Below are positions 1-64,000 of a stretch of 64,000 bases of DNA, piece by piece. Numbering within the stretch: the stretch's first letter is position 1; each line of letters opens with the position of its first letter. Made by a program: the position numbers and the translations under genes. Source of the stretch: Agarophyton chilense (lineage: Eukaryota > Rhodophyta > Florideophyceae > Gracilariales > Gracilariaceae); contig JARGXX010000010.1 in the NCBI GenBank assembly GCA_030374765.1, forward strand, positions 868,001-932,000, read 5' to 3'. The notes beneath the pieces are model-generated. The model was not told where the DNA came from, did no database searches, and saw only the letters and a program-made list of their open reading frames with translations.

Positions 1-1123
1 TTCGTAGGGAGTACTGGAACCCCGATAAGGAGAAGCGCCACACTCCCTCGCCTATCGCGAACGGAAACTTCAAGCTAGTCTCTGTTAGAGAAGATTCCAT
101 TATGGTGGAATGGTACAAAGCTCAAGAGCCCGTCTCCTGCGACCGCGTTGTTAAAGCCCCAACACAGCCCTTTGGCGTACCTCATTGTTGTGTACAGCCT
201 TCTACAGTGGAAAGTGTTCCGCGTCACATCTCAATGGCTCAGCCCACTTCAGTGATTGCGAGACCCTCTTTCTTGCCACATAATACTCGGGGATTCTCTG
301 ATCTACTGCCCTTGTCGGAAACTACCCAGGAGGTTCCATCTCTCACTCCGCTGCGCGGTCTCATGGTTCGTTGGAATTCCTTACCGCTCCCCACGGCGCT
401 TTATCTGAGAAGGGGGAGGAGGATATAAACGTAAACCCGGGCAATCTCGTTTAAGCCAAATCCGTCAAGAGCATCTGACACACTGAAAGTGGAATTAACT
501 CGTTGCCAAGTGAAGGATAAATCAGCAAAAGAAGTACCCCGCCGCACCAATGCTGCCAAGTGAGATGCTATCCACCTACCTTCCCAGCACTTGGACTAAA
601 TCAATACCAAGACTTCGGAAGAAAACGTTGGAAACGATACTGGAACGCCGAAGCGTTTGAACTCACCAACAACGCTACTGCGCGAGCCTTCACGTGAAGA
701 GGCGGGACACGCCACGGTACGGATCGCTCTCAGTCAGCAGTTGGAACGAGTCAGTGGCAGAACGGCCCCCACCTCGGGATATTCCAATCAGCTCCCAAGG
801 CTGTCACTTTTTCGATACACGGAGCATACTGGCAAAGCCGCCTTTGTTGTCAACTTCCTCAATGTCACGAAGGATATTAGCTCATAAGCTTGTGCAACGC
901 GACCCCGACCCCCCGTCTTAGAAAGGAGTCTGCGCCAAAAACACAGCCCAGCCGAAAGTTTAACAAGCAGAACTTCTTCATAGACCACATTGTAAAATAT
1001 TCATACCATCCAGATTGTTACGTACAGTATCTGGTCCATTGGTACGGCTATTACCCCGAGGCCAACTTGAATGAACCGATTGAGCATCTCCCACATTCGA
1101 AAGTGGTTTCATATCATTTCTGA
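1..1123 (+). mobile_element. 3' end of a Ty3/gypsy chromovirus: integrase tail and chromodomain remnant
   Basis: The first bases encode the RREYWNPDKEKRH stretch seen after the integrase core in the gypsy element at 48.7 kb, where it reads RKEYWNPEKEKRH. A GPY/F-like segment (GNFKLVSVREDSI) follows up to about 160. Around 940-1123 a second frame encodes a chromodomain-like segment (FFIDHIVKY ... YLVHWYGYYPEANLNEP), the module that chromoviruses carry at the integrase C-terminus and use for chromatin targeting. The parts are in different frames with stops between them, so this is a decayed copy cut by the left window edge. The gypsy element at 48.8-50.2 kb shows no chromodomain, so this is a different lineage or a different tail. 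Confidence 0.7.
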
Positions 1124-3379
1124 ACGCGGAAATGGATCCAGGAAACGATCATTAACGCCTAGGTGGGATAGTCGAACCACTGTGGTGGAAGAAAAGTTGG
1201 AAGATAGAAGGATGTTTTGAAAGTGGAAAGAGGAGAAAAGGTATGGCTGAGGGTAAATTATATGTCGCCTTACACCGGTGATGGCTCCCAGCTGGTTCCT
1301 TCGTCTATGCAATAACGATTTGCGGTTGGTTTTCGACTTTCGTCGTGTCTGATCCCCCCTTCTCTTTTTTCGTTACAGAAAGGGGATAGGCTTTTCATCC
1401 ACGTTTCTGGTTTCCAGTTGCTTCTGTGATCCGTAATCATAGTTCTCCCTCATAATTTATGATTTTTAAGGTTTATATCGCGCTTTTAACCATCTATGCT
1501 GCTATGGGTCGCCCACGGGTCGTCGTGGTAGAGCCCTCTTTTAGGATGTGGATTTCATCGACCACTGCTGTGCTAGCACTAATTCTCTTTATTAACTCTC
1601 CCGAGATCTCTCGTTCATGTCTTTTTATCTTCGGGGACGAATTCGGTACCCGGTTGTTCATGATTGTTTTTCTCCGATGTAAAATTGTTGAGCTCTACAG
1701 TACTTTTTTGAAGTTAGTTGCGGAAATTCCGGATCTCGGTGAATCTTTTTCCAATTTGTATGAGACTTTGTCACAGATCATTCTGGTTGCTTATACGCGA
1801 CAAAGTGAACTCAGAAACCAATTATCTTGGTTAAATACAAAGTTATGGCACCATGGAAGTCAGGAATCTATTTTTAGCTTGAACTAGAACGCGTCTTGAT
1901 TTCCCCCTTTATCGGTGATTAATCTCTCCATTCTTGAATTCATTCGAAGGTTTAAGCTTTACATTAGGGAACTTCTAAGACTTATCGGGTTTGTCTCCCG
2001 GTGATCTTGTTCTGAAGTTGTACCAACCCACATTTGTGAGATTTCTGAAGTCCAGGTTCTAGTACTAAAGACTAGGTCGAACCGCATACTACGTTCTTCA
2101 ACCGATCTTCTTTCGTGCTACTCCGTATCTACGGAGTACTTATCGCTCTTTGGCGTGTCTCCACGTCGACTGGTTTGCCGCTGACGGCCACAGATATCCA
2201 CGATGTGGTTACTGCTACTGTATTTGACAACTATCGCTGTGGAACATTCACTGAAGATCTTCTGTGGCTCTGCTTTCACACTTCATCGCAGGAGGCCGCC
2301 CCATCGATGCATTACATCTCAATGGCGGACCAGAGAAAAAGTTGAAAACCATCGTTAATGAAGATTGCCTGAAACTCTTTACTATGGTGCAAAAGGACAT
2401 GGCAAGCTTCGAACCGCGGCGCGGTGATTTTCAAGAATTGTTTCGGGCCCGGTGGGACAGGTTTAGCCTACCGCAGACTAGAACAAAGACGTGATGTTCT
2501 CCACTCTTGATAACGAATATGGTCTTCTTTGACGTGGTCGTGTCTATGGAAGGGTATGTGTGGTAAAAGTCACAAGGCTGCATCAGCCTTTCTTAGGTGT
2601 ATTTTATTTTGGATTCTCTCGAGGTTTGGTTTGGTTCTCGGTACATGTAAAAGTTGGCCAAGAAGTGCTTGTTTGTTTTATTTTTTTATTATCGGCGATA
2701 TTTCTATGAAGGTTGGAAGATTACTCTATTAGTCTACACTATATAGTGGCTCGGCCGTCTCCTCTTTTCGCTCAGTAAATTTTCTCCGACCGGGTTCTTG
2801 TGGATGTAACTATTTTCCGCTTGCCCGTGCAACGACTGTATTCGGAGTTTGTGCCGTGTTATTCCCGTTAGACGTACCCACCACCTCTCGTGTTCAAGAA
2901 AAGTACCAGCGCAGTTGGCGTCTGTTTATTACTACTTACGTTTTTTCGCCCCTGTATAGAATTTATCTATTTCGAATACTTTGGCTCCCGTTCTCTACCC
3001 CCCGCTCGCTCTACTGCGCGACTTCGTTTTCTCTTTTTACCACTTCCGTGGCTGACTGCCCCTGTTGCACCAATACCATTGGAATGACACTCTGCACGCC
3101 ATTCTCTCCGCTTTTCGTACCGGTTTGGTTCGGGCTTACACGCTGACTTCGTCGTGCATTCCCGGAGAGGCTCCGTTGTTAAGCTATCCCACAGAGGAGA
3201 AGATACTGAACGTCTGCGTGTTATTTTGCTCCAAACATTGCACCACAACTTGCATATAGAATGCAGCTGAAAACTCTCCATTTATTGTGCCCCAAAGCCT
3301 ACCATAATACGTTAAATTATCTCCGGGATTGTTGGTGATATATGTATCTGACCTTTTTCAAAAGCTCACGGGGGCTGAT
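1124..3379. other. Degenerate sequence, no intact gene recognised
   Basis: Several short frames occur, for example 1459-1887 (142 codons, hydrophobic N-terminus) and 2115-2494 in two frames, but none matches a family I know. Bases 1985-2061 encode SPGDLVLKLYQPTFVRF, which resembles the GD-V module after a retroelement integrase core, so at least part is probably decayed retrotransposon. The stretch is T-rich on the plus strand. No RNA gene was seen. Confidence 0.4.
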
Positions 3380-3960
3380 ACTTCTCTTTTAGTAAGCATA
3401 TTTGCAGATTATGTACTAATTTAGATGACTCAAAAAGATTTGGGCACATTTAGAATGCATATGCAACGGGCCATGACACGTCTAGAGGAGTGCTTTCATA
3501 CACTAGAATTACCTTTAATCCAAGGAAAACTTCAATAGTGCTATTGAGATATAAAAGCTGGAAGAAAAAAAATTACAAGTATAGCTTTCAAATGGCAGGT
3601 ACAAACAAGGTTTGAAGTGGAACGTTCTGAAAAATTCTTGGGCGTGATCTTGGATACGAGATTGAGTTTTAATGCACACTTACGAAAAGTTTGTGTAAAG
3701 TACCGCTCAAGTTTTCTTGTTTTACGACGTTTGACGGGTACAAACTAGGGGGCTGATTGGAACATCATTCACATACTTTGAGAAGGTTTTATGGAGTCAA
3801 TTGTTAAGTTTGCAACATTTGTTGTGATACCAAAGGCCTCTGATTGGGTTCCCTTAGAGCTGGAAAAAAATCAAAACGAAGCTACTCGTATAAAAACAGG
3901 GTGCATAAGGTCTTCATGGAATCAAAGGATTCGAGATGTACAGGGGTTGAAAAAAAATGC
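3380..3960 (+). mobile_element. Non-LTR retrotransposon (LINE) reverse-transcriptase C-terminal remnant
   Basis: Pieced together over several frames, this stretch carries the signature downstream of the RT catalytic box in jockey/I-type LINEs. There is an FNPRKTSIVL motif (the 'NP.KT' block), then EKFLGVILDTRLSFNAHL (the 'LGV.LD..L....H' block), then the GADWNIIHILREGFMES block and LELEKNQNEATRIKTG (the 'LE..QN.A.R...G' block). Frameshifts, stops and an A-run of about 9 bases show decay. The upstream YADD region and any endonuclease are missing. The second LINE fragment at 14.4 kb carries a more C-terminal part and could belong to the same family. Confidence 0.7.
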
Positions 3961-6290
3961 GCACTACAACGGTTTCACAAGCAGTAACACTATACGAGAG
4001 TGCAAAATGAACGATTGGCAATCAAATGACTCCCATTGTGGTCTCCTGAAGTATCAACTTAGTGGCGCCCATCCAAAAGTATGGATAATGTTTTCGGATT
4101 GAAATTGAAATGAGATTGGCGAAATTGGTATTAGTGTAGCTTCTCCGTGCACCATTTCCACGAAAACCAGATTTCCGAAATCCAGGAGTGTTATATTTCC
4201 ACAATAAACTATGCTCCTAACCAGAAAGTATTTGGTAACAAACGTATGCTTCGTTGTCAGCTTTGCAGGCACTTCCAATTCCAATTCCAAAAGCCGACTG
4301 TGAGATATGCAGCAATGGATGACTTGGAAGTCCAGATTTCCCAGAAACAGCGAGACCAATCAGAGCAGCGGTGATATCAAGTAACGCTTAGTATGCGGGT
4401 ACAGTGTTCTATCAGTCAGAGTCCCGGAAAAGCCAAAAAACTAGTTTCAAGAAGCCGGAAGGATTGGCCTCACATGAAGACAGCTTGGTCTTATCTGATA
4501 CCAGTTCTATTTTCCAAAGAATTAGTTAAAAACGCTGGTTTTCATACAGCAGCGGCGTATTCTATTTTCTAAGTAAAAAACTAGTTTTCTTATCATGTTT
4601 CACCTTCTTAAACGGACATTATTTAGACATTTGTCTTCAGTAATACCAGCTCGGTGGTTTCAGACCGCTTGGAGACTGATGGGCACAGAGTTCAAACCTC
4701 GCTGAGAAAATTTTACCTCGAAAACTTTTACGAGAGCTCGATTAATTCTAAAATGTACTCTGTTCCAAGAACGCATTTGTGTCCTTTTGAACAGCAGAAA
4801 GAATATGCTGACATCTGCTGATGGGATACTTTCTTAAGAGGCCATATTAAATCTATCAAGTTGAAAACGAGGATTAATTTAGTAGGGGGCCTAAGGTAGT
4901 TGGAACTTCTGTTTTAAACTTTTAAAAATTGCCTCTAAAAAGCCTAGAAACGCATGTGGACACAATGACCATCAATGTAGTTGACTTATTGTTGTTCAAA
5001 ATATGATGAATGTCATGCAAATGATCTATAAAACAGCCAAGACCGGTTTAACTGTAACGTATATATTAACATTCAACTTACTGCATTGTTTGGAATCTGA
5101 ACCAAACATATCGATTTGTAAGTAGTTTTGCAGCTTTGCACCGTCCTTAGTATGTTTAAGACGTTAAAACCCCAACCAATTTTCTTCGTTTTCGATTTGT
5201 TATCATTAAAGGAATGCCGATACCAGCCATATATGGGTTTTATATTTCATCTATTTCCTTAAATAATATTTTCAGAATTCTAATAACATCTCAGTTGTTA
5301 TCTATTCATCCGTCTTCGAGAGTAAAATACACCTTTTGCGGTGTAAAACTAAATTTGTTCTTGTAAGTACCCTTATATAGATTCCAAACGTCAACCAGGC
5401 ACACTGCCAACAAAAGAGAACTCACTTTAAAATATCATTCTTTCACTTTGAACTTTTATTCCATATTCAGATCATCTTGACGTGATCTATTACGTTTATC
5501 ATTATAATTAGTTCGTATGGAAATAATGTAAATATCTAATGTAGTTGTTAATGTTTCACTGGGTGGAAGAGATAAAATCTCTAAAAGTTCTCGTGACTTT
5601 CCGTTGATTCATCTGCACTGAATAATTCTGAGTCAATGATACATTTTCTGTTGTCTATTTGGTTGAATGAACTTTCTTAAAGGTGTCTTGTATGTCAATA
5701 TTGGTCATAGTAGAAAGGCTTGACAGATTCATCGTATAGCTGTCATCCCCATCCGTACCAGTATCTTGTTCTACATTGTTCGAAAATTCATTGGTTATAA
5801 CAATACCATTTATCTTCACGTTATATATGACGACTTCTTTACCATTTAATGAACCGTTTCATGATTCAATGTTTTACATTACAAAATTTGAGATTTCATA
5901 ACTTCATTCAAGCAGGTAGCTCGTAATTTATGGTGAGTAAAGTTTGTTTACGATTTTTTTGATTAAAACGTCAAATTTTGTAATACTTTTGCGTAGGAGT
6001 TTTGCCTTCTAGTGCATACCAAAGAAGCGTTTGCAGTTGCTCTCTGATGTTAAGAGACTTGCGCGGGTGTTTAATCTGTTTCCCACTATATGTCAGGAAT
6101 CCATGGCTGATGATATATTTGATGAATTATGACGGCATGGAGTGAAGACAATGTTTTGTACAGGAAATGGACTATTATTTGTTATCTTTGAATTTGACGC
6201 CAGAGAAGAAGGAAGTGTTGACAACGTCTATGCACAAAGCTTTAAGTAAATTGACAAAGCTTACAAATTTTATCGATGTTGTAATTTTGG
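3961..6290. other. AT-rich intergenic stretch, no gene recognised
   Basis: Stop codons are frequent in all frames and the sequence is clearly richer in A+T than the gene block at 18-22 kb. Short frames at 3961-4374 and 6167-6385 have no recognisable product. I see no RNA gene or complete element here. Confidence 0.5.
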
Positions 6291-6323
6291 CATCATATGA
6301 GGCCACAGGTCGTATAGGCACTA
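6291..6323 (-). repeat. Terminal fragment of the 13.8-kb MITE family
   Basis: The segment CATATGAGGCCA followed by GGTCGTATAGGCACTAG is the reverse complement of the left end of the MITE at 13799. That end reads CTAGTGTCTATACGACC, so 16 of 17 terminal bases match. The opposite end was not found within about 600 bp, so this is a truncated or heavily decayed copy. Confidence 0.5.
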
Positions 6324-6885
6324 GTTCCTCAAATTTCATCAAATGCAGTCCGATATTTTGGTACGATATGATGAAGAGTTCTTGATGAGTTATGGTGTTG
6401 AAGAAGATGGAAAACCCGTAGTTGATGCTACAGCGACAAGGTGGAATTTGAGTTTCTGAAAGTCACAAAGGTAGGTGGTAGTGCGTTAGAGATGGGGTGG
6501 AACAATTCACAAATGCCGGAGATCGGAATGAAAACAACAGGAGTCGGTGTGAGCTAATTCATAGCAGAAAACAGAACTGCGTATGCAGGGGTTGTAGAAC
6601 TAGATCACCGAGGGCAGTTTGGTTGGAAAGGTCGGGTTCAACTAGTTGCAGACTCTAAAGCAAAGTGGAGAGTTTGTAAGCTCCACTTTGGTTTCACGTT
6701 CGCAGTGTACAAGATTTATTGCAGATACTGTGCAAAATTGGATTTCTTTGCCCAGGGGACATAATTTGGATACGAAGTCACTGTGGTATTAAGGGCTGTC
6801 CATAGCGACAGGATGCGATAATACACTGACTGCCAAATAGAGAGCCATTTAGAGAAACTTTCATATATGGCCCCACAAATTATCA

Positions 6886-6920
6886 GACCAAACTAGCTCT
6901 CAAAGAGAGCTAGTTTGGTC
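6886..6920. repeat. Perfect 16-bp hairpin upstream of the Harbinger transposase
   Basis: GACCAAACTAGCTCTC and its exact reverse complement are separated by AAA. The hairpin ends 34 bp before the transposase frame. It could be a transposon-end structure or two abutting terminal inverted repeats. No matching copy was seen downstream of the transposase, so assignment as a TIR is unproven. Confidence 0.7.
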
Positions 6921-6954
6921 ACTGTGAACAACCGAGATACTGTGACATCACGAT

Positions 6955-8298
6955 GTGACCGTCGCCTCGCGTTTCAAGCCACTTCATATCCGCAGCAGCT
7001 TGCAAAGTGTCATGAAAGACCTTCAGAGAGAAACAAGGGAAGCGAAGCGTCGCACACTTGCCGTTGCAGGGGCTTTTTTGGCATTGTACTACTTCATCAG
7101 CCCTCGTCGCAGGATCGCGCGCAGAGGGCTTCGAGAAAGGCGATCATTTTGCGAGGTGAATCACAGTCTCTCTGATGGTGAATTCAGGTCGTGCTATCGG
7201 GTTTCTAGAACGTCTTTCCAACGACTTTTAACATCCCTTCGTTCATTCTTATCCCAATACAACGAAGAACAATATCAAGAAGAATTGGAAGAGCATCTCA
7301 ACGGTGGAGCCATAGAAGCTGCAACAAAAATTCGGGCCATTCTTCGCTTAATTTCTAGAGCTAGTTACTGGGATGTTATGCTCACTTATGGATTAACACG
7401 ATCCACCGTCTATAGCATTTTTGACGACGTTCTCAGTGCTTGTGACAACGTCTTAGAGTTTGAAGGTCTTTCACCGAAAGCAGACATCAAAACTTATCGG
7501 AGAAGAGCTTTGGATTTTGCCGTATCCCGCGAGGCTATGAATCCTCTTCCCATTTGCGTCGGAGCCTTAGATGGAACTCTAATTTTTGTGCAAAAGCCGA
7601 CGAAGGAACTTAACAATCAGCAGTTTTACACCAGGAAAGGTGGGTTTGGAGTTCCCGTGCAGGCGCTTGTTGACGCAAAGTATCAGTTTATTGCGTCATC
7701 CGCATTTTGTGTGGGATCTACGGTTGATCGCATGGCTCTCGCTCACTCGAACATTGGCAGATTTCTGGAACAGGAAGGTCTTTCTAAGGGCTTCTGGATA
7801 GCTCAAGATGAGGCGTATGGGTGCACGAACTACATAGTTACTCCAATTCCACGCTCTATGGCTAGCAGATATCAAGATGGCTTCAACTTTTGCCTCTCCG
7901 CCCATCGTGTACATGTGGAATAGGCTTTTCGAAGGCTGAATGGACGATGGGGTATTCTGTGGCGACCTCTTCAGTTCGATCTGCAAAAGGCTTTAGTAAT
8001 TGTGAACACTGCGATGCGGCTCCATAACTACTGCATCAATTCTGGTGATTCTGGTGATGTTTCGTGCTCTGCTGGTAGTGTTTTTGAGTCTGAAGCCCGT
8101 GAATGCTTGGAGAGATGGCTTGCGTGGTCAACTAATGGGCACAAGTTTTATTTCGATCCGTTGGAAGACGACAACTTCATTGGCGACAGTTGCCTTTCTG
8201 AAGCTTGTGTGGGTTTTGCTGACAACTACTCGAACACGCGAGTCAGGCTGTGTCGCATTGTTGAGAAGCTTAAGTTTGTGCATCCTTGTTTGGGGTAA
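6955..8298 (+). pseudogene. PIF/Harbinger-type DDE transposase with one internal TAG
   Basis: This is a DDE superfamily-4 transposase of about 447 codons. The first catalytic Asp sits in CVGALDGTLIFVQKP, the second in GFWIAQDEAYGCTNY, and the Glu in HRVHVE. The next codon after that Glu is TAG (7921-7923). Translation then continues in the same frame as AFRRLNGRWGILWRPLQ and MRLHNYC, which is the normal family continuation (E..FG.L..RW...; LHN). So a single nonsense change splits an otherwise intact frame. An ATG start is uncertain; the frame is open from 6955. Harbinger elements also need a Myb-like partner protein, which is not visible nearby. The unrelated Harbinger copy at 42 kb belongs to a different clade. 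Confidence 0.85.
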
Positions 8299-8770
8299 AT
8301 CGGTACCCGGTACCACCTCATGCCAGCTCATTTTGAAGTTGCCGTCGGTGCTTTGAATTGATTCGAGGATACTGTCCACGATTTGCGATGCGTTTGGAGG
8401 TGGGGGGGGGGGGGGGGGAAGATGGCGATGATAGGTATGAAGAGCGAATTACATGCTTGCTTGAGTTGAAAGAGGGGTGTATTTTGTTTCCGTATGCGGT
8501 GTTAGAATTCGCAAACTGGCTGCTAGTCCGGCGGAACTGGGACGAGAACAATGGGAGTTGAGGGACGATGAAAGTGGCCATTTTGCTGCTCAAATGTAGC
8601 CACTAGATTCGAGAATTTGGTTTACTCTGAAGGACTCTGTATCTGACTCCTTTTCCGAGGCGGCGTTTCTTGGCTCTGACTCCACGAAGACGACTTCGGT
8701 GACCAGTCGAATGTTCTAAGGCACGGTTTTACATGTTTTAGTCCGGTGTGTAACGAATTACACGTCTAGG
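8299..8770. other. Spacer with a 17-base G run, no gene
   Basis: A homopolymer of 17 G lies at 8402-8418. Flanking sequence encodes nothing recognisable on either strand. Such a run is prone to slippage and to assembly error, and could form G-quadruplex DNA. Confidence 0.6.
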
Positions 8771-9886
8771 TTGAGAGTGGATATGAAAGAGGAAGCATCA
8801 CTGCGCTTGCATGATGAGTATAGGGCATCGCACGAGTGGGCTGCGTCTTCGCTTCGGTTTGAAGGCGTTTTGCGCACTTTTTCCATGTTTGAGCTTGTTA
8901 ATCGAGCCATGGGCGGCATGAACTCGGCCTACAACCTTACCAGAGATGAGCTTTGGCTTAACAAGAGCGTTCATCTAGCAGTTATGCTTTTGTATGCTTT
9001 TGAAGCCACGCCCACCAAGTGTCCGCCGTCGGAGGTGTTCGTCGGGGATTCCATAAAGCGTAGAATGAGCGTGAATCCTCAACCATTATATTCGAGCGCC
9101 TCGGAGGTTGGCACGCTTCGGTTGGAGTTTCGCACTCAGTCTCACTTCTCCAAAGATCTCAAATACAAAAACGCTGTCGATCATTGCATGAAGGCGGTTA
9201 TGAATGCTTATCCCAACGATAGCCTTGTGCCACCCATGTTCTACGTCTCCGACGGAAGATTCCACGGTGACCGGATGACAATGGGCGGGTCAGTGGACTC
9301 ATTGTACGAGATGCTTGTCAAGAATTGGGTCATGTGGGGTCGACATGACTCTGTGCTTCGTTCGTTGTTTGAGCGCTTTGTGCAAGCGATCATGCACACA
9401 TTGAGCAGAAACACTGCACACAACCCGTGCATTGGCGAAATGAGACGTGATCGACGGTCAACGTTTCGAGAGCACATAGATCATTTGGCATATTTCTTTC
9501 CAGTGACACTTGCGTACGCCGAACTGCACAGGCAGGGTGGGGGTTTGAACGGCAGCAAGGAAAGCGATTACCTTCCGATTGCTCGAAAGCTGACGCGCAG
9601 CTGTTTCGTTTTGACGCGCGGCGTGAAGAACGGCCTGGTGCGCGAAATCACGGTGTTCATCGGCAAGCCGGTGCCAAAGAAAGGGCAGGACGTGAACAAT
9701 ATGCGTCAGGAAATCGTGGAGGCGCTGTATGTAAACGACTCCGGGAGAGAATACTCGGCAGCGTGGAGGCGTCGTCCGCAAAAGGAGGAGAGCGCATCTG
9801 GAAATGGACAGAAGGCACGCCGACGCGCATCAAATGGCACATCATTCGCGAGTCGTTCAGCCTTACTCGCTCGTGGTAGACGCTAA
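8771..9886 (+). pseudogene. GH47 alpha-1,2-mannosidase-like fragment
   Basis: The 371-residue frame matches the middle and end of glycoside hydrolase family 47, which trims alpha-1,2-mannose from N-glycans in the ER/Golgi. Family blocks appear in order: TFSMFELVNRAMGGMNSAYNL (near residue 36), SEVGTLRLEFRTQSHFSKD (near 111), GSVDSLYEMLVKNW (near 175), HIDHLAYFFPVTLAYAE (near 236) and RQEIVEALYV (near 315). Candidate catalytic positions remain: Glu in MFE, Asp in VDSLYE, His in IDHLA, Glu in EIVEAL. GH47 catalytic domains are about 450-500 residues. The N-terminal part with any signal anchor is absent and the C-terminus dissolves into a basic tail, so this is a truncated paralogue or pseudogene. 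It lies head-to-tail with an IPK1 fragment. Confidence 0.75.
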
Positions 9887-10008
9887 ACCCGCGCCTGCCG
9901 ATGCTCTTCTATTGAACGCGCTCGTTGGACGAAGCGAAGCTCATCTTTCGCATTCGTTTTAGTCTTCTTGCTGCATCTTTGTCTGCATACGACAAGCGCA
10001 CTGCTTCC

Positions 10009-11006
10009 ATGGCTTCGCCTCTCACTTCTAGAAGTCCCATTCATTTGCTTACGGTTCCGTTTCCGCTTCCGCTTCCGTGTTTCCGCCCGGCTGTGGGCGC
10101 AGACCGCCAAACTGAATCCTCCAGGAGTCGCAACTTCCCGCAGCTCCCTCCCAAGCTGCCCCCGCCGAACCAGTGGAAGTATCGCATTGAAGGCGCCCAG
10201 AAAATCATCTTCTCCAACGACCCCGCCAATTCGCAGCAAGTGCTGGTGCTCTATGCCGTCAAGAATCACCCCAGCGTTCTCCTGTAGCCCGTCTCAACCT
10301 TCTCACAGGCTCTCTTTCCCCGCTATCGCACCCCATATCTACTTCCCCATCAAACTTTCAGTTTAACTCCCGTCTAAATCAAACAGCTCTCGCAACGAGC
10401 CACTCCGCTGAGACCCGCTCATCGTCTCTCTCCATTCAAGCAGCCGATCTTATTGATAACATCGGTGCAGAAATCATAATGAGGCATTTCATCCGTCGTG
10501 TCGGTGAACAACAAGCCACAAAACGAGTGCGTCGCGCCGTATACAGCGTTCAGTCAATCACAGAACTCGACCAAATCACATATAGAACTTCTGAGCAATC
10601 AAATGAGCAACATAGCGCTGCAGAATATGCCAATGCTGCAAAAGCCGCACGCAACTTGCCCGTTTCAGCTGCGGTTCAACCGTTTACGGGATTCTTGCAG
10701 GCTGCTGCCGCCAAGGATTGTTCAATCATGATCGCATTATGTAAACTTGATGAGGCTCAAACCAAGAGCGAAAGTATCCTTGTTGATGTACATGGTGTGC
10801 GATGGCTGGCTCGTTTGTGGGTACTTGATACTGACGAAAAGCACATTGCAAAGATTCTCGGCAAGTGGGGCGTTGATGATCGCAAACGAGCCGCCATGTT
10901 TGGAAGCATGGTTTCGTCAAGCAGTGGTGCCAGCGAACAAAGATATACCGAAGGGTACATGACTCCCTCAGGGGGCTCCTGTTTTAAGCAATTCAATCAA
11001 CCCTGA
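10009..11006 (+). pseudogene. Inositol-pentakisphosphate 2-kinase (IPK1) pseudogene, middle deleted
   Basis: IPK1 makes phytate (InsP6) from InsP5. The first part (10009-10287, from ATG in CCATGG) holds the N-terminal kinase block PPNQWKYRIEGAQKIIFS, matching the family's 'W.YRGEG..N.V' glycine-loop region, and stops at TAG 10285. After about 190 bp another frame (10479-11006) holds the family signature AAAKDCSIMIAL, followed by VHGVRWLARLWVLDTDEKHIAKI, equivalent to the C-terminal 'V.D.D.KP..K' block. The roughly 250 residues normally between them, including the ExKPK-type motif, are missing. This is too much to hide in a 190-bp intron, so I call a deletion-bearing pseudogene. Confidence 0.7.
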
Positions 11007-11809
11007 TGCCAAACCCCAGCCCAATCATACTCAAGTCAATCACTGTTACTCAGAGTCGAAAATGTTGCGCTCACAAATGTTACCCAATACTGGAAGAAGT
11101 CTATCTACCAAAGAGTAGCTCTCTTTGGTCCTGCAGCTTCACTCACACGGCCGTTTCGGGGATTATCGTTTGAAAAACAACACAGATGTGAGCTCATCCT
11201 GCAGATGTGGTCATCGAAACGGCATCAAGTGCTTTTTCCCTCTGAATGCGTTTAAAGCATCACTCCTTTTTTTCTGTTTTCCGGCATTGGCACTTTGAAA
11301 GACTTCTATCATTCGGGCAATTCTTCAGCGATCAAGTGCTGAAACAGCTCGCAGCTCGTCCCCAACATCCGAGTCGGCAGAGAGAGAAGCTCAGGATCGT
11401 GCTTCTAAACGTACCTCATCCACCACCACAAACGAGCACCTCAGCGGTGGGAGCTTCACCGTGTTTATGCACTGTGCATGGCAGGCGATGAGCAAATACT
11501 TTGGAGGCACTTGCTTCATTCGAGAACTGCAGGTTCATCAGAGCACGGGTGGGAGGCCTTGTTGAGAAAAATATAGCCCTTTGGAAGGGATTTGGAATGG
11601 CTCTTGTTTAACAGTTAGTTATGCAGATGCTTCGGAGGCCATCCTCTTACTTCGGCCTGCGTATCTATCTCTGATGGTACTGGAATTCAAGTGATTATCG
11701 TACCTGCCCACGGGCGGGAACCTAGAAATGCAAATAAAGTCTTTAACAAGCAGAAGAAGCATCAATCAGAAGTAAAGCGAAAACCAAAAGGCAAACTAAT
11801 ATACTCTAA
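11007..11809. other. Intergenic, no gene recognised
   Basis: Short frames (for example 11246-11491) show no family resemblance. No repeats of note. Confidence 0.5.
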
Positions 11810-13168
11810 TCAAGGAGCATTCTCATCTAGTTCACCAAGAGCTCTTGTAAGCATTTCAATTTGCTTCTTCCAACTTTTCGTGTGCTTTCCTTCCTTCAGT
11901 CTATCCTCCGCCACAGCAATCTCGTCCAACAGTTTCCTTCGATTCAGGAAGTAGGTCACAGAAGAAGTGGATCTCTCAGCAGCAGCTCTAGTTTTGTAAG
12001 CCTTCCTTAAGTCCTTTTCCTTTTCGTCGGCCTTGAAGTAGCTGCTAACTGATTCAAAGAATTTAAGACCAGCATCTTTGAACTCCCCAGACGATCGTTT
12101 TGGTGACTGAGATCTAGTACCTGAATTCGCAGCGCGGGACCCGTTCCCAACTGAATCAAATTGACCTGTTCCACCTTCGTGACCAATGCTACCCGCGTAA
12201 TCTATGGACATTGCGGAGGAGCGCAAGATAGCTTCGTCTTCATTGGGCGTACTGAGACTCAGAATAGTAGCCCCGCTTATAGTTCTCTTTCTATCTCTAT
12301 CGCTGTACTTGTAGCATCGCTTACCATCTTCACTGTCCATAAACCCTTTAAAATTTGGATTGTTCTGGCCGCTCCTCTTGTAATTCGATATTGGCAATGA
12401 CGAAAGACTTCGAAAGCCGTTCCAGACTGCCTGCAAGTAGGCTACGGGACGAAAGCCAATTGGAGGCTCTTCCGGAGTAATGGGCTCGTCGAATAAGTAT
12501 TCCAATGCCTGTCGGCGTCGTAAGGATGCATCATTGTATCTCCCTTCAATGATGTTCACCCAATTGTCGGAAGGTTTCAACATCATATCCATATCGGAGC
12601 GCTTGGAGAGAGTCTGGGATGCTTTAAGAAAGACAGACCTGCAATCGGGGTCATCGCGTATGAGAAACACCAAACGTGCAAACTCAGAGAGCGTAAATGG
12701 CTTTTACTTTGGCTTGCTAGGCGAAGCGGGGTTTTTCTTTGCATCGTTAGACGTGACATCAACGGTGGTTGACTTCGACGCTTTGCTCCGCTTTCCAGCT
12801 GGAGATTCGGAAGGGCTGAGTTTTCGCTTTGATCGTTGACTGAGTGTCCTCTTCCCTCGTCCACACAGTTCGGGATATCGTTTCGCCTTCTCTGCCGATT
12901 CTGAAATGGTTCCATGCGCAATAATACGCAACTCTGGAATGCACGGAATGGGCTGATTAATGAACAAAAGCAGCCATCGCTTCAGAAATTGAGTGTACTT
13001 CCAATTGCTTCCTTCCATAATATCTTCAACTGTAGAGATATTTTCCTCAATGCAGGTTGTGTAGATAAACGTGATCATTTGAGCTATAAGAACTGTTCGA
13101 GATGTTCCAGATACTTTGAATTGAGCGCCCACTCCCCAGAACTTGAACATTTTTTTGAGGGTCTGCAC
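11810..13168 (-). pseudogene. Unrecognised 452-codon gene with a single in-frame TAA
   Basis: Two frames on the minus strand (13168-12704 and 12673-11810) are in register and separated only by TAA at 12704-12706. Translation runs SPSKPK-stop-KPFTLSEFARL. The N-terminal part is helical and partly hydrophobic (ITFIYTTCIEENISTVEDI, LKRWLLLFINQPIPCIP), followed by a basic Ser/Lys-rich linker. The C-terminal part holds a Ser-rich region and a final predicted coiled coil (LNRRKLLDEIAVAEDRLKEG). I do not recognise the family. Nearly 1.36 kb open apart from one stop implies recent inactivation, readthrough or a sequencing error. It lies in pseudogene-rich sequence and may be a transposon-borne gene. 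Confidence 0.5.
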
Positions 13169-13798
13169 CGATTGAATACAGAGAAAACATATGCTTTATG
13201 CATATCGTAATCCCTGGAAACGCTTTCCCAATGTTAAGGGAGCGGATGGACTTCATCTTCGTGTATGTGTGCCATTCGCAATGTCAACCAGAGGCTATGA
13301 AACAGCCAAAGTCACTTGGTTGCTGGAAGTCTTTGTTTTGGCGCGTTTCGTCGCGCGAGAAAAGGTTTTCGTGGACACAAAGGACTTGAAAGCTTTGCAA
13401 GGCTTGAAGAGAGAGATGTGACGGTGTTGCGGATTTGAAGATTTTCGGAGTAAGTAGGTTGGCCAAATGCGTAGGTAAGTAGGAAAAAGAAACCAGGGGA
13501 GCGTCCCTGCAAAACGGGAGAGTCCAGGGTCGTATAGTTCTGCGTTGTACGCCTCTGATTGCCTCTAAAAATTTCATATTGGCATTTGTGGAACCTTTTG
13601 ATTCATGTTTATCACGGCAGTGACTTCATTGTATGCCGCAAGCACAATTGGAGATCATTGAGAATACCCAATTGAATCCGGAATCGAATTGGTTACGGTT
13701 GTACTTTCGAATAGCCACCGTTTTGGAGGTTATGTTGAAATAGAAGCCCGAGAATCAAAGTGCCTTTTGAACGGTGCAAAACGCACTTTTGTAGTGCT
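13169..13798. other. Intergenic, no gene recognised
   Basis: Overlapping short frames on both strands; none resembles a known product. Confidence 0.5.
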
Positions 13799-14308
13799 CT
13801 AGTGTCTATACGACCGATGGCCTCAAGTGAGGTCAATTGGCCTCATATGAGGCCATTTTTTATTTCTTTGTAATTAAGTAATAAATGCAATCTACGAACT
13901 CTGCATAACTGGAACATATTGCTAAACACTCTTCCATTGATGGCCTTAAGATTTGAAGTATGCATTACTAGATGATTGAAAAAGATATTTCCTTTCGACA
14001 CGTTTTTTTTTGGATAGTTTGAGGCCAAAAATATTTGGTTGTTATTTTGTTTGCGACTACTGAAGTTTGCCACACCAAAAGTATATCGTTTTAAAGAAGA
14101 GTATTAAAGCTCTGTTTGACTCGATTCCCGAGGCTTTTCCTCAACGATAAAGATGTATGGTTTTTATTTATTTTTTCTTGCTTTCTGCTCTAAATTTGAA
14201 AATTCATATATTGAATGATTTTCAATTACTTTTTAAGGGAAATTTTGGCCTCATATGAGGCCAAGCTGGCCTCGGGTGAGGCCAATCCTCCGGGGGTGTA
14301 GACACTAG
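13799..14308. mobile_element. 510-bp MITE with palindromic subterminal repeats
   Basis: The ends are inverted repeats: CTAGTGTCTATACGACC on the left against the reverse complement of GGGGGTGTAGACACTAG on the right. Just inside each end lies the perfect 16-bp palindrome GGCCTCATATGAGGCC. A second palindrome flanks it (TGGCCTCAAGTGAGGTCA left, TGGCCTCGGGTGAGGCCA right). The interior is AT-rich and has no convincing coding potential. If the element starts at AGTGTCTA (13801), the 8-bp flanks AGTGCTCT and AGTGCACC match at 6 of 8 positions, which would fit an hAT-type duplication, but this is weak. Another copy's end lies at 6291-6323. Confidence 0.75.
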
Positions 14309-14399
14309 TGCACCGTAGACTGCCCTTTAATCGAAACGATTTGGTAGATACAATCGTCTAAGAAGCGCCTTTATTTACAGTCAAGGCTCAGAATCAGGT

Positions 14400-14780
14400 A
14401 CCCATAGACTTTTCTGATGTTGGCAGAATACTGAAGGTATCAAATGGTTCAAAGTCTTTCTTAACGGAGGTTCCTGAAAGATTAAAGAAGTTGGTGACAC
14501 AACGGCAGGCTAAAGTGGTGCTTTTGCAACTTATGGTGGGACATACGCGAGCTTTGCACCCATTTGCACCCATTTGGATCAGTTCTGCTTGGAAAGAGAT
14601 TGCCCTGCAATTGCAGACCAAATGTATTGAGTAGCGCAGATCACTACATGATTCGATGTCCAAAGCGCACGTTATCAAGGAGATTGTTCTTTCCTTCTCT
14701 TTGTGAACGAATAGGTTTGAGTATAGCTCAAATAATCATCAAGTGGCTTGAAAAGGCGTTGGCCTTCTTTGTGAGAGAAC
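14400..14780 (+). mobile_element. LINE C-terminal (RNase H/zinc-knuckle region) remnant
   Basis: Across two frames the stretch reads VTQRQAKVVLLQLMVGHTRALH, the 'L.QL..GH..L' block near the end of LINE ORF2, followed by LPCNCRPNVLSSADHYMIRC and PKRTLSRRLFF. The latter corresponds to the 'C.C....ET..H.L..C...R' terminal zinc-knuckle region, with the second Cys and the ET pair altered. It is badly decayed, begins about 90 bp after the MITE, and may be part of the element whose RT lies at 3.4 kb. Confidence 0.55.
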
Positions 14781-16153
14781 GTTTCGTTAATAAGTAACGT
14801 TATTTACTGCGTGTTTATAAGACGTAGTATACCCATAAATGAGAGAGAGCGATTCACCGCGAGACATTTTAGACAAATCAACTCCGGAAAAGCAGTTGGC
14901 CCTCAACGAGATGAGGTGTTGAGCAGAAATTGTGGTAGTGTTAGCCATAAGGGGTTGACGCCAAGGGATAGCGCCGGAATTGTAGGTCGAACTAAGGATT
15001 GGCAATCAAGATTGTTGTCAGGACAAAGAATTCAAATTGGGATTGCGTTTAGAATCAAGAGATTGCAATCTGATGATTGAGCGCTATGGCGCCTTTTCCA
15101 TCAATCAGCGGATTGCAGCAGTATTCCGCAGTCCCACCACATTCAGGTTTTTCTTGTGTCTCTGTGTTCGTGCAACTCTCATTTGGGTACTGCATAATAC
15201 GAAAAAAGCATCAAAGATCATGGCATCTTCTTTCCATTCAGTCCTCATGTTGTCAGCGGCGCGATGAAAGACACGTCAGTTGTTACAAATCGTAGTCCGA
15301 ACCATTTCTAACGCAAAGAAATGCCTCCAAAGTAACCCCATGGTAAGAACTGTCACATCTTCGTTTCCGTCAGGAATCACTCAATGCGGAAGGAAATAGA
15401 GGAACGCAATATTTAAATTGTTCTCTGGTTATCCGCCCATGATCTGCTACGCCCTTGCAAGGCCTCGCAGCGACATTCCATCCAGGTACGCTTCTTTCCT
15501 TTTACGCTACATACTTTTATCTTCATCCGAAGAGAACAAGAACTTTGGAAACATTTTGGGGTTCATACTTCCAAGGTATGGTACTGGACTGGAAATATAA
15601 GGAGTGAAATGAAGCCATGTAGATACCGATATTTTAACTTGAGGAAAGCGTACACTTCGTAATGAGTCGTTCTCCAGGCAATTTTGTGAATGCTGAAACT
15701 AGAGTGTAACGAAGAGGAATCCAAGGAAATAAGGTGAGGCAGTGAGTGAACGGAAACGTCTTGATAGGTGGCGATTGGGTAGAATGCTATGCGAGCCGTG
15801 ATTGCAAACAAGAAATGGCACAAGATGGAGGTGGGTGTGCGGAGATTACTGCACTGAAATGAACCATTTACTTGCGGTCGGGCAAAAGACAGAAGTCACC
15901 AACCCTTGCGTGTTTTGTACGCTGGAACCAAACAGCCATCGTAACAGTGTTAGAAAATGTCATATTGTCACGATCAGCACAGTCTGTATCTCGTCCCGGG
16001 TAACCAGAAGCAGATTCCGAGAACTATTTTTTCCTGATTTGGTGGGATCGTTAGATGTTTCGAAATATCAATCATAGACGTATACAACAATTCAATGTAA
16101 GGTTCTGAGGAGCTTCTGGTCTGTTGTAATGGGCGAGATACTGACGTAGATAA
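14781..16153. other. Intergenic, no gene recognised
   Basis: Short frames (14811-15080, 15037-15295, 15802-16077 and shadows) have no recognisable content. Confidence 0.45.
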
Positions 16154-16435
16154 TTAGTTGGGAGAGCAGAAGAGGTTTCGCTCTTTCAAAACTAGAAAAC
16201 CTTCGTTTCTTCTGACACAAGAATCTTGCTGCTGCTGGTTGGTGTTCTGAATTGCATATTTCTTGAAACAAGCAGGAGTTGTTTTGAGTGAATTGTGATG
16301 CTTCGATTTTCGAAGAGTCACAGTCTGACAGTGCACGATAGGGATGCGCTGATTTTGACAGAACAAGGAAGAGGCTGAATGCTTACTCCTTTTACATTTT
16401 TGACAAACCTTTTTCTCTCCTTCTGAAACCGACAT
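16154..16435 (-). CDS. Possible small Cys-rich protein, unrecognised
   Basis: A 93-codon ATG frame begins MSVSEGEKKVCQKCKRSK and contains further Cys at about residue 27 (SLFCQN) and 36 (VHCQ), which could make a small zinc-binding site. A QQQQ run follows. It is divergent from the TATA-led gene at 16.66 kb and the starts are 220 bp apart, so the two could share a promoter region. No family match; it may be spurious. Confidence 0.3.
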   Translation of the reverse strand: MSVSEGEKKVCQKCKRSKHSASSLFCQNQRIPIVHCQTVTLRKSKHHNSLKTTPACFKKYAIQNTNQQQQDSCVRRNEGFLVLKERNLFCSPN

Positions 16436-16540
16436 TTCAAACGCCTAGAATGTGTACATCCTTTCCTTTCAAGTAAAGAGCTTATCGCAGATAAACCAAG
16501 ACTTCTTGTTGAGCCCGCACCTTGGCATACCCTGTGCAAA

Positions 16541-16548
16541 TATAAAAG
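16541..16548 (+). promoter_or_regulatory. TATA box (TATAAAAG)
   Basis: A perfect TATAAAAG lies 108 bp before the ATG of the 131-aa frame at 16656. That leaves a plausible 5' UTR of about 80 nt. It is the main reason to believe that frame is a gene. Confidence 0.55.
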
Positions 16549-16655
16549 GACTTCTGCTTCTGCGCCACAGTTTGGCAAGTAAAAGGAGCAGCGTGCGTCG
16601 TATTTTCGTCAACCTGCCAGACTCTACTTCTTTTAGGAATTTGAAACTCCTGACG

Positions 16656-17051
16656 ATGACCAGCAAAGACAAAGAAGAACCGAAAGTACAACAAGACCCT
16701 AGCCCAGGCAGTCAAACCAATCCAGTAAAGTTCGGCAATATAGGTCAAATTTCCCGAGAATACGGCACTCTTCACATCACTGCGCCCGCGTCCCCGTCTT
16801 CCCCAAGAGGGAACGTAGCTTCCGCATCGCCAAAAAGTTGGAAAGAATGGCTGAATCCCCCCTTCAAGAAGAGATCGTCAACCCTGCCCAATTCTTCAGA
16901 GGACCCTTCCCCCTCTGCACGTGATGACGGGAATGGTGACAACGCAGCGAGACGAAGTTCAACTCCTATCTCAAGGACCTTTCGGGCTATGAAGCAAGGA
17001 GTAACGCGGGTTTTTACTCGTGCGAGGTTGCAGCGCGACGACAATCATTAA
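16656..17051 (+). CDS. Small Ser/Pro-rich basic protein, unknown function
   Basis: The 131-residue product starts MTSKDKEEPKVQQDPSPG. The frame is open upstream to 16452, but this is the first ATG downstream of the TATA box. It is low-complexity and Ser/Pro/Arg-rich, with several SP and SSPR-like sites that could be phosphorylated (SPSSPRG, SPKSWKEW, RSSTPISRTF), and ends in a basic amphipathic segment (RAMKQGVTRVFTRARLQR). No domain recognised. Intact frame and promoter element support expression; function cannot be inferred. Confidence 0.5.
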   Translation: MTSKDKEEPKVQQDPSPGSQTNPVKFGNIGQISREYGTLHITAPASPSSPRGNVASASPKSWKEWLNPPFKKRSSTLPNSSEDPSPSARDDGNGDNAARRSSTPISRTFRAMKQGVTRVFTRARLQRDDNH

Positions 17052-18241
17052 TCTCCGAAGGCTATCACTCGCCGCAATCTGAAGCAAAACGCTTCAGCGA
17101 TAGACATGCTCAGCGCATGTTCAATCCGTTGCATCAAAAACATTAACCTGAGAAGACGCACGCGATCGAAAAGTTGTAAACAAATGGAGCCATTTTTGTG
17201 AAGTGCGAGAATCCTGTTGCTCCTTCCTGCTCAGTAAAAGTCGTTGCGATAAATTAGCCGCGTAAGAGTGTACTCGTCTTCCGTTGTTCAAAATGGGTAG
17301 TGGACGTATCGAACAAGTAAGCAAATGACGTGAAGTATTTGTGTGCACGTAGATCGGAGTTGGGCCCCTTCAACGCTGATTGTGAAGAAGTCGAAAACTG
17401 TTTTGATCAACCAAAGGTGGTCGGGTGCCTTTCATTTCTGAGCTGCTCCAAGAAAAGCGGCCACGGAATCGATTGGCGATACTTTGGTATGTATGGCTTC
17501 TAACCCTGAAAAAGCATCAACTTTTTCCGTCGATCGTGGAACACAGCCCCAGTGTTTTTAGAACGATGATTCAGAAAAGGAGCAGAGAGATACACGACAG
17601 TATGCTTGGTTTTAAACCTTGGAAACTGGAAAGTGCTTCAGATAAGAGGGGCTGAGAAAGCAGGAGTAGAATGAATGTACCGCAGAACGCGGAATACTTT
17701 TGAATGTTCTTGAAAGCAACGGAAATTCTTGAAGTCTTATTTCCCATGCTGACTGCAACAGGAAGGATGATACCGTTATCGCGCACGGCGAGGATGTTTA
17801 AGCATGTGTGTAAGATTCTGAGGCACAGCGAAGAGCAATAGATTGCCGATTGCCGGCGATCGGGCTTGACTGTTTTTTTTTGGTTTGCTTCTCATTAGCA
17901 CCGGTGCCTGAATCATCAGAGACTCATTGCGCGATTGTCGAACCCGTCGGCGCTCAGGTCCTGGACAGCGGGTCTGCATAGATCCACTCCAATTGCTTAG
18001 TCTATCCATTCTCCCCAAGCGCTTTCAGGTTCGAAACAAGAAAACCCTGCATGTGCAATCTGCTCTAATTCAAGGAAAGAGGCGAGAAGACTGTTGCCGC
18101 ACGGCTCTCAAGTCGTTACTCTTTTTGCCAGAAATATTGTGAGGCTCAACAAGGCATTTCGAAACAACTTTCGACGAGGTTTGTACACCTACGCAACGCC
18201 TTTCCCCGCAGTCATCAGTACTAGAGGTGCTCCTGTCGGGT
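17052..18241. other. Intergenic, no gene recognised
   Basis: Frames at 17425-17655 and 17776-18018 are short and featureless. No repeats or RNA genes were recognised. Confidence 0.45.
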
Positions 18242-18520
18242 ATGGCCTATGATCGTTTGTTGTACATTGCAACAAAGGTAATGCCGGTGGTCTGTTTTGT
18301 AGGAGCGATGCACATCATACTGCAGAACACGGTGATACCAAAAACGGAGGAACAAGAAGAAGCGCTCGACAAAATGCGTCGAAGGAGAATACAATCCAAA
18401 ATTGCAATGACTACATCTGGTCATGCAATCGCTGAAACAAAGGGTGACGAAGATGGTCAAGCAAAATCAATCTACAGTGGTCAGGGCACCACTTCAGAAA
18501 CAAGCGTTGCTGTGGACTAA
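18242..18520 (+). CDS. Small single-pass membrane protein, unknown
   Basis: From the ATG in GGGTATGGCC the frame gives 92 residues: a short N-terminus, one hydrophobic helix at about residues 10-32 (TKVMPVVCFVGAMHIILQNTV), an acidic-basic charged stretch (EEQEEALDKMRRRRIQ) typical of a membrane-anchored coiled segment, and a polar Gly/Ser/Thr tail. It is convergent with the ATP synthase gene, with ends 283 bp apart. It might be a mitochondrial or plastid inner-membrane small subunit, but that is a guess from architecture only. Confidence 0.45.
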   Translation: MAYDRLLYIATKVMPVVCFVGAMHIILQNTVIPKTEEQEEALDKMRRRRIQSKIAMTTSGHAIAETKGDEDGQAKSIYSGQGTTSETSVAVD

Positions 18521-18802
18521 TCGCGCTACTTTACACACAAGAAAGTCATCGGCGACCTACACCACTAGCCTGCCTTTGTGTTGCATGTTGTTTGTAGCAG
18601 ACGAAGAAACGAACACCACAACCATGTGGCTTTATCTCCAGTAAAAAAAAACTTGATCTCTGCACAGTGTTTGGCGCACTGTGCGGCAAAATGCAGTCTC
18701 TTGCGCAGAAGGAACCCAGTATTAACTGTATTACCTGTTCCTTTTTTTTGTGAGCAATACGCGTAATAAAAAGAGAAGCACGGCTAACAAGATGTTGGCG
18801 CT

Positions 18803-19822
18803 CTATTCGAGCGCGGCAGCACCAGACGTAATTTCGCTGAGTTCCTGAGTGATGGCTGCTTGACGCTGGCGGTTGAACGATAGCGTAAGTGTCTGAAGCA
18901 TGTCAGAGGCATTCCTGGAGGCGTTGTCCATGGCAGACATTCGGGCGGCCTGTTCTGAGGTGGCATTTTCCAAAAGCGCATTGAATAGTTGAGTAGCCAA
19001 TTGGAACTCGAAAAGATCGACGAGCACCTGCGCAGAGTCCATGTCAGAATCAAACTCATACTCATCAAACGCTTCGGCCGATGCCATGAGTGCGTTGAGC
19101 CCCACAATGGGCTTTTCGGTAGTTTCCTGGGAGATGACTGACTTGAACTCGTTGTACACAAGCACGATCTCATCGTACTGACGACTGAGAATGTCTTCGG
19201 CAATCAAACACACCTGCGGGAAGGACACTGGAACCTTGAAGACATCCTTGAAGGAGACAAGGATGCTTTGACCGTGCAGACGCGCCAAGCCATCACGGCC
19301 CTTGTCGCCGAGCAGCATAATTGCGTAGTTGACGGTGGCGTTGTCGGTGATCATGGCCTTGATTTTCTTCACGATGGCGGAATTGACACCGCCACACAAG
19401 CCACGATCGGAGGTGACAGCCACAACAAATCGTGTTCTAGCCGCATCGGCAGTGGATTCAGGCTGGACTTGAAAATCAGCGTCATCCATGTTTTTGAAGA
19501 AAGCGTGCAATCCGACGGCGAAAGGACGAGAATTTTCCTGCATGGTCTGAACGGAACGCAACTTTGCGGCGGCAACCATTTTCATGGCTTTGGTGATCTT
19601 TCCGACGGAGCCGACGGATCGCATGCGGTCGGAGATTGCCTTGAGATTGGCCCATCGGACGGGATGTTCGGCGGGGAGGGCGACGGGGTTGGGGTCGACC
19701 GGATGGGAGAGGACGAGATGCGATCGGGAGTGAAGGGCGACGAGCGAGGCGGTGGGGGAAAGGGCGGTGGCGCGATGGGCGGTGGCGCGCATCATGGTCT
19801 TCAAAGCGCCGCGCGCCGCCAT
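18803..19822 (-). CDS. ATP3: Mitochondrial F1-ATPase (ATP synthase) gamma subunit
   Basis: The 339-residue product is the central rotor shaft of mitochondrial F1-ATPase, coupling proton flow through Fo to ATP synthesis in the alpha3beta3 head. The start MAARGALKTMMRATAHRATAL opens an Arg/Ala/Ser-rich matrix-targeting presequence. Mature family signatures follow: LKAISDRMRSVGSVGKITKAM and KMVAAAKLR near residue 65 (N-terminal helix), SDRGLCGGVNS near 155, and the C-terminal helix SAMDNASRNASDMLQTLTL with FNRQRQAAITQELSEITSGAAA at the end. Length and motifs are complete and intronless. The frame is open upstream into the LSm11-like gene, but the ATG at 19822 fits the family. A 14-bp minisatellite lies in the presumed 5' UTR. 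The chloroplast version would have the redox insert, absent here. Confidence 0.97.
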   Translation of the reverse strand: MAARGALKTMMRATAHRATALSPTASLVALHSRSHLVLSHPVDPNPVALPAEHPVRWANLKAISDRMRSVGSVGKITKAMKMVAAAKLRSVQTMQENSRPFAVGLHAFFKNMDDADFQVQPESTADAARTRFVVAVTSDRGLCGGVNSAIVKKIKAMITDNATVNYAIMLLGDKGRDGLARLHGQSILVSFKDVFKVPVSFPQVCLIAEDILSRQYDEIVLVYNEFKSVISQETTEKPIVGLNALMASAEAFDEYEFDSDMDSAQVLVDLFEFQLATQLFNALLENATSEQAARMSAMDNASRNASDMLQTLTLSFNRQRQAAITQELSEITSGAAALE

Positions 19823-19882
19823 TGTTGGTGATGGAGAAGTTGGGAGAGGGGGCGGGGGGAAAGAACGGTGGAGGAGGGCGGA

Positions 19883-19932
19883 GGATGGGAGAGGGAGGAT
19901 GGGAGAGGGAGGATGGGAGAGGGAGGATGGGA
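19883..19932. repeat. 14-bp minisatellite, GGATGGGAGAGGGA x about 3.5
   Basis: Tandem units lie between the ATP synthase gamma start and the upstream LSm gene, in the presumed 5' leader of ATP3 (pyrimidine-rich on the mRNA strand). Confidence 0.85.
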
Positions 19933-20015
19933 GTGTTGGTGTTTGGGTGGCGATGGGTTTGTGGTGCGCGGCAATGCAGGCACCGGTGAAATGGTGTAAC
20001 ACGTGGTGAGGTACT

Positions 20016-20642
20016 TTAGAGCGCAAAGCGCTCGGACGCGATGCTGACGAGCACGACGTTCTCGCCCCTGACGAGCAGCTGCGCGGCGGAGCGGGCGCGG
20101 CGCGCGCCCTGCGTGATGACGACGTCGCGAAGCACCAAGTTGACATGTCGGTCGAAGGCAACCAACACGCCCCGCAGCGACGCCTTGACACAATGTCTCT
20201 CCCTCACGCGCACGCAAAGCACCACGCCCGCCCTCACCGCCCGTTCAAGGAAGCGCAACGGACCGCGCGCGGCCGCGCCGCTCAGCATCACGCGCAGCAA
20301 GCCCTCTCTGTGCGCGCGCCACGTCTCGCGCGCGCGTTTGCAACCCGGCGCCGCCGTGATGCGCGGCGCGCGGAGCTCGCGGTACGGCGCCTGTTCCAGA
20401 TGCATGCATGCTGCTACATTGTGCAGCGGCTGCGCGCCGTCGAAGGTGGCGCGGTCGCGCGCGCTGCGCAGCGCTGCGCGGAACGCGCTTAGTGGCGTGT
20501 GCAGCGCTACATGCGCGTCGAAGCGCTCCGAGAACGGGTCCAACGCCGCTTCGCGCGACGGCCGCGCCGGCGCCGGCGATGACGATGATGACGACGACGA
20601 CGATGACGACGACGACGACGACGATAGTGGCGACGGCGGCAT
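20016..20642 (-). CDS. Sm-fold protein resembling LSm11
   Basis: The 208-residue product starts at MPPSPLS, followed by about 16 Ser encoded by a (GAY)n repeat. The C-terminal half has a Sm fold: Sm1 in LRGVLVAFDRHVNLVLRDV and Sm2 in LLVRGENVVLVSI, with a loop insertion between (ITQGARRARSAAQ). Upstream, LDPFSERFDAHVALHTP and QPLHNVAACMHLE resemble the conserved N-terminal blocks of LSm11, and LERAVRAGVVLCVRVRE resembles its pre-Sm region. LSm11 together with LSm10 replaces SmD1/D2 in the U7 snRNP that cleaves histone pre-mRNA 3' ends. The protein is Ala/Arg-rich and shorter than animal LSm11 (about 360 aa). Other divergent Sm proteins cannot be excluded. It is in tandem with ATP3 (193 bp apart) and divergent from the PP2C gene. 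Confidence 0.6.
   Translation of the reverse strand: MPPSPLSSSSSSSSSSSSSSSSPAPARPSREAALDPFSERFDAHVALHTPLSAFRAALRSARDRATFDGAQPLHNVAACMHLEQAPYRELRAPRITAAPGCKRARETWRAHREGLLRVMLSGAAARGPLRFLERAVRAGVVLCVRVRERHCVKASLRGVLVAFDRHVNLVLRDVVITQGARRARSAAQLLVRGENVVLVSIASERFAL
20578..20625. repeat. (GAY)16 trinucleotide repeat encoding polySer on the minus strand
   Basis: Sixteen uninterrupted GAC/GAT triplets (plus strand) read as Ser on the minus strand, within the N-terminus of the LSm11-like protein. Confidence 0.9.
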
Positions 20643-20952
20643 GGCGCGCTGCGATCGGCGGGGGCGAGACACTTCAGTGCGACCGCATGTCGTCGTTTCG
20701 ACGCGGACGTGGCATCGCCCCCCGCCGTGGCACAACTGCATCGCACTCTGCAGCGTGATCCGAACTATCCCAGACCGCGCCGACACGTGCCGCCTTGTGC
20801 GCCGTTCATTTCCTGTTCATCACCCTTCTCTACAACTTTCACACTCACTTCCTTCCCCTTCGTCCTTCCCCTTCGTCCTTCCCCACCGCTACCACCGTCC
20901 ACTTGCGTGCTGAATATCCTTCCCTTCGCGTTCACACATTCCCCCCATCACC

Positions 20953-21945
20953 ATGCCGCACAGTCGCACCCCCGCCGCCTTCGCCACCCCGCTCGCCCTC
21001 TCTCTGCGCCACCCACGCCCCGTCACCATCGCGCGCCCCGCCGCCCTGCCCGCCCGTCCCGCCCGTCCCGCCCGTCCCGCCCGTCCCGCCCGTCCCGCCC
21101 GTTCTGCCCGCCCAACGCCCCCCGCCCCGCGCATGCTCTTCAACCTGGGCAACCTCTGGTCCTCCAAGGAGCCGGACACCCCCCCAAAGTTCAACTGGTC
21201 CATCGGCTACAGCTACCTAGCCCACCCGCAGAAAAACACCGGCGAAGACGCCTTTTTTGTCGAGGGCAATGCCATCGGCGTCTTTGACGGTGTCTCCGGT
21301 GCCTTCGAGACCCGTGGCGTCGACCCACGCCTCTACAGCCAGACGCTCGCCGCCAACACGCGCAATTTGGTGCGCGACCTGGGCGCCGCCAACGTCGTCA
21401 AAGCCGCCTACCGCGCCGCCGAGAAAAACGCTCAGATTGGTGCCTCCACTGCCTGCGTCGTCGGTATGGACCGCTACGCCCGTCTCTTCGGCATCAACCT
21501 GGGAGACTCGGGCGTGCGCGTCGTGCGCGATGCAAAGCTTGTGTTCCGCACTCGCGAGCAGCAGCATTTCTTCAACTGTCCCTACCAGCTGGGTACCGAC
21601 AGCGAAGACGCCCTGGCCATGGGGCAGAACGTCCAGCAGAAGCTCGCCCCGGGCGACTGGGTCATCGTCGCCACCGACGGCCTGTACGACAATGTGTCCG
21701 ACAATGATATTGTCGCCGAGACGCAAAGCGCCTCCGACGCCGTGCAGCTCGCCGAACGCCTCGGCGAACTGGCTGCTGCGCGCGCCGTCGACAAAACCTA
21801 CACCAGCCCGTTCATGGTCGCCGCTACGCAGGCCGGCGTCAAGTGGAACGGCGGTAAGCCCGATGACATCACCGTCGTCGTCGCGCGCGTCGAGGAGGAT
21901 GAATCGCTACCGGCCGCCAGCCTGTTGTCCACGCTGGCCGATTAA
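20953..21945 (+). CDS. PP2C-family Ser/Thr phosphatase, PPTC7/PBCP type, organelle-targeted
   Basis: The 330-residue product has an N-terminal 60-residue Ala/Pro/Arg-rich leader with a (PAR)n repeat, free of acidic residues and suited to plastid or mitochondrial import. Metal-dependent phosphatase motifs follow: NTGEDAFFVEG (metal-binding Asp), IGVFDGVSGAFETRGVDPRLY, NLGDSGVRVVRD, DWVIVATDGLYDNVSDNDI and the C-terminal KPDDITVVVARV. This set, with GEDA and GVFDGVGGW-like blocks, is that of the PPTC7 and plant PBCP/PP2C55 group (mitochondrial protein or PSII core dephosphorylation). The alternative start MLFNLGN at 21133 would remove the leader. The intronless frame is complete. The upstream 310 bp is shared with the divergent LSm11-like gene. 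Confidence 0.93.
   Translation: MPHSRTPAAFATPLALSLRHPRPVTIARPAALPARPARPARPARPARPARSARPTPPAPRMLFNLGNLWSSKEPDTPPKFNWSIGYSYLAHPQKNTGEDAFFVEGNAIGVFDGVSGAFETRGVDPRLYSQTLAANTRNLVRDLGAANVVKAAYRAAEKNAQIGASTACVVGMDRYARLFGINLGDSGVRVVRDAKLVFRTREQQHFFNCPYQLGTDSEDALAMGQNVQQKLAPGDWVIVATDGLYDNVSDNDIVAETQSASDAVQLAERLGELAAARAVDKTYTSPFMVAATQAGVKWNGGKPDDITVVVARVEEDESLPAASLLSTLAD
21050..21109. repeat. 9-bp coding minisatellite, CCCGCCCGT units
   Basis: About six tandem 9-bp units encode the Pro-Ala-Arg repeats of the PP2C targeting leader; copy number could vary without frame change. Confidence 0.85.
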
Positions 21946-22305
21946 AGTACACCGCACCATTGAGCGCGAGCGCTGTTTCCGAACGCGCCGCCCCATGCTC
22001 GCCTTATCGTCCTCCGTGCGCGCTTGACCGCCGCTCCGCCGCGCTCATTGCGCCTTGCGCCTCTTTTTCGCTCGCCAAAAGCTCCGCTTCTGAACAGTGC
22101 TTACCCTTCCCATTGGCGTTAATTGGGCTTCGGATTAGTTTGATGTATTTTACCTTAATGGTGACATCTTTAACAACCATGACTGCCTTAACATCGAATT
22201 ATCCCTCTGTCGAGTCTCCCCCCCACCCCCACGATCCCAGCGCTCACGAAGAAGTAAGTTTTTAGGTTTCTTCGATTGTGTACATGGATAGGCGTGAGAT
22301 GCCAA
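21946..22305. other. PP2C 3' flank, no gene
   Basis: About 360 bp between the PP2C stop and the left LTR of the copia element. No gene seen. Confidence 0.6.
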
Positions 22306-22513
22306 TGTGGGAGGCAGTCGTACGCAGAGCGGGAGGGCTGTTGGTCTGGTGTCTAGTATGCACTCGCAACGCGCGGTGGAACCGAGGAAGATGGAACGGG
22401 CACAAGGTGTCCCCTCTTGCTCCTCTGTTCCCAGTGTCTCGGGGTGGAGCAAGAGTGAGGTTTAGTATGCAGCGCCGGCGGCATTGTGCCAGGTGGCAAT
22501 CGTTTATTGCACA
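22306..22513 (-). repeat. Copia 3' LTR (208 bp)
   Basis: Direct repeat of 29933-30140. The outer flank GCCAA is nearly the same as GGCAA beyond the other LTR. The inner side carries a purine-rich tract abutting TGTGCA. Confidence 0.85.
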
Positions 22514-22526
22514 TCCCCCGCCTTTT
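22514..22526 (-). promoter_or_regulatory. Copia polypurine tract
   Basis: On the minus strand AAAAGGCGGGGGA directly abuts the 3' LTR start TGTGCA, the position and composition of a plus-strand primer for reverse transcription. Confidence 0.75.
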
Positions 22527-22804
22527 ACAATAAAATTAGATTTTTTGGAGTGCGGTCAAATGCTCTGCAAGCTTGCTGACCCTAAACGCGATATTTCTTT
22601 CGCCCGTCTTCCTAACGGGCTGTGCGGGCCTTCAGCGATTTGCGACTACCTCTCTTTTTCTTCTCGATTTGCCACGCACGCGCCACAACGCCAAAATTTG
22701 GACGTCACTGCTTCCATCACTCTGAGCGAAACCTTTGACGCGGAAGTCGACGTGCCATCTCTCTTCGGACAGCGTGGACGACTTCCGCTCAGGTGATCTC
22801 TTCG

Positions 22805-22936
22805 ATGGCCCGTACTAAGCAGACGGCTCCCAATTATGTCGGTGGAAACCCCACAAAGCGCCAACTTGCGGGCAAAGCAGCGAAAATTACGAGCGATACA
22901 TATCGTGACCAGTGTTTAGGAAAGAATGTCGTGTAA
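22805..22936 (+). CDS. Histone H3 N-terminal-tail-like mini-ORF, antisense inside the copia element
   Basis: The 43-codon frame starts MARTKQTAPNYVGGNPTKRQ. The first seven residues after Met are identical to canonical H3 (ARTKQTA), and GG, QLA and KAA recur at their H3 positions. The DNA start ATGGCCCGTACTAAGCAGAC is also H3-like. R8, K9, S10, T11 and K14 are replaced, so the site set is K4 kept, K9 and K14 lost. After AAKITSD the resemblance ends and the frame stops at TAA 22934. The next 180 bases encode a frame with only vague H3 helix-1 resemblance. It lies between copia RNase H and the PPT, on the opposite strand. It could be a captured host gene fragment, an H3 pseudogene into which the element recombined, or a divergent H3 variant with unseen introns. 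Confidence 0.6.
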   Translation: MARTKQTAPNYVGGNPTKRQLAGKAAKITSDTYRDQCLGKNVV

Positions 22937-23285
22937 CTTCTTTTTTTTTTTAAATCGCACCGTGGCGTGCAAAAAATCTACGCAATCAAATTCGAAGGTA
23001 GAAACAACTACGTGCGATTTAGCAAAAACGAAGCCATAATCTTTCTTTTGCGTAAGATAAAGCATTATATTCGGCAGCTTGGAGACACTCAGTTTGAAGA
23101 GTTGATGATTTTTCGATTGGGCCTCACAAAGGCCTTGAATAACGACTAAGATCTCGATATGGCGTGAGCTCAAGGACCAATTATATGCTCTGAAGCATGG
23201 CACTAGCGTAGTATGTCGCATAGATATTCACACCTTTCGAATAGAGTACAGACTGGCAGTCGAAGGTGGTGCCACGAGAAGTAGG

Positions 23286-23669
23286 GTGACACATGGTGGC
23301 GAAGAAGTCGAAGAAAATTTTCACTGTAGAGTTAAGGACCTGTATGAAGCGATCAAGAGCATCCTTGCTACTTGCCGCGCAAAGCCAGGTGAAAGGCTCA
23401 CCGTGCTTCAACCCGAAGCGCGTACGCCATCTTCTCGCATCCGAAGTTTCCATCTCCGTCATGCCTCTGTGCAGTTTTGCGACGAGACGTTCCTATGCCT
23501 TGAAGCTTCCTTAAGTAATTCATTAGCGCTCACCACTGGGTCTGAGAAGGCTGCAGAGTGTTGGGCATATCTCATCGATTGCGTTAGAAAGAACGAAGAC
23601 GATAATGAGGTATATCTGAACGCCGTTGCAGGTCTTGGGTTTGATAATGGTATTGAGCTTGAGAATTGA
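23286..23669 (+). CDS. Unrecognised 127-codon frame in the copia 3' insert
   Basis: An uninterrupted frame on the strand opposite copia, with acidic, helical character (EEVEENFHCRVKDLYEAIKS; KAAECWAYLIDCVRKNEDDN). No family recognised. It shares strand and location with the H3-tail frame, so both may come from one captured host segment. It may equally be chance. Confidence 0.25.
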   Translation: MTHGGEEVEENFHCRVKDLYEAIKSILATCRAKPGERLTVLQPEARTPSSRIRSFHLRHASVQFCDETFLCLEASLSNSLALTTGSEKAAECWAYLIDCVRKNEDDNEVYLNAVAGLGFDNGIELEN

Positions 23670-24039
23670 AATCGGAAGGCGCAAAAGGAAGTTCGACGGA
23701 AGTTTCGGGACCTTAAAGATATGCAGGGGTTTGTGAAGGAAAGGAAAAGAATTCTTTGATTTGGATGACTTTTCCGATAGCGGAAACGTCTTCCTTGCCA
23801 GTCTTCAGGCGATTGACGGATAGCTGCATGCAATTTGCATAGATGGGAAGCGCAACATGATAATTGATCCAGTGGAAGAGTATCACTTGGATCTCACGCA
23901 GGTTGCCCTCGAGTCCTGAGTAGGATCGGACCGTTCTTTCAGTCACATTTCGGACTGTCGCGTAGTGCGCTTGCTCCCAGAGAGAAAGGATGGGAAACGC
24001 GCTCGCCGTGGGAAGAAACGTCGTCACCAAGAAGGTTCC

Positions 24040-24666
24040 TCAAACATAGTTTGAAGGCTTTGCCATATTAGATCCTAAGCCTTTAGGGTTCCATGCCCCA
24101 AGATGGTTGCCCATAGTAGACATAATACCTTTGCTGAGTATTCTTTGAATCATAGCTTGGTTCACTTGAGTAAATGTATGATGATTGCCCTTTGTCAACG
24201 CGTCGGCTAAGTTCAGACTGTCTGCTATCCAACGCATGGAGGATATGTCTCCAGCTTCGAACGAGTCACGGAGACGCGATACGGTGGGGCGCGATTGGTA
24301 GTCTCGGTATTCGTGAAGGGTAGATATTGTTGAGTACAAACCAAATGAGTCGACGTTTAGGATGAGTGAACCAAAATCCGATGCAAGAACTTCCACGCCT
24401 TCTCTAATTAGTATGGATCTGTCTGCGGATTCTGCTGCCTCAAGAATTTCGGCACCAATTGAACTGAAGGATATGCATCCTTTCTTCGCGCTATGCAAGT
24501 CGACGATGTGGTAGGGAACGTTCTCACCTTGGGAGAAGGCGATGCCACTGATGTAGCCAGTTTGAACGTAGGATAATTTTCCAGTGCTGGCGTCAGAGAA
24601 CGTCACTATGTAGCAAGCGTTCATGTTATCCGATACCATCCGGGATCTCGGATCCATGTACTTCAC
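24040..24666 (-). CDS. Copia RNase H domain
   Basis: A 208-codon intact frame carries the copia RNase H pattern: Asp in SDASTGKLSYVQTGYISG (first catalytic position), Glu in SFSSIGAEILEAAESADRS, Asp in LILNVDSFGLYS and the family-diagnostic MRWIADSLNLADALTKG near the end. It removes the RNA strand during reverse transcription. It is the last pol domain, followed not by an LTR but by 1.5 kb of foreign-looking sequence. Confidence 0.85.
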   Translation of the reverse strand: MKYMDPRSRMVSDNMNACYIVTFSDASTGKLSYVQTGYISGIAFSQGENVPYHIVDLHSAKKGCISFSSIGAEILEAAESADRSILIREGVEVLASDFGSLILNVDSFGLYSTISTLHEYRDYQSRPTVSRLRDSFEAGDISSMRWIADSLNLADALTKGNHHTFTQVNQAMIQRILSKGIMSTMGNHLGAWNPKGLGSNMAKPSNYV

Positions 24667-26804
24667 GACCGGACGGAGCTTAAGGACGAGGTTGAGGATC
24701 TGGTTTTGCCTGTAAGAGATGCCTTACGCGCATGTCTGAGACCAACTGCTGCATAAAGCTAGCGGCATACGCTGCTTTAGGCAGCACACAATGGCCGAGG
24801 TAGTTCAGTTTTCCAGCAAGAGACTAGATTCCCTGGACTTCTTGTTGGGTGCATAGATCCTCAGACTGCTTCCTCCTATCCCTCGAGATGGGAATAGGTT
24901 CTAGCTTTTCCATAAACTCTGCCAAGGAGATCTCGATCGAGAAGTCTTCGTATTGCCGAATCCAAAGGCGGCTGAAGATAATCTCGTTCTTGAAGAGTGC
25001 TCTTCCAGCCTTGAAGCGAGCTGAGAGAGCCTCGGAGAAGGTGTTCATCTCACTCTTTGATCCGGCAAGCAGAAGATCGTCCACCAATTTGGCCAGGAGT
25101 AGAGATATACGTCCGTGGTTGTCCGGCAATATAAACATCTGTGGCATACCAGGGACAGCACGGAATCCGTACTCGCACAGTTTTTGCTCGATGCACAGCT
25201 GCCAGAGACGACCGGACTCTACGAGGCCATATAAAGGATTGAGTAGCTTCCATACTTCGTCTATGAACTGTGTCCATCTCTTTGGAGGCCGTATGTATAT
25301 ATCTCGTTTGAGGTCGCCTTATTGCAAATACGCTCTAGAGATGTCAATTGTGGAGCAAAACCCGGCGACGGGAAGTGCTCTCAAGGTGTTCGAAGCCTTG
25401 CTCCCTGGGGGAGGCAGACTCAGAGACAGAGCCCTCCGTTCCACCCGTAGTGTGGGGTGTAACTCCCACGGGGGATTCCGGCAGTACCGACGGAGGTGAG
25501 GGGTAGAAACCGTTGGGTCGGGAATGGGTATGGGTATCCCAAAGAATGGGGGAAAATCCGGCGAAGACGAAAAACGGGGCGAGGGTCGGGCACTGACAGG
25601 CACCGGAACCGAGAACCAGAAAAGGGGCGAAACAACAAAAGAAACCCAATACAGGGGCGAAAACTTGTCCTCGAAAGGAAACACAAAAAGCACGCAACAA
25701 GTAAGCAGAATCCCCACGGGGTATCGTGCACGCAGGTCGTCTGAGCGGTCTTAAGGGGGTGGTTGTACGGAACCCAAACGTGGGCACTCTCCAAGTGGAG
25801 TCGTGTCCCTACGCAGGCGTTGCTAACCAGAGCCCGTTCCGGGTTGTAAGGCCGAAACGATGGCGACGAAGAACCTCTAAAGTTATCGAAGACCAACCTT
25901 GGTTCCCATTTACTCTGAGCTTCGGACTGTCAGATCTCGTCTCCCTAAGTAGGGCCCACTAAACTCTACTAATTACAGTAGTGTGCATCTGCTCAGGGCC
26001 ATACACGTGGAGATCCCACTGTCAGGGCCCAAAAGTCCAACGTTCTAACAAATATCCGAAAATCGGTGCCGAAATTAAGCCACGTGTATCACGGGGCCAA
26101 TCCAACCATGGGCCATCCGAATCTTCCCTTCATAGGCGAACTCTAACCAGAAAACCGTGCCACCTCAGCACACCTTAGAGGGGATCATAGTCATAACCCT
26201 TGGAGGGTTCAACCCTCATTCTATGACTTGCATCTTCAAGTACCCCCTAACTGGGCGTTGCTCTACATCAATGCTCCCAAGGGTGAGGTGTAGTAAAGTT
26301 GCGAGGGAAAGCAGAAGTCTGATGCAGGTGAATTGAGCAGTAGAGGAGTCAGAGCGAGTGTTATCCTTTTGGGAATCTCTGTTTCCATGGGGAACCAGGC
26401 CTCACTTGAGCTTAAGCTAATTACTCTCTCCATCGAACATCGTCACGAAGAAGTGAGCGGAGGAGATGATATTTTGCATTACGCGGGACTTCTTTGATGG
26501 AGATCGGCTTGTATGCCTCGGCTTCAGAGTAGTTTCTCTTCTCTGCTTCGATGGCCTCGTCGATTATCCATCGCGGGGCGAACTAGAGCTTAGTTTCTGT
26601 GGTTGGTTGGTCTCCAAGGACCTTCGTGATCTGCTTGAGAATCTTTTGCTCCGAAGACAATAGATGTTCGCCTGTGGTAGGGAACCTAAGCGAGGTGTCA
26701 CCAACATCTCTGCAGAGTTGAGGGTTCCCGACATCCATTGAAGGTGCGTTCACAGCCGTTTTGTCTTCCTTGGACCCAAAGAAGGATGAAGAGAACGGAT
26801 GCAA
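24667..26804 (-). pseudogene. Copia reverse transcriptase, split by a solo LTR
   Basis: Reading down the minus strand: the pre-RT block FAPRWIIDEAIEAEK near 26580, KARLVPHGNRDSQK near 26350 and RLLLSLATLLHLTLGSID at 26270. After the inserted LTR the frame resumes with ISRAYLQ-stop-GDLKRDIYIRPP (25340 downward), then LLNPLYGLVESGRLWQL and the catalytic LAKLVDDLLLAGSKSE (the 'VDD' box) at 25100. The 'SLAGKLNYLG' block is at 24800. At least two stops interrupt it. Removing the LTR and one target-repeat copy restores the reading register across the junction. Confidence 0.8.
25349..26267. mobile_element. 919-bp solo LTR with perfect TCAAT target duplication
   Basis: The insert begins TGTGGAGCAA and ends TTGCTCTACA, so the ends are near-perfect 10-bp inverted repeats with TG...CA. 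It is flanked by TCAAT on both sides (25344-25348 and 26268-26272). The 5-bp duplication and absence of internal genes mark a solo LTR left by LTR-LTR recombination. Its orientation cannot be set from the ends alone. Part of its body (CCAATACAGGGGCGA near 25650) resembles sequence at 50158 after the second gypsy element, so it may belong to a related gypsy family. Confidence 0.88.
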
Positions 26805-26999
26805 AGATTACAAATTTGGTTCGTCCGATAAGTTTCGGTCGAAACTCAAAGGGTCTTTTGTGTTCTGCACAGGGAAGTATATGACTTCTTCATCTAGGAG
26901 AGGCGAAAGGGAAGAACAATCGGCATCTTTCCGTTCTTCAGAGAATGGGATCCGTTCTTCTTGGGCGTTAGTGTCCAGGAAGGACGAGTATCCAAGCTC

Positions 27000-28560
27000 C
27001 TAATTGTTCAGTTCCTGTAGAAGGGATGAACTCGGGGCTAACCTTATGTCTTCGTGGGCGATCTGATGCTTTGCTCCCTGGAGATTTTTGCTCCGAGAGA
27101 CCGACAGTATATGATCAGACGTAGTGACCACAAATGCCTTGTACCAGGCATCATGTTTTCCCACTCTCTTGAAGACATATACCGGAGTGGTTAGTGCCAG
27201 AAGGTGTTGTGAAAAAGGATACGATGGCTTAGTACGAAGTAAGGTGTGTACGGCACGCCTGGAATCTTTTTCGTGGTAGGAAGCAAGGGGCTTCTCTGGT
27301 AGCATCTGCTTGGGTATCCCAGAAACAGAAGGAGTGTAGCCGTGAACAAGCTCGAAGCTGCTGACTGACTTGTTACCATACAGCACATTCTTCAGGAATG
27401 TGGCTTTTGAGAGGATCTCAAAGTCCGCGCGATACACTTGACGAGTTTCCATCAGATGAGGTTCGTCGAGAAAGAGCGTTTTGACAAACTTAAGGATGGT
27501 CTCGTTGCTCGATTCGACGCTTCCAATTTTGTTGTGGCGTCGAGCAGGGCTCGGTTCGAATGATATCTGATTCTCGGCACACCATCGCTGTATGGAGTCG
27601 TTATTAAAATCTGGGTCTCCTAATAACATTGATGGAGGCCCAAAGACATCAAACCAATGAACAACAATCATGCGAGTGTTATCTGTCATATCCTTTGAAG
27701 TCATCAAGACAGTAACGGAGAGATCGGTTGATACATCCTTCATATGCAGAATGGGGAGGTTTCCAAACTCGCGAATAAATAGGAAATCCACTTCAAGGTG
27801 CTCGTTGAACTCACCCAGTATCCTCTTGAGTGATATCTTTCGAGAATGTAATGGGCGGCCAGACCTTTTGCATGAAGTGCAAGAATTGTAAGCCTGTTCG
27901 AGCTCACCAGCAAGTGTTCGATTTAGTAGCCCGCCTCGACTGCAAAGCTTTTTCATGTCCTTGGTAGAGAGATGGGACTGACAATGAAGCTTTGTGGCGA
28001 AGCGGCGGGCATGGGTCTGACCCATGCCGTCCTTTCCAGATAGTTTAGCGATCGGATAGGGATTCCTAGAGAGAAAGGAAGAATGAGAAGAGAAGAAGAA
28101 CTTGAACGAAGATGTTATCGAAGGAACGACGAATAAGTATGTTCGGCGGTCATTCTCTTCTTCTAGGACGTACGTTGACAGAACTGCGTCATCCCGAGAG
28201 ATTCCGACCGAAACGGGCACTACGAGCGTGTTTTCTGAACCCATGAGGTCCGAACGTGGCACTATGTCGTTTCCCAGTAGCAGAGGACCGTCACCTTCCG
28301 TAATATAGAACTTAACGTCAGCTTCCACATCGTTGAGTTCTTTGATCTTCAACCTCCGAATTCCAAATACCAGTTTTGGATTTGAATATTCTGGATCAAA
28401 ACCGTGATAAATGGGGTCGCCGTCGAGGTCTTAAACGTGAAATTGGATGCCCATTGCAATTGATAGTGCAGCGGTAGATTCGATGCCTCCCATAGTACAG
28501 GGACAACCAATGTCAATGATGGGGTTAGGATCTCTCGTACCACTAACTACATCAGAAGGC
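27000..28560 (-). pseudogene. Copia protease and integrase
   Basis: Around 28500 a protease-like site (DIGCPCTMGG, Asp-x-Gly) is followed by LLLGNDIVPRSDLMG, matching the retropepsin second half. The 450-codon frame from 28352 continues into integrase. It has an HHCC-type zinc module (HCQSHLST...CTSCK) and a catalytic core with Asp in LEVDFLFIREFG, Asp in LLGDPDFNND and Glu in NKIGSVESSNE. A GPPS(M)LL block and a C-terminal region with KRVGKHDAWYKAFVV follow. This long open stretch is the best preserved part of the element and runs on into the RT upstream segment. Confidence 0.8.
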
Positions 28561-28576
28561 GCCCCAACCCATGACT

Positions 28577-29905
28577 TTAGGCATGATTGTGCATCGATGG
28601 GGCGGCGCCTGGCGTAAAATCCGCGTTAGATCCTCGGTTTTGTTCTCTGGAGGCATCTTTCTTGGGATGTCTTCCTCCACGACGAGATACTGTGGACCTA
28701 CCGTCTAAATCGTTGGGTTGGCGTTTGAGCTTCCTCTTCTTTGCCAGAAATGAGGGAGTTTGGCACAAGTCATTGCCAGCCATGTGCTCGGTCTCACCAC
28801 AATCGAAACAGAAAGAAGACTTTCCACCTTTCCCGGCCTTAACTTCAGTGCGTTTCCTCTTCGCATTGCCCGGTTTGAAAGGCACTGTTGATGAATTTCC
28901 CTGCTTCCTATTTCCTAAGCGAGTTAGTACACTCTGGTTGGATTGGTAAATTGCATATAAGGCAGTTAGGGTTTTCTGAACCACGATGTTTTCCGAGGTC
29001 CTCCCTTGTATATTGAGCAGCAAAACTCGAAGGGGTAAAAGAGAGATTCCATATGACTGTAACGGCGTCATTCAGGTTTAGACGGCATCTGCGGGAAGGT
29101 TGAAGGAGCTTTTTGATAGAGGAACTTGGGCAGGTCTTTGAGCGAGTGTCTGTAAGATGTACTTCAAACTCAACGACTGCTTCATTGATCTTTCTCTTGG
29201 TTACCAAAAGCTTTGCCTTTGTCATATTGTGATTATCACGCTTTGAAATCTTAAGGTGAGGCTTCGAAAGCATTTCAAGGAGGTTGTTTACAGACCCCTG
29301 AAACTTCACAAGTTCTATGTGGGGCTGGGTATCCCCAGTGTAACTTCCACTTCCCATGCGAGCTTCGGCGAGAGAGATGAGTTGTAGTTTGGCATTGTTC
29401 AACGTCTCCTCAACCAAAGATGCGTTGTCAAGTAGGGTTATTGCCAGAACTTCTCCAACCTGAAACGAAGATGAAAGTCTCCAATGCATGAGATGATCGG
29501 CAGCCAAGCCGCAGAAACGTGATACGAAGCTAGCCAGAGGCTCATCCTTGCGTCGACTTTAGTTTGTATCACGATTGAAGGAAGAAATCAAACGAGAAAT
29601 AACAGCAATTGGAGGGTCGACTGCGACAAGTTCAACTATTTTGCATACCGCTTTCACTTGGTCCTCTTGCTTGTAATCAACAATTTCTTTTCCTGTGCTT
29701 CGTCTACCACAGATTTCTGAGCACTAGGTAAAGCTCTGTCGTAAAGCTGTAGACCCAGAGTTGCAAAGATTGTTCGGTAACGACGATTGGTGCCCTTCTT
29801 GGCAGCAGCAGAAATAGTATCTACCCATCGACAAACGTTGCGGTGCCATTCTTGTAGGTCCTCGGTAGGATCAAACTTTGGCGGGTCTGTCGAATTGAAA
29901 GACAT
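28577..29905 (-). pseudogene. Copia gag, frameshifted
   Basis: From ATG 29905 the product begins MSFNSTDPPKFDPTEDLQEW, a typical copia-gag start ('F.G..F..W...'). It continues in at least three frames (29905-29654, 29507-28908, 29071-28577). The last carries a variant zinc knuckle, CFDCGETEHMAGNDLC (CX2CX4HX6C instead of CX4 at the end), in a Lys/Arg-rich context that would bind RNA. Frameshifts show it is inactive. Confidence 0.7.
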
Positions 29906-29917
29906 AACAGCTCCTGA

Positions 29918-29932
29918 CGCTGAGCCCATAAC
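29918..29932 (-). promoter_or_regulatory. Copia primer-binding site, half-tRNA-iMet type
   Basis: Directly after the LTR the minus strand reads GTTATGGGCTCAGCG. This resembles the Drosophila copia PBS (GGTTATGGGCCCAGTC, from memory), which pairs with an internal 5'-half fragment of initiator tRNA-Met rather than its 3' CCA end. The first ATG lies inside this site, so gag more likely starts at the next ATG (29905). Confidence 0.65.
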
Positions 29933-30140
29933 TGTGGAAGGCGGTTGTACGCAGAGCGGGAGGGCTGTTGGTCTGGTATCTAGTATGCACTCGCAACGCG
30001 CGGTGGAACCGAGGAAGATGGAACGGGCACAAGGTGTACCCTCTTGCTTCTCTGTCCCCAGTGTCTCGGGGTGGAGCAAGAGTAAGGTTTAGTATGCAGC
30101 GCCGGCGGCATTGTGCCAGGTGGAAATAGTGTACTGCACA
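29933..30140 (-). repeat. Copia 5' LTR (208 bp)
   Basis: TG...CA ends on the minus strand; same length as the copy at 22306-22513, with which it differs at roughly a dozen positions. The gag leader begins immediately inside it. Confidence 0.85.
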
Positions 30141-30969
30141 GGCAAACCACAGGGCACAGCGCTACAGTGCTATATGACAGCTGTCACATCTAAGCAATTA
30201 CAGTGAACGAAATTTTCAAAATTCAAAAAGCGTTTTCCAAATAGCTCGCAAAACTTCTTTACAGATTAAACTTCAGATCTTCATAGGATCCCCACCACTG
30301 ATGAGTGCAAATCAGAACAATAGCAAATTAGGCGTTTACCTGTTCGTCTCCCATTGGAAGGTGTATAATTGCTGATTTGCTTATTTGCCTAAATCAGCGA
30401 TTTCGGCAGTGATATAGTCTTGATCAACACCAACCCCCACCGTGGCACGCACGACATGGATGACTGTGGTTTCAAGAATAGGCCGATGATGCTCTAGCTG
30501 ATCTCGACTTTTCTCAAGCCTTTCAGTAAAGAAGAGATACCCCACCGAAAAGGGTAAAGCCCTGGCAAAGCGGCAAAAATTGAACGCGGTCGTTAAGTCG
30601 CTAAACCGATGCAAAGTGCCTATTCAGCGACTACTTTGCTCTGAATCCTTTCAACACTCCTGGGAAGAAATAAGCGTCACTTTTCACAGATCTAGAGTGT
30701 TTTAAAAAAAGATGATCTCTGTAATGATAATGAAAGTGTGATGCAAGTACGAGACCCGAAACGGGTCTCCGTTGCACGTGAAATGAGATCTTTCCCATTC
30801 ACATGCGGTGACCGGCTTTGCATCACGTCCCCCGATTGTCGCACTTCACTTCGCGTCGTGCAGCCTCGCGGTTCACTTCGCGTTGCGCTTTGCGCGACGC
30901 GAACAACCCTCCATTCTCCAAGAACCGTCCAAGCGGTACACCAGTTCACTCTTCATCAATCAAAAATTT
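30141..30969. other. Spacer between copia and gypsy elements, no gene
   Basis: Contains short inverted repeats (GAGACCCGAAACGGGTCTC near 30750) and repeated TTCACTTCGCGT segments near 30845 and 30872. No coding sequence recognised. Confidence 0.5.
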
Positions 30970-31044
30970 CTACATAACTAGATAGACATTAGGGTCGTGA
31001 CCCTGGGACCAAATCAATGTGGTGTTCCGTAGCGGAGATCCCTC

Positions 31045-31992
31045 CTAGTTTCCACTCCACATGGATGTATACTTCTTCAGCATAGACCTGATCTTCGTTC
31101 TGTAGTGTTCCGACACATGTGCTAAGTCTAGCTCATCGACCAGGCTCCCTGGATCCTTTGCCGTTTGCAATTGATCTCCAGACGGAATTTGCAGTTCTTC
31201 GTCTTTGTCACCGACATAGGTTAATCCCAATACTTCTGCGGTAGAAATATCAGTACGGACCACCACTGTGGGATGAGGCAAAGCTGTTGCAACGACCTGA
31301 TTCTTCGGTATATGATAATCGTTATCGGTGAAGTTACTCACTAGTATCCAAAAGGGGCTACCAGGATCAACCTGAGCAATGCCGTTAGCGACTAGCAATC
31401 CACGGGATTCGTACATCCGAGTATTCGGTTGAATTACCACGAGTCCGTGTCGTTCTGTTCTTACTTGAACCCAAGTTTGGGTTTGCCCCTTCAGCATGGC
31501 ACTCTTCGCTACTCGAATCCTCGGCGAGACACGTCCTCGGGATTTCCCGTATTCCATAGATGGTGGAAGTGGAGGTGCTTCGGGGCAACGACGCATTGGC
31601 TTGCGTACAATTGGTACCATTGATCCATCATCTAGTTCCACTAGTTTTCTTCGCGGGCGTATGGCTTCGACAAACTTGTCGCAATAATCACATCCCAGTA
31701 CCACTGGTGCAGCTAACGTCTTACCAACGATGAATTCGACTAGGACTACAAAGCGTCCCAAACGCACCACGAGTCGAACTGTTCCCAGTGTCTTCACAGC
31801 ATTTTTGTTGGCATCCCGGATGTCCGGCAAAGGACCGTATCGAATACGTTCTAAGTCAGCAGGAGCGAGCTCCGATTCCCGTATAAAGTTCGGACCAGCA
31901 CCTGTGTCCAGGATAGTCAATCGACGAGATGACAGATTCGTGTCAGAGCCGATGTCGGCATAGACCTTATAGTTTCTTTTAGACAATACCAT
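31045..31992 (-). CDS. Gypsy aspartic protease and pre-RT linker
   Basis: The 315-codon frame begins with a retropepsin: active site LTILDTGAGPNFI near residue 30 and the second-half signature APVVLGCDYCDKFVEAI near 97. A linker follows with repeated beta-rich blocks, then DELDLAHVSEHYRTKIRSML and KKYTSMW, the usual 'L.Y..VF'-like lead-in to RT. RT itself is absent. Pol lies in a different frame from gag, so a frameshift would be needed, as in many Ty3/gypsy elements. Confidence 0.85.
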   Translation of the reverse strand: MVLSKRNYKVYADIGSDTNLSSRRLTILDTGAGPNFIRESELAPADLERIRYGPLPDIRDANKNAVKTLGTVRLVVRLGRFVVLVEFIVGKTLAAPVVLGCDYCDKFVEAIRPRRKLVELDDGSMVPIVRKPMRRCPEAPPLPPSMEYGKSRGRVSPRIRVAKSAMLKGQTQTWVQVRTERHGLVVIQPNTRMYESRGLLVANGIAQVDPGSPFWILVSNFTDNDYHIPKNQVVATALPHPTVVVRTDISTAEVLGLTYVGDKDEELQIPSGDQLQTAKDPGSLVDELDLAHVSEHYRTKIRSMLKKYTSMWSGN

Positions 31993-32216
31993 GAGATAAC
32001 TTTACCGTTTTGACGGGCAAGTATAAAGTCTCTAAGGACGATGTAACTCCCAGTCAAACTGTACTCGCTTTCCGACCGGCGGATTAATTCCGTACGGCGG
32101 AAATTTCTGAGGCCTCAAGAGAATCTTGGGCTTCCAAGCGCGGGAGCAGGGAGGCGAGTTCTCCCTGGTCAGCACTACGGGATCGACTAGTGCCGACCCC
32201 CTAGGGGCTCCCTCAC

Positions 32217-34256
32217 TTAGTTTTCCGGTTGCACCGGCTTATTCGCCTCAAAGGCGCCTCTTCCTACTGGGGTTCCGGGTTGTAACACTTCAGCATTCTG
32301 AGCAACCGGCTTGTCCGTCCGGCGCATTGGTGTCTGAGAAAACCAACTTTTGGCTTTCCAATACATGCCGGCCGGTACGCGGCTCCTTTCATCTTCTGAG
32401 AGTGCTTCATAATTCGTCATGATACGACTCAGATCCTTTGCAGGAAGAGTGCATTCTGCACTCAAATGGTGTTTTACATAACATGAATAACAAATCAAAC
32501 CGTCACGACGGTTGGTCAACATAGGTTGTGAACGGTATGCCGTGCGAGTATCCACCCATCCGGGTTTCCCGTTCTTAAAACCTCCTTGTGGTGGCACCGT
32601 ATAGGGACGGTACATAGGGCGACGGTCCTCCATAGCCATTAGGGCTTCCTCGTCCTGAGACCCCGAGTGTGGGAGATCCACTGTAGGTACAGAACAGTCC
32701 GTATATTCCATTAAATGGACCGCCTCCTCATGCGAGTCACTCCCTTTGGGTGCCAACGACGAATCTCGTGAGTCAACTGGAGATTCCAGATGTAGCAGTT
32801 TGCTGCGCTGATTAACTCTGGCGGAGATCTTCTCCTTACCCATTGAGGTTCCAAAAGCCACTGAACGACGGGGGCTACCACGCGCTCTGGCCGCGTCTCC
32901 TTCAGCTTTCGCAAACTGAACTAACTCCAAAAAGGAGACTCTTCTATGCTTCTCTCGATATCGAGCTACCAACGACTTGATGATCGGGTCCAGCCCGTCG
33001 ATGTACAAGGTAATCTTGTCCTCCGTCGAGTGGACGTTTCCACAGCGGACTGAAGATTTGTTAAGCCTTGAGCTGTACTCAGCTTCGCCCTCCTCAGGCT
33101 TTGGGGTTACATCCCTTAGGTCCAGGATCGCCTGACGTATCGCGTTTGAAGTCGCGTAACTGCGCAGAAAATACTGCACCGCCTCTGGCCATCAGGTAAC
33201 GCCGCCTTCATCGGCTGCCAATGATCCGCATACGGAACGATATTGCTTTATAGCAAAACCCTTCAGGAAGTGTGGTAAAGACACAAATGCCTGTGGTTCA
33301 CTCATCTCTAGAGTGTCTGCTTCGGCAACGAATCGAGTGAGAAACTCGATAACGAGAATGGGGGTTTTCCCATCAAATATTAAATCATTAAGGCCGATCT
33401 TCAATCGTTTGATGTGATCCTTCACCTTCGCGGTTTCGCGTCCTGAGCGCTTCTTGCTCTTCACCTTCAGACGGTAGTACCTGTAATTCAGGACCTTCCG
33501 ATAAAGCGGATTCGTGCACGGGAGCACCTTCAATCTTCTGTAAGGTGAGCCTTTTTTTCTCATTAACCACGAAGACGTGTTCTTCTTCCGAGATCGGGAC
33601 CTTCGATGACCATCATCACTGTCGTCGTCATCTGACGTATCTGAATCATCAGAATCATCAGTACTGGAACTGAAACCCTCCGTACTTGACGATTCATCAC
33701 TCGAATCACGTGCGGACTTCCGCTTCTTACGTCGTGACTTCGACTTCTTCGAACGAGCTTCCTCCAAAGGAGCTCCTTCCTCTTCCAGCACGACTGGTTT
33801 AGCAGCAGTCTGCGCATGAACTGCCGCCTCCAGGCGCTCTAAACGAGGGTTAACTCGAGTGAGGACTTCCTCTACATCCACGGTTAAGCCGGGTAGCGCA
33901 TCGGGCGTATTCCCGTACCTCTCCAGTAGATGGTTCAAATCCTCACGTAGTGTTTTCACTGATGCAGAGACCTGCTTCCCATCATCTTGACGAACGAGTG
34001 CTTGGTGCGCACTGCGTAATTGTTCGACATCAGAGATAAGAGCAGCGATATGCGATTCCAACGCAACCATGCGCACACGCGAAGCGCTTGACTCAGACTT
34101 GAGACGACGCACTTCCCTGCGCAAATCATCCTCTTCTTGAGGTCCTACGACCTCAGGGTCAACTACGGCTTCTGTGGTGGGCGTGACTGCCACTGCCACA
34201 GGGGCCGGTACATCCGAGAGATCTCGTTCATGATTCACCGAGCGTGAGCGCGACAT
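32217..34256 (-). pseudogene. Gypsy gag polyprotein with one TGA
   Basis: The frame of about 680 codons has an N-terminal coiled coil (residues about 45-105), a Ser/Asp-rich basic-acidic hinge, a capsid-like helical part (IKRLKIGLNDLIFDG, FLTRFVAEADTLEMSE) and a CCHC zinc knuckle (CYSCYVKHHLSAEC, CX2CX4HX4C) near the end. A single in-frame TGA at 33192-33194 interrupts it in GVT-stop-WPEAVQ. The related element at 43.3 kb encodes VTCWPEAVQ there, so the change is a TGC to TGA nonsense mutation. Confidence 0.85.
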
Positions 34257-34584
34257 CGCTTGACGATACAGCCGCTCTCCGGCTTCAACAGATGAGGCGA
34301 GCCTCGGTTTCGGGGTGGTCCCGCAGGACCGGGGCGACCAGTACTCGACTGGCTTCGGGTCTTCGGCATCCTAGACCAAACCTGAGTCCAGGTGCGTACC
34401 AAATGGTGTCTTTGACTTCTCGACCACGTGTTCAACCACGATGAATTCCGCAATTGCCGGAGGTGGTTCAATAAACAACAACTGTAGTGATTCCACTTCT
34501 TCCAAGTATCGATATCGATTCCACGTTCCAGGAACGAATTGTTCAGTGCAACTGACCACAGTGGTTCGAAGTCGGGAGACCACT

Positions 34585-35250
34585 TGTAGTATCCGCTCTA
34601 ACGGAGAGAGCAGACACCTGCGACAGCGTTCGGACTTCCGATGGGTCGCTTGCGGCGAAGGAAAAGGGGTGGTAGAGCTACAACACCAGCGAGCTGGAAG
34701 TGGGGTGTAAGGCCACTACTCGCCAGCGAGGGTGGACAGTGCAACTGTAAAACGTTGATGGAACGTAGGTACGAGACGGCTCGTGAAGTGGTTGGGGGCT
34801 GACTATCTATTATGGCTCGTTCGGATCTCCGGTTAAGGAATCCTAAGAGAGGAACAGAATGGTCATGATGCCCCTGTTGTCTCCTTTACTTGGAGTCGGC
34901 GCTCACTTCTGGTGCACTATATACTGTGTGCCAGGGTGAGTGCCCAAATAAATATATAAATAATACCCAGTGGTCAGCCACTTAGCCAAACCACTGTATG
35001 GGTATGGTCCCTAATGGACGTCTAGCTACAAAGGGTAGTAAAACCTGCCACGTGGATCGCCACTACATGCGCCGTTGCAAGCCAGTCCACGCGTGATACC
35101 ACGTGTTCCACTAATGTACCCTGCCTCCTGGCATCCTACGCGGTGTGCCGTTTCATATCACAAGTTTGATGACATCACTCACTTATGAGTTCCAACCGCG
35201 ACTTCGCGAAAAATCATCCTATCGGATTCCCGACATAGTAGAATACTACA
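34585..35250 (-). repeat. Gypsy 5' LTR (666 bp), same family as the solo LTR at 46.1 kb
   Basis: Ends TGTAGTATCC...GAATACTACA form short inverted repeats. The body is closely similar to 46097-46812, which has an extra segment of about 50 bp near 46590. After two bases (minus strand AG), TGGTCTCCCGAC could be a PBS pairing with a tRNA 3' end GTCGGGAGACCA. No target duplication matches across it (CCACT vs GGTTC), as expected for one LTR of a truncated element. Confidence 0.85.
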
Positions 35251-36845
35251 GGTTCGAACGCGTTGGTGGAGGTGGCGTGATCCTGTCATCGCCTTGAGAG
35301 TAAACCGGAATGAAAAACCGGAAAAAGGTCGCGCAGTTACCGACGGGGCCGCTCAACACCAATGAGGTCTCACACGCGGAAGCTTCCACCACGGACACAG
35401 GCCAACACCTCAATGGTTGTATCGACGCAGGCTCAGGCCCCACAGGCGCCAAGAGTCAATCCTTAAAAGGTAGACGAAACCTGAAAGGTCGAGAAGCCAG
35501 GAAACCTTCAGGGAAAGCCGGACAGCACGATTACGGTTGCGTCGCCGCCAATAAAGGGCAGCAACACCTGAAGGGTTGTCGAGCCGTGGGAAAGACCAGG
35601 CGGGACGGCGCGCGCAGGGACCTAGGAGGGAAATGAAGTTTGAGCAACCGGGAAAGGTGCGATACCAACTTGGTTAAACAGTGGGCTATGCAAAAGCAGG
35701 ATCGCAAGCAAGCAGAGCCACTACCGAAAAGGTGTCCGCGAGCGCGCTATTTACACTGTATTGCCCTCATGACAGTCCTTACCTGAATGGTTGTCGCTCA
35801 ATTCGTGCGCCGCCGTCGTCACGCGCCCTCCCTAACCGACACTGGCGCCGAGTTCTGAACCTCAAAGGATCGCGCGTCTCGCACCGTGAGCAACCGCCGA
35901 GAGACACCACTCCGATGCCCGCGTCGCTGTCGCTCGCTATACCATTATGGTTTGTTGGAAGGAGACACGGGGCGTGTCTCACGGATAGGAAGGGGGTCTG
36001 TCGTATATTGGCAGAAGGTCTGACCTTTGAGGTTGTCGATATACTACACTGACCTTGTAGGTGATGAATGCGAGGTATCATCGGCCATGCAGCTCCGGGC
36101 GAGCTACCATCTAGGTGTTGTCAGCCACGTGTAGTGTTGACATGTACCTTCTGGTTGAGTAATTGTTAGTACTTGTAATTGTAATTATATTTATATTAGT
36201 ACAGTAGTGGAGTGGCCACCTGGCACTGTAGCCAGTGCTGGCCAGGTCTCTGACACTAGGTCAGAGACCGTGCCTTGCTGGCACCTCCCGGGTGATCTGG
36301 AGAGAGCAGTCCACTGCATATAGAGAACTGCACCTCCCCCATCCTAATCTGATAAAGAGAGGCACCACTTGGGTCACAACTATACCTTTTGGTTCATTGT
36401 TTTTCAACTACCACATAGGCTTTCCCGCGCGTCGACGTTTACCATCGTTCACCTACACGGTATAGGCTAGTTGCCCCGCCGTTTGCCCCTGCGGGTTTTC
36501 ACGGTGTCCTGTAACCATCGAGGTTTATCACGTCTACCTTTTAAGGTTGAGCGTCATCACGCTCCCGAAACAAGACAGTAGCATACCGTAGAGGTGATTC
36601 TACGACACGGTAGAAGTTCATTGGTATTCAAAGTTTTGGCGCCGCAGCGCAATTCAGTCCCATGAGGCACCAAGCTTTCGCTCGCTAGCCAAGTATGTTC
36701 CGCTAAAATTTTTGCAGTTATATGATCTGGTGTTTGCTCCGCCAAATCTTCACAGAATTCTTTCCTTTTGCTATTAAGAACATCGCAGCAGTCATTCCGG
36801 CCGCTGAAGTGATGATTACAACCGTCTAATACTTCACACTTTCTT
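35251..36845. other. Non-coding stretch with irregular short direct repeats
   Basis: Variants of AACACCTGAAGGGTTGTCG recur at about 35403, 35478, 35562, 35779 and 35857 with irregular spacing. One plus-strand frame (35310-35636, 108 codons) includes several of them and is Gly/Lys/Arg-rich. No product recognised. The segment ends near 36048 in ATACTACA, the same terminal bases as the gypsy LTR ends, so part may be a related LTR. 36050-36845 holds nothing I can name. Confidence 0.4.
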
Positions 36846-37649
36846 TCATATTGAGACGCATTTCTGCGCTACAGCAACTTGCAGGATTACACCTGCAGTA
36901 ACGTCGTACGAAACAAGCATATACTGCCGTTTCATCAAATTTCCAACACTTACTTGGTCGTTACGCATGTTGCCCATCTCTGTTTTTACAGTCTGTATAA
37001 TGTCAAGAATTGTCTTTTGGTGCCCTGGGTTTTGCGCATTTAAACGTTTCGTTACATTATTTTTCTGTTCTACGGTGAGTGAGCCCACGATTTCTGGCAC
37101 GGAACGAAACGAGTATATTGCATATGGGAGTGGCAGAGGCTTTTGTATGTTCGTTGCCCGTCTTGGGACATATGAGCTATCTTCGATTGCATTTCCTGGT
37201 CTCCTGTAGTAAGCGCTCGTTCTAAAGAGAAAATTGCGCGCTCAACTATCATCTTTTCTTCAGTCGGTGATAGAATGGGTGTACGTCCTAGATAATGCTT
37301 TGTTGAGTGTAGAAGTTTGTTGAGTGTAGAAGTTTGTTGAGTGTAGAAGTTTGTTGAGTGTAGAAGTTTGTTGAGTGTGGAAGTTCGTTGAGTGTAAAAG
37401 TTTGTTAAGTGACTCATATCCGTCTTTGTGTAGCGCCGTTTTGATTCGATATATTGTTCGCATGCTTACTGAAGTTGCTGCAGCAACATCAGCGACTGTG
37501 TTGTGGGCTTTGATAAGGTCTGCGACTTTTTCGCGTCTCTTTTCAAAGTCTTCACGTCTGTTCTCGTCAGCCTTGAGTTTGGCTGTTTGCCTTCTCATTG
37601 ACAGAGGCATTTTAGTTCCGCGCTCATAGGACGTTTGCGGAATCCTCAA
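36846..37649 (-). pseudogene. Helix-turn-helix transposase-like remnant
   Basis: The N-terminal frame (from 37649) is basic and helical and carries an HTH-like segment (KVADLIKAHNTVADVAAATS, then VSMRTIYRIKTALHKDG), as in Tc1/pogo-type transposases. After the 17-bp minisatellite another frame reads YLGRTPILSPTEEKMIVERA, resembling the 'GR...L...E..I' second HTH of the same proteins. A third frame (37100-36846) is polar and helical. No DDE triad is visible, so the catalytic part is lost or unrecognisable. Confidence 0.4.
37299..37413. repeat. 17-bp minisatellite inside the HTH remnant, about 7 units
   Basis: Unit TTGTTGAGTGTAGAAGT repeats about seven times with few changes. Because 17 is not a multiple of 3, the minus-strand frame cycles through all three phases every 51 bp and encodes a 17-residue repeat. 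No stop occurs in the unit on that strand, so all three minus frames stay open. Confidence 0.9.
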
Positions 37650-38731
37650 AGAGGTAAAACTATGTCTCGTCGGAGATTCGGGAGCTCATTGTGAGCCTTT
37701 CTATACGCCCGACATATTGCCTGTTTGCAAAATTGGCTCTGCCAAATTGAGCCCAAATGAGTGCTAGCTGCTAAAGAACGATGCGCTTTGTAGTTTTATA
37801 CTCTTGCTGCATCATGGGACAAACAGAAGTCTGTTCTATTTCTGACTATGCTCCTCGTCGGATTCCCTCAACTATTGCGTATCACTAAAATGAGTGGGTT
37901 GATTGGTTCGCTTCGGAAGGGTGAAGAGCTGTGGACGGCTTGCTTGTAGGCGCAAGGTGCTGAGCATCAACGCGAACCTAAATAACATAGGGTAGATGTT
38001 GTACTAGCTGTGTGCAGAGGCTCTCGGCTTTGTTCTTGGGGGTTGCCTGGTGTTTCGCGTGAGCCTTGCGCTTAATGAAGGGGTGCAAATGCAACACCAG
38101 GACCGGAAGCCACAACAGCGAACCAAAGCGGAGGCAAGACTTCGGTGCACGACTTGATCTGACGCTAACGCAAGAGTGCCCCCGGCCGAGTGCAAGTGCA
38201 AGCCCGTGCAGATCGCCGTCTTCAAATTCTTTCCTACCGTTACATAAAAGCCATTTCCGAAGAACGTCTAATATCAAAAGCAGTAGCGAGAATTCCCCTG
38301 TCGCTAATCAAACATGAACCGTTCTGCACATCACCTCTCTTCCTCTGCTTTTTGCATTGCTTTGAAATCGATTCAGCTTGGCTTCTCTTACAATCTCGAC
38401 CTCCCATCGTAATTCTAACCAATGTACCTCGAATCTGCCTTCCACTGCCCTATTCCGAAGACACGGCAACATTTCCTTCAGATGTGCGTTCTTGTCAAGA
38501 CTCTCGTTGCGAGTGATTTAGATATTTCCCGCAAAGCGTTTTCTTTTTATGACTGACAACATCTACTTTCGTATGACTTTTCCCCAGTACATGAAATGTT
38601 TTCGACGATTTGGACAGGATAACTCTCCCACAGACTTGAGACCAAAAATTGCATTAACTCCAGAGTATGAGCTTCAGCGAGAGCTTTTCTATACAGACTA
38701 GCTTCACATCATAATGCGGATCCTCGCAGCG
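37650..38731. other. Upstream region of the bZIP gene, no other gene recognised
   Basis: Overlapping frames around 37978-38516 on both strands lack recognisable content. The last 100 bp are the bZIP promoter region. Confidence 0.5.
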
Positions 38732-38739
38732 TATATAAG
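38732..38739 (+). promoter_or_regulatory. TATA box (TATATAAG) of the bZIP gene
   Basis: TATATAAG lies 33 bp upstream of the uORF ATG and 152 bp upstream of the main ATG, so transcription would start just before the uORF. Confidence 0.6.
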
Positions 38740-38764
38740 ACCCGAGTTGCTCCGCAGACAACCG

Positions 38765-38887
38765 ATGTTCGCCACCACCTCCATCGGTCGGCGGACAAGC
38801 TTCAGCGACGAGAAGCCAAGAGAAGAAATCGAGAACCAAGGACTTCTCACGTTTCTTTGGATAAACCGCGACCCAAACCAGAGATGA
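38765..38887 (+). CDS. 40-codon upstream ORF overlapping the bZIP start
   Basis: The first ATG after the TATA box opens a 40-residue frame (MFATTSIGRRTSFSDEKPRE...). Its TGA overlaps the main ATG as ATGA (38884-38887). Overlapping stop-start arrangement suggests translational control by termination-reinitiation or by repression. uORFs are known controls of yeast GCN4 and plant S1-group bZIPs; similarity to those peptides is not evident. Confidence 0.55.
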   Translation: MFATTSIGRRTSFSDEKPREEIENQGLLTFLWINRDPNQR

Positions 38888-41317
38888 ATGGGTCGCCTTA
38901 CAACAACACGACCGAGGAGTATGAGGACTTGGTACCGACGATTGGAGAAGAGGACTGCGATTTATTCCCTTCCGGATCACATCAGCCCATTCCGGAAGAA
39001 GAGTTATTTCAGAAACCTCAACCTCTCAAGATTGGAGATGAGCACCTGGGCGACGCATACTACGACGCCCTCGCGAGCAGCAAAAGCTCAGAAGAAGAAG
39101 AGGAAGATAGCAGAGAGGAAGAAAATTTGGCCATGGAAGGAGGAAACGAGGAGGAAGCGGACGAAGGCAACACCGATGCTGGTATTGACTGCACCGGTGC
39201 AAAAGAGGCGATGCCACAAGAAGAGCGACAATCCGAATGTGACGGCGAAACGACCACTGATGATGAAGAGGGTGAAGAAGGAAATGGGCCCCATGAACCT
39301 TCTTCCTTTCCCACGGAGGAAGAGCTTTGCAGAGCCCCCGGTTATCATCCGACCGGCCAAGGTCAATATGATAGGGCCACGGTCAGTACCGGGGAGGATG
39401 TGGGTAAGAACGACGCGGCAGAACAAAGTACGCAGCCCGAACCTGTCGATCGGGGAACTGCAAAAGATAGCGTCGAGGGTGCTCTCGCAACCCCCCAGCT
39501 TCCCTGGGAGAGTCAACAAAGGCCGTCACATTTCCGTCAGAGGTATGAAGGCGTAAAGAATGTGGAAATGCAGGTGGACCTCTACGGTAAGCTAACTACG
39601 GCCACCAAGAGGGAGTTAGAACTACTAGAGGAAAACAAAAAAGAACTTGGCGAAGCGCAGACTGCCAAGGTCAACAACTCTGCGTCGCTTTCGGAGTTCT
39701 CAGTTCCTTTGGATAAGAAGTTAGCGGATGTTAATGCTGAAGTTCGTCCATACGCATCGCAGATTGCCACAGCGGCCTTACCAGGTGCATTCGGAAATAT
39801 TCTTCAAGCGCCATCGGAGGGTCTCTGCGAAGAAAAGCCGCCACTCAAGGCTGATGACTTTTTCATCCCATCACCTCTGAGGCCGGTCGCGACTCCTTCC
39901 GCAGTCTCGCAAGGACAGAAAGTGGTTGTGTCCTCGAGCGCAACACAGCGATACCGAGCACCTTTCTCGTCTCCCCCAAACCTGGAAGCACCGCAAACAA
40001 GCCAGTTAGCTCCACAAGTTCGCTTACCACAGGATGTCACGCATCACTGTGCCGCCACCGCGAGGCTTCATGTGCCCGGGAATCCACATGCGCCAGCACT
40101 CTTCCGCATTCAACAGCGGGCGACTTCCAATGACATAGTAGCCCCACCGCCCAGTGCTGCAAGAGATCTCGGAATGCGACCGCTGCCGATGAAGGGCAAA
40201 GCTTCAAGGGACAGGCAACGGAAGACATGCGAGAGGGTCGCGCAGGGAATTTCGGCAGCCAATGATGGCAGGCCGGTGGTCATGCAAGATGGTCGTCGGG
40301 TCCGGGTGACCAAGACACCGCGGCGCGACGCCTCGCATGTCCAGCCCTCCCGACCTCCCCTCTACCCCACAGAGCCCCCTTCTGCTGATCATGTCTCTCC
40401 AGCAAGCCCGATACCCCCTCAGGGTGTGGAGGAAAGTGACCACCAGATGCTCGTGAAAAGGGGGCAGCCGGGGTCTTCTGCAAGCCATACGGAACTCGAA
40501 AGGCTCTTGGAAACTTTCATAAGCCCGTTGCACCGACCCCCTCATGAGCACACAAACACCCGGGCGGTGACACCTGCCCCCGAAGAGAGACGAGTCCCTA
40601 CTCCTGCAAGCACGGTCATCCCCTCAAGCAAAAACGAAAACAGGACGACGCGTGGCCATGAATCTTCAAGAGGTGAGCAAGCGTCCCAAGGGGAAGAACC
40701 GGATATCGTAGCCGCGAGCCCCATGACACCAGCGACCGCAGGACGCAGATCCGTGAAGAGGAAGGTATGTGTTGCTAGCGTTCATCGTCTTTTTGAAAAG
40801 CTGTCCCCATCTTGTGCTTAGATTTCTGACCCCCCTTTTCTTTCCACGCCATATTTCCTTGATAACGTAGCACGAGTTGACGGCTGAAGAAAAACAGGAG
40901 AAGAAGCGTATTCGTGCGATGCGAAACAGGCAGTCGGCGGAAAAAAGTCGCCGCCGCCGTAAAGCGTATGCTACGTCGCTGGAATCGAACGTTCTAGACT
41001 TGCGCGGGAAAAGTCAGGAGTGGAGGCAAAGTTACCTCAGAGGACTGAGGCGGTTGTCCGAGATGCAACGGGACATAAAACAGTTGCACGGCGACCAGCA
41101 TCAAATTCCCACTCCGGTTATGCAGAATGTGGTGGATGTCGTGGGCAATATGGTTGGACGGTGCTCATATACATTCACGAGAGAGGAGCCAGAGGTGGAG
41201 CTCTGCAATATCGGTGAAGATCGGCATCGGAGAAGTCGCGGGCGTGGGGCACAAAGCGAGCCGGCGCTGCGAGCCGGTCAAATTAGGCGGGGCGGACGAG
41301 GCGGCCGTGGTGGGTAG
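38884..41317 (+). CDS. bZIP transcription factor, two exons
   Basis: Exons 38884-40764 and 40871-41317 join in phase 0 to give about 775 residues. Exon 1 starts MNGSPYNNTTEEYEDL and encodes a long acidic, disordered region (Glu/Asp-rich to about residue 130, Pro/Ser-rich after) suited to activation. Exon 2 opens with HELTAEEKQEKKRIRAMRNR, then QSAEKSRRRRKAYATSLESN. This is the basic region with the invariant Asn...Ser-Ala...Ser-Arg pattern that contacts DNA major-groove bases, followed by a leucine-zipper-like heptad segment (SLESNVLDLRGKSQEW...YLRGLRRL). The C-terminus is RGGRGGRGG-rich. The upstream frame also reaches TTG 38857, but ATG 38884 follows the uORF directly. Without splicing, exon 1 would read to a stop at 40821 and lose the DNA-binding domain. 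Confidence 0.88.
40765..40870 (+). other. 106-nt spliceosomal intron of the bZIP gene
   Basis: Donor AAG|GTATGT and acceptor ATAACGTAG|CAC flank a T-rich tract (CCCCTTTTCTTTCC). Removal keeps phase 0 and joins the acidic region to the basic region. Confidence 0.85.
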
Positions 41318-42061
41318 GGTTGGGGGGTCCACAAGGTTGATGTTGTTGATAGGAGTACTCTAGGTTGGTGCAATCTTTAACTAAACGACTGATTGTGATG
41401 ATAGACTTGACCCTTGAGCGCGTTTCAATCAAGTCGTTCGATGTAGCTGATGATTAGTTTCGAGATTGGTACGGGCTCCGCGAGGTTGACGCTAGTGGTG
41501 CACTAATCCGCTCAGAAGGGAATCAAATTACGATTGATGAAACGCTGATGGTGCCCCATGCTTCGAAAACTTCCTTCTGGCCCCGTCTTGTGAATTTGAT
41601 GGTGGCGGTTCGCTCAGCTGCGCTAGGACAAATGACAGCATTCCAGAATCCCCACCAAGAAGCTCTCAATACAATGGATCATGCTCGTTTCAGAAGCATG
41701 AACAGACCCATTCTTCCTGCAGGTCGCCACTGATGGTGAAAAGAGCGTGGTTGAGATAGATACCGGGCTTTGCACCGGGCTTGCAGGATGCACGGTTCCG
41801 AGGTGCTTTCCAGGACAGGGTGGACTGAGATGGGGCACGTTGCGAGAGGAAGACGTACAATCCGCGAGACAAATATGAACACCCAAGCTAAGAGCATCTC
41901 TACCAGAGTTTCTATTCGCTATTTTTGTACTACACGTGTGTGTCTTTAATTGGGTAGCTATAGGCTCCGAAACGGTTACAAAACCATACGAGTGACAACT
42001 CGACCGGAAGTGATCCCGTATTCAGTATCTACCTGTTCAGAAAGGGTACTTCATCTTCAAC
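41318..42061. other. Intergenic, no gene recognised
   Basis: Several overlapping short frames (41548-41897) without recognisable content. Confidence 0.5.
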
Positions 42062-42932
42062 ATGAACTTCTTGCAAGAAGACTCCAGCGATGACGAAAAC
42101 GTTGCATATCTCCTCGCAACAGGTATACTGCCTGGAATAGAAACCAACGACAAAAAATCTTCACAAAGAAGTTTTATACGAGGAAAACGTCCGAACATTC
42201 AACGTGATTTTGATGGCGCCGCTCAACGAATTTACAACGACTACTTTGCTGTAGACGCTAGATATGACCAAAAAGCATTCCGTAGACGCTTCCAAATGCC
42301 AAGAGATGTTTTCTATAAAATATAAACGGCGGTGGTGGGCTAAAATGTGTTCGTTCGAAGAACTGACGCAGCCCGCAGACAAAGAATTTATCCTATGCAG
42401 CGTATGGCTGCAGCACTGCAAATGCTAGCGTATGGTGTCGCAGCAGATGCTTTGGATGAATATCTGCAAATTTCCAAAGACTCAAATTTGCTTTCTCTAA
42501 AGCCATTTTTCAAAGCCAATTTGGAGCTGAATATCTTCGGGAATCTACAGAGAAGCATTTTCGTTGATTAATGGCACTCAATGCCGCTAGAAGGTTTCTT
42601 GGCTGTCTGGGGTCTATTTTTTTCAACACTGGGAATGTTAAAACTTCTCAGGGGCATGGCTTGGGCAGTGCAACGGCAAATATAAAAGCTAACTATTGTT
42701 CTAGAAGCCATCAGTGATGGAGAGTTTTGTGTATGGCACGCATTCTTTGGGCGCCCGGGATTTCTTTAGGACATCAATATTTTGGAACGCTCTCCAATAA
42801 TAGAGAGAATTATAGCAGGAGAGTTCCTCTCTTCTTTCAAATATGAGTTCAATGGTATATAGTGGGCAATGCCGCACTAAATTGCAGATAGAATTTATCC
42901 GGACTGGGCCACGTTCCTCATGCTCTAAGCAG
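42062..42932 (+). pseudogene. Harbinger-like (plant-transposon PF04827 type) transposase relic, cut by gypsy sequence
   Basis: Over three or more frames the relic reads AAQRIYNDYFAVDARYDQKA, FRRRFQMPRDVFYKI, FVRRTDAARRQRIYPMQRMA, AALQMLAYGVAADALDEYL, then after decay TIVLEAISDGEFCVWHAFFG and DINILERSPIIERIIAGEF, and finally RIYPDWATFLML near 42925. This is the ordered signature of the PIF/Harbinger clade annotated in plants as 'ALP1-like/plant transposon protein', distinct from the copy at 7 kb. It stops abruptly where gypsy gag sequence begins, so the retroelement probably joined or inserted here. The continuation was not found after 50.2 kb. Confidence 0.8.
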
Positions 42933-42939
42933 TCAACAG

Positions 42940-44319
42940 CCACCCATGGTGTGATCCGCGCCCGCACGAAGGGAAGGAAGCACACAGGTTTGAAGGAGCT
43001 GAAACCGACCAATTCGCTCTTTAAGAAGCTCTTATCATACCGGTACTACCGTTTGGAGGACTCCTCTTTGGATCGTACACCCCGTGGTACGGGAAGAGTG
43101 AAGGACTGCATTAAGCGAATGCAGCTCTCACTTCGCAACCAGTTGTTTTCTGGAGAAGACCCAATATTAATGTTGGATTTCTTGGCACGCTTTGTCGCGG
43201 AAGCTGACATCCTTGGAATGAACGAGGGACAGGCCTACATTGCCCTTACCGTAGTTCTTACGTGGGCTTGCAAAAGACCAGTATCACTCTGTCAGAGGTA
43301 CATCACGCGCGTCCGAAGGATGGGTAACCTGCTGGCCCGAAGCAGTTCAGTACCTCCTGAGGTCGTATGCTACTAACTCCGCCATTCAGCAGGCGATACG
43401 CGCCCTACGGGACACTCTCCAACGTCCAGGCGAGTCGGAAACCGATTATTTGTCGCGCCTTAACAAGGCCTTCCACCGCTGTGGCAATTTTTACCCCGCT
43501 GAAGAGCGTTGTACCATTTTTGTCGATGGTTTGGACCCGGCGATCCGGTCTCTTGTTGCTCGACGTCGAGAAGATATACCTAAAGCCACGTATTTGGAAC
43601 TAGTGCAGTCCGCTCGCGCAAAAGGTGAAGCCCTGCGCGCACGCACTCCTCGATCCAGGGTTAGGTCCGCAAAAGCGTTGATGTTACAACCGGGTACCCC
43701 GTCTGCTTCGATGATCGACGAACAGGCCTCTCGAAGGGATTATGATAACGTGCAGCTAGCCCATAGCGACGTTCATTCCATCCCGACAACGGAGTTACCT
43801 TCAATCTTGGACGAGTCACAATACGTGATTGAGGATGACACGCTACTCTATGCGGATAATGGTCGCGTCCGTGCACCACGCTTCCCACACGAGAGTGGTA
43901 ATGTCCGCTTTTCGCGTCCTGGTTGGAGAAATACCCGCCCCGCGGTGAGGTTCGCCGAGCCTCGCCACCCAACGCCGGCTTCTGGTCTTATTTGTCATCT
44001 CTGCTACAAACCAGGCCATACTTCTCCACAATGTTTGTTTTCTCTCCGAGAATGGGCACAAGTCGTAGTCAATTACGAGGCCCTATCCCCGGAGGACAAA
44101 GCAGCTGTTCCGATTTTATCGCATGTCCGTGCTCTAACGAATGTTCCACGTCACGTGTCGCTTCCCCGAGCTCGGGTGGTACCTGCACCGGAATCCCGTG
44201 TCACCGTCGTGGTCGGTCACCCCACCGCTTCTGCGGTACCTTCTGGACCTGATGCCCAGGCGTTGCCCGCTCAACGCCCTGAGCAGCCGCCTCCGGCGGA
44301 GCAGGCCCAGAAAAACTAA
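42940..44319 (+). pseudogene. Gypsy gag, C-terminal part, frameshifted
   Basis: Two frames (to 43376, and 43450-44319) with overlap in content. Capsid-like KDCIKRMQLSLRNQLFSGED and FLARFVAEADILGMNE are followed, after a shift, by CWPEAVQ, RLNKAFHRCGNFYPAEERC and a CCHC knuckle CHLCYKPGHTSPQC (CX2CX4HX4C). It closely parallels the gag at 32-34 kb. Confidence 0.8.
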
Positions 44320-44321
44320 AT

Positions 44322-46096
44322 GTGGGAGTCTCCTCTCAAGGAGGGGCGCCCTCAGAGTCGAGGTCGACGGCGCCCGAAACGTCCAAGCCTCGCTCCACGG
44401 TCCAAATCCTTTCAAGGAAAGAGGCAGTCAATGACGTGAACTCGGAACACTTTAGCGTTCTGCGTCGTCCGTGGAAACGTGTTTCCCATAACCGATTCCC
44501 GGATAGAGTTCTGGTGATGGCCAAAAGAAATTACAAGGTCTATGCTGATCTTAACCTTTCACCCCAGTTTATGGTGCGATCTCTTACCGTCTTAGTCACC
44601 GTTGCCGGTCCGAACTTTGTCGTGGAGGAAGTGTTACCGCCTGCATTGCAGTCTAGGATCCGCCGCGACCACGTCCCGGAGGTCGCTGACGCGAACAACA
44701 AACCGTTGGATACGGTGGGGTTCATGGAACTGGTAGTCCGCGTTGGAGCTCGCGTGGTGAAACTCGACTTCGTCGTATGTCGGAAACTAGCCGCCCCAGT
44801 TATCTTGGGTTGCGACTTTTGCGACCGCTTCGTCGAAGCGATCTTCCCCCGCCAACGGCGTGTCGAGATGGAGTATGGATCGTCCCCTCCGATCGTCCGT
44901 CGCCCGCTTAGGCGTGCCACGAAGAAGCATGTCCCGCTACCGGCAGCTCAGGAACCTTGACCGGATAACCGTGAATCTAATAAGCTCCGCGTCGCTGCAT
45001 CGTTGTGCGTCCCGCCTGAGTCCCAAATGATGGTGAAATCAACCTCCCGTCAACATGGACTCCGAGTCTTGCAACCATTGTCGTCACTGTATGACAGGCA
45101 CAGCCTCGCAATTGCGAATGGAATCGTCCATGTGGAGCCAAACGAACCCTTTCACGTGCTGATCGCCAATCTAGGCACTGTACCCCAGTATCTGGTGAAG
45201 AACCAAGTGATAGGGTCCGTCATGCCGCACCCCATCGCTATGGTGCCGACAAAGCTGACCGCAGCTGACGTTCTCGGACTTGTCCACTCTAAGGAGGGGG
45301 TCAGCCCGGAACCCGTTTCATCGCCGGTACCCGGGGTTCAACCTGTAACATCAGGGACGCAGCCCGTTTCAACGAGTGGTGACCGCCCCGATCCAGTCCA
45401 AGAACTCGAGGACCTGGATCTCAGCCACGTCCCGGAGTCATACCGCCATCGATTGCGAGAACTGTTGAGGGAATTCACCACTATGTGGGACGCCTCCCTT
45501 GGTGAGATTGCTACTACGGAACACCGGATTGATTTGCTACCGGACACCCGACCCATCTCTCAGCACCCATACCGTGCCGGACCCGACGCACGCGCGGAGG
45601 AATAGGCACAAGTGGATAAAATGCTTCGAGCAGGAGTCATTGAACCGGCTCAGTCGCCGTGGGCTTCTCCAGTAGTACTGGCTCCAAAGCAGGATGGTTC
45701 CTGGAGGTTTTGCGTCGACTACCGTCGGTTGAATGCCGTCGCCGTCAAGGACGTGTATCCAATCCCAAGAATGGACGAGTATATTGAGTCACTGGGCACC
45801 GCCACCGTCTTTACAACCCTGGACGCCAATTGGGGATACTGGAAAGTTCCGGTAAGGAAGCAAGACCAGGATAAAACCGCTTTTGCGTGTCACTCCGGTC
45901 TCTACCGTTTCAAACGGATGCCTTTTGGTCTTACCAACGCCCCCGCCACTTTCCAGCGAGCCATTGACATCCTATTGGCCCGCTTCAAATGGCGTACCTG
46001 CCTGGTCCACCTGGATGACATAATCGTCTTCTCAGATAATCTGGACAAACATCTCACTCATGTGAGGGACATCATGACCACGCTTCGAGATGCGGG
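44322..46096 (+). pseudogene. Gypsy protease (active site lost) and N-terminal RT
   Basis: One register with two stops. Protease: the expected LDTGAGPNF site reads LTVLVTVAGPNF, so the catalytic Asp is lost; APVILGCDFCDRFVEAI is kept. After the linker, RT opens at about 45612 with MLRAGVIEPAQSPWASPVVL, FCVDYRRLN, FTTLDANWGYWKVPV, FKRMPFGLTNAPATFQRAID and LVHLDDIIVFSDNLD (catalytic LDD). The reading frame is then cut by the LTR at 46097. Confidence 0.85.
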
Positions 46097-46812
46097 TGTA
46101 GTATCCGATCTAGCGGAGAGAGCAGACACCTGCGACAGCGTTCGGACTGCCGATGGGTCCCTTGCGGCGAAGGAAAAGGGGTGGTAGAGCTACAACACCA
46201 GCGAGCTGGAAGTGGGGTGTAAGGCCACTACTCGCCAGCGAGGGTGAACAGTGCAACTGTAAAACGTTGATGGAACGTAAGTACGAGACGGCTCGTGAAG
46301 TGGTTGGGGGCTGACTATCTATTATAGCTCGTCCGGATCTCCGGTTAAGGAATCCCAAGCGAGGAACAGAATAGTCATGATGCCCATGTTGTCTCCTTTA
46401 CTTGGAGTCGGCGCTCATCTCTGGTACACTATATACTGTGTACCAGGGTGAGTGCCCAAACAAATATATAAATAATACCCAGTGGTAAGCCACTTAGCCA
46501 AACCACTGTATGGGTATGGTCCCTAATGGACGTCTAGCTACAAAGGGTAGTAAAGCCCTCCACGTGGATCGCCACTACATGCGCCGTTGCCAATATATCA
46601 TTCCCCTAGGAAGGGTCGCAACTATGCGCGTGCCGTGGTAAGCCACTCGACCCATGACGCCACGTTTTCCACTAAGACATTCTGCCTCTAGGCATCCTAT
46701 GCGGGATGACGCTTCATATCACAATGCTGATGATAACACTCACTTACGAGTTCCAACCGCGACTTCGCAAAAAACCAACCTATCGGATTCCCCGACATAG
46801 TAGAATACTACA
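46097..46812. mobile_element. 716-bp solo LTR inserted in the gypsy RT
   Basis: TGTAGTATCC...GAATACTACA with flanks GCGGG (46092-46096) and GCGAG (46813-46817), a 5-bp duplication with one mismatch. Closely similar to the LTR at 34585-35250. RT sequence continues directly after it (LKLKKCDIFKDTVKYLGHVI). So this family transposed after the 43-50 kb element was in place, then lost its body by LTR recombination. Confidence 0.9.
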
Positions 46813-46817
46813 GCGAG

Positions 46818-47052
46818 TGTCACTCTCAAGTTGAAGAAATGTGACATCTTCAAGGACACCGTGAAGTATCTCGGCCATGTTATCCGTCCAGGACGTGTTA
46901 CAGTCGAGGAGACTCGTGTTAAGTCACTCAAAGAGGCTAAAGAACCGCGGACGCAAACCGAGCTTCGGTCCTTCCTGGGACTCGCGAACGTCTACCGACG
47001 ATTCATCCCGCACTTTGCGGACGAAGCTGCACCGTTAAACGCGCTTTTGCGG
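46818..47052 (+). pseudogene. Gypsy RT C-terminal portion
   Basis: Continuation of RT after the solo LTR: KKCDIFKDTVKYLGHVIRPG, then QTELRSFLGLANVYRRFIPH, the thumb/connection blocks of Ty3 RT, ending at TAA 47053. Confidence 0.85.
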
Positions 47053-47059
47053 TAAGGCC

Positions 47060-50000
47060 AACCACCAAAACTGGACCACTTAACCCCCGTTCAAACGGAA
47101 TTTTTCAACTCTCTTAATGATTCTGTCGTCTCTGCCCCGATCCTCTCGTTGCCCAAGCCTGGAAGGCCCTTCACCGTAGATACGGACGCCAGCGACTACC
47201 AGGTGGTGCACTGTTTCAAACTGTACCCAATGGGGAAAGACGCCCCGTAGGGTACTGGTACCGATCGCTAAACGTCCACGAGAAGATTTACTCCGTCTCG
47301 GAGAAGGAATGCCTTGCAGTAGTGTGGGCATTACAAAAGTTGCGCCCCTATCTCATGGGTAATCATTTCACCGTTTTTTCGGACCACGCATCACTTCGAT
47401 GGCTACTCTCCATCTCAGAGCCTTCAGGCCGCTTGATACGTTGGCGTCTCCGTCTAGTGGAATTTGACTTTGACGTGCAGTACCAAAAAGGATCGTGCAA
47501 CACCCAAGCCGATGCTCTCTCCCGCCTGGTCACTACTGGCGAAGCACTACCCGTCAAAGATGATGAAATACCCTGCTTTGCAGTGAATGGAGACGACGCT
47601 ACCATCGAGGACGAGGAAAGAGACACGGAATCTTCAGATTCCGGTTCCGAATTGGACGACTTTCCTCTCTCGGAAGATTCCGAGAAACCATTACCAGGGA
47701 ACTTCGTGCCTATTACTCCAGAGGAGATGATACGGGAGCAATTCGCTGACCCGTTCTGTGCTAAAGTCAGCGCTCAACTCAATGGAGGACGTACTCTCCC
47801 CTTTCAGGTGAATGACGCCGGATACCTTGTACGGACCGTCGGATCGCACCCACAAATCGTGGTACCACATAACCTCCAGTCGAGAGTCTTGCGGTTGTCG
47901 CACTACTCCAAACTGAGTGGCCTCGTCAGGGGACGGAAACTTTACCTCACCCAACTCCTTAACTTCTACTGGCCTGCCATGGCAGTGGATTGCTACGCAA
48001 CGGTGCGGTTTTGTACCGATTGCGCTCGGAACCGTGTCAAGCTCCGCCGTCACGCGAAGAAGTTGAAGCTGTTTCCAGCTCACGCTCCATTGGAGTTTGT
48101 GGCCATCGATATACTCGGTCCCTTCCTTACCACTAAGCGGAATTACAAGTTCTTTCTCGTAATTACGGATCGCTTCTCAAAGCTGGTCCGGACCGTACCG
48201 TTACGGAAGATCTCCGCTATGAGTGTGGCTCAAGCCTTCGTCCTACACTGGGTCTTCGTCTACGGCCCACCGGTCAACCTCCTTTCCGATAACGGGAGAC
48301 AGTTCGCCTCTCGTTTCTTCGAGGATGTGTGTCGCATCTTGGACATTAACAACCTGTTTACGACCACTTACCACCCCCAAACTAATGGTCAGGCCGAACG
48401 GTTCAACCGGACATTACTTGCGACACTCCGTTCATACGTTGCAGACCACCCCAAAGATTGGGACTTGTTCACTGATGCGCTCACCTTTGCGTACAATACG
48501 CAGGTGCACAGGACAACTGGATTAACGCCCTTCGAGTTGGTACTGTCCCGTACCCCATCACCCGTGGCGCTGGAACCACAGCTCACGCCGAATACCTTTC
48601 CGTCACCGACTGCTTACCGCGAAGCGTAGAAAACTTGGCTCAAGAAGCTCGTTCCCGCCGCACGGCGTTCAATAGGCCGAGCCCAGGCCGCTTACAAGCG
48701 TGACTTTGATACCAAAGCCCCTCGCTCGCCGCCACGTCTCGCCCCCGACGGTCATGTATTCATCCGCAAGGAGTATTGGAACCCAGAGAAGGAGAAACGC
48801 CACAAGCTGTCACCCGTTGCCGACGGCCCCTTTCGGGATATTTCGGTGGCTCCCGACACTGTCGTCGTTGACCTCGCTGGTAATCACGAACGCATCTCCC
48901 GCGATCGCATGGTATCGGCTCCTCCGCCATTAACTTCCCAACCTACTGGTTTTACTGCTCCTGTTGAAACGGATTCCTCGACCCCCTTACCCCAGGTCCA
49001 CCCGCGGCCCTACGCGTTACCACACCCATATCGGGGTTTGTCTGACCTTCCGCTACCCGCGGCGCCCAACCCGCAAGGAATCGTGTCGCGCATTCGTCGC
49101 TCCCCCCCGGTCCACCTGACAGACAACAACCCCGGTGCATCGTCTAAGGAGGGAAAGGCGCCCGACAGCCGTCGTAATCCGGTCGATACCGTCGCTGAAA
49201 ACGCCGCACCGTCGCGTGTCATTCTTCGCCCATCAAGGATGCCTGATACCGACGTCCTGCACGACTCGACGCAGCCGCTATCCAAGCTTCAGAACGCAGC
49301 TGCGGATAACGCCACCAACACTCGCCGAGGTGTCACCACACGTGCAACACGGGATGAAAATGCGCTCGACGCACCGCAGCCTGATACAGTACGAGTGGAC
49401 GACGCACCGCCAAGTACCCCGCACAGGGAGGCGGATAAATCCACGGCGCCGACGCCGGACAGCCAGCCATTGGAACGCTCACGTGACTACACAGAACCTC
49501 GCCGTGGGACAGAGAGGTGCGACAATGTGCCACCGCCCCAGCGAAGCTCACCGCCGAAGCGAGCTTCACCACGCCGATTAGCGGAACGACCACCCGGGTT
49601 ACCCGCCGGTGTGGGCCCTCCAACTGGAGTGGGAAACGCCGAAGCAAACCAGGCACTTGGGGAAGATGAACCGCCGAAGTCGGGTCGACATTCCATTCAG
49701 CCGAGGACTGCCTTGCGCGCTACACGGTCCGACCGGAGCGAAGCCGCCCAACGCATGATCACTTCGGTGCCCCCGGGCTCAGGACTGGTACCACCAGGAA
49801 ATAGCTGTAGGACAACGCTTGGAGCGGAGACAACACGAAGATGTTTGGGGTCTTCCTCTCTTGAGAGACACGCCTCAGGCGGGGGAGACGCGTCCCAGCG
49901 GAGCACAGAAACAGAGCCACTCCGGAAAGGCACGACGAAGTCGGGTGTAAGACCGAGTCCATCCGGCGGGATATACCTAGAGTGTTCTGGTGAGCACGGC

Positions 50001-50219
50001 ACAGTCCCGGGTGTGACCAATCCTATGCGGAGCGGTACCACGGCGATTGTCGTAAAAGGAGCGAGGAAACACTCGTATGAGGTCGACGAGCGAGGTGAGT
50101 GGTGCGGCCACTCACGAGAGCCAAAAAGGAGAACAAGAGGAAAACGGGGGCGAAACCCTATACAGGGGCGAGACTACGACAAGTGTCGGCGATTAAATAT
50201 GAACCCACGGTGGTGGTAG
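47060..50219 (+). pseudogene. Gypsy RNase H, integrase and 450-residue C-terminal extension
   Basis: RNase H start (PFTVDTDASDY) is followed by a frameshift, then an intact 435-codon frame: FTVFSDHASLRWLLS and GSCNTQADALSRL (RNase H end), an HHCC-like module (LSHYSKLSG...FCTDCARN), and an integrase core with Asp in FVAIDILGPF, Asp in NLLSDNGRQFAS and Glu in NGQAERFNRTLLATL. A single TAG (48627) separates the integrase tail, RKEYWNPEKEKRHKLSPVAD and GPF (GPY/F module). The frame then stays open a further 450 codons as a Pro/Arg/Ser-rich, disordered extension ending at 50219. No chromodomain is visible. Confidence 0.85.
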
Positions 50220-50739
50220 CACTCTGGTCGACAGAGGGTTGGATGAACTAAGGTGCCACGGGCGCTCACGCAGTATGCGGTGAAGACGCGCCGAAGGCGA
50301 AAAGTTCAGAGCCAGGACTCCCTCCTTGGATCTCCCAAGAGGGTCTTTACTGGGGAGCAGTGCTCAACCTTCTAAGTAGTGTGGCGCGCGGCCCCTGACA
50401 GTGGGTGCGCGCCCGAAAAATAGACACTAAATAGCGATAGCGTAGTCAAATAAATACTTAAAATTACTAAATAATATTAACCATTACGTCTGTGTTCTCG
50501 GAATGCCAGATAAGTGTGCTAGATAGCTAGTTTTGTAAATAAAAAGCCAAAAAATCTAAGAATTTTGCAGATTGCGCTAGTTCGGCACCTGAAAAAAAGA
50601 TTTTGGAAATAAGAACTCCATGCATCTAAGTGTTTTGACCACTTAATGCAGTTGAATCTGCATTTGCAGTTTACTGGTCACTTTTGACCGCTCTAGGTGG
50701 AGATCCATACCAAGGCAGTCGTCAGTACCTTCTACCTCA
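50220..50739. other. 3' flank of the gypsy element, no gene
   Basis: The first 200 bp are GC-rich like the gypsy internal region; from about 50420 composition shifts to AT-rich. I found no LTR end or target duplication here. Confidence 0.5.
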
Positions 50740-51391
50740 TTACTGGCCCTTTTGCTTACTAGGCTCCAGCGTTCCACCGGGAGGGTATTTGAGGTTGAAG
50801 AAGTCCACCACCGCATTCTCAACCTCGTCCACCTCCCCACTGCTCAAGTTCCTCACACCCGGCTGCCCCACCACACACACATTCCCACCCTTCTTCTCCA
50901 CATCCATACCAACCCTCCTCTTCTTCAGCCGACTCTCTCCAACTCCTCCCCCTTTCCATTCCTCTCTCCCCTTCTTCATCCCAGCCGGCTCCCCGCGTCT
51001 CCCTGGCGTCACCGGCGACCCTTTCGCTCTCCCCCTCTCCTCTCCCACCTCCTTCAACACCTTCCGCGCACCCCAAATCTCCCCCACCCCTTCCATGTGC
51101 ACTTCCAACACCTTCACACGCCTCTTCAGTTCCTCATTCGCCCTCCACAGCTTCCCCATCTCCAGCCCCATGGGGATCCGCTCGACATCGCCAACGCCCG
51201 CGAAAGCTATCGACAAGAGCCACCGCAAGCGCAAGCGCACTCACCTTAGTGCGGCCAGTAGTACCCGCAGCCTCCCACACAGCACCCCCCCTCGAAAATC
51301 CTCTCGCCCACCTCCGGCCTTTTATCTCCTTTTTTTGACCCGCTTTTCGCGCGCGCTCGCCCAATTTCAGTACCCTCGTACACCCCTGCAT
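50740..51391 (-). CDS. Coiled-coil basic protein, unknown, one probable 64-nt intron
   Basis: ATG 51391 opens a basic exon (MQGCTRVLKLGERARKAGQK ... GRTK). A strong donor AAG|GTGAGT follows, with intron 51181-51244 and acceptor GATGTCGAG|CGG. The join is phase 0 into RIPMGLEMGKLWRANEELKR, giving about 195 residues. Residues about 52-85 form a heptad coiled coil (EMGKLWRANEELKRRVKVLE). A Gly/Arg/Lys-rich middle and an acidic helix near the end (SGEVDEVENAVVDFFNLKYP) follow. The family is unknown. It is divergent from the pantoate-dehydrogenase-like gene (391 bp apart). Confidence 0.45.
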
Positions 51392-51782
51392 CTACGCTCC
51401 GGATGCCCTTCACCCCACTCATTGCTCACTCACACACTCCCATCCATATTCCTACACCTTCTATCATGTTCAGCGCTCCCTCACTACTCCCAATTTCATA
51501 GCCTTCTCATTTATAATAAATCACACTCATTCGTAACACAAACCGCCGATTACTCATAAGCCCTCTTTCCCGTTATGACTTCCATAACAACACACACTCC
51601 TACACTTTTAACACGATAAACACCATTCAATATCATAAATCTAACCTCCTTCCCAAAAACCCCTAACACCCATTCCTCCACAACCATACTCCTTCTCTAT
51701 TTAATCACATCTCCACACTCGCCACCCCCACCACTTCTTCAATTCCAAGCACACCGCACTCCAAACACCTTTCGCAATCAAC

Positions 51783-52699
51783 ATGACCGACTCTCTCACT
51801 GCCATCCCTTGCACCTCCGACCCAGCCGTTATTGTCGGCAGAGGCCGAATCGGCACTTTGCTTCGCAACAACGGCACCCCACAAGATGCTTTTCTCTCAA
51901 CTCAAGAATTCATCTCCGCGCAATACATCCCCGACGGCCCCATTTTCTTCTGCGGCAGAAATCATTCACTCGAAGACGTCATTCAATTCTGCCCTTCCTC
52001 CCGCAGAGAGGATCTGGTCTTCCTTCAGAACGGAAACATTCTCCCTCTTCTTTCAACCTATGGGCTCCAAAACTGCACCAAAGCCGTTCTCTTCCTCGCC
52101 GTCCCCTCCCTTAACGCACCCCCCAAGGACGGTGTCACCCTCCTCAGTCCCCATGGTCTCACAACTGCCACCGGCAAATGGGCTTCCGTACTCGCCAATC
52201 GCCTCAGTACCGCAGGCCTCACTTGTCATGTCGTCGACCAGCCCTCCTTCTCTAAAGCTTACTACGAAAAACTCGTATGGATATCAGCTTTTAATCTCGT
52301 CGGCTCCTCTTATGGCTTTATCACAATGCACGAAGTTGCAGTACAACACCGCACAGTCGTTTCAACCATAATGAAAGAGCTCCTCACCATCGTCACATCC
52401 GAAACAGGAATCGCCTACAATACAACAGAAACACTCCACACCGCACAGTCGTTTCAACCATAATGAAAGAGCTCCTCACCATCGTCACATCCGAAACAGG
52501 AATCGCCTACAATACAACAGAAACACTCCAAAAACTTCTGGCCCACGGAAAAACACTTACACAGTTCCCCACCTCGTTCTCAGACTTTGAGTTCCGGAAC
52601 GTCTACTTCTACAACGTTTCTAACGCCCAAAAATCCATTGGAAACCGTGACCCCGCCCCTTTCCATACGAACTTCTTGAACGTCCTCCTCAATGGGTAG
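51783..52699 (+). pseudogene. Ketopantoate-reductase (ApbA/PanE)-like gene broken by a tandem duplication
   Basis: The product begins with a Rossmann nucleotide-binding site, PAVIVGRGRIGTLLRNN (GxGxxG). It continues with DLVFLQNGNILPLL and KAVLFLAVPSLNAPP, then YEKLVWISAFNLVGSSYGF, where the Lys-x-x-Trp/Asn-type helix of ketopantoate reductase relatives lies. Such proteins reduce 2-ketoacids with NAD(P)H; this eukaryotic branch has no confirmed substrate. A 92-bp segment occurs twice in tandem (52347-52438, 52439-52530). As 92 is not divisible by 3, the frame ends at 52463 with HTAQSFQP. The expected C-terminus reads on only from the second copy (MKELLTIVTSE ... to 52699). Without one copy the gene would be 274 codons. 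The duplication is real, very recent, or an assembly error. Confidence 0.7.
52347..52530. repeat. 92-bp perfect tandem duplication
   Basis: Both copies run CACCGCACAG...AACACTCCA without a mismatch that I can see. It lies inside the ketopantoate-reductase-like coding sequence and shifts its frame. Confidence 0.95.
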
Positions 52700-53114
52700 T
52701 ACTTCATTTATATACCCCTTTCAATAAAAACAAGTCCTCCTCTCTAAAGCATATGTCCATCTCCTTCGCTGCCTCGATAAAGACTGCGTTCCGCACGACA
52801 CCACGTCAGAATATATGAAACGATATTAAGAATTGCTTCGTACATCACAAATCATCACTACAACCACTCTTCATAAATCTTCCAACTTTGCAATTAAGTC
52901 TGTACCCAATAACCGCTCCTACAGCCTATCAAAGGTTTTCATTCATAACAATTATTCATACTCCGCGACAGAGATACGGCAACAACCTAACAACTACTTT
53001 GATCACTACATATATATATCCACCGATGACCACCCTACTTCATTGCGCTCAACATACTGTATCCAGTCCCTCACAAATACCTTTCTACACAACACTCTCC
53101 TCTCCTTCTCAAGC

Positions 53115-53459
53115 ATGCAGCGCTACGAAGCACGTCTTTCCCTACCCCCTGGTTCTTCTGTCCAATGCTCAGCAGCTGTGGATATTCTTCCACAACGAAC
53201 GGTTATCACCATCGACGAAGTCCTTCAAATCAAACTTCCAACCACCCAGAATGTGGTCGAAGTCAGAGGGTTCCAGAATCATATCACCAACGAGCTCATG
53301 GACGAGATTCGTGACATTTGTACGACCACCAGGAGGCTCCCCACTCGCAACTCCCTACAGCAGCAAGATACTCTGAAACAACTGTTCAAAGAGCGGTATC
53401 ATATCGTTACCTATGTGCAGCGTACAAGGAAGACTAGCAAACCGGAACGCCTTTACTAA
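53115..53459 (+). CDS. Unknown 114-residue protein
   Basis: First ATG (MQRYEARLSLPPGSSVQCSA) after TATATATAT at about 53009. The frame is also open upstream to 52833. The product has a beta-rich N-terminal half (VITIDEVLQIKLPTTQNVVEV) and a helical basic C-terminal half (NELMDEIRDICTTTRRL ... DTLKQLFKERYHIVTYVQR). No family recognised. It might be the first exon of the membrane-protein gene that follows, whose frame has no starting Met. Confidence 0.45.
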   Translation: MQRYEARLSLPPGSSVQCSAAVDILPQRTVITIDEVLQIKLPTTQNVVEVRGFQNHITNELMDEIRDICTTTRRLPTRNSLQQQDTLKQLFKERYHIVTYVQRTRKTSKPERLY

Positions 53460-53471
53460 GATGTTCAGTTA

Positions 53472-54300
53472 GCAAACACTCTTCACATCGACCTTAACGT
53501 TCACAATCACACTAACTACACTCTTCGGAGTTATAGACCCAGCTCTGCAATATACGCTTCCATTCAGATTCAACTCTCTCCTTCGGTTCATTCTCATAAC
53601 GCTATTGAGGTGTTCTATCCAAAGCCTGCTACACATTCTCATAATCGAAGGAGGCGTACAATGTATAAACGCGTTATACGGGTCTCTACAAACTACGCCG
53701 TTCAATCCAAACCAGCGATATACCTGGAAGAAACGAGCCTTTCTGGAATTCGGGGCTCTACTCCTTACTCTACTCATCCCCCTCAACGCCATACTTTTCC
53801 TCGTTCACCGCTTCATTCCAGTCAGCGGTACCCTTTCATCAGACGTGAAGACAAATTGTATCGCCTTCTCCACAGGAGGGGCCGCAGTTGGCGCTTTGGC
53901 ATATCTTCTCCAGCTTGTTTCTATATCCTTCTTTCCAGAGTCCTATCTTAACACAAAGTTCACAATGACCCCGGAACCACGGAGAACCTCTTTTATGAAC
54001 CTCGTGCTTGGCGCCCTCTCCCACTCTTTTCAACAGGCTTTATTCATATCCAGTCCGGATGTAACCTTCCGACTACTCGGTATGAGGCTGTCGGCATGCA
54101 CTTTCGCTGCACTCTCTTCAACCGCCTTCTCCACCTCTCGCATTGAGGGACCTGGTGTTCCTATACTGCTTGGTAACACAGTGGATGTCGTAATCTTGAT
54201 ATCTTCGACAGTTGTCATTCACTATGAAAAAGTGAAAGCAAGTGCTACTCTCACGCGTTTCAATCCAGTTGTTCAGGAGTTTCTACTGAAAGACGACTGA
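53472..54300 (+). CDS. Multi-pass membrane protein, 5' end probably spliced
   Basis: The frame is open from a TAG at 53469-53471 and contains no Met for about 165 codons, so the start lies in an upstream exon. TACTAAGATGTTCAGTTAG just before it looks like branch point plus acceptor. About 275 residues with four or five hydrophobic helices: TLTTLFGVIDPAL, LLRFILITLLRCSIQSLLHI, FLEFGALLLTLLIPLNAILF, IAFSTGGAAVGALAYLLQLV and VDVVILISSTVVIHY. The C-terminus is soluble (RFNPVVQEFLLKDD). Family unknown. It converges with the ParB-dioxygenase gene, with ends 81 bp apart. Confidence 0.5.
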
Positions 54301-54381
54301 TCACTATTACAAGAAAAGGGGACTACTCCACATATTACCTCAAATTGTACTCTTTATTGTTCAATAGGTAACAGATACTAT

Positions 54382-57300
54382 CTAGTCGTCGTCGTCATCC
54401 ATTATCATACCGCCGTCTTCATAGTCTCCATCTGTGTTAGCCGAGTTGAGACCCATCCCAGGTTCATCATCCTCTTCTTCATACTCCTCTTCCCCACTTT
54501 CAACAACTTCCATTTTATAATCTTCATCCAACTCCTCATCCTCATCTACCTGGACGTCTTCATCATCACCCTTGTTGGAATCATCCTCTTCGAACTTAGG
54601 CCGAAATGCTGGTTGCCTATGCACTGCGTCCGGTAGCTTGTACCCATCCGGTACCAAGTACATGTGATACCTCATGCAAACTTCCTTAACCAATGCATCC
54701 TCGTATCCAGCTCCAGCATGAAACACATCTCCTCTTCCAATAAAAATGGAGTACGGCGGAATCCTGAACTTCCTCACTACCATCGTCCGAGACAGCCGCT
54801 TCAAGCTCCTGTCGTCGGGCACGTACATGTTATGTGACCTCTCACAAACCCAAAGCATAAACGAACTCGCTCCCGACGCCATCATGAAGAACCCTGGAAC
54901 CTCTCCGACGTTCTTCTCGGCATCGGTCAGTCCTCGAAAGTCCGTATGTAACACCTGCCTTGGACAGCCCTCCGCCGTACACAGCACTCGCCCCCCTGTT
55001 TCAGGGGCATACATCCTCTTCTTCCCCGACCTGTTGTTGCACAACCGAAGAGCGGCCGCAATCTGTCCAAACCTCGCATCCAACAATGCCCTTTTCCTCA
55101 CCATTAAAACGTTGTTCTCGTCCCCCTCCACAGAATCCACAATCCCCACCTTCGTCGTAATGTACCGCCCAACTCCCTTCATTCTATCTCCAGCGTCTCT
55201 CTCCTCACCAGCGTTGATTATAGGGTCCCATTTCTTTCTATTCCCTTCAATCGTCAAGTCCGGCTGGTTCAAGAAATCCGTCTGGAAGAACTCTAGCAAA
55301 GTCCCAGTCACATCCCCATCGAAGTTTACCCCCCTCTTCTTCGCCTCATCCGCCATCCCCTCGTCCGTGGCAAACTCTTCCAGCACACAAAATCCTTTCT
55401 CCATCAGCTCACTTCTCTTAGTCGCGAAGTACTCGCGGGCCAAGTCATCCCTCTCCATTGCTGCCATCCATATCGCCTGCTCTTCATTCACAGGGTGGTC
55501 CTTCGTCGGTAGAATCACCCCAAGAACCGGTTCTTTCGTGGAACCCAGTTCCTTGTGCCTGTTATGAGCAGCACGCCAATAAACCGCATGGTGCACACTT
55601 TTCAAGTCTTCTACCCTCAAGCACTCCGCCCTGTGCTTGTTCCGTAGGTAAATCATCTGCATCCAGAGGTGCTGATGCTTCACTCCATTTTCACCCGCCG
55701 GCCACTCGCTCGGAAGTGCATTCACCAAGTACACCCACGACATACCCGACCCCCCCGCATACGGTCCCGCCCTCTTCAGCCCCTTCGGAACACCCTCCGG
55801 ATTATTGTCTTCGAAGCCACGCATTTGCACACCTTCCTCCTCTTCGTCCCCTACAAATGCACCCTGCCCCCCGTCATCATCCAGTTCATCCTCACTCGAT
55901 GAGAAAACATTGAGTACATGTTCCTTCAAGAAGCGCTTCAGCTCTTTCCTGCTCATCTTCTTGAACACATCCACCACGTCAGCCGGTATTTGAGCCGCAG
56001 ATGTGCCCACCGTCTTTCTCCTCTTCCTCTTCCGCTTTAAAGGCTGTTCATACTCGCGTTCATCATCACTAATGACCACAGCCTTTCTCTTCCCCTTTCT
56101 CTGTCTAGGTTCCATCACCCTCTCACCCGCAGCATCCAGCCCGCGCTCAGTACCTTTTCTAGTTCGTGTGATGCGTCTGGGAACCACGGTTTCCTGGTGG
56201 GGTACAGACTCCCCAGCACTAGACGAAGGAACATTCACAGAAGGTGGCACCTCCACCACATCCTTCTCCGCACTTGGGGACGCCAGACTCACTTTCAGAC
56301 CGCCTTCAATCCGCCTTTGTGCGATTTTCATCCTCTTCGACACCAACCCCGGCCACAACCGCTTCGGACCACTGAGCTCCATCTTCGCCGTTTGCATGCA
56401 AAGGTACTCCCTTAAAGACACCTCGTTCTTTCCCATCACAATTGTGCTGTCTAGAACCTTCCCCGCCGTCAGACCCTTCTCCTTTCCCGCCCTTTCGCAT
56501 AGTTGGAACATTCCTATGGCGCATTGGAAGAACTGCTTTCGCGTCTCCTGGAAACGTCCCATATTCCCCGTAGAACCCATCCTCACCCTCACATGTAGCT
56601 GCAAACAACGGATTGCGAAACGGAATATTTCGTCTTCGAGTCCTAACAACAAGTCACTCGACACATGCGCAAGCGTTAGCACTGGACCCTCCTTGCATAC
56701 GTTCTCAAAGAACTCCAGGAGACCTTCGCTCCTGACGAATTTCAACCCAAGAGTCGCATAGCGATTCAAGTGGCGCAAGCTGTAGATTCCTATAGCTTCG
56801 CTCGTCTTCAGCGCCCCAGCTATCCGTGTCGGAGTAAGGTCAGCCAACTTGGTTCTCTTATCGTCAATCAAGTTGCAAATGAAGGACACTGTCGAATGAA
56901 CCTTGTCGGCGAAACTCATCTTCAACACATTTGAACTCATTTCATTGAGTACATTACCAAGACCGAGCACTTCGTTCAGCGATAAAGGCTTCCGGTCCTT
57001 TCGTCTCCAAAGAACGACATCAAGAGACCGCACAATTTCCAACCACTTTCTCCCTTCAGAGGGATCATTCTTCAGATCTCGCAGAACCAAGACGCGGTGA
57101 TGACCGTCAATGAGTATGACAGGCACCACTACCCTCCCATTGTGAACAATTTCACTGAAATCTAATTCCATTCCCCCGACGATGGCAACAGCAATCGACC
57201 CTGCCGACGCAAGCCAGCCAAACGTTTTGCACTTTGCCATCGTCGCCGCCTTGTGTTCCGCATTCACACTTCTGACAGTCTTCTCGGGGATTTGTATGTC

Positions 57301-58068
57301 ATCTATGTCCACAATCAAGCGGCACTGGTCATAGTCTGAAGCAGAGATCTTCTTTTCCACGAGAGTCCTATCCACTTCCTGCGAAGGAACGGCATCGCCG
57401 TCATCGAACAACTCCAACTCGGGACCGGTGTGCGAATCCCCGCGTACATTCACCGCTGACCCCACCTCCACAACATCTTCATCAGAATCATCCACTATCG
57501 TCACCCTCTTTTTCGGCTTGACGGGTTGCTTCATGGCCGGCGGCACTGTTGTTGGCTGTGCCCTCTTCCCCCTCAAAGGCGTAGCAGACTCCTTCGAGGG
57601 GGTCGCGCTTTTGGGAGTCTCCGGCCGAGGAGGCCCTGGAGTCAGCACAGAGGAGACGCGTGTCATCATCGAGGTATCCCATGCGTATATACCTGCCGAC
57701 ACCATATCCTTCAGCAACTCCGGCGGCTCCTCTGCTCCCTTGAAGGAGTACGGATACTTGGAGTTGATCCCCTCCTTAATTTCAGTCCTCCAGATGGCCA
57801 CCAAGTCCTCTCCCGGCTTCGCAGACTCGCGCAACGAATGGCCATGCATCGCTCTGCAAAGCGCCTTCCCGGCCGCTCCACTGCCCCCAACACCTCTCAA
57901 CTCCGCAGTGCCAACCATAGTACCCTTCTTCTTCCCTGTCCCATCCGCCAGGAACAACGCCACCCTATCCCCACCAGCCAGATTGTTTCCCGATGTAGCT
58001 TTTCGCGGAGTGGCGCGTGGAGTACCCCGCGGAGTACCCCTCGCTTTCGCTTTGCCTCGAGTCATCAT
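54382..58068 (-). CDS. ParB/Srx-like domain plus 2-oxoglutarate/Fe(II) dioxygenase-like fusion protein
   Basis: An intact 1228-residue intronless frame. Residues 1-30 are basic with TPRGTPR repeats. Residues about 248-440 look like a ParB/Sulfiredoxin-type domain with helical follow-on: DDIQIPEKTVRSVNAEHK, then VVVPVILIDGHHRVLVLRDL with the ParB 'DGHHR' box at 321-325. 630-690 holds a nuclear-localisation-like KRKRKRRK. The C-terminal domain (about 885-1140) has the double-stranded beta-helix dioxygenase pattern: MEKGFCVLEEF at 889-899, QVLHTDF (H1041-x-D1043), DVFHAGAGYED (H1117) and CMRYHMYLV (R1133 for 2-oxoglutarate). The last 70 residues are almost entirely Asp/Glu. Function is inferred: sequence-specific DNA binding plus oxidation of a base or protein. 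It is divergent from the methyltransferase-SET gene across a palindrome array. Confidence 0.8.
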   Translation of the reverse strand: MMTRGKAKARGTPRGTPRATPRKATSGNNLAGGDRVALFLADGTGKKKGTMVGTAELRGVGGSGAAGKALCRAMHGHSLRESAKPGEDLVAIWRTEIKEGINSKYPYSFKGAEEPPELLKDMVSAGIYAWDTSMMTRVSSVLTPGPPRPETPKSATPSKESATPLRGKRAQPTTVPPAMKQPVKPKKRVTIVDDSDEDVVEVGSAVNVRGDSHTGPELELFDDGDAVPSQEVDRTLVEKKISASDYDQCRLIVDIDDIQIPEKTVRSVNAEHKAATMAKCKTFGWLASAGSIAVAIVGGMELDFSEIVHNGRVVVPVILIDGHHRVLVLRDLKNDPSEGRKWLEIVRSLDVVLWRRKDRKPLSLNEVLGLGNVLNEMSSNVLKMSFADKVHSTVSFICNLIDDKRTKLADLTPTRIAGALKTSEAIGIYSLRHLNRYATLGLKFVRSEGLLEFFENVCKEGPVLTLAHVSSDLLLGLEDEIFRFAIRCLQLHVRVRMGSTGNMGRFQETRKQFFQCAIGMFQLCERAGKEKGLTAGKVLDSTIVMGKNEVSLREYLCMQTAKMELSGPKRLWPGLVSKRMKIAQRRIEGGLKVSLASPSAEKDVVEVPPSVNVPSSSAGESVPHQETVVPRRITRTRKGTERGLDAAGERVMEPRQRKGKRKAVVISDDEREYEQPLKRKRKRRKTVGTSAAQIPADVVDVFKKMSRKELKRFLKEHVLNVFSSSEDELDDDGGQGAFVGDEEEEGVQMRGFEDNNPEGVPKGLKRAGPYAGGSGMSWVYLVNALPSEWPAGENGVKHQHLWMQMIYLRNKHRAECLRVEDLKSVHHAVYWRAAHNRHKELGSTKEPVLGVILPTKDHPVNEEQAIWMAAMERDDLAREYFATKRSELMEKGFCVLEEFATDEGMADEAKKRGVNFDGDVTGTLLEFFQTDFLNQPDLTIEGNRKKWDPIINAGEERDAGDRMKGVGRYITTKVGIVDSVEGDENNVLMVRKRALLDARFGQIAAALRLCNNRSGKKRMYAPETGGRVLCTAEGCPRQVLHTDFRGLTDAEKNVGEVPGFFMMASGASSFMLWVCERSHNMYVPDDRSLKRLSRTMVVRKFRIPPYSIFIGRGDVFHAGAGYEDALVKEVCMRYHMYLVPDGYKLPDAVHRQPAFRPKFEEDDSNKGDDEDVQVDEDEELDEDYKMEVVESGEEEYEEEDDEPGMGLNSANTDGDYEDGGMIMDDDDD

Positions 58069-58213
58069 TTGAATCGGATCGTAGTCGGTCGAGGTTGCAA
58101 ATGGTCGCAGAGCGCTTTGAGCCTTTTATGGTATACAGACTAAGACGTATTAGATCGAGCTCCTTTGGTGGCGACTATCCGGAACACTCCCGAGAGCAGT
58201 TCGTTGCAATCAG

Positions 58214-58281
58214 CCTGAACTACGTCCGCTTAGTTTCAATCTACGCCTGTTTCAACCTGAGCTACGTCCGCTTAGTTTCAA
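58214..58281. repeat. 26-bp direct repeat upstream of the ParB-dioxygenase gene
   Basis: CCTGAACTACGTCCGCTTAG at 58214 recurs as CCTGAGCTACGTCCGCTTAG at 58256, each followed by TTTCAA. The spacing is 42 bp. It lies 150-210 bp upstream of the start codon and could be a regulatory site pair. Confidence 0.75.
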
Positions 58282-58374
58282 ACTCAAGAAACTCCTTGTC
58301 TCTTTCCATCACAAACACGCCTATTGGCTTGGTAGGCGATACAAGAAAATAAAATTAAAAAATTAAAAATATCC

Positions 58375-59147
58375 TGACGGCCGACAGAGGTGCGCTCCGA
58401 CTTCATCGGGGGTCCCGATGAAGTCCCCGCGCACCTCTGTCGGCCGACATAATACATATAATTTTGTAATTTTTGGAACGCTCAGGTGTACACGGTGCAC
58501 TCTGTCGTCCGACAGAGGTGCGCTCCAACTTCATCGGGGGTCCCGATGAAGTCCCCGCGCACCTCTGTCGGCCGACATAATACATATAATTTTGTAATTT
58601 TTGGAACGCTCAGGTGAACGCTCAGAGGTGTACACGATGAAGTGCACCTCTGTCGGCCGACAGTCGACCAACATCTCAGAAACGCATCATGCGTGATGTT
58701 ATGGCGTATTTGTCGGCCGACAGGGGTGCCCTGCGACTTCATCGGTCCACCGATGAAGTCGCAGCACACCCCTGTCGGCCGACAATTCACCAACATGTTG
58801 TAGGGACACCATTCGGGCCATTTGTGGGCCGCCAGGAGTGTGCTGCGACTTCATCGGTGGACCGATGAAGTCGCAGGGCACCCCTGTCGGCCGACAAATA
58901 CGCCATAACATCACGCATGATGCGTTTCTGAGATGTTGGTCGACTGTCGGCCGACAGAGGTGCGCTCCGACTTCATCGGGGGTCCCGATGAAGTCCCCGC
59001 GCACCTCTGTCGGCCGACAGAGTGCACCGTGTACACCTGAGCGTTCCAAAAATTACAAAATTATATGTATTATGTCGGCCGACAGAGGTGCGCGGGGACT
59101 TCATCGGGACCCCCGATGAAGTCGGAGCGCACCTCTGACGGCCGACA
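58375..59147. repeat. Nested palindrome array of about 75-bp hairpin modules between divergent genes
   Basis: Six complete modules (58375-58449, 58503-58577, 58711-58784, 58823-58896, 58945-59019, 59073-59147) and one half-module (about 58625-58662). Each is a hairpin: TGTCGGCCGACA at both ends, itself a 12-bp palindrome, then an arm to CGACTTCATCGG, a short loop and the complementary arm. Nine 12-mers are perfect and four differ slightly. Inner modules (58711, 58823) have CAGGGG/CCCCTG where outer ones have CAGAGG/CCTCTG, so arm changes are compensated. Spacers also pair: 58663-58710 with 58897-58944, and 58578-58626 with 59020-59072. The whole array is thus a large inverted repeat centred near 58804, with an extra module on the left. 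It occupies the shared upstream region of the two long genes. Confidence 0.95.
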
Positions 59148-59320
59148 GAATGCAACCAGGATAGCTGCGAAGTCGTTCCGCAACAACCGTTCTTCCGTGC
59201 GCGCTCCTCAACCGTACTCACAATCTTTCCGTACCCACCCGCACCCACCCGCACCCGCTGCTCTCTTTCACTCAGGCTCTCGTGACGACCGCCCGTGAGG
59301 TTGTTTGAACATGTACATAA

Positions 59321-62300
59321 ATGGCTCCAGAACCCACGAGAACTTCTTCATCGCCTGCGGCAGACACCTTCGAAATGGGTAAACTGTTTGGTACGGGGGA
59401 TGAAGTTATCAGGGCGTGTCTGGATTTGCGTGATCGTTACGCATTAACGAGGCGGGAGGAAGATGAGCCGCGAAAAGTGGGGCACACTGCATTCATCGAT
59501 TTCACAATTGCCAATCGCCACATCCTACCGGAGACCGCGAAGTTTTTTTATACTCTCCTAGGTCCCGACCACACCAATTACACAGAAGATGAGCTCCGAG
59601 TTGTAGGAATGAGGGGCTCGAACTGTCAGAATTATTTCTCGGCGAGGTTGCTGGATATAAGGGATGGGGACCCAGATAGGCGCGTGAGGGACTTTTGGAA
59701 CGCGTACGAGGCGGTGGAGTTCAAGGGCATCCCGAAGAATGTCACTTTGACAGAGTTCTTCAAAGGTCTGGATACAACCCGAAAGAAGGCGAGCAAAAGC
59801 CGGGCTCCATTCGCGACCGACTTCCCGACAATGTTCCAGAGGTTGCTGTTCCTCATTTGTATTCAGTCGGTCTCTATGGAGAAGAGAAGAGTCTCCCGTA
59901 AGCGAAGAAAGCGGGACAGAACCTACGATACGCCATTTTCGAAGGTGGCGATTTATGACAAACCAGTAGCTCAGCGTGTGGGCTTTGGTGTGCAGCTCGT
60001 CAATAACGCGTGGGACAGCTTCGCCCAGTATTTGGGATTCCCTGGCGTGGAATTCATGGTTTTGCCCTTTATCCATCTACGATATTCTGATATGCAGTTC
60101 CAGGCAATCGGAAACAGAAGGGATGGGTTCTCTCACAAGGACATGGCCCAACGACTCCTTCCTGGTAGAAACCGTACTTTATTGGAGGAGGATGTCGTCC
60201 CATGGGCGTGGAACCTGCCGGAGTACGTTGACACTCCACTTCGTATGTTGGCCAAAGAGTTTCTCGCTGACCTGCACAAAGTGGTGGTGAATGAGCAGCT
60301 TTACTCTATATCAGCTCCGGAAAGATGGGACGTTCTAAAACCGTTTACATACACTTTGCCTAGAGTGTTTGCGGAGAGATTCGACTGCTTCTCGAACTCT
60401 CTTATCTCTACCATCTCGGAATACATATCGCCACTAAAGCTGCGAGGGAGTGTGGAGGTGGAAGTGGTGGCTGCGACAAAGGCGGAACCTACTATGGTTA
60501 TGGAAGAAGACGAGATAGAAGTTGTACCCCCTGAGAAAGATTCGGAGGCTCCGGCGGTGGAGGGTGGAGAGGGAGTGGAGGGTGGGACCGGGAATGAGGA
60601 AGAGAACATGGGTGTTGGTCAGCATTCTTCCACAGCTGGACCAAGGTCGGTCGAATCTGAGTCGGTGGATATTCTGCCGCCTCACGACCTTACCTCTCTG
60701 GATGATATAATGTCTCTCCAAAAGTGCGAGTCGGAGATGGATAAGCACTGTCGAATGTACAATTGTACTTTCGAGAACCTGGTGGAGATTGACGAGACAT
60801 TGCGCAGCAATGGGGTCTCTCCGATAGGGAAAGTGCAGTTGGTTCTCACGGACCCGCCGTATAATATACGTGCGAAGAAGAACAGGAAAAACAGCTGGTA
60901 CGACGTTCTTAACCGGCAAGACATGGTGAAGACGGCGAAGCTCATCTCTAAACTTCTGCGTCCGGGAGGGCATTTCGTTATATTCTGCGCGATTGAGCAG
61001 GTGAACGAATGGAAAGAAGTGTTGGGTCGAATTGGTGCAAAGGATGAGAATGGACAGAAGAGCAGGTCGTTTGTCGTGGACAAGGTCCAGCTGCACTTCA
61101 TTCGCTCTCAAGGCAATCCGATGCGTAATCCCGGACGTAGTTCGTGCTCCCTGTTTCCCGGAACAGAGTACGCCATTCATGGAGTTCGCAGCGGGTTGTC
61201 CTACGCCGAACAACATGGCATGGTGAACTATGAGAACTTCAGCTATGTACCATCGCGATATCCGGGTTACCATAGCGTGATTGACCAAGTGCCTCCCATG
61301 TCGAATGGTGAAACACTTCTATGGAGAAGGAAGAATGCCAAAGGAGCAGTTACGTATCAGAAAGTGCGGGCGGAACAGAAGTCACGCGCTTTGCTGAAGG
61401 AGCTCATCAGCAGGTTTTCTCAGCCGGGAGACATAGTGGTGGACCTCTTCGCCGGAACATTTTCAACGGCCATGGCATGCATGGAACTGGAAAAGCACCG
61501 TCAGTTTCTAGGGTGTGAGCCAGATCCGCAGTGCTTTGCTCATGCGAAGCACGCCGCTACAGTGAAATTTGCGTCATGCATGCGGAACAACGAGACGGAC
61601 ATTCATATAACGCAAGATGTTCGGAACGCTGTGACTCGAGTGACATGCTTGTTTCCGGACGTCGTCATAAAGCGTTCGAAGTCCTGGAAAACACCTACCG
61701 GATTTCCCGAGCATCAGATGTTTCCACCCCATATCGTGGATTTTCTCTCCTCCATGTGGCAGGATAAGAATATATCGGAGATTGGGCGACGGCAGGCGCT
61801 GTATGAGTGGCCAAGAAGTTTTCAAGGAAAGATGTCACTGTTGGATTGGAATGCTATTCTGGCAGTGGAGGCGACAGTATGTGGTTGTCGGATTGCAAAG
61901 TCGACGATAAGGCACCCGAATGCTGGAGTTGGTGTGTACACAACACGCCGGGTGATACAAGGTGAGACTGTTTGTTACTTTTACGGGACTTTGGTGTACC
62001 ATAATCTTTCAAAGCGGAAGGAAGTTCATAAGGCATACGGAGGGGGGCTATTGAAAGCGACTGCTGATCGTTTTCGGCAGTACGCGATGGAGATAAGCGT
62101 CCGAGGGGAAGTGTTTCACAAGCTACCAGGAAGAATTAGTGGGGTGTCTCTTATTCCGGTGTGGATTGTCCCTGCTCCATTTTGCTTGGGGGGAACAATT
62201 AACGACCCCAAGTATGTGGAAGGGGATAGGGACAGGGATGCGGTTGAAGACGGGTTAATGAGACGCCGAACTGCAAATGTTCGGGTCATCAGAACTCCGG

Positions 62301-62452
62301 GGACGGGGCGGACCCCATTTCAGTTGAGAGACTATAGATTGCTTTCTGTGCAAGCAATTCGAGATATAGAAATAGGAGAGGAGCTGTTCGCGGATTATGG
62401 GACAGAGTATATCTGGAGTATGAATAACACGCCAGTCATAGTAATCGATTAA
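59321..62452 (+). CDS. DNA amino-methyltransferase fused to a SET-like domain
   Basis: An intact 1043-residue intronless frame. Residues 1-380 are an unrecognised helical region; 385-460 an acidic linker. Residues about 480-745 form an N6-adenine/N4-cytosine DNA methyltransferase of the beta order: catalytic motif IV LVLTDPPYN at 508-515, LLRPGGHFVIF at 545-555, a central target-recognition stretch, then SAM-binding motif I DIVVDLFAGTFSTAMACMEL at 704-723 and FLGCEPD. DPPY favours adenine. Residues about 855-1035 resemble a SET lysine methyltransferase: NAGVGVYTTRRVIQGETV, a 'NHS'-equivalent region changed to LGGTINDPKY, NVRVIRTPG and the catalytic-pocket IGEELFADYGTEY. The altered NHS box may mean changed activity. 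The ATG at 59321 lies 173 bp after the palindrome array. Confidence 0.85.
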   Translation: MAPEPTRTSSSPAADTFEMGKLFGTGDEVIRACLDLRDRYALTRREEDEPRKVGHTAFIDFTIANRHILPETAKFFYTLLGPDHTNYTEDELRVVGMRGSNCQNYFSARLLDIRDGDPDRRVRDFWNAYEAVEFKGIPKNVTLTEFFKGLDTTRKKASKSRAPFATDFPTMFQRLLFLICIQSVSMEKRRVSRKRRKRDRTYDTPFSKVAIYDKPVAQRVGFGVQLVNNAWDSFAQYLGFPGVEFMVLPFIHLRYSDMQFQAIGNRRDGFSHKDMAQRLLPGRNRTLLEEDVVPWAWNLPEYVDTPLRMLAKEFLADLHKVVVNEQLYSISAPERWDVLKPFTYTLPRVFAERFDCFSNSLISTISEYISPLKLRGSVEVEVVAATKAEPTMVMEEDEIEVVPPEKDSEAPAVEGGEGVEGGTGNEEENMGVGQHSSTAGPRSVESESVDILPPHDLTSLDDIMSLQKCESEMDKHCRMYNCTFENLVEIDETLRSNGVSPIGKVQLVLTDPPYNIRAKKNRKNSWYDVLNRQDMVKTAKLISKLLRPGGHFVIFCAIEQVNEWKEVLGRIGAKDENGQKSRSFVVDKVQLHFIRSQGNPMRNPGRSSCSLFPGTEYAIHGVRSGLSYAEQHGMVNYENFSYVPSRYPGYHSVIDQVPPMSNGETLLWRRKNAKGAVTYQKVRAEQKSRALLKELISRFSQPGDIVVDLFAGTFSTAMACMELEKHRQFLGCEPDPQCFAHAKHAATVKFASCMRNNETDIHITQDVRNAVTRVTCLFPDVVIKRSKSWKTPTGFPEHQMFPPHIVDFLSSMWQDKNISEIGRRQALYEWPRSFQGKMSLLDWNAILAVEATVCGCRIAKSTIRHPNAGVGVYTTRRVIQGETVCYFYGTLVYHNLSKRKEVHKAYGGGLLKATADRFRQYAMEISVRGEVFHKLPGRISGVSLIPVWIVPAPFCLGGTINDPKYVEGDRDRDAVEDGLMRRRTANVRVIRTPGTGRTPFQLRDYRLLSVQAIRDIEIGEELFADYGTEYIWSMNNTPVIVID

Positions 62453-62776
62453 AAGTGCATCGCTTTTGTTACTTTACTTCATTGTAGTGTACCAGATATT
62501 GTGGGCTTTTACTATGTTTGTCGCTACATATAACGTCAAAGCGTGACGTAGTACATATGCTAAAGGAAAGTCATGTACACCGAAGGAGAATACTTTCCCA
62601 ATATCTGGTGCGTTCGAGCGCATATTTAAAATATCTGAAAAGTTTGGGGGTTTTCTGAGAACACGAAAAGGGTGGAGGTATATTTTTGGAAGCAGAATGT
62701 TTCGAAGCTTCTCTCCCATCCATCGCATTGCAACGCGTGGAAGACCATACCACGATCGCTCTCTCTCTCTTCAACC
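62453..62776. other. Intergenic, possible promoter of the terminal gene
   Basis: About 320 bp; contains ATATTTAAAATATC at about 62623-62636, an AT-rich palindromic motif that could serve as TATA for the next gene. No gene seen. Confidence 0.5.
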
Positions 62777-64000
62777 ATGGCTCCGAAGCGCAAATCGAGA
62801 AGCGAGAACACTAGCGGGCGCGGTACAAAATCACGGCGGCATGGAGGGGATGCGGAGGGCGGAAGGGACAAGGGGCGTAGGCTCCAGGGCGCGAGTGGAG
62901 AGAAGGGAGGCGTGCGCCTGAGAGGTAGATCAAGGCAAGATGGTGGGGAAGGAGAGGCGAGTGGGGGCAAAGGAAAGGCTGTTCGCGCAAAGGAGACGGT
63001 GACGGAGGAGAGTGCGGAGCAAATCACGTCGCGTACGGAGCAAATCACGTCGCCTACGGGAGAGATGGTGCGGAGCGGCGATGGAAAACGGGATGGCGTG
63101 CGAAGCAACCGCACGCGTGTACCTAGAAGTGGATTGCGGGGGAGGGCGAGCAGAGCTCCAGGGAGGACAAGGAGAGGGGATGCATCCGAGCGGACTCTAA
63201 GTGCTGTACTCACGTCTTCAGCTGATGTGGAGCCGGTAAATCCATGCTCTGCACCTGAAGGAGGTGAAGAGATTCCGAATGAGAGGACGAAGGGGCGTAA
63301 GGAGGGAGAGAGAATGATCGGAGAACGTGGATCCCGCCTCAGAGGCGTTGAAGAAGCAGGGGCATCGTTTACGGGTATGAGGGAAGAGGACGGTGATGAT
63401 GAGATACAGAAAGGGAGAATAGAGAGTAGCCGTGGTGGGGAGGGTAGAATAGGTGGACCCAGTAGTGGTCTAATCGCGGGCGCAAGAGTCGTTCGAGAGA
63501 GAACAGAAGGAGAGAGTGTTGGAGTTACCGCGGGGGAACAGGCGGAAAGATGGGAGGGGGCGAACTTGGATTACGTGGAAGAAAGGAGAGAGCGTGCAAG
63601 GGAAAGAATGGGGAGTGTTCGAGTTACAGGAAGAAGAGCGATAGACGAAAGGGAAAGCAGAGAAGTGCATGTGAGTGAGGGGGGAGAAGGGGGTTTGCTG
63701 GAGGGAGAACACGTGGTTCAGGGGAGGAAGGCGATGGAAGAGCAGCAGTTCTTTCTCATCAGGGAGAAGATGTCGAGCGTTTGCCACCGAGGAGAGGGGT
63801 GGGTTTGGGAGTTGAAGGGTTTGAGGTGAACGCAAGGCGAAGGACGCCGGAAGGTATGCGAGTAAGGAGAAACATTGTATTCACAAGGAATAATGATAAC
63901 GGGGAGAATGCGAATTTAAATGTCGTGGAGAACGCCGTCCGTATAGTGGAAGATGAAGCAAATGATGATGACATAGGTTTGTTGCCGCGGTCGATGCTAA
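62777..64000 (+). CDS. Low-complexity basic/acidic protein with a probable intron, runs off the window
   Basis: ATG at 62777 in ACCATGG opens MAPKRKSRSENTSGRGTKSR, a nuclear-localisation-like basic N-terminus, followed by a Gly/Arg/Glu-rich disordered region. The unspliced frame ends at 63829. A donor CAT|GTGAGTGAGG at 63671 and an acceptor TTCTTTCTCATCAG|GGAGAAG at 63762 would remove 92 nt in phase 0. That leads to a frame open to the window end (GEDVERLPPRRGVGLGVEGF ... DDDIGLLPRS). I therefore call exons 62777-63670 and 63763 onward. No domain recognised yet; the informative part may lie outside. Same strand as and 324 bp after the methyltransferase-SET gene. Confidence 0.5.

Follow-up and report, generated by a model that had tools for sequence, protein, structure and literature searches.

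A Plavaka-type transposon of the red alga Agarophyton chilense with a DNA methyltransferase-SET gene, a ParB-like/dioxygenase-like gene and a palindrome array

Two long open reading frames diverge from an array of palindromes in the window, the 64,000-nucleotide stretch of Agarophyton chilense DNA (contig JARGXX010000010.1, positions 868,001 to 932,000) that was analysed here; the genome of this red alga also encodes phycobilisome linkers. Both frames had been reported in a preliminary description of the same letters and both are present, one of 1228 amino acids on the minus strand (54382..58068) and one of 1043 amino acids on the plus strand (59321..62452). The palindrome array placed between them is likewise real, and consists of nested inverted repeats (58371..59151) with 13 copies of the 12-mer TGTCGGCCGACA at up to two mismatches. 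The DPPY DNA methyltransferase and SET domains read in the plus-strand frame both score above their Pfam cut-offs.

The plus-strand gene encodes a DNA amino-methyltransferase-SET fusion. Its N6_N4_Mtase domain (PF01555, E 3.4e-18, 66.9 bits against a cut-off of 26.7) spans residues 505-742 (60833..61546, plus strand) and is matched in 20 of 20 aligned proteins, the alignment drawing on 19 of 21 methyltransferase-SET homologues. DPPY (511-514) stands ahead of DLFAGT (708-713), the motif order of a beta-class amino-DNA-methyltransferase. DPPY favours N6-methyladenine (6mA), and by this motif the product would probably be 6mA rather than 4mC. The SET domain (PF00856, 23.4 bits against a cut-off of 22.4) covers residues 869-1027 (61925..62401, plus strand), with a match at E<=1 in 16 of the 20 aligned proteins. 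SET lysine methyltransferases have a canonical NHxxxPN-type motif and a C-terminal catalytic tyrosine; here TINDPK occupies position 959 in place of NHS.., and the tyrosine of DYG is kept in 15 of the 20 proteins. The long N-terminal region (residues 1-480) has no Pfam match. Relatives of the methyltransferase family occur in other public sequence data at 24-49% identity, so other genomes are likely to have the system as well. A prokaryotic origin of the whole protein was considered and rejected: three prokaryote-genome loci match the methyltransferase part only, at 22-24% identity. No C5 DNA methyltransferase was detected in the host genome.

The minus-strand gene encodes a ParB-like/2OG-Fe(II)-dioxygenase-like protein, which forms a family of seven with six homologues (alignment A2). 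These were recovered with residues 770-1140 as the query; a whole-length search, which low-complexity words may have swamped, returned nothing. Within the ParB-like region (residues 245-345; 57034..57336, minus strand), D321, G322, H324 and R325 of the sequence DGHHR (321-325) are invariant in all seven members, DGxHR being taken as a conserved ParB-type loop. The dioxygenase-like region (residues 885-1145; 54634..55416, minus strand) carries H1041-x-D1043 in seven of seven members, and H1117 and R1133 in all six sequences reaching that far. Profile comparisons excluded the phage template Ph67, the sole and weak tblastn match of the query (E 7), along with the closely related L068. They gave the ParB region a score of 24.5 against four ParB-like proteins of phages (10.2 for the reversed control), with some bias as these templates are related to Ph67. 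The same region scored 14.6 against F SopB/P1 ParB, within the controls (13.4-19.6), and the dioxygenase region scored 20.7 against PhyH, hardly more than its best control (19.6). The putative ParB and 2OG-dioxygenase domains of the preliminary description are supported by the invariant motifs in divergent homologues and by the weak profile-profile scores; no library detects either fold, which counts against the reading favoured below. No family match was found for the protein in Pfam, NCBIfam, PHROGs or PDB sequences, its six homologues match no Pfam family, and the joint family profile has no PDB match. PF02195 (ParB-N) was detected in neither the protein, the family nor the genome, and is present in 11 of 14 control genomes; PF12851 (Tet_JBP) is matched by 0 of the 7 family members and nowhere in the genome at E<=1, in a search where no control genome exceeded the cut-off.

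The palindrome array stands out against both the window and the genome. With up to two mismatches allowed, the window contains 14 matches to TGTCGGCCGACA, against 2.38 expected, and 13 of these fall inside the array; the motif occurs nowhere else in this copy of the element. Genome-wide, the palindrome is found 487 times against 5 for the control. Folded as a single strand, the array reaches -441.6 kcal/mol, against -131 +/- 6 for 20 shuffles. Among 85 half-units, chosen for carrying both motifs, conservation is 82-100% at the positions of the 12-mer and drops to 62-66% at five others. The 12-mer is not alone in being conserved: the second palindrome arm (half-unit positions 25-35) reaches 92-100%, a point against the reading favoured below.

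The genes and the array are part of a larger unit than first seen, an 18.8-kb cut-and-paste transposon of the Plavaka type (CACTA/CMCT-related) that has one of its copies here. This identity follows from common ends, target duplications, an empty site and the transposase. The element of 18,810 bp starts at 50487, occupies the window to its end (50487..64000) and runs 5,296 bp beyond it, to position 937296 of the contig (C10). Its left end is common to six of six other aligned copies and its right end to five of six, and terminal repeats face each other at C10:918487 and C10:937296. The left terminal inverted repeat, CGTCTGTGTTCTCGGAATGC, is 20 bp long (50487..50506, plus strand), and the TA just before it (50485-50486) is the 2-bp target duplication. 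Matching 2-bp duplications (TA six times, TG, TT and AA) flank all nine copies read at both ends, two of which have the same flanks, leaving eight independent sites. At a paralogous site that lacks the element, TA occurs just once. The Plavaka transposase (PF18759) scores 81 bits against a cut-off of 26.3 (E 1.2e-22), and 123 matches to this domain occur in the genome. A viral origin was rejected, as neither protein has a real relative among viral contigs and the element is marked as a transposon by its ends, target duplications and transposase; the sole viral match in alignments of both proteins is a methyltransferase stretch of about 100 residues at 28% identity.

Several smaller frames fill the remainder of the element. 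A 143-aa frame without Pfam match (50740..51171, minus strand) is also found in copy C117. It is followed by a frame weakly similar to the C-terminal domain of ketopantoate reductase (51783..52463, plus strand; ApbA_C E 0.24, below the cut-off), which is shortened here by a 92-bp tandem duplication (52346-52529) and exists in C117 as an intact version of 274 amino acids. Three other plus-strand frames have no Pfam match above the cut-off: one of 114 aa (53115..53459), one of 231 aa with a TTG start (53605..54300), and one of 350 aa that appears by eye to be of low complexity (62777..63829). The 5' part of a 524-aa frame (63856..64000, plus strand) reaches the window end, and 475 of its 524 residues were scanned with no Pfam match above the cut-off.

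The element is abundant in the genome and has been recently active. At least 44 copies of the methyltransferase-SET gene are 96-100% identical (44 of 232 candidates scored), the closest of those scored differing by 1 nt in 3.1 kb. The ParB-dioxygenase gene has at least 39 matches (38 of 338 candidates scored), and the exact terminal repeat occurs 178 times. A divergent ParB-dioxygenase match lies 533-1801 bp from the methyltransferase-SET gene in at least 25 of the 44 copies, a lower bound drawn from copies of one element that are not independent, and 38 of the 44 have a Plavaka match downstream, at a distance of 2.5-5.1 kb and on the other strand. The self-contained epigenetic module of the preliminary description thus holds as anatomy, with genes and array travelling together, while the unit proves to be a transposon rather than a host locus. 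Homologues of the two genes appear to be linked elsewhere too: P0002 and P0023 are both on four contigs of another source, the longest of 20,528 bases.

Compact derivatives of 3.0-5.9 kb retain the array in five of six cases; among the matches listed, none of the six has a methyltransferase-SET or ParB-dioxygenase match, and the methyltransferase domain is present in 0 of 6. One of them, C31, retains both termini with a TA duplication and contains 17 12-mers; its array begins some 0.7 kb in from the left terminus. Clusters of array and Plavaka matches were drawn from part of the array copies (40 of 101 candidates scored, excluding opposite-strand and overlapping ones) together with roughly 100 of the 123 Plavaka matches; 11 had a Plavaka match and neither gene, and 9 of the 11 stand after two with a methyltransferase domain nearby are set aside. 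The retention of the array in compact elements without detected methyltransferase or ParB-dioxygenase genes suggests that it probably acts in cis. Against this count the absence of the exact 12-mer from the compact element at C1:443153 and from a 15.3-kb element at C2:1231604, and the lack of an array, among the matches listed, in all five terminal-repeat pairs of 8-12.4 kb (pairing drew on 100 of the 178 ends).

We tentatively favour, with slightly less than even confidence, a transposon with a self-targeted writer and eraser system, probably of 6mA, docked on its own array. The ParB-like/2OG-dioxygenase protein would bind the palindromes between the two divergent genes and protect the array region from a repressive base mark, in all likelihood N6-methyladenine, while the methyltransferase-SET protein would methylate the element's DNA and its histones. 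The array would then be where this self-targeted switch docks, either to maintain expression of the element or to restrain its copy number. Short deletion derivatives that retain the array might use both proteins in trans. Substitutions among copies look near-neutral, with 7 synonymous and 18 non-synonymous changes in seven copies of the methyltransferase-SET gene and 32 and 80 in six copies of the ParB-dioxygenase gene (neutral ratio about 3.4), and this counts against the self-targeted system. With more reserve, we suggest that the components might form a private code other than 5-methylcytosine, in which an amino-methyltransferase-histone methyltransferase writes and a ParB-dioxygenase reads and erases in a sequence-specific manner at a dedicated palindrome array, in a host without detectable C5 methyltransferase.

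The array could instead serve transposition, with the transposase or an accessory protein binding the repeats, much as with the TnpA motifs of Spm/CACTA elements, or using the hairpins to assemble the ends, and the epigenetic genes working separately. The transposase of the present element is akin to that of the CACTA group in the available part of PMC12730594, and compact elements keep ends and array without the other genes, with the array close to the left end in C31. In the full element, however, the array lies in the interior between divergent gene starts, with some 8 kb to the nearer terminus, and its 12-mer, at up to two mismatches, is found nowhere else in this copy; we consider this reading unlikely. 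Somewhat less probable again is that the methyltransferase-SET protein acts genome-wide on host chromatin, suppressing host silencing, and that the array is a mere repeat-rich promoter. The gene starts on either side of the array would fit, and transposon-borne SET genes are described from other lineages in the same part of PMC12730594, but a mere promoter would not explain why five of six compact elements, all without a detected copy of either gene, keep the array. The preliminary description had also proposed that the palindromes mark the locus for maintenance or segregation. A ParB-like motif beside a cluster of sites, as annotated for P1 parS, recalls such ParB/parS-like partition, which is nonetheless highly improbable in an integrated, multicopy element with a transposase, where the ORFs scanned with Pfam revealed no ParA-like family and the match to F SopB/P1 ParB does not rise above controls.

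As far as the available part of PMC12730594 goes, transposons that bear an epigenetic enzyme have just one, either a TET/JBP dioxygenase or a SET gene. The present element unites a writer and a histone-modifier domain with a probable eraser and a defined array, in near-identical copies and in a genome without a detected C5 methyltransferase. Since mark, site and protein are each specified by the prediction, one can test directly whether a transposon is able to run its own non-5mC epigenetic system.

The closest parallels come from several lineages. Fungal Plavaka, EnSpm and KDZ transposons with TET/JBP genes are described in the available part of Kojima 2025 (PMC12730594), where a transposon-related dioxygenase acts on 6mA in duplex DNA. 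The fungal Plavaka elements share with the present one the type of transposase, 2-bp target duplications and an element-encoded dioxygenase, here a putative one identified by motif only. In contrast to them, the dioxygenase-like region here has no Tet_JBP match and is joined to a ParB-like region, the element adds an amino-methyltransferase-SET fusion and a palindrome array, and the host is a red alga. Its termini, CGTCT..TGACG, also differ from the TGT..ACA or CATCA..TGATG that the same part of the paper gives for the PlavakaA and PlavakaB subgroups. The SET domains encoded by oomycete HarbingerS and MuDR transposons are a further likeness, with no DNA methyltransferase fusion, ParB-like protein or array mentioned in that part of PMC12730594. 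The catalytic domain resembles those of the phage and bacterial beta-class adenine methyltransferases CcrM, DpnA and PHROG 67, from which the present protein differs by its SET fusion and by residues 1-480, a long N-terminal stretch with no match in Pfam. In the VANDAL transposons of Arabidopsis, VANC proteins bind motif arrays and counteract silencing; as far as the available part of PMC5735166 goes, these share a sequence-specific factor of their own (here predicted) and non-coding arrays of short motifs whose repeat number varies between copies. VANC is not described there as a methyltransferase or dioxygenase, and the motif here is palindromic, 12 bp long and set among nested inverted repeats. 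Finally, the N4CMT and SETDB1 of bdelloid rotifers likewise couple a bacterial-type beta-class amino-methyltransferase with the methylation of histones in eukaryotes that lack canonical C5 methyltransferases, going by the available part of PMC8885841; there a host gene is directed against transposons, whereas here methyltransferase and SET are united in one protein encoded by the transposon itself.

The two divergent genes and the palindromes between them lie within a Plavaka-type transposon of 18,810 bp. Its boundaries were drawn by aligning six other copies and their flanks to the window copy: the left end, at window position 50487, is common to all six, and the right end, at 69296 in window numbering (beyond the end of the window), to five, the exception being the copy at C12:362793, where the match ceases at 69033. 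CGTCWGTGTTCTCGGAATGC stands at both ends, in opposite orientations; genome-wide the 20-base end has 178 exact matches, against 0 for a control pattern. A 2-bp target duplication matches in all nine copies read at both ends (TA in six, and TG, TT and AA), two of which, on C2 and at C12:654623, have common flanks and represent one duplicated site; C12:362793 and C68:3359595 yielded a single end each. An empty site on contig C105 consists of an uninterrupted copy of the host repeat with a single TA at the junction, and aligns with the window flanks over 807 bp across the junction at 92% identity. The insertion site is a repeat adjoining Gypsy-type RNase H and integrase sequence (window 47322-50486; homologous stretch L018:7507-8312). 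A Plavaka transposase of 1087 aa (PF18759; 81 bits against a cut-off of 26.3) is encoded in the right part of the transposon. Genome-wide there are 123 Plavaka transposase matches, and 38 of 44 copies of the plus-strand gene have one 2.5-5.1 kb downstream on the opposite strand, where chance would provide about 0.005 per copy.

The genome holding the window (C10:868001-932000) comprises 79.8 Mb in 135 contigs; the phycobilisome linker domain PF00427 has 13 matches in it, several on large contigs including that of the window, C10. On this evidence a red alga is the most probable host, a glaucophyte being less likely. At least 44 copies of the plus-strand frame are present, with 96-100% protein identity, 13 of the 44 being free of in-frame stops, and the minus-strand frame has at least 39 matches, eight of them full length and without a stop. 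Compared with the window copy, the one on C117 has a single nucleotide difference in the 3,132-nt plus-strand frame and a divergence of 0.08% in the final 5.3 kb, indicating that transposition or duplication was recent. A perfect 92-bp tandem duplication (52346-52529) shortens a weakly ketopantoate-reductase-like cargo ORF in the window copy; its site is single copy in the six other aligned copies, and the C117 counterpart of the ORF is undisturbed at 274 aa. Substitutions among young copies are close to the neutral expectation and give no sign of present-day selection. It is the motifs conserved among divergent homologues that show constraint.

The preliminary description had placed two long frames around a palindrome array, and all three are present in the sequence. 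In the plus-strand protein (59321-62452, 1043 aa), the proposed DNA methyltransferase is confirmed by an N6_N4 domain match with motifs in beta-class order (DPPY at 511, DLFAGT at 708), and the SET domain likewise by a domain match. When 19 of its 21 database homologues (24-49% identity to the query) were aligned with it, all 20 proteins had the methyltransferase match and 16 a SET match at E<=1. The ParB and dioxygenase domains ascribed to the minus-strand protein (54382-58068, 1228 aa) are backed by motifs invariant in homologues, but no library searched returned a match above cut-off. Six homologues share 37-50% identity over residues 770-1140; DGxHR (321-325) and HxD (1041, 1043) are invariant throughout this family of seven, and H1117 and R1133 are kept in all six sequences that reach that far. 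These residues look like ParB-type and 2OG-Fe(II)-dioxygenase-type sites, respectively. Profile-profile comparison lends weak support to the ParB identity, the region scoring 24.5 against four phage ParB-like proteins (reversed control 10.2) and 14.6 against F SopB/P1 ParB (controls 13.4-19.6); the dioxygenase region scored 20.7 against PhyH, not clear of the best control at 19.6. With profile support weak or absent, both folds are putative. The methyltransferase homologue P0002 and the ParB-dioxygenase homologue P0023 are each on four contigs, the longest being 20,528 bases for both; judged by these matching figures, rather than by the contigs themselves, the two genes are apparently linked in a further sequence source.

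The sequence at 58371-59151, the array, forms a nested palindrome. Exact matches to the 12-mer within it, TGTCGGCCGACA, number 487 in the genome, against five for the reversed control. A set of 85 half-units, chosen for having both motifs, was drawn from the window, one compact copy and six further full copies. Conservation in this set is 82-100% across the 12-mer and 92-100% in the arm of the second palindrome (positions 25-35), and drops to 62-66% at five other positions (14, 22-24 and 36); both palindromes are therefore candidate binding sites. In 25 copies, matches to the two genes, some of them partial, lie 533 to 1801 bp apart, so the array is unstable in length.

Arrays also occur apart from the genes. 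Among 41 array clusters, built from part of the genome matches, 11 lay near a Plavaka match and near neither gene; a later domain search found a methyltransferase domain by two of these, so that nine stand. Of these nine, the one on C31 belongs to a compact element of 4.6 kb that has both ends and a TA duplication, keeps the left 685 bp and regions 66103-68229 and 69074-69295 (window numbering) and carries 17 12-mers (up to two mismatches), both genes being missing. The 100 listed ends, of 178, form 30 facing pairs. Six of these pairs span 3.0-5.9 kb: an array is present in five of the six, and a methyltransferase domain match in none. The exact 12-mer is absent from the compact C1:443153 and the 15.3-kb C2:1231604, and five end pairs of 8-12.4 kb had no array among the matches listed. 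Retention of the array in derivatives is frequent, not universal, and derivatives with ends and array but without the genes point to an array acting in cis.

We propose that the plus-strand protein would put on DNA and histone methylation, that the minus-strand protein would bind the array palindromes and oxidise the methyl mark there, and that the two would jointly determine the expression state of both the element and its derivatives. The mark is more likely to be 6mA than 5mC, given the DPPY motif of the methyltransferase and the lack of a detected C5 methyltransferase in the host: PF00145 had no match in the genome, the same search being positive in 10 of 14 control genomes. A C5 methyltransferase gene in split exons could escape such detection, and among red algae 5mC is reported in Gracilariopsis chorda and a DNMT3-like gene in Cyanidioschyzon merolae (PMC8566409, PMC9861306). 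No Tet_JBP match was detected in the genome. In fungi, a dioxygenase related to transposons reportedly acts on duplex DNA, oxidising 6mA (PMC12730594), which makes an element-borne eraser of the 6mA mark plausible.

A separate group of matches to the N6_N4 methyltransferase domain is concentrated near contig ends, many in frames of 1130 or 1141 aa with near-identical scores (for example C10:1410 and 13447, C116:8318, C31:747788 and C117:1578594). Of 33 chosen from 116, 20 are no more than 60 kb from a known contig end; the plus strand carries 14 of the 17 that are close to contig starts, and the minus strand all three that are close to known far ends, so that transcription is mostly inward. 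The group possibly represents a subtelomeric family of genes or elements. Elsewhere in the window, an ATP synthase gamma subunit frame (18803-20191; ATP-synt E 2.4e-78; best PDB matches mostly mitochondrial) has roughly 180 additional residues ahead of the domain, and the start assigned to it mechanically may be placed too far upstream. Beside it, at 20001-22000, G+C content peaks sharply at 67% with short C-rich tandem repeats, and a 17-bp unit is repeated in tandem at 37299-37411 (6.6 copies, 93% matches).

Searches of titles and abstracts in the open-licence literature found no transposon uniting an amino-methyltransferase, SET, ParB and dioxygenase, and no element of such make-up in red algae. 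Fungal Plavaka elements that carry TET are reported, as are SET genes in other transposons (PMC12730594); Amoebidium is described as having giant repeats flanked by Plavaka (PMC11244446), and a green alga as having EnSpm-Plavaka elements (PMC12633428). The motif arrays to which VANC proteins bind differ from copy to copy (PMC5735166), and in bdelloids N4CMT and SETDB1 couple an amino-methyltransferase to histone methylation, directed against transposons (PMC8885841).
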